Source: Crambe crambe
Lineage: Eukaryota > Porifera > Demospongiae > Poecilosclerida > Crambeidae
Length of the DNA stretch: 64,000 bases
Assembly (NCBI GenBank): GCA_963924555.1
Contig: OZ004595.1
Span: 4,954,599 to 5,018,598, forward strand
Direction of reading: 5' to 3'
Shown here one piece after another: positions 1 through 64,000 of the stretch. A model generated the notes under the pieces. It was not told the origin of the DNA. It ran no database searches and was given only the letters and a program-made list of their open reading frames with translations. The position numbers and the translations under genes are program-made. The stretch's first letter is position 1. Each line of letters starts with the position of its first letter.

Positions 1-1161
1 AACCCTTAAGTTGGAAACTTGATATGGACTTTCATATCAAAAAGTCTTTGCTGAGAAGAAGAGAGCTTTGTGGAGAGCGTAATAAGCTGTGTTCTTCCAA
101 GAAGAACATTGAGAAGCGAATAGAAAAATATGATTTCAAAATTGGCTCTATACACATCTTGAGTGATGAAAATAGGAAACCAAAGCTTGTTCCTCCATGC
201 TTCTTTGCTGACAGTCTTATCTCACCAAAAGAGAATAAACAAACAGAGCTTGATATTGACTGTGGAAAACCTGGACCTTCTGGTTTCCAGAACAAGGCCT
301 TTCAGAGGTACCTCCGTGCTTCCAGGCAGAAAGATGATGCACATTCGTCAAAGGACAGCCTTAACAGCAGAGTCAGTAATGAGGAGAAATACGAGAGTGA
401 AGGAAAGGGGAAAGATAAACAAGATGGTGTTCTGGTACAAAAAATGCTCACTGATCCTGTGTCAGGGAGTGTAAAGAATGGTAAGTGCAATACAATAATG
501 GAACATCAGAGAGAAACATTCGTACAGTCATTGAATTTTTTTTTCTCTTCTCTTAAAAGAGTCTCTCTATAGTACACAAAACAAAGAGAAATTGAAGATA
601 GAGAGAGAAAAAGATGAAGAGAAACATGAGAAGAGATTGGAAAAATCAGAGAAGATACTGGACAAGGAAACAGAGAGGAGGAAAAAGGTGAAGGCAGCCC
701 TCAATGCTCGCATAGAAGAAGATAAGGAGCTGATACAAAAGATCCAGGGAGAAATAGATGATTTGAATGCAAAGATCAATAAGAAAGTGGAGAAGATTGA
801 TGCAATGAAAGCTCGAAGGAAAGCAGAAATGGATAAACCCTTGAGTTGGAAACTTGACATGGACTTTCATATTAAAAAGTCTTTGCTGAGAAGAAGAGAG
901 CTTTGTGGAGAGTGTAATAAGCTGTGTTCTTCCAAGAAGAAGATTGAGAAGAGAATGAAAGGCTATGATCACCGAAGCCGTTCTGTACGCATTTTGAGTG
1001 AAGAGAATAGAAAACCAAAGCCTGTTCCTCCATGTTTCTTTGCTGACGGCCTAATTCCACCAAAAGAGAACGAACAAGCAGAGTTAGACACTGATCATGA
1101 AAATCTTGGACCTTCTGGTTTCCTTTCAGAGATACCTTCGTGCTTCCAGGCAGAAAGATGA
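1..1161 (+). CDS. Coiled-coil family copy A, 5'-truncated by window edge
   Basis: Two exons are visible, to 480 (donor GTAAGT) and from 560 (acceptor after TTAAAAG), joined in phase 1. The first holds a module with a basic stretch (SLLRRRELCGE), then CFFADS, GPSGFQNKAFQRYLRAS and a Ser/Glu-rich tail. The second starts ESLYSTQ, runs into a Lys/Glu heptad-like coiled coil (KSEKILDKETERRKKVKAA) and repeats SWKLDMDFHIKKSLLRRREL and CFFADG. Compared with the paralogues about 11 nt are missing near 1122, just after GPSGF, so the frame shifts and stops at 1161 while homology continues to about 1300. I recognise no known domain. The product is probably a soluble, highly charged protein. The true start lies upstream of the window. 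Confidence 0.6.
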
Positions 1162-1309
1162 CAGCCTCAATAGCTGTGCTAGTTTTGAGTCCAGTGAAGA
1201 AGAATAGCTACAAGAGTGAAGGAAAGGGAAAAGGTGGAGAAAATGGCACTCGTTACAAGAAGCTCACTGACCCCCATGTCAAGAATGGTGAGAACTATTA
1301 GTTAAGGGT

Positions 1310-1665
1310 GCAGGCTGATAGGAACACAATTTATGTTCATTTATGTTCATAGTCTCTTATAGAGTTTGCCTCTGAAAAGAGCCTCTCTATTATACTCACT
1401 GGTAGTACACAGTCCTAATCTTTCAGTGTAGCCATGCAGGGTGAGGGAATTAATACATACATCTCCATTCTCTTCAGATTCCACCTCGTTGAGAAGGATG
1501 TTCCTTTGGAGGAGCAGTTGTATTGGAAGGTTGCATAGCCAGATACTCTCACCATGAGGTGGTTTCAGCTATTTCAAGAAAGGAGTGCTACTTAGCGAAT
1601 ATTTGGTTTTATGTACCAATAGTAACTTTTCAAGAAATCGAACCAAACTTGGTTTATTGTTTATT
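1310..1665 (+). repeat. 3' flanking block shared by coiled-coil gene copies
   Basis: This block recurs almost identically at about 6655-7165, behind copy C, and in part at about 3780-3925. It ends in the near-palindrome AACCAAACTTGGTTT (1641-1655), also seen at 3907, 7143 and 10239. It is either an old 3' UTR or flanking DNA duplicated together with the genes. No convincing reading frame crosses it. Confidence 0.6.
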
Positions 1666-1971
1666 CTCTTATTTGTATCTATTATAATGTGATGCATAAT
1701 AATACATAAGGGTGTGGCCTGAGCCAACTCAGCATTTAGCTATATAGTCCTTTGAAGGCCTGGCAATAAACTATCAGCTGTTCTTTGGCACCTTAATTAA
1801 TAATGCTATCAATAGTTCGCGCATAGAGCGATCCTTTACCAATCGAATCACGACATAATTATGCGCATGTCCGTGTACGTGTTGAAATAGCGTTTTTCCT
1901 ACACGCGCTTATCGGTAAAGAGTTTTGTTTTGTGGTTCAAAAAAAAGAGAGAAAAAATTAATGCCTATGAT

Positions 1972-3278
1972 ATGTCGACATCAACAGTCAGGTCAATTTT
2001 TGTCCCTATGCTACGAAAGTTTTTCAATTTGAAAAGTGACAGTGAAGATATGGACGTTGGAGTGGACAATTCCACTACTGGCTTTACCAATATATTAGCA
2101 CACAGGAAAGAAGGAAACACTGAAGAAAGTAGAACCTCCAACTGCCAAATAGAAAAGAGCAAGCGTATCACCTACTCCAAATTTGGATCATCTCCTGATG
2201 TGGAAGAAGATGAGAGACGACTCTACACTCTACTACCTGGACAGCTGGATCTGATGGATGAGTAAGTGGTAAACTCTCTAGCTAGCTAGTTGCATTAGTT
2301 AGCATTACAATAAATAACTATATAGTAGTACAAAATTACCTAATAGCTAATACTACGCATGTTCTTGTTCTGTTTAGGCCAATACTTGGACCTGGATCAA
2401 ACATAGCTATTGATGGCAAATCTTCTACAGTAAATGGAAATAAAGGCAGTGTCTATGAAAGTCTTGAGAAGTCTAAAAACAAACCTATCACGAAGCAAAA
2501 TGCTCCAGAAAGGAAGGGAGAACAAGCACAAGATAAGGTTGAGAAGAGACTGGCTAAATCAGAGAACAAACTCAACAAGGAAACAGAGAGGAGGAAAGAG
2601 ATGCAGAAAACCATCAAATCCTGCATAGAAGAGGAGAAGCAACTCGTGGAAAAACTGCAGAATGAAATTGATGATTTAAAAAATCAAATTGGGAAGAAAA
2701 CAGAGAAGATTGAGGCAATGAAAACTCAAAAGAAGGAAAAGAGTTGGTGGAAATTTGATACAGACTTTGGTATTGCTAAATCTTGGATGAGGAGAATGGA
2801 CCTTTATGGAAAGCGTGACAAGCGATTGATTTGGAAAGGGAAGACTAACAAACGAATCAAAAAGTACAAACGCAAGATTCAGTGTGATCTGCAGGTTATG
2901 AATGATAAGAAACCAGCTCCACAAAGGCCAATACCTTCATGTTTTTTTGCTAAGGGCCAAGTTCCACCAAAGAATAAGGAACAAGTAGAGATTCATGATC
3001 ATACTGATGACAATCCCAGGTCCTCTGGTTACAAGCAGAACCAAAGCCAGAAATTCCTTAGTACTTCTAGGGGAAAAGATGAGCTAGATGATATCAGGAA
3101 CATCTATGTTCTTGACAGTGATGATGATACACACTCATCAAATGGCAGCATTGCAAACAGCATCAGTTCGGAATCTGATGAGGAGAAAGAAGTGAAGAGG
3201 AAGAGGAAACCGAAGCGTTCGGATACATTTCATACTAAAGAAGCTACTTGGATCCTAAATCAACTCACCCTATCTTAA
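1972..3278 (+). CDS. Coiled-coil family copy B (single-module type)
   Basis: Exons 1972-2261 and 2378-3278 join GA|G across a GTAAGT...TTTAG intron and give an uninterrupted 396-residue protein. The start ATG is chosen by alignment with copy E, which begins MSGWTVRSIF against MSTSTVRSIF here. Exon 1 ends in the family boundary LLPGQLDLMDE. Exon 2 carries a long basic coiled coil (roughly residues 140-200), then SWWKFDTDFGIAKSW, a second basic helix, PSCFFAKGQVPPK and an acidic/Ser tail (DSDDDTHSSNGS). It ends WILNQLTLS. Only one module is present, unlike copies A, C, D and F. No secretion signal or membrane segment is visible. Function is unknown and I match no named family. Confidence 0.75.
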
Positions 3279-4437
3279 GGGTTGACGTTCTAGCTAAGAG
3301 ACCTCCAATGTCCAGACCAAAACAACAACAGCAAAAAATTATAATAATAAAAATAAATTCATATTAAATTTTTGGGCAAAATAATTATAGCTATCTGCAG
3401 ATATAGCTCTAAAAATAGTCTTATTATGCATTATAGTTGATACTTTGGCTTAGCTAGCTATAATCCACTGCATTCTTAGTTGATGGCTACTGGATCAGTT
3501 AGCTATTTTAATATCTTTTATCACCTTGTTGTTGGTAGGGCCATTATCTTATACACTTCTCAAAAGTTTGCATATAGCTCTACGTAGCTAGCTAGATATT
3601 AGCTATCGTAAGCAGATCTTTTAACAGCATTAAAGTCTGGACAAAATGTGGCCGCCATTTGTGACATATTTAGACCATATAGTGCAGATAGACATTGTAG
3701 CTAGAACAAGAAAACAAAATATTCCGGAGTATATATATAGCTACGTAATTTGAACAAACTGTTGTTCTTTAGAAGGTGACTGACCCTGTGTCAAGAATGG
3801 TGAAAACTATTAGTTAAGGGTGCAAGCTGAGTACCTCTAATAGAAGCATAGAAACATAATAATAAATAACTGAATTGGTTTTATGTACCAATAGCTCAAG
3901 ATATTGAACCAAACTTTGGTTTTGTTATTATTTGTGCTGCATAATTAGCTACATGCATAGATAACACATAAGGTAGCTAGTTACCACATGTTATAGTTAG
4001 AAGGTGAGCTTGAAAACCTTCCACTCAGAGGCCTGACTACAATATACTTAGCTACACCTTTCACCCCACCATACACAGAGCTATAGCTAAAAATTTGGGC
4101 ACAGTGAGAGCACAGTATTGTGTGCATGACCTGACATGCCATACTACTCAGTCCTGCCAGATTACATGTAATTGTGACATTATATGAACTGATATTACAT
4201 GAACTGACATTAATTGTGTAGGTTAATTGAATACTGGATCAGATATAGCTACTCCTAGTGCCACAGATTATATACATCATGTAGCTAGCACCGATGATAA
4301 AGAAACTATGCATCCATATTCATATTATTATTTTTGCTTGAGTAGTATGGCTTTCTCTTTTGAGATAGCTAGGTTGATCAGGTGCAGATATCCGGCGTTG
4401 CCGACCCTTTACCTGCTTTGTTCAGATATCGTGAGCT
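3279..4437. other. Intergenic DNA with a remnant 3' end of a family copy
   Basis: A possible AATAAA polyadenylation signal lies near 3346-3358. At about 3768-3832 there is a decayed piece matching the 3' end of copies A and C (GTGACTGACCCTGTGTCAAG), followed by the AACCAAACTTTGGTTT block at 3907-3922. From about 3960 to 4215 the sequence resembles the DNA upstream of copy D (about 7200-7460), which shows that C and D are tandem duplicates including their 5' flanks. No intact gene is seen. Confidence 0.5.
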
Positions 4438-4538
4438 TAGTCTCGCTAGCCAGACTCCTTTTCCCCTCACTATCTTTGCACATACACTTACTTGCACGCG
4501 CGATAGTGAGGGGAAAAGGAGTCTGGCTAGCGAGACTA
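4438..4538. mobile_element. Foldback element with 37-bp perfect inverted arms
   Basis: Arms 4438-4474 and 4502-4538 are perfect reverse complements around a 27-nt loop. The outer sequence is TAGTCTCGCTAGCC. If the outer TA is the target duplication, the element proper starts GTCTCGC. It sits just upstream of the deleted exon 1 of copy C. Short hairpins with similar TAGTCTGG ends occur at 27698 and 49061. It carries no coding capacity. Confidence 0.75.
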
Positions 4539-4589
4539 TCGCCAGTGATCTCTCGAGACTCAGAGTCGCATGCGCATGTACGCGCATGT

Positions 4590-6626
4590 TCCATTGCCTG
4601 GAGCATTGATGGATGAGTAAGTATAGCCTGTATCCTGCTAGCATATTTTAACTGAGCTAACTAACTAATTTTGGTGAGAATCTTCATGATAGTTAGCTAT
4701 ATAGTTACACATGTGTGCAATTGTGGATAGATACAAACATGAAGTGGATGTATCATTGTAAGAAGGTCAAATTTATGCTGAGCAGTTTATAGCTGTAGGG
4801 TAGCTACTTTATTGTACAATAATTATTATTAATTCAGGCCTGGATTGAATGACAGCAATACAATGATGATCAAGCAGTCATTCAAGGAAAAGGAAAAAGG
4901 CCATGGTACAAATACTGAAGTCATTGTTGCTGAGACGAAGGAAATTTTTATAATGTATCTGAGGAAGCAAAAAACCCGAGAAGAAAAGGAGAGGAAAAGG
5001 GGAGAGAAAGTAGAAGCTAAACTCCAGAAGAGACTGGCCAAGTCAGAGAAGAAACTTGATATGGAAACAGAGAGGAAGAAGAATGTGAAGGCAGCCCTCA
5101 ATGCTCGCATACAAGAGGAAGAGGAACTCATGCAAAAGATACAATGATTTTGATGCCAAGATCAATAAGAAAGTGATGTAATGAAAGCTCAAAGGAAAGC
5201 AGAAAAGGATAAACCCCTAAGTTGGAAATTTGATATGGACTTTCATATTAAAAAGTCTTTGCTGAGAAGAAGAGAACTTTGTGGAGAGCGTAATAAGCTG
5301 TGTTCTTCGAAGAAGAAGATCGAGAAGCGAATAAAAGACTATGATCACCAAAACCATTCTATACGCATTTTGAGTGAAGAGAATAGGAAACCAAAATCTG
5401 TACCTCCATACTTCTTTGCTGACGGTCTTATCCTACCAAAAGAGAATAAACAAACAGAGTTTGATATTGACTGTGGAAAACCTGGACCTTCTGGTTTCCA
5501 GAACCAGGCCTTTCAGAGGTACCTCCGTGCTTCCAGGCAGAAAGACGGTGTGCATTTGTCAAAGGACAGCCTTAACAGCAGAATCAGTAATGAGGAGGAA
5601 TGCAAGAGTGAAGGAAAGGGGAAAGACAAAGAAGATGCAGGGGCAGAAACACCACAACAAAAGTGGGGGAGGGTGGGGGGGGGGGGGCTGGTGGCACATA
5701 CCACAATGTACTAATATTATTCAATTATCAACTGTCAAAAAAGTGGGCATCAACTGTCAAAAAGTAGGGGGGGGGGGTAGAGTCCCCCCCCCCCCTCTGC
5801 CACTGAGATGGTGTTCTGGTACAAAAAATGCTCACTGATCCTGTGTCAGGGAGTGTAAAGAATGGTAAGTGCAACACCATGTCATAGGGAAACATATATG
5901 TACAGACATTGAAAATATTTTCTCTTAGAGCCTCTCCATAGTACACAATTGCCGATAAAGAGAGAAAGAGATGAAGAGAAGCATGAGAAAAGACTGGCTA
6001 AGTCGGAGAAGAAACTGGACAAGGAAACAGAGAAGAGGAAGAAGGTGAAGGCAGCCCTCAATGCTCGCATACAAGAGGAAGAGGAGCTCATGCAAAAGAT
6101 ACAGGAAAAAATTGATAATTTCAATGCAAAGATCGATAGGAAAGTGGAAAAGATTGATGCTATGAAAGCTCAAAGGAAAGCAGAAAAGGATAAACCCTTG
6201 AGTTGGAAACTTGACATGAACTTTCATATCAAAAAGTCTTTACTGAGAAGAAGAGAGCTTAGTGAAGAGCATAATAGGCTGTATTCTTCGAAGAAGAAGA
6301 TCGAGAAATAAATAAAAGATTGTGATCACCAAAACCGTTCTATACACATTTTGAGTGAAGAGAATAGAAAACCAAAGCCTGTACCTCCATGCTTCTTAGC
6401 TGACGGCCTAATTCCACCGAAAGAGAATAAGCTGAGTTAGATAATGATAATGAAAAGCCTGGACCTTCTGGTTTCCAGAACCAGGCCTTTCAGAGATACC
6501 TTCGTGCTTCCAGGCAGAAAGATGACAATCTCAACAGCTGTGCTAGTTTTGAAGAGGAATACAAGAATGAAGGAAAGGGAAAAGGCAGAGAAAATGGCAC
6601 TTCATTACAAAAGAAGCTCACTGACC
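4590..6626 (+). pseudogene. Coiled-coil family copy C (multiply broken)
   Basis: Only the last 27 nt of exon 1 survive (to 4616, GTAAGT donor). Exon 2 is 4838-5864 and exon 3 starts at 5929. Damage seen by comparison with copy D: exon 1 and the proximal promoter are deleted; deletions near 5144 and 5176 shift the frame and create a TGA; a 168-bp transposon sits at 5638-5805 in exon 2; a TAA at 6309 replaces an Arg codon in exon 3; and a further stop follows GLIPPKENKLS. Splice sites and most module motifs (SWKFDMDFHIKKSLLRRREL, YFFADG, GPSGFQNQAF) remain recognisable, so the decay is fairly recent. A short product could start at the ATG at 4608, but it would end at 5146. Confidence 0.85.
5638..5805. 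mobile_element. hAT-like MITE inserted in copy C exon 2
   Basis: A 168-bp insertion interrupts the paralogous sequence of exon 2. Its ends are imperfect inverted repeats: CAGGGGCAGA on the left, and CAGTGGCAGA when the right end is read inward. It is flanked by the direct repeat AGATG (5633-5637 and 5806-5810). The interior has long G and C runs and no reading frame of its own. CAGGG-type termini are typical of hAT elements, but a 5-bp target duplication is shorter than the usual 8 bp. Confidence 0.75.
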
Positions 6627-6639
6627 CTGATGGTGAGAA

Positions 6640-7630
6640 CTATTAGTTGAGGGTGTAGGCTGATAGGAACACAATTTATGTTCATTTATGTTCGTAGTCT
6701 CTTATAGAGTTTGCCTCTGAAAAGAGCCTCTCTATTATACTCACTGGTAGTACACAGTCCTAATCTTTCAGTGTAGCCATGCAGGGTGAGGGAATTAATA
6801 CATACATCTCCATTCTCTTTAGATTCCACCTCGTTGAGAAGGATGTCCCTTTTGAGGAGCAGTTGTATTGGAAGGTTGCATAGCCAGATACACCATGAGG
6901 TGGTTTCCGGGTACGACACGTACACTTCTGTGGTGTTTCTTTCTGAATTCCAAGCAAGTGATTATCGAAACAATCTCACCAGTAGCTACAAGGCAGAGTG
7001 GGATGATCCCAAACAATTTCGCTCCTGACCTCGAGGAAGAGTCCAGCTACATGAGTCAGCTACTTCAAGAAAGGAGTAGTTTATAGCTACTTCAACTGAA
7101 TTGGTTTTATGTTACCAATAGCTAGTAACTTTCAAGAAATTGAACCAAACTTTGGTTTATTCAAATGCTTTCATTTATTATTATAATGTGCTGCATAATT
7201 ACATTTATAGATAACACATAAAGAGGTAGTGGCTAGTTACCACATATGTTATAGCTAGAATTCGAGTTCAGCCTTTAATTTAGTTACACTGTCTCTTTAA
7301 CCATACACAGACATATTATTTCAAAGCAGATTGGTCCAAAAAATTTGGGCATAACGGCATTAGCTATTGTGTGCATGAGCTGACATGCGTCCTACCAGAT
7401 TACATGTAATTGCTACATGAACTGACATTACATGACTGCATGAACTGCAAGTTGAATTCAAGATATTAAAGATATAAATTTTAGTGTCACAGATATACAT
7501 GTATGAGCTACCACAGATGATAAAGAAACCTGCCTAAGTCATATGATGGAATTGACTTGAAACTGTTGCTATTTTTTACAAGAAAGTCAGCTGTTCAGAT
7601 CTTGGCTATATCTATCTCAAGCTTGCAAGA
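6640..7630. other. Intergenic DNA between copies C and D
   Basis: The first half repeats the 3' flank of copy A (1310-1665), including AACCAAACTTTGGTT at 7143-7157. The second half resembles the 5' flank of copy C. The small open frames here are not conserved between the duplicated copies, so I call no gene. Confidence 0.5.
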
Positions 7631-7823
7631 CCTAGACGCGCGCGCGTGGGATCAGAGTCCGCATGAGCGCGTACGCGCATGCCCGCTAGAACTAGCGTCA
7701 GAGCAATTGTACGCTTTTTGGAGAACGCGCTAGTTCTTGGTGTTTTGCTAGAAAGTGACTTTTTATCGCGAGAAATTTATTTGAGTCATTTATAGTTGAA
7801 ACTCGAGAATAATCTCGGGGAAA
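7630..7823 (+). promoter_or_regulatory. Conserved CpG-rich promoter block of copy D
   Basis: The roughly 190 bp before the copy D start are unusually rich in CG and alternating purine-pyrimidine runs (GACGCGCGCGCG, GCGCGTACGCGCATGC). They are shared, in inverted orientation, with the DNA upstream of copy F (57178-57365), including AACTAGCG, GCGTACAAT and TCTCGCGATAA-type blocks. A short part (CAGAGTCGCATGCGCATG) survives upstream of broken copy C. Conservation across the inverted duplicate, while other intergenic DNA has diverged, suggests a core promoter. No transcription start is mapped. Confidence 0.45.
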
Positions 7824-9870
7824 ATGAGCTTTTTGAAGAATTCGAGAAAGTGTTTTGAGGAACACGACTCCAATGCTGGTCCAAAGAGGTCAGCAGAGAA
7901 AAAATGGACAGTCAAGTCGATTTTTGGCTCTGTGAGACGTAAGATTAAGAAGATGAAAAGAATTCCTGAAGAAGAGAAAAATCCCGCAGTCGAGGAAAAC
8001 GACTTTACTGATATCTTGACATGCAGCAGCAAGGAAGCAGTGTGTGGAACCAACTGCCAGATAAAGATGAGCAAGTGTATCATCTATTCCCCTCTGATTG
8101 AACCTGAACCATCTCGTGTGGATGAGCAGGGGCAACAATATGTTCCATTGCCTGGAGTTTTGATGGATGAGTAAGTCTAGCCTGTCCAGTTCAATCTAGC
8201 TATTTTAAAGGAACTAGTTAATGTGGGCAAACAAACTGAGCCAACACACTAATCTTCATGATAGTTATTAGTTACACATGTGTGCAATTGTGAATATTAC
8301 AGAAAGATAATACAATGTTTTATCATTGTGCTGAACAGTTAGGGTACAAATAATGGTTTGTGCTATAATTATAATAATTATTATTTTTTTAAATTCAGGC
8401 CTGGATTGAACGACAGCAATACAATGATGATCAAGCAGTCACTCAAGGAAAAGGAAAACGTTCGTGGTCCAAATACTAAAGTCATTGTTGCTGAGATGAA
8501 GGAAATTCCCAAAAAAGATAAAAAATCTCTGAAGAAGCAAAAAGCCCGAGAAGAAAAAGAGAGGAAAAGAGGAGAGAAAGTAGAAGCTACACTCCAGAAA
8601 AGACTGGCCAAGTCAGAGAAGAAACTTGATATGGAAACAGAGAGGAGGAAGAAGGTGAAGGCAGCCCTCGATGCTCGCATACAAGAGGAAGAGGAACTCA
8701 TGCAAAAGATACAGGGTAAAATCAATGATTTTGATGCCAAGATTAATAAGAAAGTGGAGAAGATTGATGCAATGAAAGTTCAAAGGAAAGCAGAAAAGGA
8801 TAAACCCTTGAGTTGGAAACTTGATATGGACTTTCATATCAAAAACTCTTTGCTGAGAAGAAGAGAGCTTTGTAGAGAGCGTAATAAGCTGTGTTCTTCC
8901 AAGAAGGAGATTGAGAAGCGAATAGAAAAATATGATTTCAAAATAGGTTCTGTACACATTTTAAGTGATGAGAATAGGAAACCAAAGCCTGTGCCTCCAT
9001 GCTTCTTTGCTGATGGTCTTATACCACCAAAAGAGAATATTGACTGTGGAAAACCTGGACCTTCTGGTTTCCAGAACAAGGCCTTTCAGAGGTACCTCCG
9101 TGTTTCCAGGCAGGAAGACGATATGCATTCATCAAAGAACAGCCTTAACAGCAGAATCAGTAATGAGGAGGAATATGAGAGTGAAGGAAAGGGGAAAGAC
9201 AAACAAGATGGTGTTCAGGTACAAAAAATGCTCACTGATCCTGTGTCAGGGAGTGTAAAGAATGGTAAGTGCAATACTATAATGGAACATCAGAGAGAAA
9301 CATTCATACAGTCATTGAATTTTTTTTTCTCTTCTCTTAAAAGAGTCTCTCTATAGTACACAAATGCAAAACAGAGAAGAAAAGAAGAATCCAATGTTAA
9401 AAAGAGAGAAAGATGAAGAGAAGCATGAGAAAAGACTGGCTAAGTCGGAGATGAAACTGGACAAGGAAACAGAGAGGAAGAAAAAGGTGAAGGCAGCCCT
9501 CAATGCTCGCATACAAGAGGAAGAGGAGCTCATGCAAAAGATACAGGGAGAAATTGATGATTTTGATGCCAAGATCAATAAGAAAGTGGAGAAGATTGAT
9601 GCAATGAAAGCTCAAAGGAAAGCAGAAAAGGATAAACCCCTAAGTTGGAAACTTGATATGGACTTTCATATCAAAAAGTCCTTGCTGAGAAAAAGAGAGC
9701 TTTGTGGAGAGCGTAATAAGCTGTGTTCTTCAAAGAAGAAGATTGAGAAGCAAATAAAATACTATGACCACCGAAGCCGTTCTGTACGCATTTTGAGTGA
9801 AGAGAATAGAAAACCAAAGCCTGTACCTTCATGTTTTTTTGCTGATGGCCTAATTCCACCAAGAGAATAG
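7824..9870 (+). CDS. Coiled-coil family copy D (two-module type)
   Basis: Exons 7824-8170, 8399-9264 and 9344-9870 join in phase to give 579 residues. Exon 1 (1-115) is basic, with KKWTVKSIFGSVRRKIKK, and ends PLPGVLMDE. Exon 2 holds module 1: a coiled coil at about 150-297, SWKLDMDFH at 254-262, CFFADG at 317-322, GPSGFQ at 336-341, then a Ser/Glu-rich linker. Exon 3 repeats the module: coiled coil about 425-545, SWKLD 505-509, CFFADG 568-573. It stops soon after GLIPPRE, so the second GPSGF segment is lost, although decayed sequence for it continues to about 9975. No signal peptide or membrane helix is visible. Tropomyosin- or golgin-like roles cannot be distinguished from sequence, and the function is unknown. 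Confidence 0.75.
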
Positions 9871-10345
9871 TTTTGAAATTTGCTGTGGAAAACTTGGACC
9901 TTCTCAACAGTGGTGTTAGTAATGAGAGTGAAGGAAAGGGGAAGGCAAATAAAATACTCACTGACCCTGTGTTAGCTTATGAAATCCTAGCCAGACTATG
10001 AACGAAGGTATTTTAATAATGAACATCTACAAGCACACACTCCAAAGAAGGATCATTTTTTTCAGCCAAATTCCTTTATCCTGTGAGACCCCCCACCTAT
10101 CACTTGCCTGCATCCAGTGAAGCCTGCCCCCAGAAGTGAGCCTGTTGCACTCCTCATGGAAAAAAATTCCGGCTAGGAGACGTTCCTATCAGTAATTTCA
10201 AGAAAGGACAATTAGCTACATCTAGCTACATATAACTGAACCAAACTTGGTTTATTTGTCATCATTATCACTGATTTGTATCAAATTGTTATTCAATCAA
10301 AAAGATAAAAATAAGTGCTGCATAAAGTACCTAATAGCTGTAGTC
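9871..10345 (+). other. Decayed tail of copy D module 2 and flank
   Basis: About 9880-9975 still resembles the GPSGF/Ser-rich tail of the module (TGTGGAAAACTTGGACCTTC, then GAAGGAAAGGGGAAGGC and CTCACTGACCCTGTGT), but it lies beyond the stop and is shortened. The AACCAAACTTGGTTT block occurs at 10239-10253. Nothing else is recognised. Confidence 0.5.
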
Positions 10346-10762
10346 TGGGTCATACCTCTTATAAAGCTTACCTTCATTTTGGACTTTAAAGGGGTGGCTA
10401 AAACAAGTCTAAGGATCTCTTTAAAATGTGGGTCATACCTCTTATAAAGCTTACCTTCATTTTGGACTTTAAAGGGGTGGCTAAAACAAGTCTAAAGATC
10501 TCTTTAAAATGTGGGTCATACCTCTTATAAAGCTTACCTTCATTTTGGACTTTAAAGGGGTGGCTAAAACAAGTCTAAGGATCTCTTTAAAATGTGGGTC
10601 ATACCTCTTATAAAGCTTACCTTCATTTTGGACTTTAAAGGGGTGGCTAAAACAAGTCTAAAGATCTCTTTAAAATGTGGGTCATACCTCTTATAAAGCT
10701 TACCTTCATTTTGGACTTTAAAGGGGTGGCTAAAACAAGTCTAAGGATCTCTTTTAAAATGT
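10346..10762. repeat. 83-bp tandem repeat, five copies
   Basis: GGTCATACCTCTTATAAAGC recurs at 10348, 10431, 10514, 10597 and 10680, exactly 83 bp apart. The copies are nearly identical, but the segment CTAAGGATC alternates with CTAAAGATC from copy to copy, so the true unit of recent amplification is a 166-bp dimer. It lies just past the 3' end of FARSB. Confidence 0.95.
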
Positions 10763-10798
10763 GGTAATTATTATTATTATCATTAAAAAAAATATTTT

Positions 10799-13700
10799 TT
10801 ACAAGAATGGTTCAATGTCCAATTCGAGAGCTGAGGCAGGCATGTTGAGTTCAAAGGCACTCAACACTTCAGGATGCAATACTCCCAGTTTTCCCACCAC
10901 ATTTCCCCGGGCTACGATCTCCGCACACCTCCCGGGAAAGAACGTGGAATCTATGGATCAAAGGATAGAGGATCATGTGACACACACCGTAATAATTAAG
11001 GGGGTAATTAATTACGAGTGCCCAGACGTACCACTGACAGCTTGGATGAAGTAACCAGAACCATCTTTAGCAAACGGCACCTCTAGCAGCTGCATGACTC
11101 TATCCAAAAGTCCATGGATCACCTGGTGAGGAACAATAGACATTATTTATAACTACGATGGCACAGCCTATCACTATTTCAGGGCATGGAAAAGTACCCT
11201 GGCACCCGGAAGGAAACTGATCACACCAGAAAACAACATGAACTCGACATGCTTGACTTATGTGGACCCTATGCGTACAACGGTTGATGACTATGACTAT
11301 TGTATGTTATAGATGACTGGTCATGTGACTGGTCATGTGACTGGTCATGTGACTATGCATGTATGACAGGGTTCATATTGGTTCATGAAAGTGAAGCATT
11401 GTGATAACACGGTCGCACATACAATATGTTGGGGGAATCCCATCAATCCCTTTACAACCTGGAATCAGTCACTGTCACATGATCCATGACCATCTATACA
11501 ACAGAACCCTGTACCCAACCTGGAACCAGTCGTATTAGGACCATTCATGGATTATAGGACTTCTTTTGAATCTTTTACGTACGTACTTCAAAACCTGGTG
11601 TTTTATTATAGTAGACTGCACACAATCTTCGGTGATTCTTGGCCCCAACATCTGGAATCACAGTACATACATATATACAAAAAATAAAGTCATACTTGCA
11701 TGAAAATGAAATGAAACTTGTACTTCTTCTTAATAACATTAACAGGGTTCTCCCCAGGCATCCCCAGGCATTTTAATGCCCTTATTATTCACTGGCTTCT
11801 GCACCAGGAGCCATCTCATAATCATTAGGCTTGATGGTGATCATGGTCTTGCCCTTAGGTCCTGGGGAGAACCCTGAAATAGTTGGAAACAACAACAGAA
11901 GAATCTGATAGAGCCATAAGCAGAACCTTTTAAACACTGAAAATTTGGTTGGAAAGGAAGTTTGGAAATGGACCCCATTACATAACTCTAGCTGGCTACC
12001 TCACACAGCTGCACCTTTTTTGCTGTCTTTCAAGACCACGTCAGATACTTCGAACATCTTTAAAGGAAGAGGCAACTTTTTATTGGCAGCAATTGTCTTG
12101 AGGAGGCCTGGAAGGAGAGTGGTCCGTGCAATCTACATACAGACAACTCATCATCCATTGTATTAAGAGTCATAATTATTAGGGGAGACTCCCTGACAAG
12201 GACTCCATGCAATGCATCTTTAGACCACTGAAATGAGGACATTCTAATAAGAACACTTTCTTGAGTCCCATTGCAATAATAATTATTGTGTATTAATTCA
12301 CTAAGAGGACAGAGATCCAACTTAGGCATCCTTTACCCTGAGCATTATATGTACCTGGAATTCGAGTGTTTTAGGATTACTAATGTGGACAGCAGGAATG
12401 TCTTTGATATCTTTCCTCAAATAAGTAGCCACGTCATCACGAGAACACTGTAATAATGGGATACATAATGTACATAGCTAGCACATATAAACATAATTGT
12501 CAAACTTAATAGTGTATCAAAAATCAGCCAGTTATGAAGAATTAAAGTGAATAATGTCTAAATCAGGCTGGAAAGGCACCATTGGGTAAGGGGTACTCTA
12601 ACAGGTAAAGGGTCATCTAACAGGCAAAAGGCATATATGCATAATCACTTACCAAAGCAAATGTAAGGGCCTCAGTGAATCCAGCCCGAGCTATTCCACC
12701 TTTTAACTGATCTGAGAGCTTGTTGATGGGCAGCTGCAAAAAAGTATAACAAGCAACACTTCTCTAACATGGTGTTTCAGGTAATCTTCTACTACTCACT
12801 TGGTGTGCTATGCAGTTGGTGTTTGGAATGGTCATCTTGATGTTGTTGAAACCATAGGCAATAGCCACATCCTCCATAATGTCACAAGGATGGATGACAT
12901 CTGTGTGTCATGTATGTAAGTAAACCTTTCTTAGAGGGACAATGTCACACGGATGGATGCACTGATGTATGCATGAAGGACACTTAAATAATAATAGCAA
13001 GTAAAACAGAGTTACATCAGTTGCAAAAGGAAGATGAACTAGGAATTGCTTGTAAAGCGTTGTTGGGCGAGCGAAGTAATGTTGATAATGTGAAGTTATG
13101 TCCTCATGCACATACATGCAGTTTACACAATTTTTTTTTTTTTGTAAATTATTGGTGGGAGGGGCACATGCATTTCTTTCGTCCAGCCTAGTTATCTCTT
13201 TCTCCTTTTTTCTGTTTTTAGCCTTTGCTGGCTCCATACTACGTATAGTAGCTAATTGTCAAATTCACAAGATTAGTTTGTTGTTGTTGTTTTTTTGCTA
13301 ATCAACATTAAAATGAGTCTTTGTTGTCGCTTAACTAGCAATTGGTTCAGCATATGCACAATGATAATTTTTTGACGTACGTATATATATATATATATTT
13401 ATTATGTAGTTACTGAGCATGTCCCATAGAGAATAGTAGTATCACAACTAGGGTGATATTTTACCATATCGCGTAGTCATATTACGTCCCCCTGGGCAAT
13501 CTTTGCATAATGATTTATTTTATAGCCATGATAATATATAAGTGAAAAATTAGACTATACTTCCTTTTCAAGAGTTAAAAAAATAATTCTGCTGAACTCC
13601 TAGGGGAAAAAATCCAGTAGCTAATTATACTATGGCAATGTGCAATTTGACAACAAGTAGTAAAAACATTTGACAGCAAGTGAAGCAAGTACAGCTATAC

Positions 13701-16700
13701 CTTTTAGATGTGCCTAAACTCCTTAGCTAGCTGCTGTAGTAAGTGGCAGTTCAGCCTGGCAGCCCGGTTGGTAAAGGGTCTGGCCCACGAGACTAGCTGC
13801 ATACAGAGGAAGCTGTAATGCTAGCCACAAAGCACTTAGCGCTTACAATAGACACTTATAAGCCTAGTGTCTACAATCAGAAACACTGTAGAAATCAATT
13901 ACAACTGTAACAAGTCAAGTTCACTCACCCAATAAACAAAACGAATCCAACGGCCTGAAGGCACCATGCATGCTCAGTAGTTACATAATAAATTGATTAT
14001 TACGTAGATACCGTGAAATATCACTGTACTGTCTGATTGGCTGGTATTCACACTCCTGCGGCACTCTGAATACTAGCCAACAGACTCGGTATCAATGTAA
14101 TAATCTATATATATATATCTCTGTTGACATGACCAGAGAGTGGCTCGCTTCAGCTCGCCAATTATTAGAGGGGCAGACTCACTTTGGGGCTACAATTAGT
14201 AACAATTTTAGCTTCTTTAAAAGTAGTCCTTGTTAGTGGGGACTCATTTCCTGAGGGACACAAATAACTGCCGAGGAGGAGGAGAGGATCTAAATATCCA
14301 ATGGAGCTCATGTTACAAGGGTCACATGACACATTTAATTGTGACATCATCATCCTCGTCTTACGAGGAATGACATGACACATTTATTACATTGCCGATG
14401 AGGAGGGTCACTTCTATACTTACATAATGCATTACTATGCCAATGTATTCACATAATGCTGATATTATGTTGTAATACATGTTTCAAGACTCGTTTCTAT
14501 GCCAACGAGTCCTCGTATCTCATATAATTACCATGCTAATGAGTCATATGCAAGTCACATGACACAACTATATGTATGCCTAACCAGCTCTGGTTGGAGG
14601 GACTTCAACAGAGACAGACACCCCATCGTCACACACTTCACTCTTCAGACACATCCTGGTCAGGAGCTTTGCAATGGAGTCTGCAGTCTGGCTGATCCCG
14701 ATTGACCGGTTGATCATGGCAACTGGCACAGTTTCCATCCTGTAGCTCAGTTTCTAGAATTGAAATGTTGATAAGGCTATATTATTGGGGTGAGCCTGAG
14801 CAGAGCCTCACACTAGCATGTTGGCTGCCAGAGTTTGCATTATATATATCTCGTACATTCTAACAATAGTGGCTTTTCTCTTTCATCACAGTAGATTGCA
14901 CATGTGTATGTAAACACGTGCTAAGAGAGGGCTGCTGAGACAGCTGAACAGAAGGAAGAATGTCGTAGATCAAGAAAAACATGCTTCCCAAATGCTGGCC
15001 CAGAGAAAAGAAAGCCTCAGGCATCGAATAGCAGAGATATTTTGGTTTGCTTGCTAGCTACTAAAAACAAACTCAAATGAGACTCAGCATGCTTCCAAGA
15101 TCACTGAACAGAAAGAAGAAAGTAGGAGATAGAAGGCAAGACATCCTGCTCAAAGCACAGCTACAGAGAAAAGACAGTGCTTGAGGGAGAGTGTAAGTCG
15201 GCCGAGGCCAGGCTCAGAAATTGCAGACCAGAGATTGTCTTCAGAAAGAGGCCATTCTCACTGTTTCACCCTTGCTGAAAGGGAACATGCATCACATTCA
15301 GCTCAGGCTTGCCTGAGCTGAATGTCACTAATCTGGGTCAATTTTTGTGGTTTCACAGTAACTGGAAGTCTAGCTTTTTAATCAAATCACCCTGCATTGT
15401 ATGGTCACTCCACCATGTCCATCCCAAGCTATCACCTCACTATAAGGTGATCACAGTAAAATAACAAAGCAGATGGTCCATATGTTCAGGATACACATCG
15501 TTTTAGTGTTTTTCTAGTTTACTGGTCTAAGGCTGAACACTTGATACATTGACACACTTACTGGGTAGAGTTCCACTGATCCATCTGGTTTTTCTATTTC
15601 TGCATATTCAGCTCTGAAAAATAAGATAATTTGATATTAAAACAATGTATTCTAATAGCCACAAGAAATCCTTTGATGCGGTATTCAAGCACCGCTCTGA
15701 TCAGTTCCACTGAGGAGAACCCTGTAATGGACTTCGGGGTCAGTTAACCCAACATTTGATGACATAGAACTCAAACACCTGTTATACTTCTTCCCATTAT
15801 ACCAGTGCAGGAAAATGGACGGCAGTTCTGGACACATGTCCTGTGTCAGACTGCTGGACTTACTCAAAGGGCTCTTGACAATATTGGCTGAACATGGTCA
15901 CCAAGGTGTCCAGGACTATTTTAGCCTACAGAGATCAACAATTTTCCCATTGGATATTAATTTCAAAGATGTACATAGGAAATACAGTTTCATAAGATTT
16001 TGATCGGCCACTCCCTTAGAATGGCAAGTGCTCTAGCCGACTCAGGACATACTTTGTTGAGGTCCGTGGCGGTTATGTCGATGAAAACATTTCTTGTATT
16101 CAGTGTAATCTTGGTATGATCACCTAACAACAGTAAAAGAATTTTCCAATAATAAGAATAATTATTTTGTGGCCAGAACTTTCAAAACACACTGTCCAGC
16201 AGTGTTCCAGAGATACAAAGGTTTATTATGTACACAAAAATCAATGTACTGTATAATGAACTGCAGTTAGCACTGAATTGATACTGTGATCATGTCAGAT
16301 CAAAAGGTTAGCCTTGGCCCAGGCAGTGCTTCTTTTTAGGACCTGTCTAAAAGAGAGCCTGGTATCAGTTGTTCGTTTTAGCCTCGGAATTCTGAGGCTT
16401 CCGTATATTCCTTGTAAATGGATGTTTATTCAGATCATTGAAAAAAATAATCTGAGCATCAAACAATAAAGAGAGTCTTTGGACCATAAGTGCTGCAGTA
16501 GTGAATGGTATGGAAGAACTGGATAAAGAGAAGGAGAAAGGAATCTCACTCAGTAAACTTTCAGGTTATTGCCTGTATACTACACGCATGCGCAAACAAT
16601 TGATGAAAATAGAGCCTGGGGACGAGGCTAATCAAAAGGTGTGAATTTCTCTCATTATATTTAACCCTGTACTGGTACACACTGGAAAGAATACCGAGAT

Positions 16701-19044
16701 ATAAAAGAGAGAATACTGAGATATAAAAGAGAGAATACTGAGATATAAAAGAAAGAATACTGAGATATAAAAAAGAGAATACTGAGATATAAAAGAGAGA
16801 ATACTGAGGTACAAAAGAGAGAATACTGAAATGAGGAGTCACTTACGTACCATTGATGATGGGAGGCATTGAAAGGACAACTCTGTTCTTATCGTATATA
16901 ACAGGATAAACAGGTTTATCCCGTATGATGGGTAGATAATGGCGAAGATGGCTATCTTTCTGTGTATAAAGAGAAGAGTGGTAATAATAATTGTACTGAT
17001 CCCAGGTAGAAAGCAAAATTTTAGAGATTGGGGAAAGCCTTAGCTATGTGCAATCAGTGTGATCAGGACATCTTTCTACCTCCTCTCTTGACGAAACGAG
17101 GTTATATCTGTCCTTCTCACATGGGAAATCAGGTGGCCAGAGAGAAACCATAATCAAGTCATTTCCAATGAACAGGAAGTGCATAAAACTTCCAGTACAT
17201 TTACTAAGTACTATGAGACATTCACTCAACCCCATCTCATTAAAACATACTAACTGAATATAGATCCATCATTTCAACAGCTGTGTATTCCTTGGTCTGG
17301 AGTAAAAGAAAATTGGGGAAGTTCAACATATTTGCATGTTAAATTAGTTCTACCTGGTTGAGTGGTCTGAATTTGATGTCGGCTGGAGGCAAGGCTTCGT
17401 ATGTGAAGGGACCCTCAATTGTATCCAGGTCATGAGTTCCTATGGCAACCAGACTACGCTTCCTAGAATAATATCACCAAGTCACACATGTACACTGTAC
17501 ATAGGGCCAGGGCAAGCTTGAACATAATTATACTATTGCAATAGTCTTTGCTATTGATTTAACACCCTAAATTTAACAACACCTGTATGAGATGTTACCT
17601 CTCTCTCTCTCTCTCTCTCTCTCCAAGATTCTCAAATTAGCTTGCTTGGGCCCAACACAAGATTCCTGGACTTTCGACCTCACCTGCCGATATTCTGGTG
17701 GAGTTTATCTTGTAGGTCGATAAAGCTATCATAGCTTGCCTGCACAAGCAAACACAGAATGAGTTAGATCACGCGCCACTTGGCTGCTCCAAGATAAATG
17801 TACTTTATTGTACCTGAGTGAATTTGATGTTCCTCAAGACTGCCCCAAGGCCGAATGGACGAACTTGAGCAGTCTAAACCAACAACATAACAGAGTAATC
17901 ATATCACAGTGGAACCCTATCAACCTTGGGCCTGAACAGAGTGACAGCTCTAAGACCCTTTTACATACTGGTCGCTAATAATGAGGCTTAATAACAGGTT
18001 CTGTCTTAGCTAGGGACTTCAATCTGGTGGTGACCTGTGACCATTAAGTCACAATTATAGAAGAAATCTGAGATGGTTATATTTATGACTATTAACTGTG
18101 GGTGTAGGTGTGGTATTATTGTTCTAATTTCAAGACAGCTGCTTGCCTCTGGTTTTATGATCATGCGTTGCATGTGACCTGTCTTGGGCTTGATGGCTCT
18201 GTATCGAGGAGCTTGCATCCTATGAGGAAATATGCTAATATCACAATAAGATAACGCCCCTAGCTACTGCATAGGAGACAACTACATACAATAATTAATT
18301 ACCATGAAAGCCATATCAAATTTTTGAGTAATTGGATTTGGTTGCTAGGTAGTAAAATGACAAGGACCCAAGCTAAGGGGTATTATATCTTCCCCACTTA
18401 CTGATTGAGAAAGACAAGTAGACCACGAGTTAACCCTTCCATACACAGGAGATCATACCTACGTACCATGAAGAAAGTAGTTTGAAAGGGGTTAATCTGA
18501 TAGAAATGTCACAATACCTGTTTGCAGGAACTTCTATCTTGTATATGACCACATCTGATGCTTCCTGACCTTTTGCTTCCCCTTGTTCTCTGATAAGCAT
18601 CTGCTTCTCCGATGTCTAGTGGAAGAAAGGGTACATTAGGAGTGGAAGAAAGGCTACACTGTCAAGAAAATTTCAAATGAAGCTGCCATAAATAAGACTT
18701 TGAGTTCAAAATTCTACACAGAATTTATTCTAATTACTTATACACTTCATAATAAAAATACCGGTCTGGGGGTGTGGCACTTTTGCTATAAGAAACCCCA
18801 TAGTGCTGAATTGATACACTGAAAACAGTACCAACTCACATGTGCTTTCTGGAATCTTACTTACTTACCACCTCATCCAATTCGATTCCAAACTCAAAAC
18901 AAAGCTCATCGAATTCTTCATCAGCTAGCAATAGAGTACCACAATCCACTAATTATACGCAATTGCTTCATGAGAGTGTGACTCACTGTATGTTTTCCCC
19001 AGAACTTGGAAGAGGAGGTCTCTTTGTACGCTTATAGTAGGCAT
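10799..19044 (-). CDS. FARSB: Phenylalanyl-tRNA synthetase beta subunit (cytosolic)
   Basis: This is the beta chain of the cytosolic alpha2-beta2 enzyme that charges tRNA-Phe. I placed 21 exons from the protein family: 18987-19044, 18869-18924, 18518-18615, 18402-18458, 18147-18219, 17814-17873, 17684-17739, 17354-17462, 17255-17296, 16851-16959, 16053-16123, 15864-15925, 15562-15613, 14585-14753, 12800-12900, 12653-12733, 12355-12447, 12015-12132, 11587-11651, 11032-11122, 10799-10950. They sum to 591 codons including the stop, giving 590 aa, close to the roughly 589 of animals. Diagnostic stretches are [82 protein letters not shown] and FFPGRCAEI. One intron has a GC donor (18141-18146). 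The gene is divergent from the LPCAT3-like gene. Confidence 0.97.
13995..14105. mobile_element. Foldback MITE in a FARSB intron
   Basis: The outer arms GATTATTACGTAGATACC (13995-14012) and the complementary 14088-14105 match with two mismatches. An inner pair (GTCTGATTGGCTGGTATTCA against the segment around 14067-14085) also pairs, giving a nearly continuous hairpin of about 111 bp. It is non-coding. Confidence 0.65.
15294..15325. repeat. Short perfect hairpin
   Basis: Two 15-bp arms (ACATTCAGCTCAGGC and its complement) are separated by 2 nt, inside the FARSB intron between exons 13 and 14. It may be a tiny foldback remnant. No function is implied. Confidence 0.7.
16688..16832. repeat. 22-bp tandem repeat, about seven copies
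   Basis: The core AATACTGAGATATAAAAG recurs every 22 bp from about 16690 to 16822 in the FARSB intron just downstream of exon 10. Open frames on the minus strand here arise from the repeat and are not coding. Confidence 0.9.
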
Positions 19045-19243
19045 CTTGTCCCTAGCTAGCTACGCCACGTGAGAAATTTTAAAATATTGCGGATATTTAG
19101 AAAGAGATGTGCAAGTGAGTTTTGAGTGGTTGACTGAGCCGACACCAGCTGAGCCGTAGTTTTACCGAGGGAGCTGGCAGGTCTGTACTGAGTATTCTCT
19201 TTGGAAGTACTGCAAGGTGGAATTCTGTTCGTGAGCAAGCTAG
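19045..19243. promoter_or_regulatory. Divergent promoter region FARSB / LPCAT3-like
   Basis: Only 199 bp separate the two start codons, which face away from each other, so both promoters and 5' UTRs must lie here or overlap the first exons. No clear TATA box is visible. A bidirectional promoter is an inference from the spacing. Confidence 0.55.
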
Positions 19244-27587
<8,344 letters not shown>

Positions 27588-28085
27588 TGCACTACAATGT
27601 TAGTAATTTTCCTATGTACATGCAGTCACACTAGCAAATTTCATCTTCCTCTGTTAGAATTATTAATTATTCTTCTAAGCTTGGTATTGGTAACTATTAG
27701 TCTGGCAGCATCGACCCTTTACCTCTTTTTTTCTTGGGCTGCCAGACTATATATAGGTGTTAAACTATTATCATGAGAGTCCAGAGTTCTCACCACACAA
27801 CCCAGTAAGGGTCCCCTGCATGACCAGCTGACTCTGGTATATTTTATTATTGAAGTTGCTTTCACAAGGAAAGTACCAGACAAGATTAATTCACTGTTTG
27901 AGAAATCAATCGATCAGTACATTTAGACAGAACTGCATGATATCTTTGGATATTGTAGGGATTGTACAAAAATAGAACATTAATTGATAATAGGGATAAA
28001 ACAATTATGATAAAATAATTTGATTTTGCCAAGAAGAAGGTTTTCAGAATTGTGAATCAAAAGAAAACTAAGAAGAATGATGTCA
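27588..28085. other. Convergent 3' intergenic region with small hairpin
   Basis: This separates the ends of the LPCAT3-like (+) and Kelch (-) genes. It contains a hairpin at 27698-27749 with 12-bp arms TAGTCTGGCAGC and GCTGCCAGACTA, related to the foldbacks at 4438 and 49061. Nothing else is recognised. Confidence 0.6.
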
Positions 28086-31000
28086 TTAAACTATCTTGAT
28101 GGTTGATACGGCTCCTACATAACTTCTTTCGTACTTCATTTGCATCATATATGTCCAAGAATCCGTCTCGGGATCGTACTTCTCCACACTGGAGAGCTGT
28201 TCTGCTCCGTCGAACCCACCCACTGCAACGATCTTCCCGCTCAGGAGAGCTGCGCCCACCCCTGCCCGAGGGGAACTCATAGGACTCAGCGTCACCCAGG
28301 TGTTCTCCCGAGGATCGTAACGCTCGAGAACGCAGAGGTTATTCCGTTCATCGTGTCCTCCGAAGACGTAAATATGGTCCTTGTATGTCACTGCACCCAC
28401 GGCGCTGCGACGATGGTTCATATGCATAGCCGAAAACCAGCGGTTTAGCTTCGGGTCGTACCTCTCCACAGTGTTTAGAAACATACAGGCGTGGCAGCCC
28501 CCAATGGCATAAATACTGTCCTCAAATGTAGCCACTCCTGGACTGTCCCTCCGCATGTTCATGCTGGCAATCGATTCCCATTCCCCCGTCTGGGGACTGT
28601 AGCGTTCGGCTGAGCGGAGTCTTAGAGTGCTGTCTTGGCCTCCAATGGTGTATATAAAACCATCATGGACTATCACACCTGATGGGGCAGGAAAATAACA
28701 ATGAGTCATGCTAGACAAACTGAAATCTTATAGTCACTTGATCACTTGATCATTCCAACCAAATTAAATTTAAAACACCAGCCAAGTAATCTCTTAATAG
28801 TAAGAAATGGCTAACAACGAGGGGTTCCACATTTAAGGGTCACTATACTGAGGGGTTCTACAGATGTAACATACCAGCACTGGCTCTTCTATGCTTGAGA
28901 GGAGCAATCATCTTCCATCGGTTCATTCTCGGGTCAAACACCTCCACTGTGTTCTGAAACCTCTGTCCATCATGCCCTCCGATGGCGTACAGCAGTCCAT
29001 TGAGGATCGCAAGCCCCACCCCATTACGGGGGATGTGGGTGGGGCTACCTGTCTCCCACACACCAGTCTCAGTGTCGTAGCACTCGACCATTTTGATGGC
29101 TGTGTTACCATCCCAACCTCCAATGGCATACAGCTTCTCGTGAGGCTTGCGAGTATGTAATCTGTGTGGTTCAATCTGAAAGAAAGAAAGAAAAAAAAGG
29201 TGTAGGAAAGAAGATATGAAACACAAGAACGTAAATTTCAACCTGAATCTTCATGCATTGCATCAGAGCTTGAAATAATTCCCTTTCAATTTTGTTGTCG
29301 GACCAACAGGAAATGACCAGACGAACTGCAGCTTTGCCTGGACATTTCAGTTTGTTATATACTTATAATTGCCCCTGAGTAAATTAATTTCAGGTGTGAT
29401 TATTTTGCTGGCTAGAGACTAGGTTTTCCCCTTTTGGGTTGGTCCAACCAACATTCAGTACTTTAAAAATGGTCAAGTATTTCTTTTAATGACTGGGAGT
29501 ACACAAAGTCGATCAGTGCAAATTCAGTGCTCTGCCATTAATGTCTGGTTAAAATGTAATTTAATTAACCCTGGGGGTATTACACTTCTGCATGTAGGAG
29601 ACACTTGTATGGAGTGCTTGAACTCAAGAAGTACAAAGGATTCTTAATTGGATTAAGTTGGAGCCATTGATTGAAGCCTTTAACTCAATTATAAAGCTTC
29701 AGAATCAGAGTCCAGATACTAGGCACTCTGACCTGGAAACATTAGTGCAATTAGATCCCCAAACCATAATCTGTACAAGTCATGCACACAGACTAGACAA
29801 GAAATTGCCTTTTAATTGATCAGTTTAATTATTGTTACGTTATTATATTATTGTGGTCATGTGTGATTGGCCAATTACAATACACTATGATGGTCATGTG
29901 ACCATGCATGGAGGTCATCTACTAAGGTATCAATGGCATTCACTGGATCCTTCATTATATTTAACTAACCACCTCATTATAGTATGTGATCGGCTCTGAA
30001 ACAATACCGACACCTGTGAGCCCTTTATCTGGCTCAAGGAGAAGCAGCCCTCTTGTTGGTGAAGCCTAATAATTGTTCTTCTGACTGTTATACACAAGTA
30101 TTTTTTACCCATGGCTCTGCTGGCATTTGAAATTTGGTCAAGAATTTGAGAGAGTTAGAGTAGTGTATTGATCAAAGATGATAAGTGAATGCATAGACTT
30201 TTAGAATGCAGTTATATCAAAATTATCCTGTCGTTTCAGATATGCAATTCTCTGCAGTTAAAGCCTACTACATAACAACATTATGATTGCTGAATGATCA
30301 TTATTTAAATACTGTTTATGGAACGTGTATGGAGAATTAATAACTCTGACCTCAGAGGCTCTACCATATCAAAGTAAAGTGAAAACCAATCAGTTAGTTG
30401 TGAAATGTCAAAAAGGGTTTGTTACTGACAAGTTACACCGCTGAATTCACAATTCCTTTCATGCAGGGTTACCATGATACTGTACCCACACTAAACAAAG
30501 TTAGTAACTATGCCACATATGTAGCATAATACTAGTAGTCCATAGGTAAATACAGTGGAACCTCACACTCCGAATAAAGGTCACCTCTCTGTAACGGACA
30601 CTTGTTGCTGTCCCACCATAGTACTTTGTGTATTAAATGACCTCTGAATAAAGGTCACCTCTCTGTAACGGACACTTGTTGCTGTCCCACCATAGTACTT
30701 TGTGTATTAAATGACCTCTGAATAAAGGTCACCTCTCTGTAACGGACACTTGTTGCTGTCCCACCATAGTACTTTGTGTATTAAATGACCTCTGAATAAA
30801 GGATACCTCTCTACAAAGGACAATTTCAGTGGCCCCAGATTGTCTGTTATTCAGAGGTTCCACTGTATTGCTTTGATGGTTGGACAATCTCCTGAGCTTT
30901 ATAATTTCTATCTCTAGGCATTTCATAGATCTACTCAATTATATTATTGCCGAATCAAAAACTTGCAAAGGGATCACTATAAAGCTGCGTCTATTTGATC

Positions 31001-34000
31001 TAATTTGTGACCATGTGACCACCCAACAATCCGTAACCCACTGCATTTGTTGTTGGGAGTGAATTCGGGACAGGAATGAGCCAATCAATTGGCCTGAATG
31101 GATCAAAGCATGCCTCCAGTCTTATGCAGTTAATTGAGCTTCAAAACACTGCGCAATCGATAAGTGTAGTCTGTGATATCTGTGATATCATATAATATGG
31201 TTTACTTTTTTGAATATTGAAGAGAGTTTTTGAATTCATACAGTATGGGCTGGATTTTTAAACGACTTTCTTATGCTCCCCCCACCACCACCACCACCAC
31301 ACACTAACTCACAAAATGTAGCTCTTTTACATAAAGTAGCTCAGGTATTTCAAGATGTTAAAATCTCAGTTACATTAATGAACATACCACTAGCTATGTG
31401 GTGAGGGAAATTAATAGCACCCAACGGCTTTCAAGACTATATTATTCACTGTAAAGAATTAATACTTCGGCCCTTTAGCCTCCAGAGGTCGTTGTATGTA
31501 TTCAAATGCACTGCATTCCAGAACATCAGCCATTGTGACAACAACAGCCACGACAAAGCACACCACTCGACTACAGGAATTCAATAAGTTAGCTGCTAAC
31601 CTTATTGGCAAATTAAGTAAAAATTGCTGCAATTGTTCTGAGGTATGTACATTATCATGTAAACAGATGTGAGCAACCTTGTATGTCTTCAGGTACTAGA
31701 ACTTAATAGTTATTACTTCAGTCCTAGCAAAAGCCACTCCCAATCAATCAAATTCTTTAGGCTAAAACTGTGCTCAATAATCCATGTCCAACTCATAGTG
31801 GTAGCCATGGTGACTGGACCCATGGGAGATACAAATAATCAAATGTACAGTCCTAGCAAAAGCCACTCCCAATCAATCGAATTCTTTAGGCTAAAACTGT
31901 GCTCAATAATCCATGTCCAACTCATAGTGGTAGCCATGGTGACTGGACCCATGGGAGATACAAATAATCAAATGTATAGTCCTAGCAAAAGCCACTCCCA
32001 ATCAATCGAATTCTTTAGGCTAAAACTGTGCTCAATAATCCATGTCCAGACTCATAGCGGTAGCCATGGTGACTTGACCCATGGGAGATACAAATAATCA
32101 AATGAACTGCTACAAGATTGGTACAAGCTTGATACATCTTTCAAGGATCCTTTCAAGTGCTTTGAGACGGTTTGCTGTGTTAAATTACCCCTATTGCAGA
32201 GCTCAGACCAAATCCTGTGGTGATGCGACTGCTTGCTATATGTTACCACTATTGCAGTGGCCTTATGTTACCACTATTGCAGTGGCCTATGTATAGGGAG
32301 GTGGTCATCGAAAAAGATGCTTTGGGACATGGTGGAGTGACCTTCGTGGTCTCATTATAGGGTGGTCTGATTAGATAGTTAACCCATTGTACATTATATA
32401 TTTTTTGATAATGAAAAAGAAACCTTACAAATTTAAGGGTTATTTGATGTGATTTTACTCCAAAAAACAAACGAACAAAAAAACCTTTCCACACACATCA
32501 ATGAGCTTAACAGTCGGTGCAGTTAAAAAGGACAAGGCTGGTGAGCTGATGCTGATACAAGCAAACTGAAAGGAAGTCAGTAGTCTTTGATCTGAAGAAA
32601 ATAAGCTTAAGCTGATAATTCTGGAACACACCTGCTTTTGAAGTTGATTTAATGTGCCTTGTGCTACGAAAAAAAAAGATTTTGTGAAATCTTTTGAAGT
32701 TGATCATAAAATGGCCTAGGGCCATATCAGCTCTTTGAAGTACGGTGTATTAACTACAGATACAAAAACCTTAGGCTAGCTGTTTCGCTTTTGAAGCTGA
32801 TCAAGCCATGTAAAATGTTGGCAGACAGCTTTTTGAAGTCTAGAGGTACCGACATGCGCATATGCATCAGCTGCAAGCCCGTTTTTATTAGGCCTAAAAA
32901 TCGATGAATGAATTCTATGTCAAACTTTCAGGTTACGATATAGAGTTTGCTTATGAATAATTCATAAGTTAATGAGCTACACTCTGTTCTAGCCATGAGC
33001 CTTTTTTGTTGAAAACTGCAGCTTGTGCCTGAGAAGCATCTCTTACTCTACAGCTGAGTGCAAAAATGACTCCCTGGAAAGCTATGGTTACGGAGAAACA
33101 CACCGCTTATGGCTGCCTACCTCGATCGATTTCTAGTCGGCAAATTTTTCCAACCTCAGTTGCTCGATAACTGCATTCTGTGCTTATTTCAGTCCAACAG
33201 ACTGATATCTAGGGACAAATTGAGAGTTCTTGGCTAAATGATGAAGCTATCTTCAGATACGGCAACTTTTACCTGGTTTTACCGCGACCGATCAGCTTTG
33301 AGTAGCTGTAACTCTTGTTCACTACTTTTCTGGTTCAAAATTACTCAGTACGGCCCTGCCCACTAGCTTGAATAACCATCAAATACGGCCAAGGTTGGGA
33401 AACTAATTGAGGTAAGGTAGCCATAGTGGTGTTTCTCCGTAACCATAGCTTTCCAGGGAGTCATTTTTTACACTCAGCTGTAGAGTAAGAGGTGCTTCTT
33501 AGGCACAAACTGCAAGTTTTCAACCAAAAAGGCTAATGGCCCAGCTCATTAACTCATGAATTATTCATAAGCAAACTCTAATTATCGTAACCTTAAGATC
33601 TCTTTATTTAGGTGTATGTATAGACATCCTGGCACTATTTGAACAGGATGGGTTACAGCCTCTATACAAGATCAGACAGGTAGGATATGCTAGGATTATT
33701 AATAGGATATGCTGGAATAATCTTTGAACAGGACCTCTATACAAGATCAGACTATAGGATATGCTGGAATAATCTTTGAACAGGATGGGTTACAAGATCA
33801 GACTGCCCCATCAATAGGATATGCTGGAATAATCCTTGAACAGGATGGGTTACAAGATCAGACTGCTCCATCAATAGGATATGCTGGAATAATTTGATAA
33901 GTCGACTAGGACAGGATATGATACTTCCAACTAATGTAGTTATGTATGCAAACAAAAAAAACTTTGAACTTCACTTTGACAGAATTAAGGGGGGACCAGT

Positions 34001-37000
34001 GGGAAACCACTGATTCTAGCTACACTTCAAACATTCCATTCCAATGACAGAAAATTAAATTATCATTAAGATGCATTCATGTGGATTGATACATTGCTCC
34101 CAATGCCAGAGATCAAAGAAGTTAAAGATTACACACAGCATGATTTTACATAATTCTTAAAAGTGTCCATACTCTCATTGACTGATTCACTGACTGATTT
34201 TTATCAAAGGTGGTAAAACTCCATTTGAATGAACATGTATCGATCAAGATGCATCCTGAAGGTTGAGAGTGCATGGATACTTTCTTAATACCAAGACAAA
34301 AGTACTTTAATGTATGATAATACACGCATTTATACACAAGTGTTCTTATTGACTAACTGACCTTTATCAAAGGCACCTCACACTCGAAAGACTCGTTTGA
34401 ATGAACTTTTTATGTCGAGCTGCATTCTGAAGGTCTGACTGACTACAAACACACTTCTAATGCTGTGACAAAGTACAAAGAGAACTGAAGAGGCTAAGGG
34501 TCTATTCTTGAAGAATTAACGTCCAGACTTTTCATTGTATCAAAGGCGGTCCTCATCATACAAGATATTGCAATGAAAGCTTGTTGTGTCCATGACAATT
34601 ACTATGTGTCAACCACTCTATCTTTGTCTCAAATTAACACCAAAGCTCCACCTTCTTTGAGGTTCACCATGCTCATTATGAGAGATTCAAAGTTGTTAAC
34701 ACTTCAACTTAAGATATGGAAATACTACTTGAGATCATGGCTAACCCGTTTGATGGGAGTCTCCTGGTATAATTGGGGGGGGGGGGGGGAGAGAGAGAGA
34801 GGGAGGATTTTCACAAAAAAAATCCCTGGTAATGTTCTCAGAATGCATTATTATTGATTTTATAACCGCCTTCTGAAATCAATACAGTTGATGATATCAA
34901 CACCGAGAGCTGATAGGTAAAATTGTCTACTATATTATTCCCATGTACGATCAACCACAGCACAGGCAAAAGGTAACCATGGAAGTGGTGCAAATAAACA
35001 GTGCGGTGACCACATGAAGCAGGTATCATAACTACCATCTACTTTAGAGAGAATGTTAGTTAGCCCACGGATCACTCCGCAGGCATGGGAAACGAGGTCA
35101 GGATCTGGCTGATAATAGGGTCTCAAAAGCCCTATAGGGTTTCAGTGTTATTGTTTGACAACTGCTCATCCTTAATCAAAGAGACTTTAAAGAGTACGAC
35201 TTTAGAGAGCTACTTAAAAAAAAATTACATTTCTAGTACAGCAAAACCTCAGATTAAGAGGGACCTCAACTATCCCAGATTTGTGTATTAAATTAAGAAC
35301 TTCAAATGCTTTCCCACACTGTTAGCTGCTTGTATTTTTCATTCAGGGTTGAGATCTCAGTTAGGTGCTACAAGTAGCCAGCTTGTGAGCACATTCATTT
35401 GCATAGTTACGTATACCATACACTTATATCCATAGAGAAAAGATGTTCACTGGTGCATGCAGTATTTGGCTATTGGACACAACAGCAAATGCATTGCATC
35501 CAATAATATGCAATGCTCAGTTTACCCAAGGTCATTATATTACAGTGTTAGAATGTATATAGATCCCATTTGAATCCCCAGTGTGGGGCCAATAATATTT
35601 TTGCAGTGATTTTTCCTACTTCATGATTTGATAGTACTAGTAGCTTTGGGGTTGAGGTTTATAGCCCAATCGTTATTTCATCAAAGACGTGACTAATTCT
35701 ATTAAGCTAATTTCCTAGATGATACAGACTGACTGTTGGTCTAGCAATGATTGAGTGCCCACTTAGATTTGAATAGGCAATAGAGCTTAAAGGAAATCAT
35801 GCTGGCTTCATGCTTACAAAATGTGATAGTCCATAGTAGAAAACTGTTCTATAATGGTTGGATCATCTCCACACCAAATGTCAGGCCCAAGTCTACTAGA
35901 GATCGTGAGTTGTGGAGAGTTAAGAAGAAGAAGTGCCCCATAATTGCTTTTCACTTGCAAGGAGAATGCTTGGTAAAGTAATTAAATTCTATTGTTCTGG
36001 TAAAAGAAGTGGTTGGGGGCTCTACACAAAAATTCAGTCCTACTTCCTGATTGACTATTTGCAATAAAACCACAAAAATGCAAAAATGTGACACTACCTG
36101 ACTGAAATTCTGAGCTGGAGAAAGTGATAGGTGTAGGAATATAACATGACACTTATCAAATTATCATGTTTTGATATATCCTGTGTGAACTGTCTCATGC
36201 TGCAATGACCGCAAGGAACCAGGAGAAGAGATATCAGGGATTGATCATACTTAGTGTGTCCTGATTTGGGAATGTAACTATCGATGCATGCAGTTTACTA
36301 TAGAAGCTGAGAGGGACACATTTTTAAAGCTCTTTCTCAGAAGACTTGATAAAGAGCTTTCTCCTCTTGGCTTCGATAGTATACTCATGCAGATGCGTGA
36401 GTAAACCACGGGGGAGTCAAAACTGGATTCTAGATTTTCATACATTGTATTCTTGCACTTTTCTCAATTCTTGACCAAAATAACTATAGCTAACATTAAT
36501 TCAAGAGATTTCAGTATTTTAACATCAAATATTAACACTAGAATATACTTATTAGAATAACTTACATCGGATTTGGATTCAGGCAGCACATGACACTGAA
36601 CTGCATCCACCAGCATCTTCACGCAGCGAGGATCAGCCAAAATGAGAGAATTCTGTCCCACACAGGTTAGAAGTTGCTCAGTATTCAGGAGTGGCAGTCG
36701 GACAAGATTGAGAATTTCATAAACGTGTTGCTTCCTTTCTTCCTTGTAGATGAGCCAAGCAATAGCTGCTTCGTATACGTCAAACTCAGAGCTAACATTA
36801 AGTTGTTCATTGCCTAGAAAGGACTTGATATCTTCAAACGGGAGCTTCAGATATTCATCTTTCCTTCGAACTTGAGTGAAGTAGTGACTGGAATAGACAG
36901 TAGCAGCAGACTGCAGATCCTGGCAACCATGGACTTCAGCAAATACTTTTATTCCAAGACAGTTATCAGTGTCCAGTTGCCTCCGAAGAAACTCACTGCA

Positions 37001-37510
37001 GGCTCTCCTCACTTCCTCGAACTGCAACACACTGGCTGCAGGAAGAATGGACTGGACATTCTCCTCTGAAATCTCTATGACTGCACTGTATGCATAGTCT
37101 ACCAAGCTCTTCAAAGAGGCTGCATCCATTCCATTTATGGTGATGACTCTCTTCTTGCTCTCTGCCATCTCACCAGTGAACATAGCACGGAAATAAGCAC
37201 TCAGGGAGGCAAGGACTACTCGATGACACGGAATCTTTGTCCCATCCACTTCGAGAATCACATCGCAAAGCTGCTCAGCTTCTCTGAGAGCGTCCATCTC
37301 CATGAATGCTCCGCTGAACTGGCTATCGGAGTGAAATCGCATCACCCCTTTGCTGTCCACGTCTATAATGCTCTCTTCAAGGCAGAGATCGTACAAGCGA
37401 TTTTGAAGGCCTTTATAGTCCACGGGGCTCGATTGAGATCGAGATTCAGGAGAGTAAGTGGCTGGTCCGCTGCTGGGCGATAAAAACATGCCACCATCAA
37501 GAGGATCCAT
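28086..37510 (-). CDS. BTB-BACK-Kelch protein (KLHL family)
   Basis: Likely substrate adaptor of a Cullin-3 ubiquitin ligase. Exons 36566-37510, 28875-29175 and 28086-28678 join in phase to 612 aa; the 7.4-kb intron could hide another exon. Residues 1-75 are a Ser-rich leader. The BTB domain (about 80-180) has LCDVILEVDGTKIPCHRVVL and YFRAMFTGEM. The BACK domain follows (about 190-300; NCLGIKVFAEVHGC, LPLLNTEQLL). Six Kelch blades follow: YAIGGWDG, YAIGGHDG, YTIGGQDS, YAIGGCHA, YVFGGHDE and VAVGGFDG. An in-frame ATG at 37615 would add 35 residues; I prefer the later one because the leader there aligns no better. I cannot assign a specific KLHL orthologue. The gene is divergent from the ROCO gene. 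Confidence 0.9.
30551..30867. mobile_element. TACAGTGGAACCTC MITE with internal 74-bp tandem repeats
   Basis: The ends TACAGTGGAACCTC (30551) and GAGGTTCCACTGTA (to 30867) are perfect inverted repeats with TA at each edge. Inside, a 74-bp unit (GAATAAAGGTCACCTCTCTG at 30572, 30646, 30720, then partial at 30794) repeats slightly more than three times. It sits in the Kelch gene intron. Confidence 0.88.
31721..32107. repeat. 129-bp tandem repeat, three copies
   Basis: GTCCTAGCAAAAGCCACTCC starts each unit at 31721, 31850 and 31979. The copies are over 95% alike by eye. Because 129 is divisible by three, an open frame runs through all three, but it lies inside the Kelch intron and looks like a repeat artefact. 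Confidence 0.92.
32930..33593. mobile_element. 664-bp foldback element with long arms
   Basis: The left arm from AGGTTACGATATAGAGTTTG (32930) to about 33125 pairs with the right arm from about 33415 to CGTAACCT (33593), with scattered mismatches over roughly 180-195 bp. A spacer of about 290 bp separates them. No transposase frame is visible, so it looks non-autonomous. It is in the Kelch intron. Confidence 0.8.
33685..33900. repeat. About 60-bp tandem repeat, three to four copies
   Basis: AGGATATGCTGGAATAAT recurs at about 60-bp steps (around 33757, 33817 and 33877, with a shortened first copy). It lies in the Kelch intron. Confidence 0.85.
34140..36565. other. Rest of the Kelch gene intron
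   Basis: A degenerate direct duplication (about 34155-34260 and 34340-34435, sharing TTTATCAAAGG and GAATGAAC blocks), a poly-G/GA run near 34778 and AT-rich unique DNA are visible. The six-frame reading shows nothing I would call an exon. Confidence 0.45.
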
Positions 37511-37819
37511 TTTGGAGTTAGAATTTTTTTTTTGGCCACTTAACTGGTCATTTATTTTGTCTTTGTGGTATGCAGAACTGTAATATATATTATGTGGATC
37601 ATTAACCCTGCACACACGTGGCTTCTTATACGTGGGGTGGGGCTAGGGGGTGAGGCTCGTAGGTGGGGCTTGAAAATGTTGGGAAACAAAAAAAGCTAGG
37701 CTGGATCTACTTCGCCAAAGTGTTGGGCCTAAGCAGAGAGTGTTGAACTTGCCGGCTAGCTGGCAGCTAGCTACTAAGCTTATAGACTAGTAGTCTACTA
37801 AAACCAGACCGTCTAGACG
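37511..37819. promoter_or_regulatory. Divergent promoter region Kelch / ROCO
   Basis: The start codons of the Kelch gene (-) and the ROCO gene (+) are 309 bp apart and face away from each other. The segment holds CACACACGTGG and GGGGTGGGGC stretches. A shared promoter is inferred from spacing only. Confidence 0.5.
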
Positions 37820-40800
37820 ATGAGTACATTCGACCTGTTTTCCTCCGTGAGGGATGGGAATACGGATATTGTCAGGCGTCTCCTTCAGTCCAAGTCCTGT
37901 AGAGCTCGTCTCAACGACAGGAACGAGTGGGGCGACACTGCACTCCACCTATCTGCTGAGGCAGGCAATGGTAGGTGGGCATTAAATAGGATAACACCTC
38001 CTTAAAAATGATTTTTCCTTTCCCTTTTGATTTAGTGCTCTTCATCTGAACTCTTCCCCCATCCCCCTTGCTTTATTATGATAATAAAAAGAAACTCCTA
38101 AGATTTGATTACATGGAGGTCAGAGTTCAGATGCACTTAAAGGGGTTGCATGATCTAGTTACGTCTCGCCACCCCTGCCCCCCCTCCCCTCCTTTTAGTG
38201 ATGTCACTGTTGTAGGTGATATTTCAAATAGAACTGTATAACTGATGGTACATCTCTTTCCATGTACGCCAGGTGAAATCTGTCAAATGTTAACAGCAGC
38301 TGGTGCATCCGTGACAGTGAGGAACAATCGAGGAGAGACCTGTCTCCATCGTGCATCTGTTGGGGGTCATGTGGAAGCCGTTAGTGCCATTGTAGGTACG
38401 TATATGTCGACGAAAACCTGATCACCAAGACAGTGTAGTCAGATCACCCTGTAATGAGACCACCTCAGGAGTTGATAAATGATATACCAATCTTAGTACT
38501 GCATGGTATGGTATGCTCTGGCTTTTCAAATCTCCTTGATGTGACCATAAAACATACATGCATAGATAAATGTAATTGTTCACACACACTTACTTCATCA
38601 CTAAGTAGGGTAGATGTTAATACACCTTTTGTGTTCAGTGTTCACATCCTTATAACTGCTACTGGTTCAAACCACAAACACTAGAGGTTAAAATGACTTT
38701 TACTCGGGATTCGGAGTAAGCAAGGTTCTGCCCAGGATTCTTGAGTGGTGGCCGAAATTTAAAAGATTAGTGGTGTCCGGATGATCAAAACCAAGCCTAA
38801 AGTTACTATGTACAGCTAAGTATAGTGAGTGCTGGCCAAATTAGCTGGCCAAAATGGCCACTGTCGACCAGTGAGGGCAGAACCCTGTGAAGTACAGCAA
38901 TGCAGTAATTTTGTTATCATGCTTTGTCAGTACACAGCTTATGTAGGAACATCTCTTGGTACCTACTTCCACCTCCCTCAAATGTAATCATGTGCTACAC
39001 ACGTACATGCAGAACAGGCATCATACATCATACTTGGTCACTCACTATGTAATGCCCTATAATTTTTATACATACATACATACAGTATGTACACATACTT
39101 CCTTTTATCAAGATGCTTCTGTGGACTTTATTCTGGTCCTGCCCCAAATTGAGAGAATCCCTGGTGGAATCAGAGTGGAGGCCCAACCTTTGGAGAAGGG
39201 TTGGGACTATATATGCCTTGTTTTCAATATTTCCCACTGAAGAGTGAATAAATAATAATCCTTTTTTGGCAAGTGAAGTGAACTGGTACACTAATCATGT
39301 TAGTATGTATGTGATATCTATCAAAGGAATGACATTATTGTCATATCCATGTACATGAACTGCGTCACACACAGCCCTCTCACTTTTCTATATAGTGTTT
39401 CGTGAAAATTTTTAATACACCGGAATTTATATGGCTCACACTTCAATTTTTACCCTCGGTAACTCTCATATCCTACAATCGGTGCAACTTTTGTCATGTG
39501 TTTCATATGCCATTCCTGGACCATTGAGCCTACAGTTTGATTAAAGGTATTCGATAAGAATTAGGCACATTAAATTATGGGTTTGTCAATTCTGTGACAG
39601 TTAGCAGAGCAAATGCAGTACATAGCCAGCAAGGTACCCCACCTTGTTTCCGTACTTTTTATAGTTGTGTACTCAAGCCAACATCACTCTTTCATTTAGA
39701 AGAAATGTTTTTCCTCTCATTATATTACCTTCATCCCCCCTAATGAAATACTGAAGCAGCCATTTGTTAAATATTATCCTAAATACAGCCCTGCTAAATC
39801 TCAAATCTCAGCCCACTATAACAAAGGAGGAATGTGTCACTATCTATCTATCTATCTAGGACTGTTGCACCATAGATTATTATTATGTGCCTTGTGGGGA
39901 AAATGCATCCTTTGTTGATCGCTGATTCTTTTCATGTACTTGGAATTGTGGAGACACTGGGACAGAAATCAAAAGATGTAAATGTGTCTTTTGCATAGAG
40001 TGTGCAATGAGTACAAAGAGAGACATCACTGTCCTCTTCAAACAAAACGCAAATACATTTGATTACATGTGGTAGGGACCTTTGCTCCTGTTTAGTAAAC
40101 AAATAGGGTTGTTATCATAACAGTGAAACTGCTTTCATCTGCTGCAAGTGTCCTGGGGTTGCAAGTAGTCTTGGGACTGTGTTATGATAATTAGGAATCC
40201 ACACGGCCTTATGTACTCCAGTACATTAATTTTAGCCTCTCAATATGGACACTACACATCATAATGTTTATGACATCTGGTCCATGAAATCCTGTTTGAT
40301 GAAAACCACTGAAGTGCTAACCCTCAGCATAGTGCAATAGTGCAATTGTCATACGTATCCTGATAAGAGAGGTCTCAAAACATTAAAGAGGTGTCCTGAT
40401 TAGAGAGGTGTCCTTATTTCAGTGTCCTGATTAGAGAGGTGTCCTTATTTCAGTGTCCTGATTAGAGAGGTGTCCTTATTTCAGTGTCCTGATTAGAGAG
40501 GTGTCCTTATTTCAGTGTCCTGATTAGAGAGGTGTCCTTATTTCAGTGTCCTGATTAGAGAGGTGTCCTTATTTCAGTGTCCTGATTAGAGAGGTGTCCT
40601 ATTTCAGTGTCCTGATTAGAGAGGTGTCCTTCATTAGAGAGGTACGTATGAGGTTGTGAATCAGTACACATCTACAGGAATGTACATTTCATGGAGTCCA
40701 CACTGAAGGAGTTTTTTTTTTGCTAAAAAATGGGGTGGGACTTCCTTGGGATGGGACTTCCTGTCATATGGTCATATTTAGGGTGGCACTTTCTGTTGTC

Positions 40801-43800
40801 AAATGATCATAATAAATTATTATTCCAGGACGGGACCAGGACCCTGATGCTGTTAACTCCCAGAATGATGCCGGGTACACTGCCTTGCACCATGCAGCCA
40901 AACATGGCTCCAAGGAGCTCATAGACATCCTCGTTAAGGCAGGGGCTGACCAGATGATTGAAAACAACGCTGGAGAGACTCCGTATATGGTGGCCCACAA
41001 GTACCAGCAGTGGGATGCAGAGAGGCTCTTACTCAATGTGGAGCAACAACATGGTAAGGGGATCTCCTTTATTGACAGATGTAGACTCAGAGGTGTCCAA
41101 CATTCATGACTATTGTTAGGTGTCTTCTTTTATGCTCATCTTTTCCAATTCTCTTCACTCCCCCCTCCCCCTTCCTACTCCATAGTGTCTGGTGTCTCTA
41201 CTCCAGTTTCCTCATCTCTCTCTACTCCCCTTGTACTTCCTCTAGCCCCCTTCACTATCCCATCCCCTCCTCTTGCCTCTCTCTCCCTCTCCACTTCCTC
41301 TACTCTTCCTCTTCTCTCTCCTCTCTGGCCCTAGGGCACATATACGCACAAGAGCTTTACATCATAATTATTCTTTTCAAATGCTATCCCTTCAACATGT
41401 GCTTGTACAGTACATGCAATGTACATTCCTACATTATGTATACACATAGACTCATAGCAACCATGACTTTCATTAGATACTAATTCGCATTGCCATGGTG
41501 CCATGTAGTAACCTGCATGTCCCATGTATTAACCTGCATGTCCCATGTAGTAACCTGCATGTCCCATGTATTAGCCTGCATGTCCCATGTAGTAGCCTGC
41601 ATGTGCCATGTAGTAACCTGCATGTCCTATGTATTAACCTGCATGTCCTATGTATTAACCTGCATGTCCCATGTATTAACCTGCATGTCCCATGTAGTAA
41701 CCTGCATGTGCCATGTAGTAACCTCCATGTGCCATGTAGTAACCTGCATGTGCCATGTAGTAACCTGCATGTGCAATGTAGTAACCTGCATGTGCCATGT
41801 AGTAGCCTGCATGTCCCATGTAGTAACCTGCATGTGTATATTTGCAACAAAGGGCAATAGTGAGTGCATGTTAACAGTCGTAAATATTGTGCATAAGAAT
41901 GTAGTGTTTTTGTTGAGAATTAACAGGGCTATTGGCCCTCAGACTCACTCTCCCTTTCAAGTTCTTTGATTTATCAACAAGTTTACGAAAACCTCCATAA
42001 AATTGTATCAGGGTGGAGAATCAGCTGGAGAGCTGTGCTTTGATCTGTTTGATCTGGATATTAGTGTACACAATGCTATGATAAACAAGCACAGTACACC
42101 TCAAAGAGTTCTTGAAATAACAGCTCTTGAAAATAACAGTTGACTTAGGCCATTTCATGGTCAGTTTTGTTTTGTTTTTGGTTTGTTTGTCTGTTTATTT
42201 AAAATTTCCTATGAACAGTTGTGCGTGTGTGTGTGTGTGTGTATGTGTGTGGGTTGGGGGGGGGGTGGTATAGTGTGCATATAATTGAAGCATTGTGTGT
42301 GTAGGCATGGTGGTGTGTGTGCAGGCATGGTGGTGTGTAACTGGAAGTGAAATGAATCCCTCAGCTACACTTATGCTACAGTGTGTGGTTACATATCTTT
42401 TCTTGTGTAGCTGACAAGGCCATTCGTGAGATGAACCGCAAGGAGAAGGAGATAATCCGAGGGTACTTGAATGCAGTCAAGTATGCCAGTCAGTTAGAAT
42501 CCAGAGTCAGGATTATGCTGGTGGGAGACACAGGATCAGGTGGGTGTGGCTTAAATATACAAGGTTCAAGTGGGTGTGTCTTGAGTCTATACTTAGGTGA
42601 GTGTGTCTTCATTTTCGGGGACAGGTTGGTGTGTCTTGAGTCTTAAAAGTGGGTTGTGTATCTTTGTTTTAATGTGTCTTGAGTCTATAGGGACTTAGGT
42701 GCGTGTGTCTTGAGTCCATAGGTAGGACATAAGTGGGTGTGTCTAGGGGACATGTTTTGGGAACACAAAATATCATGAGGTATAATTTTTGTGACTTTGC
42801 AAAAATCAACGTGCAATTTCGTGTATAAATCCTGTCCCACATACTTATGTATAATAATTAGTGTGTTGAGTCTGTCTATAGAGACGAATACAAGAAGTGG
42901 GATATAAGAAGCTGATGCTATGTAAACCACACCCATTAACTAAACCACACCCACAGGAAAGAGCAGTCTGAAGAAGACCCTCTCAGGGGAGGGATACGAG
43001 CCTACGGAGAAACCCAGTTCAGGAATCAACGCTGACACCTCAGTCACCCGAGTGACCTTCAAGCAATTTAAGGAGTGGATCCAGCAGCCCACCTCCAAGG
43101 CAGACACTCACAGGCTCAACCTAGAGTATATCGACTCCATCATTGACTACATCCTCAACTTTGTCCGTCAGCCACAGGTGAGAGAAAAAAAAGAAGAAAT
43201 ACATGCATACTGTAACTTCTACTGCACTGTACGTTTATAATGATTGGACTATCTCCACACCAAATTTCAGCCCCAAGGCTACTAGTAATCATGAGCTAAA
43301 TATATATCATGATTACGTATGTTTGATGTGTTATATATATCATGATTACGTATGTTTGATGTGTTATCTTTACTATAGATTGTCTCAGATGAGCTCGGCC
43401 CAAATGCTCTCCAAATCGAGAAAGAGCAAGTGAAGACCGTTAAGTTCAACCCTGAAGAAGACGTCATTCCTATTGAATATGAAGAAGAAGAAGAAGAAGA
43501 ACAAGAGGACAATGAGGAGGAAATAAGGAAAGAGGAGGAAGAGGAGGTGGGGGAGAACAGTGAAACCACACCCACTTCTGGTGACAGTGTGTCCATCAGT
43601 ACTTCAAATGACTCATCTCTACCCATTGGAGATGCTTCAGGAGGTGGTGATGGTGGCTCCTTGAGGAAAGGAGATTACCGAAGTGGCCCCCACTCCTCAA
43701 GCAAGGGGTACGGAGAGGGCAACTCCGACCTTTCCATTGAAAGTCAGACTTTCAGCCCCAAAAAAGCTCTAAAAACAAAGGTACATATGCACAAAGTGCA

Positions 43801-46452
43801 AAACCCTGAGATATAAAAATGCAAAGAGTATAATACAGAGTAGCATACAATAATATTATAGGAGAATCTGATTGGTCATAAGCAAAAGTTTGATCAGTCA
43901 GACATGAAGTATCTGTATGTACATGCTCTATAATGCCTTAGTATTATGAGGGCCCCTGGAGCAAGGCTAGATCCTCATGAGGGCCCCTGGAGCAAGGCTA
44001 GTATTATGATCCTCATGAGGGCCCCTGGGGCAAGGCTGCAAGAAAATACACAATGTAAATTTTCACTCCTCCAGATGATACTTATTCTTTCTTCCTCCAA
44101 CCTACATAGGACTCTACTGTCCCTCGATCAAAGATGAGTCCGAGGAAACCCAACGTTTCTTTCACCGATGACTCAATCAGCAGCATCTCATCAGTTAACC
44201 CCGATTCCACTGACTACATCACTGATGAACCCGATAGCGCCATCTCTTACCTAGACAAGGAAGAAGGTGAGCATTTCATGTCAGTGATGACTGACAATGA
44301 TGAATTCTACAATATGGACGACGACCACCTCCATCGACAACCCTTGGAGTCATCACTAGCAAGTTCCTCTAATTTGGACTCTGTTAGTGGTTCTTCGCTG
44401 GAGTGTCCCAGTCCTAGAGATGATGGGTCCGTCTCGCCTGCAGAAGGACAGGTGTCATCATCTCAAGCTTCATCATCAAGACCGGGTCGAACTCGTCCTG
44501 GGTCTGGAATAACAACAACAACAACAACAACAACAACGACGACGACCAGCGAAGAGGAATCATCAACACAAGCTTCGCAGTCTACAACCGAAGAACCCGA
44601 TCCCGAAGACACCGGCAAAGTCCTGGAAAGCACGGTCCTTATCTTCAACCGAACCCGCCGCGAGCTCTCTAGGTTATTAATCGAGAAATTACCCATGGAG
44701 ATTTTGAAGCGTATGGTGATTAGATGGCCGGTGGGTGACGAGCACCATCAAGATAGATCTAGTCTCAACTCCAACCGTCTGACGATGATGGTCTGGGATG
44801 CATCGGGTGATCCACTACAGGCTAATTTCGTCCCTTTCTTTTTTTCAGATCGTTGTCTGTATGTAGTGGCATACAACCTCACCCGAGATTTGGAGCAACC
44901 TTGTCTATCCTATCGTAAGAAAAACCTTGCCAACACTGATGGATCCATTCCTACCAATTCCGAAGTGCTGGAATCCTGGCTGGGTTGCGCCACTGCTTAC
45001 ATGCGAAGAACGCCTTCAGAACCATTCAGGTGCAACAACCAGACACCTCTTCTTCCTCCAATTGTAATCGCTTGCACACACAACGATCACCCAAGCCTTG
45101 AAGACACTCCGATTCTCTTCCACCGTTTCTTTGCCAGGAAGACCTTTGGTTCTTACAAGAAGCATCTTGTGGAGGCAAATAAGCCCAGTGCTATGCGTTT
45201 GAGTAATCGCTACGAAACGCTGAGCACAAAAAGTGAAGTGGAGCTGGAGGTGCCTTATAGCGGTCACCATCTCCTTCGGAGAGAGATCGAGCACCTTGCA
45301 AGGCAGCTGCCTTACATTCAAGAAAATGTTCCTGTCCAATGGGTCAAATTCGAGCAACTTGTGTATGGTTTGCAGCAGCAGAAGAAACTGATTCTACTCT
45401 ATAACGATCTAGCACGATACGTGACGGAACACTGCCAGCTGGTAGGTCCGCTCCAAATCCTGCCTGCATTATCTCATTTCCATGATATTGGGACTATTCT
45501 TCATTTCTACCGACACCCAGAGCTTTCTGGCATCATTATCATCAAGCCCCAGTGGCTCATGAGTGCATTGGGAGCTATCATCACTTCTACTCCGAGTCGC
45601 TGGATCACTCAAGAGGTGCAAAACGGGTACAAGAAGCTCGGACAAGTTGGCTCAATTGAGAAGGAGAATCTATTGTTGGCTTATCGCTGTGCACGGATGG
45701 GACAGAAGTACTGGAACGAAATGCTCTTCATCTTGAACTGCATGGACCTTCTCACGTGCCATCCATCTCTACACGAGTCAAAATCAGTGTACATGCCAGC
45801 TATGGTGACACAGCCTTCCCCTGATCCTCATATCATCCCGTCCAATAGCGACCCGTTTCCGGTACACTTTGGCACTTTGGAAGGTGCGGCTTTCCCCATT
45901 GCTCTATTCAACCAGTTGGTTGTTCGTTGCACGCGTTCATCCGTCTATAATCCGATGCTCTACTACAAACGTGCTCACTTTCAGCTCAACACGACTCACC
46001 ACCTTTTAATCTGGATGGAACACACTTCCATTGCTTGTCTAGTGCAAGAAAAATGCAACGAATTCTGCACGGAATGCATCGAAGGATCGACAAAATACCC
46101 CTTCAGCCCAAAGTGTTCCAGCGTTGAGCACCTGATTGGGGAAGAAGTGGAGTTCATGCCCACGGATAACTTATCAACGCTGATTGAGAATTCCACTAAT
46201 TCTGGTGTGAAAATTGATCCTCAACTGTCTCTCCTCAATGACAGTGACACTCTCCAGCAAATCTGCCCGGCTATTCTCAACTTCATCACAGATAACCTTC
46301 AGTTTCTCTGCAACTGTTGGTTCCCAGGTTTGGATTTGCACCAGGCTAGTCATCTCGACAACAAAGTGATTGTTTTGGATCAATACTGGAAGCACACTGT
46401 CCTCTATGAAGGACAAGCAGATGAAAAACTGAGCATTTGGTTTTCTGTGTGA
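37820..46452 (+). CDS. Ankyrin-Roc-COR protein (ROCO family) with long insertion in Roc
   Basis: Exons 37820-37970, 38273-38395, 40829-41053, 42411-42539, 42957-43177, 43379-43780 and 44110-46452 give 1197 aa in frame. Residues 1-160 are ankyrin repeats (WGDTALHLSAEAGN, RGETCLHRASVGGH, AGYTALHHAAKHGS). The P-loop GDTGSGKSS (about 203-211) is split by the exon 4/5 junction. After QFKEWI and a short helix comes a long Glu-rich and Ser/Thr-rich stretch including poly-Thr. Roc then resumes with VWDASGDPLQ (about 645, the DxxG element), YVVAYNLTRDL and a G4-like ACTHNDHP. The COR-like region is at about 870-915 (FHDIGTILHFYRHPELSG, KPQWLMSALGAII). No kinase or LRR is present. Likely a GTPase scaffold. 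Ankyrin plus Roc-COR recalls DAPK1, but kinase and death domains are absent. Confidence 0.85.
40393..40632. repeat. 31-bp tandem repeat, about eight copies
   Basis: Units of GTGTCCTGATTAGAGAG plus GTGTCCTTATTTCA repeat seven to eight times in the ROCO intron before the exon at 40829. The text resembles the internal part of TACAGTGGAACC-type MITEs (compare AATCAGGACAC near 24590). Confidence 0.93.
41500..41840. repeat. 21-bp tandem repeat, about 16 copies
   Basis: Units of the form AACCTGCATGT plus CCCATGTAGT repeat across roughly 340 bp with single-base variants. The period is divisible by three, so open frames run through it on both strands. It is intronic in the ROCO gene and not coding. 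Confidence 0.93.
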
Positions 46453-46943
46453 AGTTGTGTGTATCATAGTTATAAAAAAATTGCACCTTTATCAGAGTGT
46501 CATTAACTACAATCATCAGATTCTGTTATTAATGAGTTATTAATTTTGTGTGGACCTTGCAACTTCATTATAATACTAAAGGGAAATTTTTGCAGAAAAA
46601 TTTTTTTTGTGGCTTTGTGGTTTAATTAGCTATAGGAATAAATATTTTTCTGCAATGTTCACCATGAGTAAAGATTGAAGAGAAGGACAGCACCATACTA
46701 TAGCTACTGTGACCACCTCAAAAGTGAGTGGACCATCAAAAGTAGATAGCTGTATACATTACTGCCTTTCTGCCGACAGTCAGTCTTGTATAAAACAATA
46801 GTTGGTTCCCTTACAGTCCTGCAGACCTTATAACAGGGAATGCTTTATAAAAGGCATGCAAGCAGTACCCTATCGTATTCCTTGTTACTAGCTGGATTCC
46901 AAGAATAAGGATTTGTTAATAGTGGAGAGAAACTTCTGAAAGC
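46453..46943. other. ROCO 3' flank and astacin upstream region
   Basis: A possible AATAAA signal occurs near 46637. No other gene is seen. The last 100 bp must contain the promoter of the first astacin gene. No clear TATA box was identified. Confidence 0.45.
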
Positions 46944-47874
46944 ATGCATCCAGCAAAGAACATGCTTCTTGTTGGAGTACTTACAGTTGTGTGCTCACTA
47001 ATGTGGTTCGAACCAACAGCTTCCTGTGCCACTTCTGATTCTGAGGTTGACCCGATGGATGGTGATCACTTTGAAGGAGACTTGGCCATTAGCAAGGAAC
47101 TGATAGATACCTACTATGGAGATACAGCATCTGTATGTTCACTCAATCATCTACAGTAGCTTAAATAATCAATATGACTTCAATTTGTGGCAATTGATAG
47201 CTAATGGATTTCAATAGTTAATGTATCGTCTTTATTGTAGATTTCTACAACTGCAGTACGTGCATTGGATCGTCGTTGGCCAAAGGGAAAAATATTTTAC
47301 AAACTCGACAATACCCTTAAAAAGGGCACAAAGAATAAGGTGTGGAAAGCCATGAGGATTTTTTCGGCCAAAACTTGCTTGAAGTTCAAACGCAGGAGAA
47401 ACTGTAAAGGAGGCTGTCTGTTATTCTTTTCAGGAAAAACAGGCTGTTGGAGCACTTCTGTTGGGTACAGTGGACGTGATAAACCTCAAGAGTATACACC
47501 TCCAGCAGCCAGAATGTGCCACAGTCAGTAAGATAATGCACCAAATAGGTCATGCTATTGGTCTATGGCACGAACAGAATCGACCTGATCGTGATGAATA
47601 CGTAAAGATTAAGCTTGAAAATGTCAAGGAAGGCAAAGAAGGTGATTTCAGGAAGCGTACATGGGATATGGTGGACACTAATGGTCTGCAGTATGACTAC
47701 GCCTCGATTATGCATTCCCCCCGAAAGAAATTTAGCAAGAACAGGAAATTCACTATTGTTGTTACCAACCAGGAAGTTTATGAAGAGCAATGCAGGCCCA
47801 ACCTTGGAAAAGCTGTGAAGTTGAGTGATGGAGATATCACAGTGATCAACAGGCTGTACGAGTGCAAAGCTTGA
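46944..47874 (+). pseudogene. Astacin-type metalloprotease 1, inactivated
   Basis: Exons 46944-47132 and 47241-47874 are joined in phase 0. The start gives a signal peptide (MLLVGVLTVVCSLMWF), and the propeptide keeps FEGDL, whose Asp caps the zinc in astacin proenzymes. The catalytic region aligns to copy 2, but three defects are visible. A one-base surplus plus a lost codon near 47480-47490 shift the frame and lead to TAA just after MCHSQ. In the continuing frame the zinc motif reads HQIGHAIGLWHEQ, with Gln for the catalytic Glu. The Met-turn reads SIMHS, with Ser for the conserved Tyr. It is therefore almost certainly not an active protease. The frameshift alone could be an assembly error, but the two substitutions argue for real decay. 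Confidence 0.85.
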
Positions 47875-48540
47875 GAAGAACATGTAGCTCTGAAGATATG
47901 ATATTATAACAATCAGCTACTAATATAGACAGCAAATAGAATAAGCTGCACAATTATATCAGCATGCAGCTGTATAATAATTATAACTATCCATTCCCCA
48001 AGTTCCAGATCAGTAGATTTCCAGCATTAACTAGCTAATATTCAGTTCCCTATGGACTTATTATCTGGCTAACTACAATTTGATACACACAGAAAAAAGG
48101 AGCCCTTTGTATAGCTAGCAATAACATCTCCAGCTAACATAGCAGTAGCTATTCAGCATTACTTCTCTGCACAGTTGCATGGTTTCCCTACCTTATTACA
48201 GTAATGCAGTTGCACAGCCAAATCGTTGAGTTTATCTGGCCATTTCCTGTTGGTCAGACAGTATAGCAGGTGTTTTGAAATCAGTGTGAATTCAGTGCTA
48301 GCTATGCCATCAGATGTCAGGTCAACAGTGATTAGTTATAATTAGCTAGTCCTGTAAGTCATGATCAGAAAAGACATGCCCCCCTATATAGCTTCTTGGA
48401 TACTCGACCTGTTCCCTATGGCATGCACATGACCATGAAATTGTGTTTATTGTGGCAATTAGCTTGAGTTCAGTCTTATCTGTCAGCACCTACTGGTATA
48501 TAAACTACACCTGATAGCAAAGTTAACAAGCTAGCTTCCA
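47875..48540. other. Intergenic DNA between astacin copies
   Basis: AT-rich sequence with many AGCTAGCTA words. I see no gene. Confidence 0.4.
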
Positions 48541-49260
48541 TTAGACCAGCAGTGCATGAGTTCTATTCATCCATCAGTATTTTCTCCAGGCAAAAATCAA
48601 TATGACACTTGTGCTCCAATCATGACCATTAATTTTAACCCATCTGGCTAGTTAGAAAGAGACATGCCCAGTCATTACACAGCTAGCTTCCATTTCCTTC
48701 CAATAGACCATGCATGCCCAGTTGTTATGGTACCATACTGCTAGCTTTCAATAGAGTAAGACCATGCCCTGCAGTGCAAGTGACAGGTTCTATTCTCCCC
48801 AGGCAAACAATAGATGGTTCCTTGACTGACCCATGACCATTCGGCCCACCTGTATGATAGGGAGTGTAGAGATATAGCTAACCAGTCGTTATAGCACCAT
48901 AGATGGTCATAGAGAGCTAGCTTCTTTCCTTCCAATTGACCATGCCCAGCAGTGCAAGTGACAAGTTCTATTCATCAGTATACAGTCAGTATTTTTCCCA
49001 GGCAAATAATACGTAGATGATTCCTTGACTGACCATGACCATTTGGCCCACCTGTACAATTAGTCTGGCGTCGCCAGCCCAGCTATACTGGGCTGGCGAC
49101 GCCAGACTACTGTACAATATAGGGAGTATAGAGAGCTAGCTTCCATGGACTTTCCTTCCAATAGACCATACCCAGCAGTGCGAGTGACACATCAGGTAGC
49201 TAGTTATACAGTCAGTAGCTATTTTCTCCAGGCAAACAATAGATGGTTCCTTGACATTCA
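48541..49260. repeat. Degenerate tandem repeat of roughly 190-220 bp, four copies
   Basis: Blocks starting GACCATGCCCAGCAGTGCA, with CCAGGCAAACAATAGATGGT and ACCATTCGGCCCACCTGTA-like parts, occur near 48543, 48770, 48949 and 49164. The copies differ by indels, so the array is old. The third copy contains the hairpin insertion at 49061. Confidence 0.75.
49061..49109. mobile_element. 49-bp hairpin insertion with 9-bp direct repeats
   Basis: Perfect 22-bp arms (TAGTCTGGCGTCGCCAGC... and its complement) surround a CTATA loop. The direct repeat CTGTACAAT flanks it at 49052-49060 and 49110-49118. The second copy of the surrounding tandem repeat lacks it (CACCTGTATGATAGGGAG), which gives an empty-site comparison. 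Confidence 0.8.
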
Positions 49261-49367
49261 GAACCTACCTAATAAGCTACATAGCAAGCTGTATAATAAT
49301 AAGCATATAAAGAGACATGCCCAGTCAGTAACTATAGCTGGCTATGATCCCTTAAGAATAGTTAGCC

Positions 49368-51633
49368 ATGCATTCTGTGAACAATCTTCTACTTCTTATT
49401 GGAGTTCTCATAGCTGTGTATTCAACAACAACATGGTCCAAGCCAACAATTGCCAGTGTTACTTTACATGATCGTAAGACTTTTGATGACTTTACAAAGT
49501 TAATCAACCTGATATTCAAGGTGCAGCATGGATTAAAACAATACTCCAGATAGCTATATAGCTTATTAGTTATGGTATAGCAGCTTACTAGCTGTTTGGG
49601 TTGCAGATCAGGACTTTGTCCGACCAGTAATTTTGGCAGGAGTGGATAAAGGTGCAACCTTCATGAAGGGCTTGAAAGAATCATATAGGAACCGGTTTAC
49701 ATTTTAACATAATATTAATATAGCTAGCTAGGTGGAAAAGTGAATTTCTCCTACCATACTAAATCACTTAATCATGAGTTTCAGAACTTCATTTGGTCTT
49801 CATTTGGCCTACATAGCTAACTATCATGTACATAGCTTAGCCATAATGCTCAGGGTCATATTAGGATACTACTCAGGGTCACAGGGTAGGATACTATTCA
49901 GGATTCCTTAATGTTTCATGTACTATAGGATTTCATTTATCCAACACAAAACAAAGACCTACCCGAAACAAAAGATGGTAATGATAATGTCCTGGACGAA
50001 GAAGATGACACAGGCCTGGATGAAGATGATGACAGTGACATGGATGAAGAAGATGACACAGGCCTGGATGAAGATGATGACAGTGACATTGATGAAGATG
50101 AGGAGGACGATTACTACACTGGTGAAGAGGATGGAGGCAGCCCACTCTATGAAAATGGTGACTACTTTGAAGGAGACTTAGCCATCAGCAAGCAACTCAT
50201 TGATGCCTATTACGGAGATCCAAATGATGCATCTGTATGTTAACTAGCTACATACATGTATGTATGTATGCATGCAAATTGTATTAGTTATTACTAAGAT
50301 CAGTGGGAAAAAATTGCTTAGCTCTACAGGCTAAAATCAGTGAAATCAGAATACTTCCCTCCTAGAGTCAGCAACTCCTAACTTGAAGACAGAACACCTT
50401 CAATGTGCTAGGACTAAGCATGAAGAGCAGAAGACAAAGCAGTATCATTTTACAGTGACTTCTAAAATCACATAGCATCTGAAGTATAATGTACCTATAT
50501 CTAGAGGCATAGCTACACTGCAAAAACGATTGGGTTAAAACAAGTTACCAGAGTTGCAGATTGTCATGGAAACTGCAACTCTGGTAACTAAATATGGGTT
50601 ATTTTTACCCAATCGTTTTGCAGTGTATGTATTGCATGGGCTGTCTGATACAGGAATAGCTAAGCCTGCTCTATAATGCACTGACTTACTGTGTGCATGC
50701 ATAGTTACGAATGTATAATACATAGCTAAAGCGGGGCTATTTCGAACGGCGGGTAATTCCGTATTGTTCAAATATTTCTGAAACTACTCAGGCTTCTGAG
50801 CTCAATGTTGGAGGATATAATCTACCATAATAGTAGAATATACCTTTCAAAATAGAGCTCATAAGCTCGAGGAGTTTTGAAAATATTTGACCCTACGGAA
50901 TAGCCCCACCGTTCGAAATAGCCCCGCTTTACCTTAACCTTCCTTATAAGTCATGCTGACTTACGTAGTCATGGCTAGCTACTTTATTTTCTCACAGATC
51001 TCTACAAATGCAGCTCGTGGTTTCAGACGTCGTTGGCCCAATGCAGAAGTGTTGTACAAGTTTGATGACACTCTTCACAATGGAACAAAAACAAGCATTT
51101 TGAGATCCATGAAGGAGTGGTCAGACGTCACCTGTTTGAAATTCGCACCTCAAAAGGAGTGCAAAGGGGGATGCCTGCTATTTTTTTCTGGCCGTGGCGG
51201 TTGCTGGTCCAATTCTGTCGGGTATAAAGGTCATAAGAAGTATCCTCAGCGCATACACCTGAAGCAGCCAGGATGCACAAGCATTCGAGTGATAATGCAT
51301 GAGATAGGACATGCTATTGGACTGTGGCACGAACAAAGCAGACCAGATCGTGATGAATACATTACAATTAATTTCGAAAACATAAAGCCAGGAAGAGAAG
51401 GAAATTTCAGAAAGCGCAGATGGGACCAAGTGGACACACAGGGTCTGTCATACGATTATGCTTCACTCATGCAGTATGGTCAAGGAGCCTTCAGTAAGAA
51501 TAGAAATAGTACCATTTCCATCACAAATAAGAAGGCACATGAGGCCCAGTGCAGCCCAAGATTAGGAGCTGCTAGGGAGTTGAGTTATGGGGACTACACA
51601 GTTATCAACAGGATGTATGACTGCGAATTATAG
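49368..51633 (+). CDS. Astacin-type secreted metalloprotease 2
   Basis: A secreted zinc endopeptidase (M12A). The signal-peptide exon starts at 49368 (NLLLLIGVLIAVYS). Exon 49929-50234 encodes a propeptide with a very acidic repeated stretch (EEDDTGLDEDDDSD, twice) and FEGDL, the zinc-capping motif. Exon 50998-51633 encodes the catalytic domain, 212 codons: WPNAEVLYKFDD, HEIGHAIGLWHEQ with intact zinc ligands and Glu, and the Met-turn SLMQYG with Tyr kept. The first junction is uncertain: either a donor at 49521 (GTGCAG) joins directly, or a donor after LHD (GTAAGA) joins through a 20-nt micro-exon at 49607-49626. Both keep frame. A polyadenylation signal AATAAA lies near 51718. No CUB or EGF domain follows, so the protein is a minimal astacin. 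It is a tandem duplicate of copy 1. Confidence 0.87.
50514..50637. mobile_element. MITE with TACACTGCAAAA ends
   Basis: The inverted ends TACACTGCAAAA...CGATTGGGT and their complement ending TTTTGCAGTGTA are bounded by TA. An inner hairpin (GTTACCAGAGTTGCAG and complement) adds pairing. It lies in the astacin 2 intron. Confidence 0.8.
50727..50931. mobile_element. 205-bp MITE with TAAAGCGGGGCTATTTCGAA ends
   Basis: Near-perfect inverted repeats of about 20 bp at each end, with TA at both edges. Further subterminal sequence also pairs (CTACGGAATAGCCCC against GGGTAATTCCGTA). It is non-coding and in the astacin 2 intron, about 90 bp from the previous MITE. Confidence 0.82.
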
Positions 51634-52018
51634 CTAGCTAGCTACCTCCTGTAACTATTTGGATGATTCTACACGATTGCTATAGCTAATTATACAGTTG
51701 ATTTTTGTGGCTATATAAATAAAACATTTTGGCCCTGTGAAATTCCTGCTCTTATTAGTTAATGGTGCAATGAAGCAGACTATCTAATAATGAGACCACT
51801 TGTGTGTCAAGACCACCCAATTAATCTCGTGCCTTTCTTCCTGGCTCATAACTGTGGCTATATAGCAAAGCAGGTCAGGGACTGCATGGACACTAATTTT
51901 GATCCAGCTCTTCAGTGCTTGAATAACCCCCAAATGGAAAGGTCTGATAATTATAATAAAACTACAATTTGATACAAATCAAACCAAAGTTTGGTCCTGT
52001 TATTATGTACATACGTAG
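51634..52018. other. Astacin 2 3' flank
   Basis: AATAAA at about 51718-51723 is the likely polyadenylation signal. At 51982-51996 there is an AACCAAAGTTTGGT-type palindrome like those behind the coiled-coil copies. No gene is seen. Confidence 0.45.
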
Positions 52019-52600
52019 CTAAATAAACCAAAAATAATCGATTGAGTTACTGTAGCTACTTCCTTCTTGAAAATGCTGACAGGAAAGCCTGATGGACACT
52101 CTCTCTTTCAACTTTTCCTGTGAGGAAGGAAAAAAGTCTGAGAGCATTACCTTCTGAGCTTCACTGGATGTAATAATGGCGAGCCTTTGGAAAAGGTGGG
52201 TGGTGGAGTCAGCAGGTGGGATTTCCAAACTTCTGGGTTGGCCCGATAGTCTGCCAAGGCTCTTGATGGTGTCAATTGCTCTGTCACTCCAACCTCCTAT
52301 TGACTCCAAATGAAACCTTGTGTAGAAGACGTCCCTGTGATTGTTTGTGGAGATGACTGTGACATCCAGGGCAGCAGGCTGGCCTCCTTTTCTAGGGTGG
52401 GAGGTGGATGTCAGCAGGGTGGCTGTGCATGAGATCCACCGGAATGAGAGTCGTGACTCAACTGTCACTGAAACTGCCTGGCAAACTGGGCATCTGATTC
52501 CATCTGGAGTCCGGCCGGCTGCCGGCCAGCCAATGTTGGAGATATAGCCAGAACTCCCAGTCATGCATGTGAAGACCAAGGGCAGAGGAAGGAATGACAC
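52019..52600 (-). pseudogene. Fragment resembling the C-terminal end of a retroelement ORF
   Basis: The 193-codon frame contains a CPVC pair, then GGQPAALDVTVIS and FHLESIGGWSDRAIDTIK. This succession (an 'AALDVTV' strand followed by a Glu-Gly-Trp block) resembles the C-terminal part of non-LTR retroelement polyproteins common in invertebrate genomes. That resemblance is from memory and unverified. No reverse transcriptase core (YADD) is present, so this would be a truncated relic. The following DNA to about 52860 may be further decayed sequence of the same element. It could instead be an unrelated small gene. Confidence 0.4.
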
Positions 52601-53087
52601 TCAGCCAGTCTAGATCTCAGCATGGGAGATTGAGGTGGAGAGGACCTGGAATCTGGGGCTGTAGCGAGTTCATCCCATAACAGCCTGGTCAATAGGCCCC
52701 TGTAGATGACCTTGTCTGAGAGGGATGCCTATCTCCTCAATGGTGGTCTAGTCCTCACTTTTGCTGGCTTTGGATAGGTCCTAAAGTGCAGGGATCAGAT
52801 GTCTTGAGGTGTCAGTAACCCTGCCTAGGATCCTGGCAACTAATGTGGGCCTTGACATGCACACAATGTGTTAAAAGCACGGTACCTTGTTATCTTGCTA
52901 CGTAGCTAGGTAGCTATAGGTAATCTTTCTATAGTACAGCTAGATATTGTCGATAATAAAAATAGCTCAATCTTCCAAGTTTACTTCACTGCATGACATG
53001 AGTAAAACTATTAGCTAGCTATATTATTAGCTATTATGGCTTTTTAAAGAAAACATTAGTTAAGTTGGAGGTCTTAAACACCAACCC
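52601..53087. other. Intergenic DNA 3' of copy E
   Basis: Possibly decayed upstream sequence of the retroelement fragment up to about 52860, then AT-rich DNA with GCTAGCTA words. No gene is called. Confidence 0.35.
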
Positions 53088-54341
53088 TTAAGATAGGGTG
53101 AGTTGATTTAGGATCCAAGTAGCTTCTTTAGCATGAAATGTATTTGGACACTTCGGTTTGCTCTTCATCTTCACTTCTTTCTCCTCATCAGATTCCGAAC
53201 TGATGCTGTTTGCAATGCTGCCATTTGATGAGTGTGTATCATCATCACTGTCAAGAACATAGATGTTCCTGATATCATCTAGCTCATCTTTTCCCCTAGA
53301 AGTATGAAGGACCTTATGGCTTTGGTTCTGCTTATAATCAGAGGGCCTGGGATTGTCATCAGTATGATCATGAATCTCTACTTGTCTTGGTGGAACTTGG
53401 CCCTTAGCAAAAAAACATGAAGGTGTTGGCCTTTGTGGAGCTGATTTCTTATCATTCATAACCTGCAGATCACATTGAATCTTTCGTTCATACTTTTTGA
53501 TACGCTTGTTAATCTTCTTTTTCCGAATCAATCGCTTGTCACACTTTCCATAAAGCTCCCTTCTCCTCAGCCAAGATTTAGCAATACCAAAGTCCATATC
53601 AAATTTCCACCAACTCTTTTTCTTCTTTTGAGTTTTCTTTTGAGTTTTCATTGCCTCAATCTTCTCTGTTTTCTTCCCAATTTGATTTTTCAAATCATCA
53701 ATTCCATTCTGTAGTTTCTCCACACGTTGTTTCTCCTCCTTTATACAAGATTTGATGGTTTTCTGCATCTCTTTCCTCCTCTCTGTTTCCTTGTTGAGTT
53801 TGTTCTCTGATTTAGCCAGTCTCCTCTCAACCTTATCTTGTACTTGTTCTCTCTTCCTTTCTGGGGCATTTTGCTTCTTCACAGCAGGTTTATTTTTAGA
53901 CTTCTCAAGACTTTCATAGACGCTGGCTTTATTCACAGTAGAAGATTTGCCATCAATAACTATGTTTGATTCGGGTGTTGACCTAAACAGAACAAAATTT
54001 GATCAAAGACATACTATAGAATTACGTAGCTATTTTGTACAGCTATTTAGCAAGTTAATTCAATTTACTACTTACTCATCCATCAGATCCAGATGTCCAG
54101 GTAGTAGAGTGTATTGTTGTCCCTCATCTTCTCCTACAGGAACTTTGGAGTGGGTGATACACTTACTCTTTTCTATTTGGTAGTTGGAGGTTCCACATTC
54201 TTCAGTGCTTCCTTCTTTCCTATTGATAAAGCCAGTAGTGGAATTATCCTCTCCAAAGTCAATATCTTCACTGTCTCTTTTAAAATTGAAAAATTTTCGT
54301 AGCATAGAGACAAAAATTGACCTGACTGTCCAACCAGACAT
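53088..54341 (-). CDS. Coiled-coil family copy E (single-module type, inverted)
   Basis: Exons 54076-54341 and 53088-53982 join GA|G and give 386 residues. It is the inverted counterpart of copy B, with the same exon structure, the same MSxxTVRSIF start and the same WILNQLTLS end. Motifs: LLPGHLDLMDE boundary, a basic coiled coil (RLAKSENKLNKETERRKEMQ), SWWKFDMDFGIAKSWLRRRE, PSCFFAKGQVPPR and a DSDDDTHSSNGS tail. Differences from copy B include an extra KKTQKK and loss of four residues after QVPP. An upstream in-frame ATG exists at 54413, but similarity to copy B begins only at 54341. Open throughout and probably functional; the role is unknown. Confidence 0.75.
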
Positions 54342-54966
54342 TTTTCTACTATTGTTTTCGTCAATAAGCGTGCAGCGCAGGGAAACGCTATTCAATACGG
54401 TACATGCGCGCATATCAAGTTATTCTGTTGGTAAAGGGTCGCGCTACGCAAAAAAAAAAGAGTATAGAATAATGCAGATATTTATGATAATACATAGCTA
54501 GCTATCAAGGACAGCTAGTGAGGATTAAGGTGACAAAGAGCAATTCATGCGAATTAATTATTATTGCCAGGCCTTCAATTTGAAGTAAGCTAGATTTATT
54601 AGCCTATGCACTAGTCTCGCGTAGCCGGTCATCACAGGAGTTGCCTGACCAATGCTGTGCAGTTCATACAATTTTGGAAGTGGTTCCTCATTTGTTCTTA
54701 TCTTAGGCAACATAATTATGGTAGCTAACTAGCTAGCTAGCTATAGCTATGTGTGTTAATGATCACGTTATAATTATTGTAAAATAAACTAAGCAAAAAA
54801 ACCAAAGTTCAATCTCTTGAAATAAATTCAGTCACTCCTCCTGCTGACTTATATAACTGGACTCTATCTCATACATACTTCAGGGAGCAATGCTTCACTG
54901 AAATGACTGGATGTTAAGTGTTAAGGGCTTCAGTCAATGTCTTTGGAGTTCTCACCATTCTTTACA
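54342..54966. other. Region between copies E and F
   Basis: It holds the promoter side of copy E (ACATGCGCGC at about 54404, GGTAAAGGGTCGCGC at about 54431) and the 3' flank of copy F, including a degenerate AACCAAAGTTCAAT block near 54800. Its arrangement mirrors the A-B spacer at 1310-1971. Confidence 0.5.
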
Positions 54967-57177
54967 CTAGCTAGCTGACACGGCTTCTTTTGTGCCAAAA
55001 CGCCATTTTACCTTTCCTTCACTCTTGTGTTCCTCTTCAAAACTAGCACAGCTGTTGAGGCTGTCATCTTTCTGCCTGGAAGCACCGAGGTATCTCTGAA
55101 AGGCCTTGTTCTGGAAACCAGAAGGTCCAAGATTTTCATGTAACTCTGCTTGTTTGTTCTCTTTTGGTGGAAATAGGCCGTCAGCAAAGAAACATGGAGG
55201 TACAGGCTTTGGTTTTCTATTCTCTTCACTCAAGATGCGTACAGAACGGCTTCAGTGATCATAGTCTTTTATTCTCTTCTCAATCTTCTTCTTGGAAGAA
55301 TACAGCTTATTACGCTCTCCACAAAGCTGTCCTCGTCTCAGTAAAGACTTTTTGATATGAAAGTCCATATCAAGTTTCCAACTCAAGGGTTTATCCTTTC
55401 CTGCTTTCCTTTGAGCTTTCATTGTATCAATTTTCTCCACTTTCTTATCGATTTTTGCATTGAAATCATCAATTTCTCGCTGTATCTTTTGCATGAGCTC
55501 CTCTTCCTCTTGTATGCGAGCTTTGAGAGCTGCCTTCACCTTCTTCTTCTTTTCTGTTTCCTTGTCCAGTTTCTTTTCTGACTTAGCCAGTCGTTTCTCA
55601 AGCTTCTCTTCATCATTTCCTCTCTTTATCATTGGATTCTTCTTTTCTTCTCTGTTTTGCAATTGTGTACTATAGAGAGACTCTTTCAAGAGAAGAGAAA
55701 ATATATAATTTCAATGTCTGTACATTGATATTCGTATTACACTTACCATTCTTTACACTCCCTGACACAGGATCAGTGAGCATTTTTTGTAACAGAACGC
55801 CATCTTCTTTGTCTTTCCCCTTTCCTTCACTCTCGCATTCCTCCTCGTTACTGACTCTGCTGTTGAGGCTGTCCTTTGATAAATGCACATCATCTTTGTG
55901 CCTGGAAGCACGGAGGTACCTCTGAAAGGCCTGGTCTTGGAAACCAGAAGGTCCAGGTTTTTCATGATCAATATCAAACTCTGTTTGTTTATTCTCTTTT
56001 GGTGGGATGAGACCGTCTGCAAAGAAGCATGGAGGAACAGGCTTTGTTTTCCTACTTTCATCACTCAAAATGTGTACAGAGCCAATTTTGAAATCATATT
56101 TTTCTATTCGCTTCTCTATGTTCTTCTTAGAAGAACACAGCCTGTTATGCTCTGCACAAAGTTTTCCCCTTCTCAGCAAAGACTTTTTGATATGAAAGTC
56201 CATATCGATTTTCCAACTTAAGGGTTTATCCTTTTCTGCTTTCCTTTGAGCTTTCATTGTATCAATCTTCTCCACTTTCTTATTGATCTTGACATTGATA
56301 TCATCGATTTCTCCCTGCATCTTTTGCATGAACTCCTCTTCCTCTTGTATGCGAGCATCGAGGGCTGCCTTGACCTTCTTCCTCCTCTCTGTTTCCATAT
56401 CAAGTTTCTTCTCTGACTTCTGCAGCTTAGCTTCTACTTTCTCTCCCCTTTTCCTCTCCTTTTCTTCTTGGGTTTTTTGCTTCTTCAGAGACTTTTCATC
56501 TTTTGTAGAAATTTCCTTCATCTCAGCAACAATGACTTCTGTGTTTATACCATGACCTTTTTCCTTTTCCTTGAGTGACTGCTTGATCATCATTGTATTG
56601 CTGTCATTCAATCCAGACCTTAAAAAAATTTAATAATAATTACTTGCACAAACCATTTTTGTACCCTAATGATAAAACATTTTAATATCTTTCTGTACAT
56701 ATTCACAATTGCACACATGTGTAATTGATAGCTATCATGAAGATTAGTATGTTGGCTCAGTTTGTTTGTCCAAAATTAATTAGTTAAGTTAAATATCTGG
56801 ACTGGCTACACTTAGACAGGCTAGACTTACTCATCTATCAAAGCTCCAGGCAATGGAATGTATTGTTGCCCCTGCTCTTCCACACGAAATGGCTCAGGTT
56901 GAATCAGAGGGGAATAGATGATACACTTGCTCATCTTTATCTGGCAGTTGGTTCCACACACTGCTTCCTTGCTGCTGCATGTCAAGATATCAGTAAGTCC
57001 ATTTTCTCCAACTGCAGGATCTTTCTCTTCTTCAGGAATCCTTTTCACCTTCTTAATCTTACGTCTCACAGAGCCAAAAATCGACTTGACTGTCCATTTT
57101 TTCCCGGTTGACCCCTTTGGACCAGCACTGGAGTCATGTTCCACAAAATACTTTCTCGAATTCTTCAAAAAACTCAT
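54967..57177 (-). CDS. Coiled-coil family copy F (two-module type, inverted; in-frame TGA)
   Basis: Exons 56831-57177, 55747-56618 and 55252-55682 give 549 residues up to a TGA at 55252-55254. Exon 1 parallels copy D (MSFLKNSRKYF, KKWTVKSIFGSVRRKIKK, PLPGALIDE). Exon 2 has module 1 with SWKIDMDFHIKKSLLRRGK, CFFADG and GPSGFQDQAF. Exon 3 has the second coiled coil and SWKLDMDFHIKKSLLRRG, and ends KDYDH. The TGA replaces a CGA Arg codon found in copies A and D. Beyond it the same frame stays open for about 95 codons (RSVRILSEENRKP, CFFADG, GPSGFQNKAFQRYLGAS) to 54967. I set the feature to include this tail. Translation most likely ends at the TGA. Promoter sequence is shared with copy D. Confidence 0.72.
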
Positions 57178-57365
57178 TTTCCCTGAGATTCTTCTTAAGT
57201 TTCAACTACAAATGACTTAAATAAAATTTCTCGCGATAACTGGCACAAAATTTTCACTTTCTAGCACACACCAAGAACTAGCGCGTTCTCAAAAAGCGTA
57301 CAATGGCTCTGACGCTAATTTAGCGGGCATGCGCGCTTAGCTAGCCTCGCGCGCACGCGTCAATC
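57178..57365 (-). promoter_or_regulatory. Conserved CpG-rich promoter block of copy F
   Basis: The reverse complement matches the block before copy D: TTTCTCGCGATAA-, AAGAACTAGCG-, AAAGCGTACAAT- and GGCATGCGCGC-type segments in the same order. Its conservation suggests promoter function. Confidence 0.45.
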
Positions 57366-57674
57366 AATCAATCAATCTTAGCAATGTAAAGCCCAAAGGG
57401 CATATGCAAAATAAACGGGGAAAAAAGAATGTCAGGTGACTGAGGGAGGCTACTCAGGTGTAACATAAAAATGATTTATAACAAGTGATAAGTCAGATTC
57501 TGATGATGACAGAGCAGAGAATATGCGTTGTTAATATGCGCATGCGTACATGTATACGTACTCACAATAATATTATAATACCACTCTAATTGTAGTTCTT
57601 CAAAGTTTATTTCACTGCATGACTTGAGTAAGATTATTATTTAAGATATTAGTTAATTCAGTGAGATAAAATGG
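57366..57674. other. Spacer upstream of copy F
   Basis: A CAAT-repeat (CAATCAATCAATCAATC) begins near 57361 and a GCGCATGCGTACATG stretch lies near 57540, reminiscent of the promoters of other copies and possibly belonging to the decayed copy beside it. No gene is seen. Confidence 0.4.
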
Positions 57675-58010
57675 CAACCCTTAAATAGGGTAAGTTGATT
57701 GAATATCCAAGTAGCATCCTTAGTATAAAACGTATCCAAACACTTCTTCTTCTTTACTTCTTTCTCCTCATCAGATTCCAAACTGACCCGCTGTTGCCAT
57801 TTGATTAGTGTGTAACATCATCACTGTCAAGAACATAGTTCCTGATATCATCTAGCACTTCCTTTCCCCTAGAGGTACATTATAGTTCAGCTTGTAACCA
57901 GAGGGCCTGGGATTATCATCAGTATGATCATGAATTCCATAAAGATTTAGCAATACCAAAGTCTGGTTCAAATTCCCACCAACTCTTTTTTCTTTTTTGA
58001 ACTTTCATCG
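57675..58010 (-). pseudogene. Decayed single-module family copy (B/E type)
   Basis: On the minus strand, sequence matching the end of copies B and E can be followed: the terminal WILNQ-type region near 57685-57720, the SDEEKE and DSDDD tail near 57760-57840, the DDNPRPSGYK segment near 57890-57930 and the SWWEFEPDFGIAKS segment near 57950-57990. Several indels break the frame and the CFFAKG region is deleted. There is no exon 1. Confidence 0.8.
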
Positions 58011-58177
58011 TATTCAATCAAGTATAAATTAGGTCTTCTCTCCAGAGATGGTGATTATGAGAGGATAGTCAAGGAAGTCTGTCCTTTGAGTAGACAGGAA
58101 GAAGTTTAAGGAGCACTAAATAAACTTTCTTGGGACACTCTATAAGTAAAAGAACACTTCTGTGATGATTGCCTACT

Positions 58178-58212
58178 TCCCCCCCCCCCCCCCCCCCCCC
58201 CCCCACCCCCCT
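58178..58212. repeat. Poly-C run
   Basis: More than 25 C residues in a row, then CACCCCCC. Length is probably variable. Confidence 0.9.
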
Positions 58213-58365
58213 ATCCACACATACACACCTCAAAATGCCCCGCTACATGTATAGTTGGTTTTATAGCATGAATAACTTAATCCTTAAAGATAACTGGCTA
58301 ATTAAGTATAATCAAGTCAGTGTACATGGGTCATTCATTCACTCTCTCTTTCCTTCTTTTTCCAG

Positions 58366-58458
58366 ATAATAGCAAACACAAAGAAGATATTACCTATGAA
58401 GATAAATTTCATAGTGAGAAAATTAAGCTTCACCATGACAGCAGAGAGAGTTTGGAGG
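58366..58458 (+). other. Possible orphan exon
   Basis: A 93-nt open segment lies between a good acceptor (pyrimidine run, TTTTCCAG) and a donor (GTGAGA). It reads NSKHKEDITYEDKFHSEKIK and onward, a plausible hydrophilic coding sequence. I cannot connect it to flanking exons, so it may be a relic or part of an unrecognised gene. Confidence 0.25.
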
Positions 58459-58479
58459 GTGAGAATTCTCAGGGGCGAG

Positions 58480-58650
58480 GGCAGGTGCCCCCTGTGTTGG
58501 GAAGGTGGTGACAGCCATATTGGGCATATTGGTGGATGAGAGTAAAGGGATATAGTTCTGCTGGTGGCAGGTACATATTCCCCATGTTGGGAAGGTGGTG
58601 ACAGCCATATTGAGCACATTGGTGCTGGTGGCCACCCTCAGGGACAAGGG
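58480..58650. repeat. About 90-bp direct duplication
   Basis: GGGAAGGTGGTGACAGCCAT occurs at about 58499 and 58589 with similar following sequence (ATTGGGCATATTGGTG and ATTGAGCACATTGGTG). Confidence 0.8.
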
Positions 58651-58781
58651 TAATGGGATTAGCTGTTGGTATCACAGAAGTCCTCTCCGATAATTATAGT
58701 CACAATAATATTGTCTTGAATACTTACTCTCTTGTTATGACTTCAATAACATAGACAGAACAGACCAGAACTCAATATAAT

Positions 58782-59017
58782 CAGGGGCAGATCCAGGGTA
58801 GGGGTCCAGGGGGTCCGGACCCCCCCTTTTTTAATTTTAAAGTTGCATTTGTTGACAAGTTGTTAATAGGTTTATAATGCAACACAAAAGATGATTATTC
58901 CAAACTTCTGTACTTTTTTGATTATTGACTCATTTTGTGTTTTATTCTCTAATTTAACTGATTTTTTGCTTCCACAGGAGGGGCATGTTGGATCCAAAAT
59001 TGCTGGATCTGCCCCTG
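58782..59017. mobile_element. 236-bp hAT-like MITE
   Basis: Perfect 15-bp terminal inverted repeats CAGGGGCAGATCCAG are flanked by the 5-bp direct repeat ATAAT (58777-58781 and 59018-59022). The interior is AT-rich and non-coding. Ends and target duplication length match the insertion at 5638-5805, so both probably used the same transposase. Confidence 0.88.
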
Positions 59018-59174
59018 ATAATACAATAGTCTATAAAAAAAAGAAAGAAGCTATTAATGACAGGATATGAGAATCTAGTCTAATTAACCTCGAGTAATAA
59101 TAAGTACAATCCATCCCCTATGCCTTCTTGTATTTGTATTTCTTGCCTTCTTGGGAGATCAAACCCTATGAGTA

Positions 59175-62103
59175 GCGTAAACTTGCCTATTATCGCCAGT
59201 TTTAGGTCTTTTGCACTCCTACAGACTAACGATGAATATTGCAGACTCAGCACGAGACTGGGGGGTTCCCCTGTACTGAAAGCTGCAATAACTGAATTTT
59301 TGATAGCTAGCTATACTTTACCAATTTTTTGTTATTTTTTTAATACGCATAATGCAAACCGGCGATAATGAGTTATGATCAACCCATTATCGCCACAATA
59401 TAAAATGTGTATAAATAAGATGAAATCACAACATTTGCAAGAAAAAAAGTGTATTAGCAAGAAAAATGAAGAATTTGAGTGAGCAAAATGATGAATTCAA
59501 GCACATTTGGAGCACATATACCTCCTGGAAGATGCATTTCTTCCGAAAGCACAGTGACAGTGGACCCAATCTCCACATTTGTCACAGTCAATCCAAAAAA
59601 TATTTTCTGCAGCACATGCAGGCCATGGAGGTTCTCGGTTGGAACAAATACAACACTCCGTACCACTACTTTCACTGCTGCTCTCTGAGTCTGATTGGGT
59701 TTTAAATCGAGCAGGAAGCTGTCGAGTACGTTTGGGTTTCTGCTGCAGTACTTCTTCATCTTCAGATTCACTGCTAGCACTGTCTGCCTTTGACTTCTTC
59801 GAGGTACTCGAACCAGCACCATCAGACTCACTACCGTTGACTTCTGGTACTTTTGACCTCTTCTGACGAGTTGGAGCAGCACGCTTCTTGCCATTGCCTT
59901 TTGCTTGCTTTGCCTTCTCCCTCTCTTCCTTTTTTCTCTCTCGCTCTTTACGTTTTTCTTCCTGCACTTTCTCTCTTTCTTTGCGTTTCTTTTCTCGCTC
60001 TTCCTTACGCTTTTGCTTCAACTCTTCTGTTTCCTTTTCTTTACGATCCTTCTCCTTCATCATTTCTACGTACTCATTCTCGGTCAACACTCGAGCTTTC
60101 ACTATCCTTCTTTTTTTAGGTTGCATCTCAGTTTCAGGAGTAGAAAATAAATCAGCTAGGTGAGTTGGTACCAAACCAGCCCTGACTAAGGGGTTGGTTG
60201 CCGATGAACGTGTTTGAGGGGTGGAGCTTTCCTGTGGAGGAGTAATCGTTAGCGATGTTGGAGTATCAGCTACACTAGTGCTATCGGGTACAGGTGCTGT
60301 CTGGCTTGAATCTGAAGCTGGGGGGGTTAGCAAGTTCGTAGTTTCCTGCTGACAATCTGATACTACGGGTGATGGGGTGACAGGTGCTAAAATAAATGAT
60401 TCTGCTGACTCGTCACCAGCTGTACTCTCTCCTGCTCCATCACTGGAAGTAGAGGTATCAAGGTATTGATAGCATTCGGATGGTTTCATTTTTGATTTTT
60501 CCACGGCATCAGGATTAAATGGAAAAATCCCTGTTTTAGCAAACCCAGCTTTGATGTTTGACATGGAAAAAGACTTCTCAAATGGACCCTTTACCACAGA
60601 TGCAAAATCTCGCTTCGAAACTGTAAAATTTTTCTTCACGAAGCTCAGTGCACGTACGGATTTATAAAAATTATCTTTCAATGATTTGAAGACAGAAACA
60701 TCAAGTGGTTGCAGTGCATGCGTCGTATGAGGTGGCAAACAGAATAAAATCACATCATTAGCACGAGCCACATCTACCAGATCCAATGTCATATGGGATT
60801 TATGGCCATCAATGATTAGGAGTAGAGGACGTTGTGCAGCTGCATGTGGCAAAAAAACTTTATTCATCCAACTCAAAAATAACTCGGAATCAACCCATCC
60901 ACTCTCGCTTTTAGCATACACTGCATCATCAGGACCCTTAAATGTGTAAGATCCACCAGGAAATGCCTTGGGGAATATGATCATCGGTGGTAATGCTAAC
61001 CCAGCTGCAGACGCTCCGCACAATAATGTTATGTGGTCGGTTGTTCCATGAGCCTGAGCATACGAATGCTTTGCTTTAACTGAGGTCACTGCCTTCTCTC
61101 TCGTTCCATCCAATGGGAGAAAGGATTCATCACAGTTATAAATGCATCTCGGAGAATGCATAAGATTGTTTTCAGCAAGGGTTTTCTTCAAAAGTTCAAA
61201 ATAATCATTAACCACATCCAAATCCAGACATTCAGCACGTCCTCGATCCAACTTGTCTGTCTTTCTTAAAGTTACTTTTGGATTCCGTTTCCGAAAATTT
61301 AGCCACCAATGGTCACCTGGACCAAGCTCAGGATTGAATATTGATGCTTTACCAGCACGCTCAGCTATAGACCAGGCAAACGACATAACCATGCGGCGGG
61401 TTAGGGGAAAGCCTCTTTCTGCCATGTAGAACAGGTAGTTACACAAATATTCCTCTTCTTCTTTAGTGAGAATTGGATCTCTCCCAGGATTAGTCCCATG
61501 TACAACTTTTCCTTTGACCCGATCATCAAGCGTTTTTCTTGGGACGTTGTAGGAAGATGCAGCTTGCGTTACAGTAAGAGATTTATCACCTACAGCCTGC
61601 AATGCAGCTTTCATATCACTGTCTTTCCACAGTTTCCTCTTTTTCTTCTCCATTGAAAACCTGGAAAGATAAAACTAGCTAGTTAGCTAGCTAGATAGCT
61701 AGCTTTATAAATATGGTTAGCTAGCTAACCGCAACCAAGTTTTTAAAACCCATCTTGAAGTCCCTACAGAGACTTATTCAGAGTTCTAAGCCCACCAGAT
61801 CATAGGCCTAACACAGCTAGACCCGGCAAATACCTTTAGAAGCACATATAGTTTAGCTACCCAGGCCCTTTAGCCCGTCGCCTTCGCTTACTCACCACTT
61901 CAGGGAGCTGACAGAACACAAAATCAACACTAACTCGCAACTCCTGCTAGCTATCGTGAAAAAGTGCGAAGTCATCTCGAGCACATGGCCTACCAATTAT
62001 TTGCACGTGATATGAGGCTTCTAGAATCTTCTTGAAGCTCATTACACCCATTTGGCGATAATGGGTAAGCATTCCAACGTGGCGATAATTGGCAAGTTTA
62101 CGC
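59175..62103. mobile_element. Complete pogo-type DNA transposon (2.9 kb)
   Basis: Terminal inverted repeats GCGTAAACTTGCC(T/A)ATT plus ATCGCCA lie at both ends and match at 23 of 24 positions. TA target duplications lie at 59173-59174 and 62104-62105. Subterminal copies of ATTATCGCCA also occur inward (about 59386 and 62052). The single transposase frame inside is open from end to end, so the element is structurally autonomous and probably a recent insertion. Confidence 0.92.
59497..61653 (-). CDS. Pogo/Tigger-like transposase with C-terminal PHD finger
   Basis: 718 aa in one exon, transcribed inside the transposon at 59175-62103. Residues about 10-55 form a Psq-type helix-turn-helix (AALQAVGDKSLTVTQAASSY). 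Residues 60-140 are a CENP-B-type DNA-binding region (GDHWWLNFRKRNP). The DDE_1 catalytic core has Asp175 in YNCDES, Asp282 in IIDGHKSH and Asp318 in LQPLDVSVF, so the triad is complete with 35 residues between the last two. Residues 410-520 are Ser/Thr/Pro-rich. A highly charged Lys/Glu helix follows (about 545-610). The final 53 residues fit a PHD finger (CCIC, CDKCGDWVHCHC, CSKC). It would cut and paste the element at TA sites. There is no sign of domestication, because the terminal repeats are intact. Confidence 0.93.
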   Translation of the reverse strand: MEKKKRKLWKDSDMKAALQAVGDKSLTVTQAASSYNVPRKTLDDRVKGKVVHGTNPGRDPILTKEEEEYLCNYLFYMAERGFPLTRRMVMSFAWSIAERAGKASIFNPELGPGDHWWLNFRKRNPKVTLRKTDKLDRGRAECLDLDVVNDYFELLKKTLAENNLMHSPRCIYNCDESFLPLDGTREKAVTSVKAKHSYAQAHGTTDHITLLCGASAAGLALPPMIIFPKAFPGGSYTFKGPDDAVYAKSESGWVDSELFLSWMNKVFLPHAAAQRPLLLIIDGHKSHMTLDLVDVARANDVILFCLPPHTTHALQPLDVSVFKSLKDNFYKSVRALSFVKKNFTVSKRDFASVVKGPFEKSFSMSNIKAGFAKTGIFPFNPDAVEKSKMKPSECYQYLDTSTSSDGAGESTAGDESAESFILAPVTPSPVVSDCQQETTNLLTPPASDSSQTAPVPDSTSVADTPTSLTITPPQESSTPQTRSSATNPLVRAGLVPTHLADLFSTPETEMQPKKRRIVKARVLTENEYVEMMKEKDRKEKETEELKQKRKEEREKKRKEREKVQEEKRKERERKKEEREKAKQAKGNGKKRAAPTRQKRSKVPEVNGSESDGAGSSTSKKSKADSASSESEDEEVLQQKPKRTRQLPARFKTQSDSESSSESSGTECCICSNREPPWPACAAENIFWIDCDKCGDWVHCHCAFGRNASSRRYMCSKCA

Positions 62104-62105
62104 TA

Positions 62106-63259
62106 ATCTCATTAAGTACAGTACTAGTCAAATGAGTCCCATAATTATAGCAATCACCTATCTAGCTATCATGGGGAATGAAATTCCTAAAGAGACAGCA
62201 GATAGCCTTTTCCCATCTGGAATGAATCCAGTACTGTCATCAGTATGGTCAGGGAAACTTCATTCAAAAGCAGCGAAACCTCAGAATAATGAAGACACTT
62301 GGGACCCAGTCGGAGTAGCTATTGGTCTGGTCACCACCTGTGCATGGATCATGTGCACATGAAGATGAAGAATGTCGTCATTTTAAGTGGTAGCTCTTGA
62401 TTTATCATCATGCAGTCAGCATTAAGTCGGCAAATCTTAACCTTCTATAGATCTGGATACCATTTTTTTTTCGTGTGCTTCCTTTCAAGACCAGTATAGC
62501 TACATATAGTGTGGGAACAAGTATCTATGAGCCTAATGCAGTTTAGCCAAATGATTTTAAAAAGTGCTACAGAGAAATAGGAGTGGTGCACTGTATATAA
62601 TATTATTATCAAGGTGTGTGATAACGTTTAAATTTGTCTCTCAGATCTTGCATTTCCAGTGTGAGTGCAATAATCTCCTGTTCAAGTGCTCTTGTCAAGT
62701 TAAGTTCCTGCTGATACTCCAGGAGCAGATCTGGAGTGGGGTGGGAATAGCAATTATATATAAATGACATTATGTGGGACTAATTCCAAGTGAGTTGGAC
62801 TTACTACTGTGACAGTCTCAGATAGGAATCAAGCTATTTCTCAAATATCCTTTGATGTAGCTAACTAACTGCCCCAACTTCTGTCATGTAGCTATTCTAT
62901 AATGGTTGTCTCCACACAAGAAAATTCAGCCCCAAGGCTATACTACTGTAGTAATCATGAGTAATAGCTAGCAGAGATTTAGGAAGCAAATTTTGAGTAG
63001 AGGGGCCATCACCCCAAATGACACCACACCCCACATAACACACCCCCAAACTTTATGATTATATCATAAGAAAAAATGAGTTCTCTGTGATGCAATTTCT
63101 CTAAAGTAATTACAGGGGTGTATCCACAGATTTCTGACATTCGAATCTTGCTCCGAGGTCAATCATTGTGCGTATAGAATTTGGTAAAGGATCGTTAAGA
63201 ATCATGCCATCTACCTACTATACTACCACCTACTTACCGTACCACCTAGCTAGCTAGTA
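62106..63259. other. Intergenic DNA upstream of FTSJ1
   Basis: A 76-codon open frame at 62132-62362 has no recognisable features. There is otherwise AT-rich DNA with GCTAGCTA words. The last 100 bp should contain the FTSJ1 promoter. Confidence 0.4.
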
Positions 63260-64000
63260 ATGGGTCGTTCTTCAAAAGATAAACGTGACATTTATTACAG
63301 GCTTGCCAAAGAAGAAGGGTGGAGAGCAAGAAGTGCCTATAAACTCCTACATATCGATGAAGAATACGGCATCTTATCAGGTAGCTAAGTGTTACTGTAG
63401 GTTTACTGTAGGTTATTGGACTATCATCCAATGAAGGAGTGAAGAGAGTGGTGGACCTGTGTGCAGCTCCGGGAAGCTGGAGTCAAGTGTTGAGTCAACG
63501 ACTGAATGTTAAAAAAACTGGTGGTGGGAGAAATGGTGAAAGTAATAGACATGAAAATGATGATGCTCATAGATTGGATGCGATTGTCAGCAGTGATAAG
63601 AAATGTGAATTGGATAAGAGCAGAGTCGACTGTGCTGATAAAAACAAAGGCAGCAGTGTTAATGATGATGCTGGCAAGAAGAAGAGCACTGATGTGGAAG
63701 ACGGTGCTTGTTATAAGTTAGATCAGGACTCTAGCAGTGATAAAAGTAAGCTGGATGGAAGAGAAGAAAGAGGAGCTCAGATTGTAGCAGTGGATCTACA
63801 GCTCATGGCTCCAATCCCTGGAGTCGTACAGATTCAAGGTGACATCACAAAGGTGCATATCAGCCATGAATTTACACCAGCTTGTTCAATTTTTTTTATC
63901 CTAGTTATTATTTTCAACTGTTACTTTATTGTTATCTGTTGTTGTTATTTATATCTTGTTACATTATTTGTTGTTGTCACTTGTAGGAGTCAACTGCATT
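63260..64000 (+). CDS. FTSJ1: tRNA 2'-O-ribose methyltransferase FTSJ1/TRM7, 5' part
   Basis: A SAM-dependent enzyme that methylates anticodon-loop riboses of tRNAs. Exons 63260-63380, 63437-63852 and from 63987 to the window edge. Start [20 protein letters not shown] is nearly invariant in the family, and the catalytic Lys of the K-D-K-E tetrad should be in SAYKLL. Exon 2 gives [19 protein letters not shown] (SAM site) and, much later, [20 protein letters not shown]. Between these two conserved blocks lie about 85 hydrophilic residues that the family normally lacks. The exon 2 acceptor (CCAATGAAG) has a poor pyrimidine tract but is the one that restores the frame. The gene continues beyond the window. 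Confidence 0.93.

What the first reader, a model, noticed from the sequence alone, without database searches (positions are those of the whole stretch)
1..9870. Unrecognised modular coiled-coil gene family in a tandem cluster
Copies A-D share an architecture I cannot match to a known domain family: a short basic exon 1 ending PLPG/LLPG...MDE, then one (B) or two (A, C, D) modules of basic coiled coil, SWKxDxDFxI, a second basic helix, CFFA(D/K)G..PP and, in the two-module type, GPSGFQ..FQRYLRAS. Splice phases are conserved (phase 2, then phase 1). This is the strongest candidate here for an undescribed, lineage-restricted gene family.
Basis: partly seen in the sequence, partly recalled or inferred. 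Interest (0 to 1): 0.75.

Follow-up and report, generated by a model that had tools for sequence, protein, structure and literature searches.

The report
Undescribed helical-hairpin gene family, sponge genome
A small cluster of duplicated genes encodes proteins built around one or two long helical hairpins that match none of the protein-family libraries searched; selection still preserves the first hairpin while several copies are decaying, and what the proteins do is not known.

The parts
1..480 (+). Gene A, 3' part of exon 2 (first module); exon 1 and the exon 2 start lie upstream of the window (-991..-645 and -400..0)
   Evidence: open frame of 325 aa with no stop
560..1161 (+). Gene A exon 3 (second module), frame broken near 1121 by an 11-base deletion; stop in the shifted frame at 1159-1161
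1972..2261 (+). Gene B exon 1, ends at GA|GTAAGT (phase 2); 97 aa counting the split codon
2378..3278 (+). Gene B exon 2, single module, reads to TAA; about 396 aa in all
4438..4538 (.). MITE-like perfect inverted repeat (37-nt arms) where exon 1 of C would be expected
4586..5637 (+). Pseudogene C: last codons of exon 1, intron, disrupted exon 2
5929..6646 (+). Pseudogene C exon 3 with an in-frame TAA and a later frameshift
7824..8170 (+). Gene D exon 1, 116 aa counting the split codon
8399..9264 (+). Gene D exon 2, first module; predicted hairpin helices at residues 39-132 and 138-188 of P0002 (whose first residue, from 8397-8399, is an artefact of reading from the acceptor)
9344..9870 (+). 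Gene D exon 3, second module; frameshifted to a TAG just after CFFADGLIPP
53088..53982 (-). Gene F exon 2 (B type, inverted), open to its stop
54076..54341 (-). Gene F exon 1
55252..55682 (-). Gene E exon 3 (second module) up to a premature TGA at 55254-55252
55747..56618 (-). Gene E exon 2 (first module), open
56831..57177 (-). Gene E exon 1
57664..57935 (-). Decayed B-type remnant G

Best explanation
[not shown]
Confidence: 0.5

Rival explanations
1. [not shown]
Confidence: 0.35
2. The ORFs belong to a mobile element or a captured viral gene rather than a host family.
For: Small decayed fragments exist on two other chromosomes; a DDE-type (pogo/Tigger-like) ORF lies nearby at 59.5-61.7 kb. 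Short terminal repeats and target-site duplications around the copies were not looked for.
Against: Apart from decayed pieces, the copies found lie at two places on one chromosome with conserved introns. One viral-contig scan with one query found no relative.
Confidence: 0.08
3. A divergent member of a known animal coiled-coil family, hidden because coiled coils evolve fast.
For: Fold matches are generic and at levels common for long helices, so distant kinship is not excluded. No animal proteome could be searched.
Against: No Pfam family reaches its cut-off for 7 of 7 proteins, which include the non-coil parts with the conserved elbow and tail.
Confidence: 0.25

Closest known systems
PspA/IM30 (Vipp1) type helical hairpins
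   Different: Pfam PspA_IM30 scores 9.5 bits against a cut-off of 33.9; the exon 1 helix is not significantly amphipathic and is separated from the hairpin by a long stretch
CT398/HP0958-type coiled-coil hairpin proteins
   Different: Bacterial; 12-15% identity; Z in the range that warns is common for long helices
PI3K p85 iSH2 hairpin and LSD1 tower (animal helical hairpins; partner docking recalled)
   Different: No sequence match to them in the PDB sequence searches; no SH2 or oxidase domain here
Taxonomically restricted tandem gene families of animals (recalled kind)
   Same: Local duplication, pseudogene decay, no library match
   Different: Restriction to a lineage not tested here

Membership tests
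PspA/IM30 (PF04012) | Pfam profile score above gathering cut-off | tested here: not met
   9.5 bits against 33.9 for gene B exon 2; not listed for the other six proteins
PspA/IM30 (PF04012) | Long antiparallel helical hairpin | tested here: met
   [not shown]
PspA/IM30 (PF04012) | Amphipathic membrane-binding N-terminal helix (recalled) | tested here: inconclusive
   Moment reached by 662-2121 of 5000 shuffles in six copies, so amphipathicity is not shown; membrane binding itself cannot be tested here
CT398/HP0958 hairpin proteins | Fold match standing clear of unrelated helical proteins | tested here: inconclusive
   [not shown]
Duplicated protein-coding gene family | Paralogous copies with conserved splice phases | tested here: met
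   6 of 6 copies read; self-alignment
Duplicated protein-coding gene family | Purifying selection on coding sequence | tested here: met
   Exon 2 dN/dS 0.29-0.40 and exons better conserved than first introns; exon 1 inconclusive for B-F
Duplicated protein-coding gene family | Transcription | not testable with these tools
   No RNA data available
Lineage-restricted (orphan) family | No homologues outside the lineage | not testable with these tools
   No animal proteomes or other sponge genomes available; one viral and one prokaryote scan negative
Mobile element ORF | Whole copies dispersed over the genome | tested here: not met
   Apart from decayed pieces on C13 and C8, copies found lie at two places on one chromosome; the searches give lower bounds
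Mobile element ORF | Terminal repeats or target-site duplications | not tested
   Self-alignment listed only matches of 200 bases or more

The most novel reading that the evidence does not exclude
A new protein domain, a basic helical hairpin whose second helix opens with W-K-x-D-x-D-F-x-I and which carries a CFFA(D/K)G docking tail, that arose within a sponge lineage. There it was internally duplicated once and is now expanding and losing parts by birth and death, supplying multivalent adaptors for a fast-evolving process such as recognition of self or symbionts.
Probability: 0.3. Interest if true: 0.5.

Novelty: new member of a known kind. Interest (0 to 1): 0.35.

Why it matters
It adds a well-defined protein module that none of the libraries searched holds, with clear gene anatomy, and a chance to watch a module duplication followed by copy-by-copy loss of the second tail. 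Its value depends on two open facts: expression, and whether the family exists outside this sponge's close kin.

Tried and rejected
Membrane-binding exon 1 helix: proposed from the sequence, not supported by hydrophobic-moment shuffles; the exon 1 model is low confidence. Viral origin: one viral-contig scan with one query found no relative. The one BFVD match with E below 0.001 (of 677 with E up to 10) has rmsd 21 over 202 columns and low TM-scores; I rejected it as a long-helix artefact. Bacterial homologues: 586 pattern matches, none confirmed. Weak NCBIfam and Pfam hits (TraP E 0.0019, a Borrelia complement-binding family E 0.0034, ArlX and others) lie far below cut-offs and fall mostly on the coiled coil; rejected. 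Homogenisation of the two modules within one gene: not seen, since modules cluster by position rather than by gene. Fold families absent from the VIA-align list are not excluded by it. Searches for print: six keyword searches (one search was aimed at genome notes) showed no paper on such a family in their listings, which were capped for (15 of 18; 10 of 22). The library lacks most subscription journals, so this is weak evidence of absence.

Papers: of PMC12166358 (Crambe crambe genome note) and PMC13087572 (Diacarnus genome note) I saw the abstract in a listing and passages found by term. All others: search listings only.

Full report

History. An unrooted tree of 14 module sequences separates the five second modules from the rest (support 90, moderate), so the module was probably doubled once before the genes multiplied. 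Support within first and second modules is mostly low (38-91). The one-module genes B and F are 62-67% identical to two-module DNA; I is 56-59% identical to it and 71% to B and F.

Known families. Pfam and NCBIfam gave nothing above cut-off; PHROGs and PDB sequence searches gave only weak matches. A viral-contig scan and a prokaryote-genome scan found no relative. No animal collection was available, so the claim of lineage restriction stands untested.

Whose genome. The total of 143.14 Mb in 119 contigs, and C18 6.57, C13 7.57 and C8 9.17 Mb, compare with Crambe crambe: 143.20 Mb in 124 scaffolds, with chromosomes of 6.57 (GC 40.5%), 7.57 and 9.18 Mb. The window has 40.4% GC. The counts, the numbering and the last length differ slightly, and only three lengths were compared, so this is likely but not proven.

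How it may work. The conserved parts are the hairpin, its second-helix opening and (except in I) the CFFA(D/K)G tail, in a basic protein with a Ser/acidic tail. My best guess is an intracellular adaptor in which hairpins pair or bind a partner and the tails dock others. This mechanism is inference. The gene structure, the selection and the hairpin prediction are the shown parts.

Noticed in passing
L040:7486-9901 and L057:1-500 (minus strand): Diverged family member I carries internal repeats (an EDKGELKKLPKL-like unit in exon 2 and repeated exon 1-like units), not seen in the cluster copies.
   Followed up: partly
window 1258-1560 and 6600-6905: 3' flanks of A and C are 95-100% identical and were found nowhere else in the genome by one DNA search: recent conversion or duplication.
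   Followed up: partly
window 4438-4538: MITE-like perfect inverted repeat of a dispersed family, placed where exon 1 of C would be expected.
   Followed up: partly
window 59497-61674: Open 725-aa ORF with HTH_psq and DDE_1 domains, pogo/Tigger-like, with a Cys/His-rich C-terminal end that looks like a PHD finger by eye (recalled; Pfam at E 0.001 did not list one).
   Followed up: no
window 44110-46449: 780-aa open frame with a COR-A domain.
   Followed up: no
window 47383-47871 and 50950-51630: Two astacin metalloprotease open frames near each other.
   Followed up: no
window 28086-37642 (minus strand): BTB-BACK and Kelch open frames, perhaps one KLHL/Keap1-like gene, inside the spacer between the two arms of the family.
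   Followed up: no
window 10263-10860, 22471-23271, 41414-41896: Tandem repeats of about 83, 84 and 21 bases.
   Followed up: no
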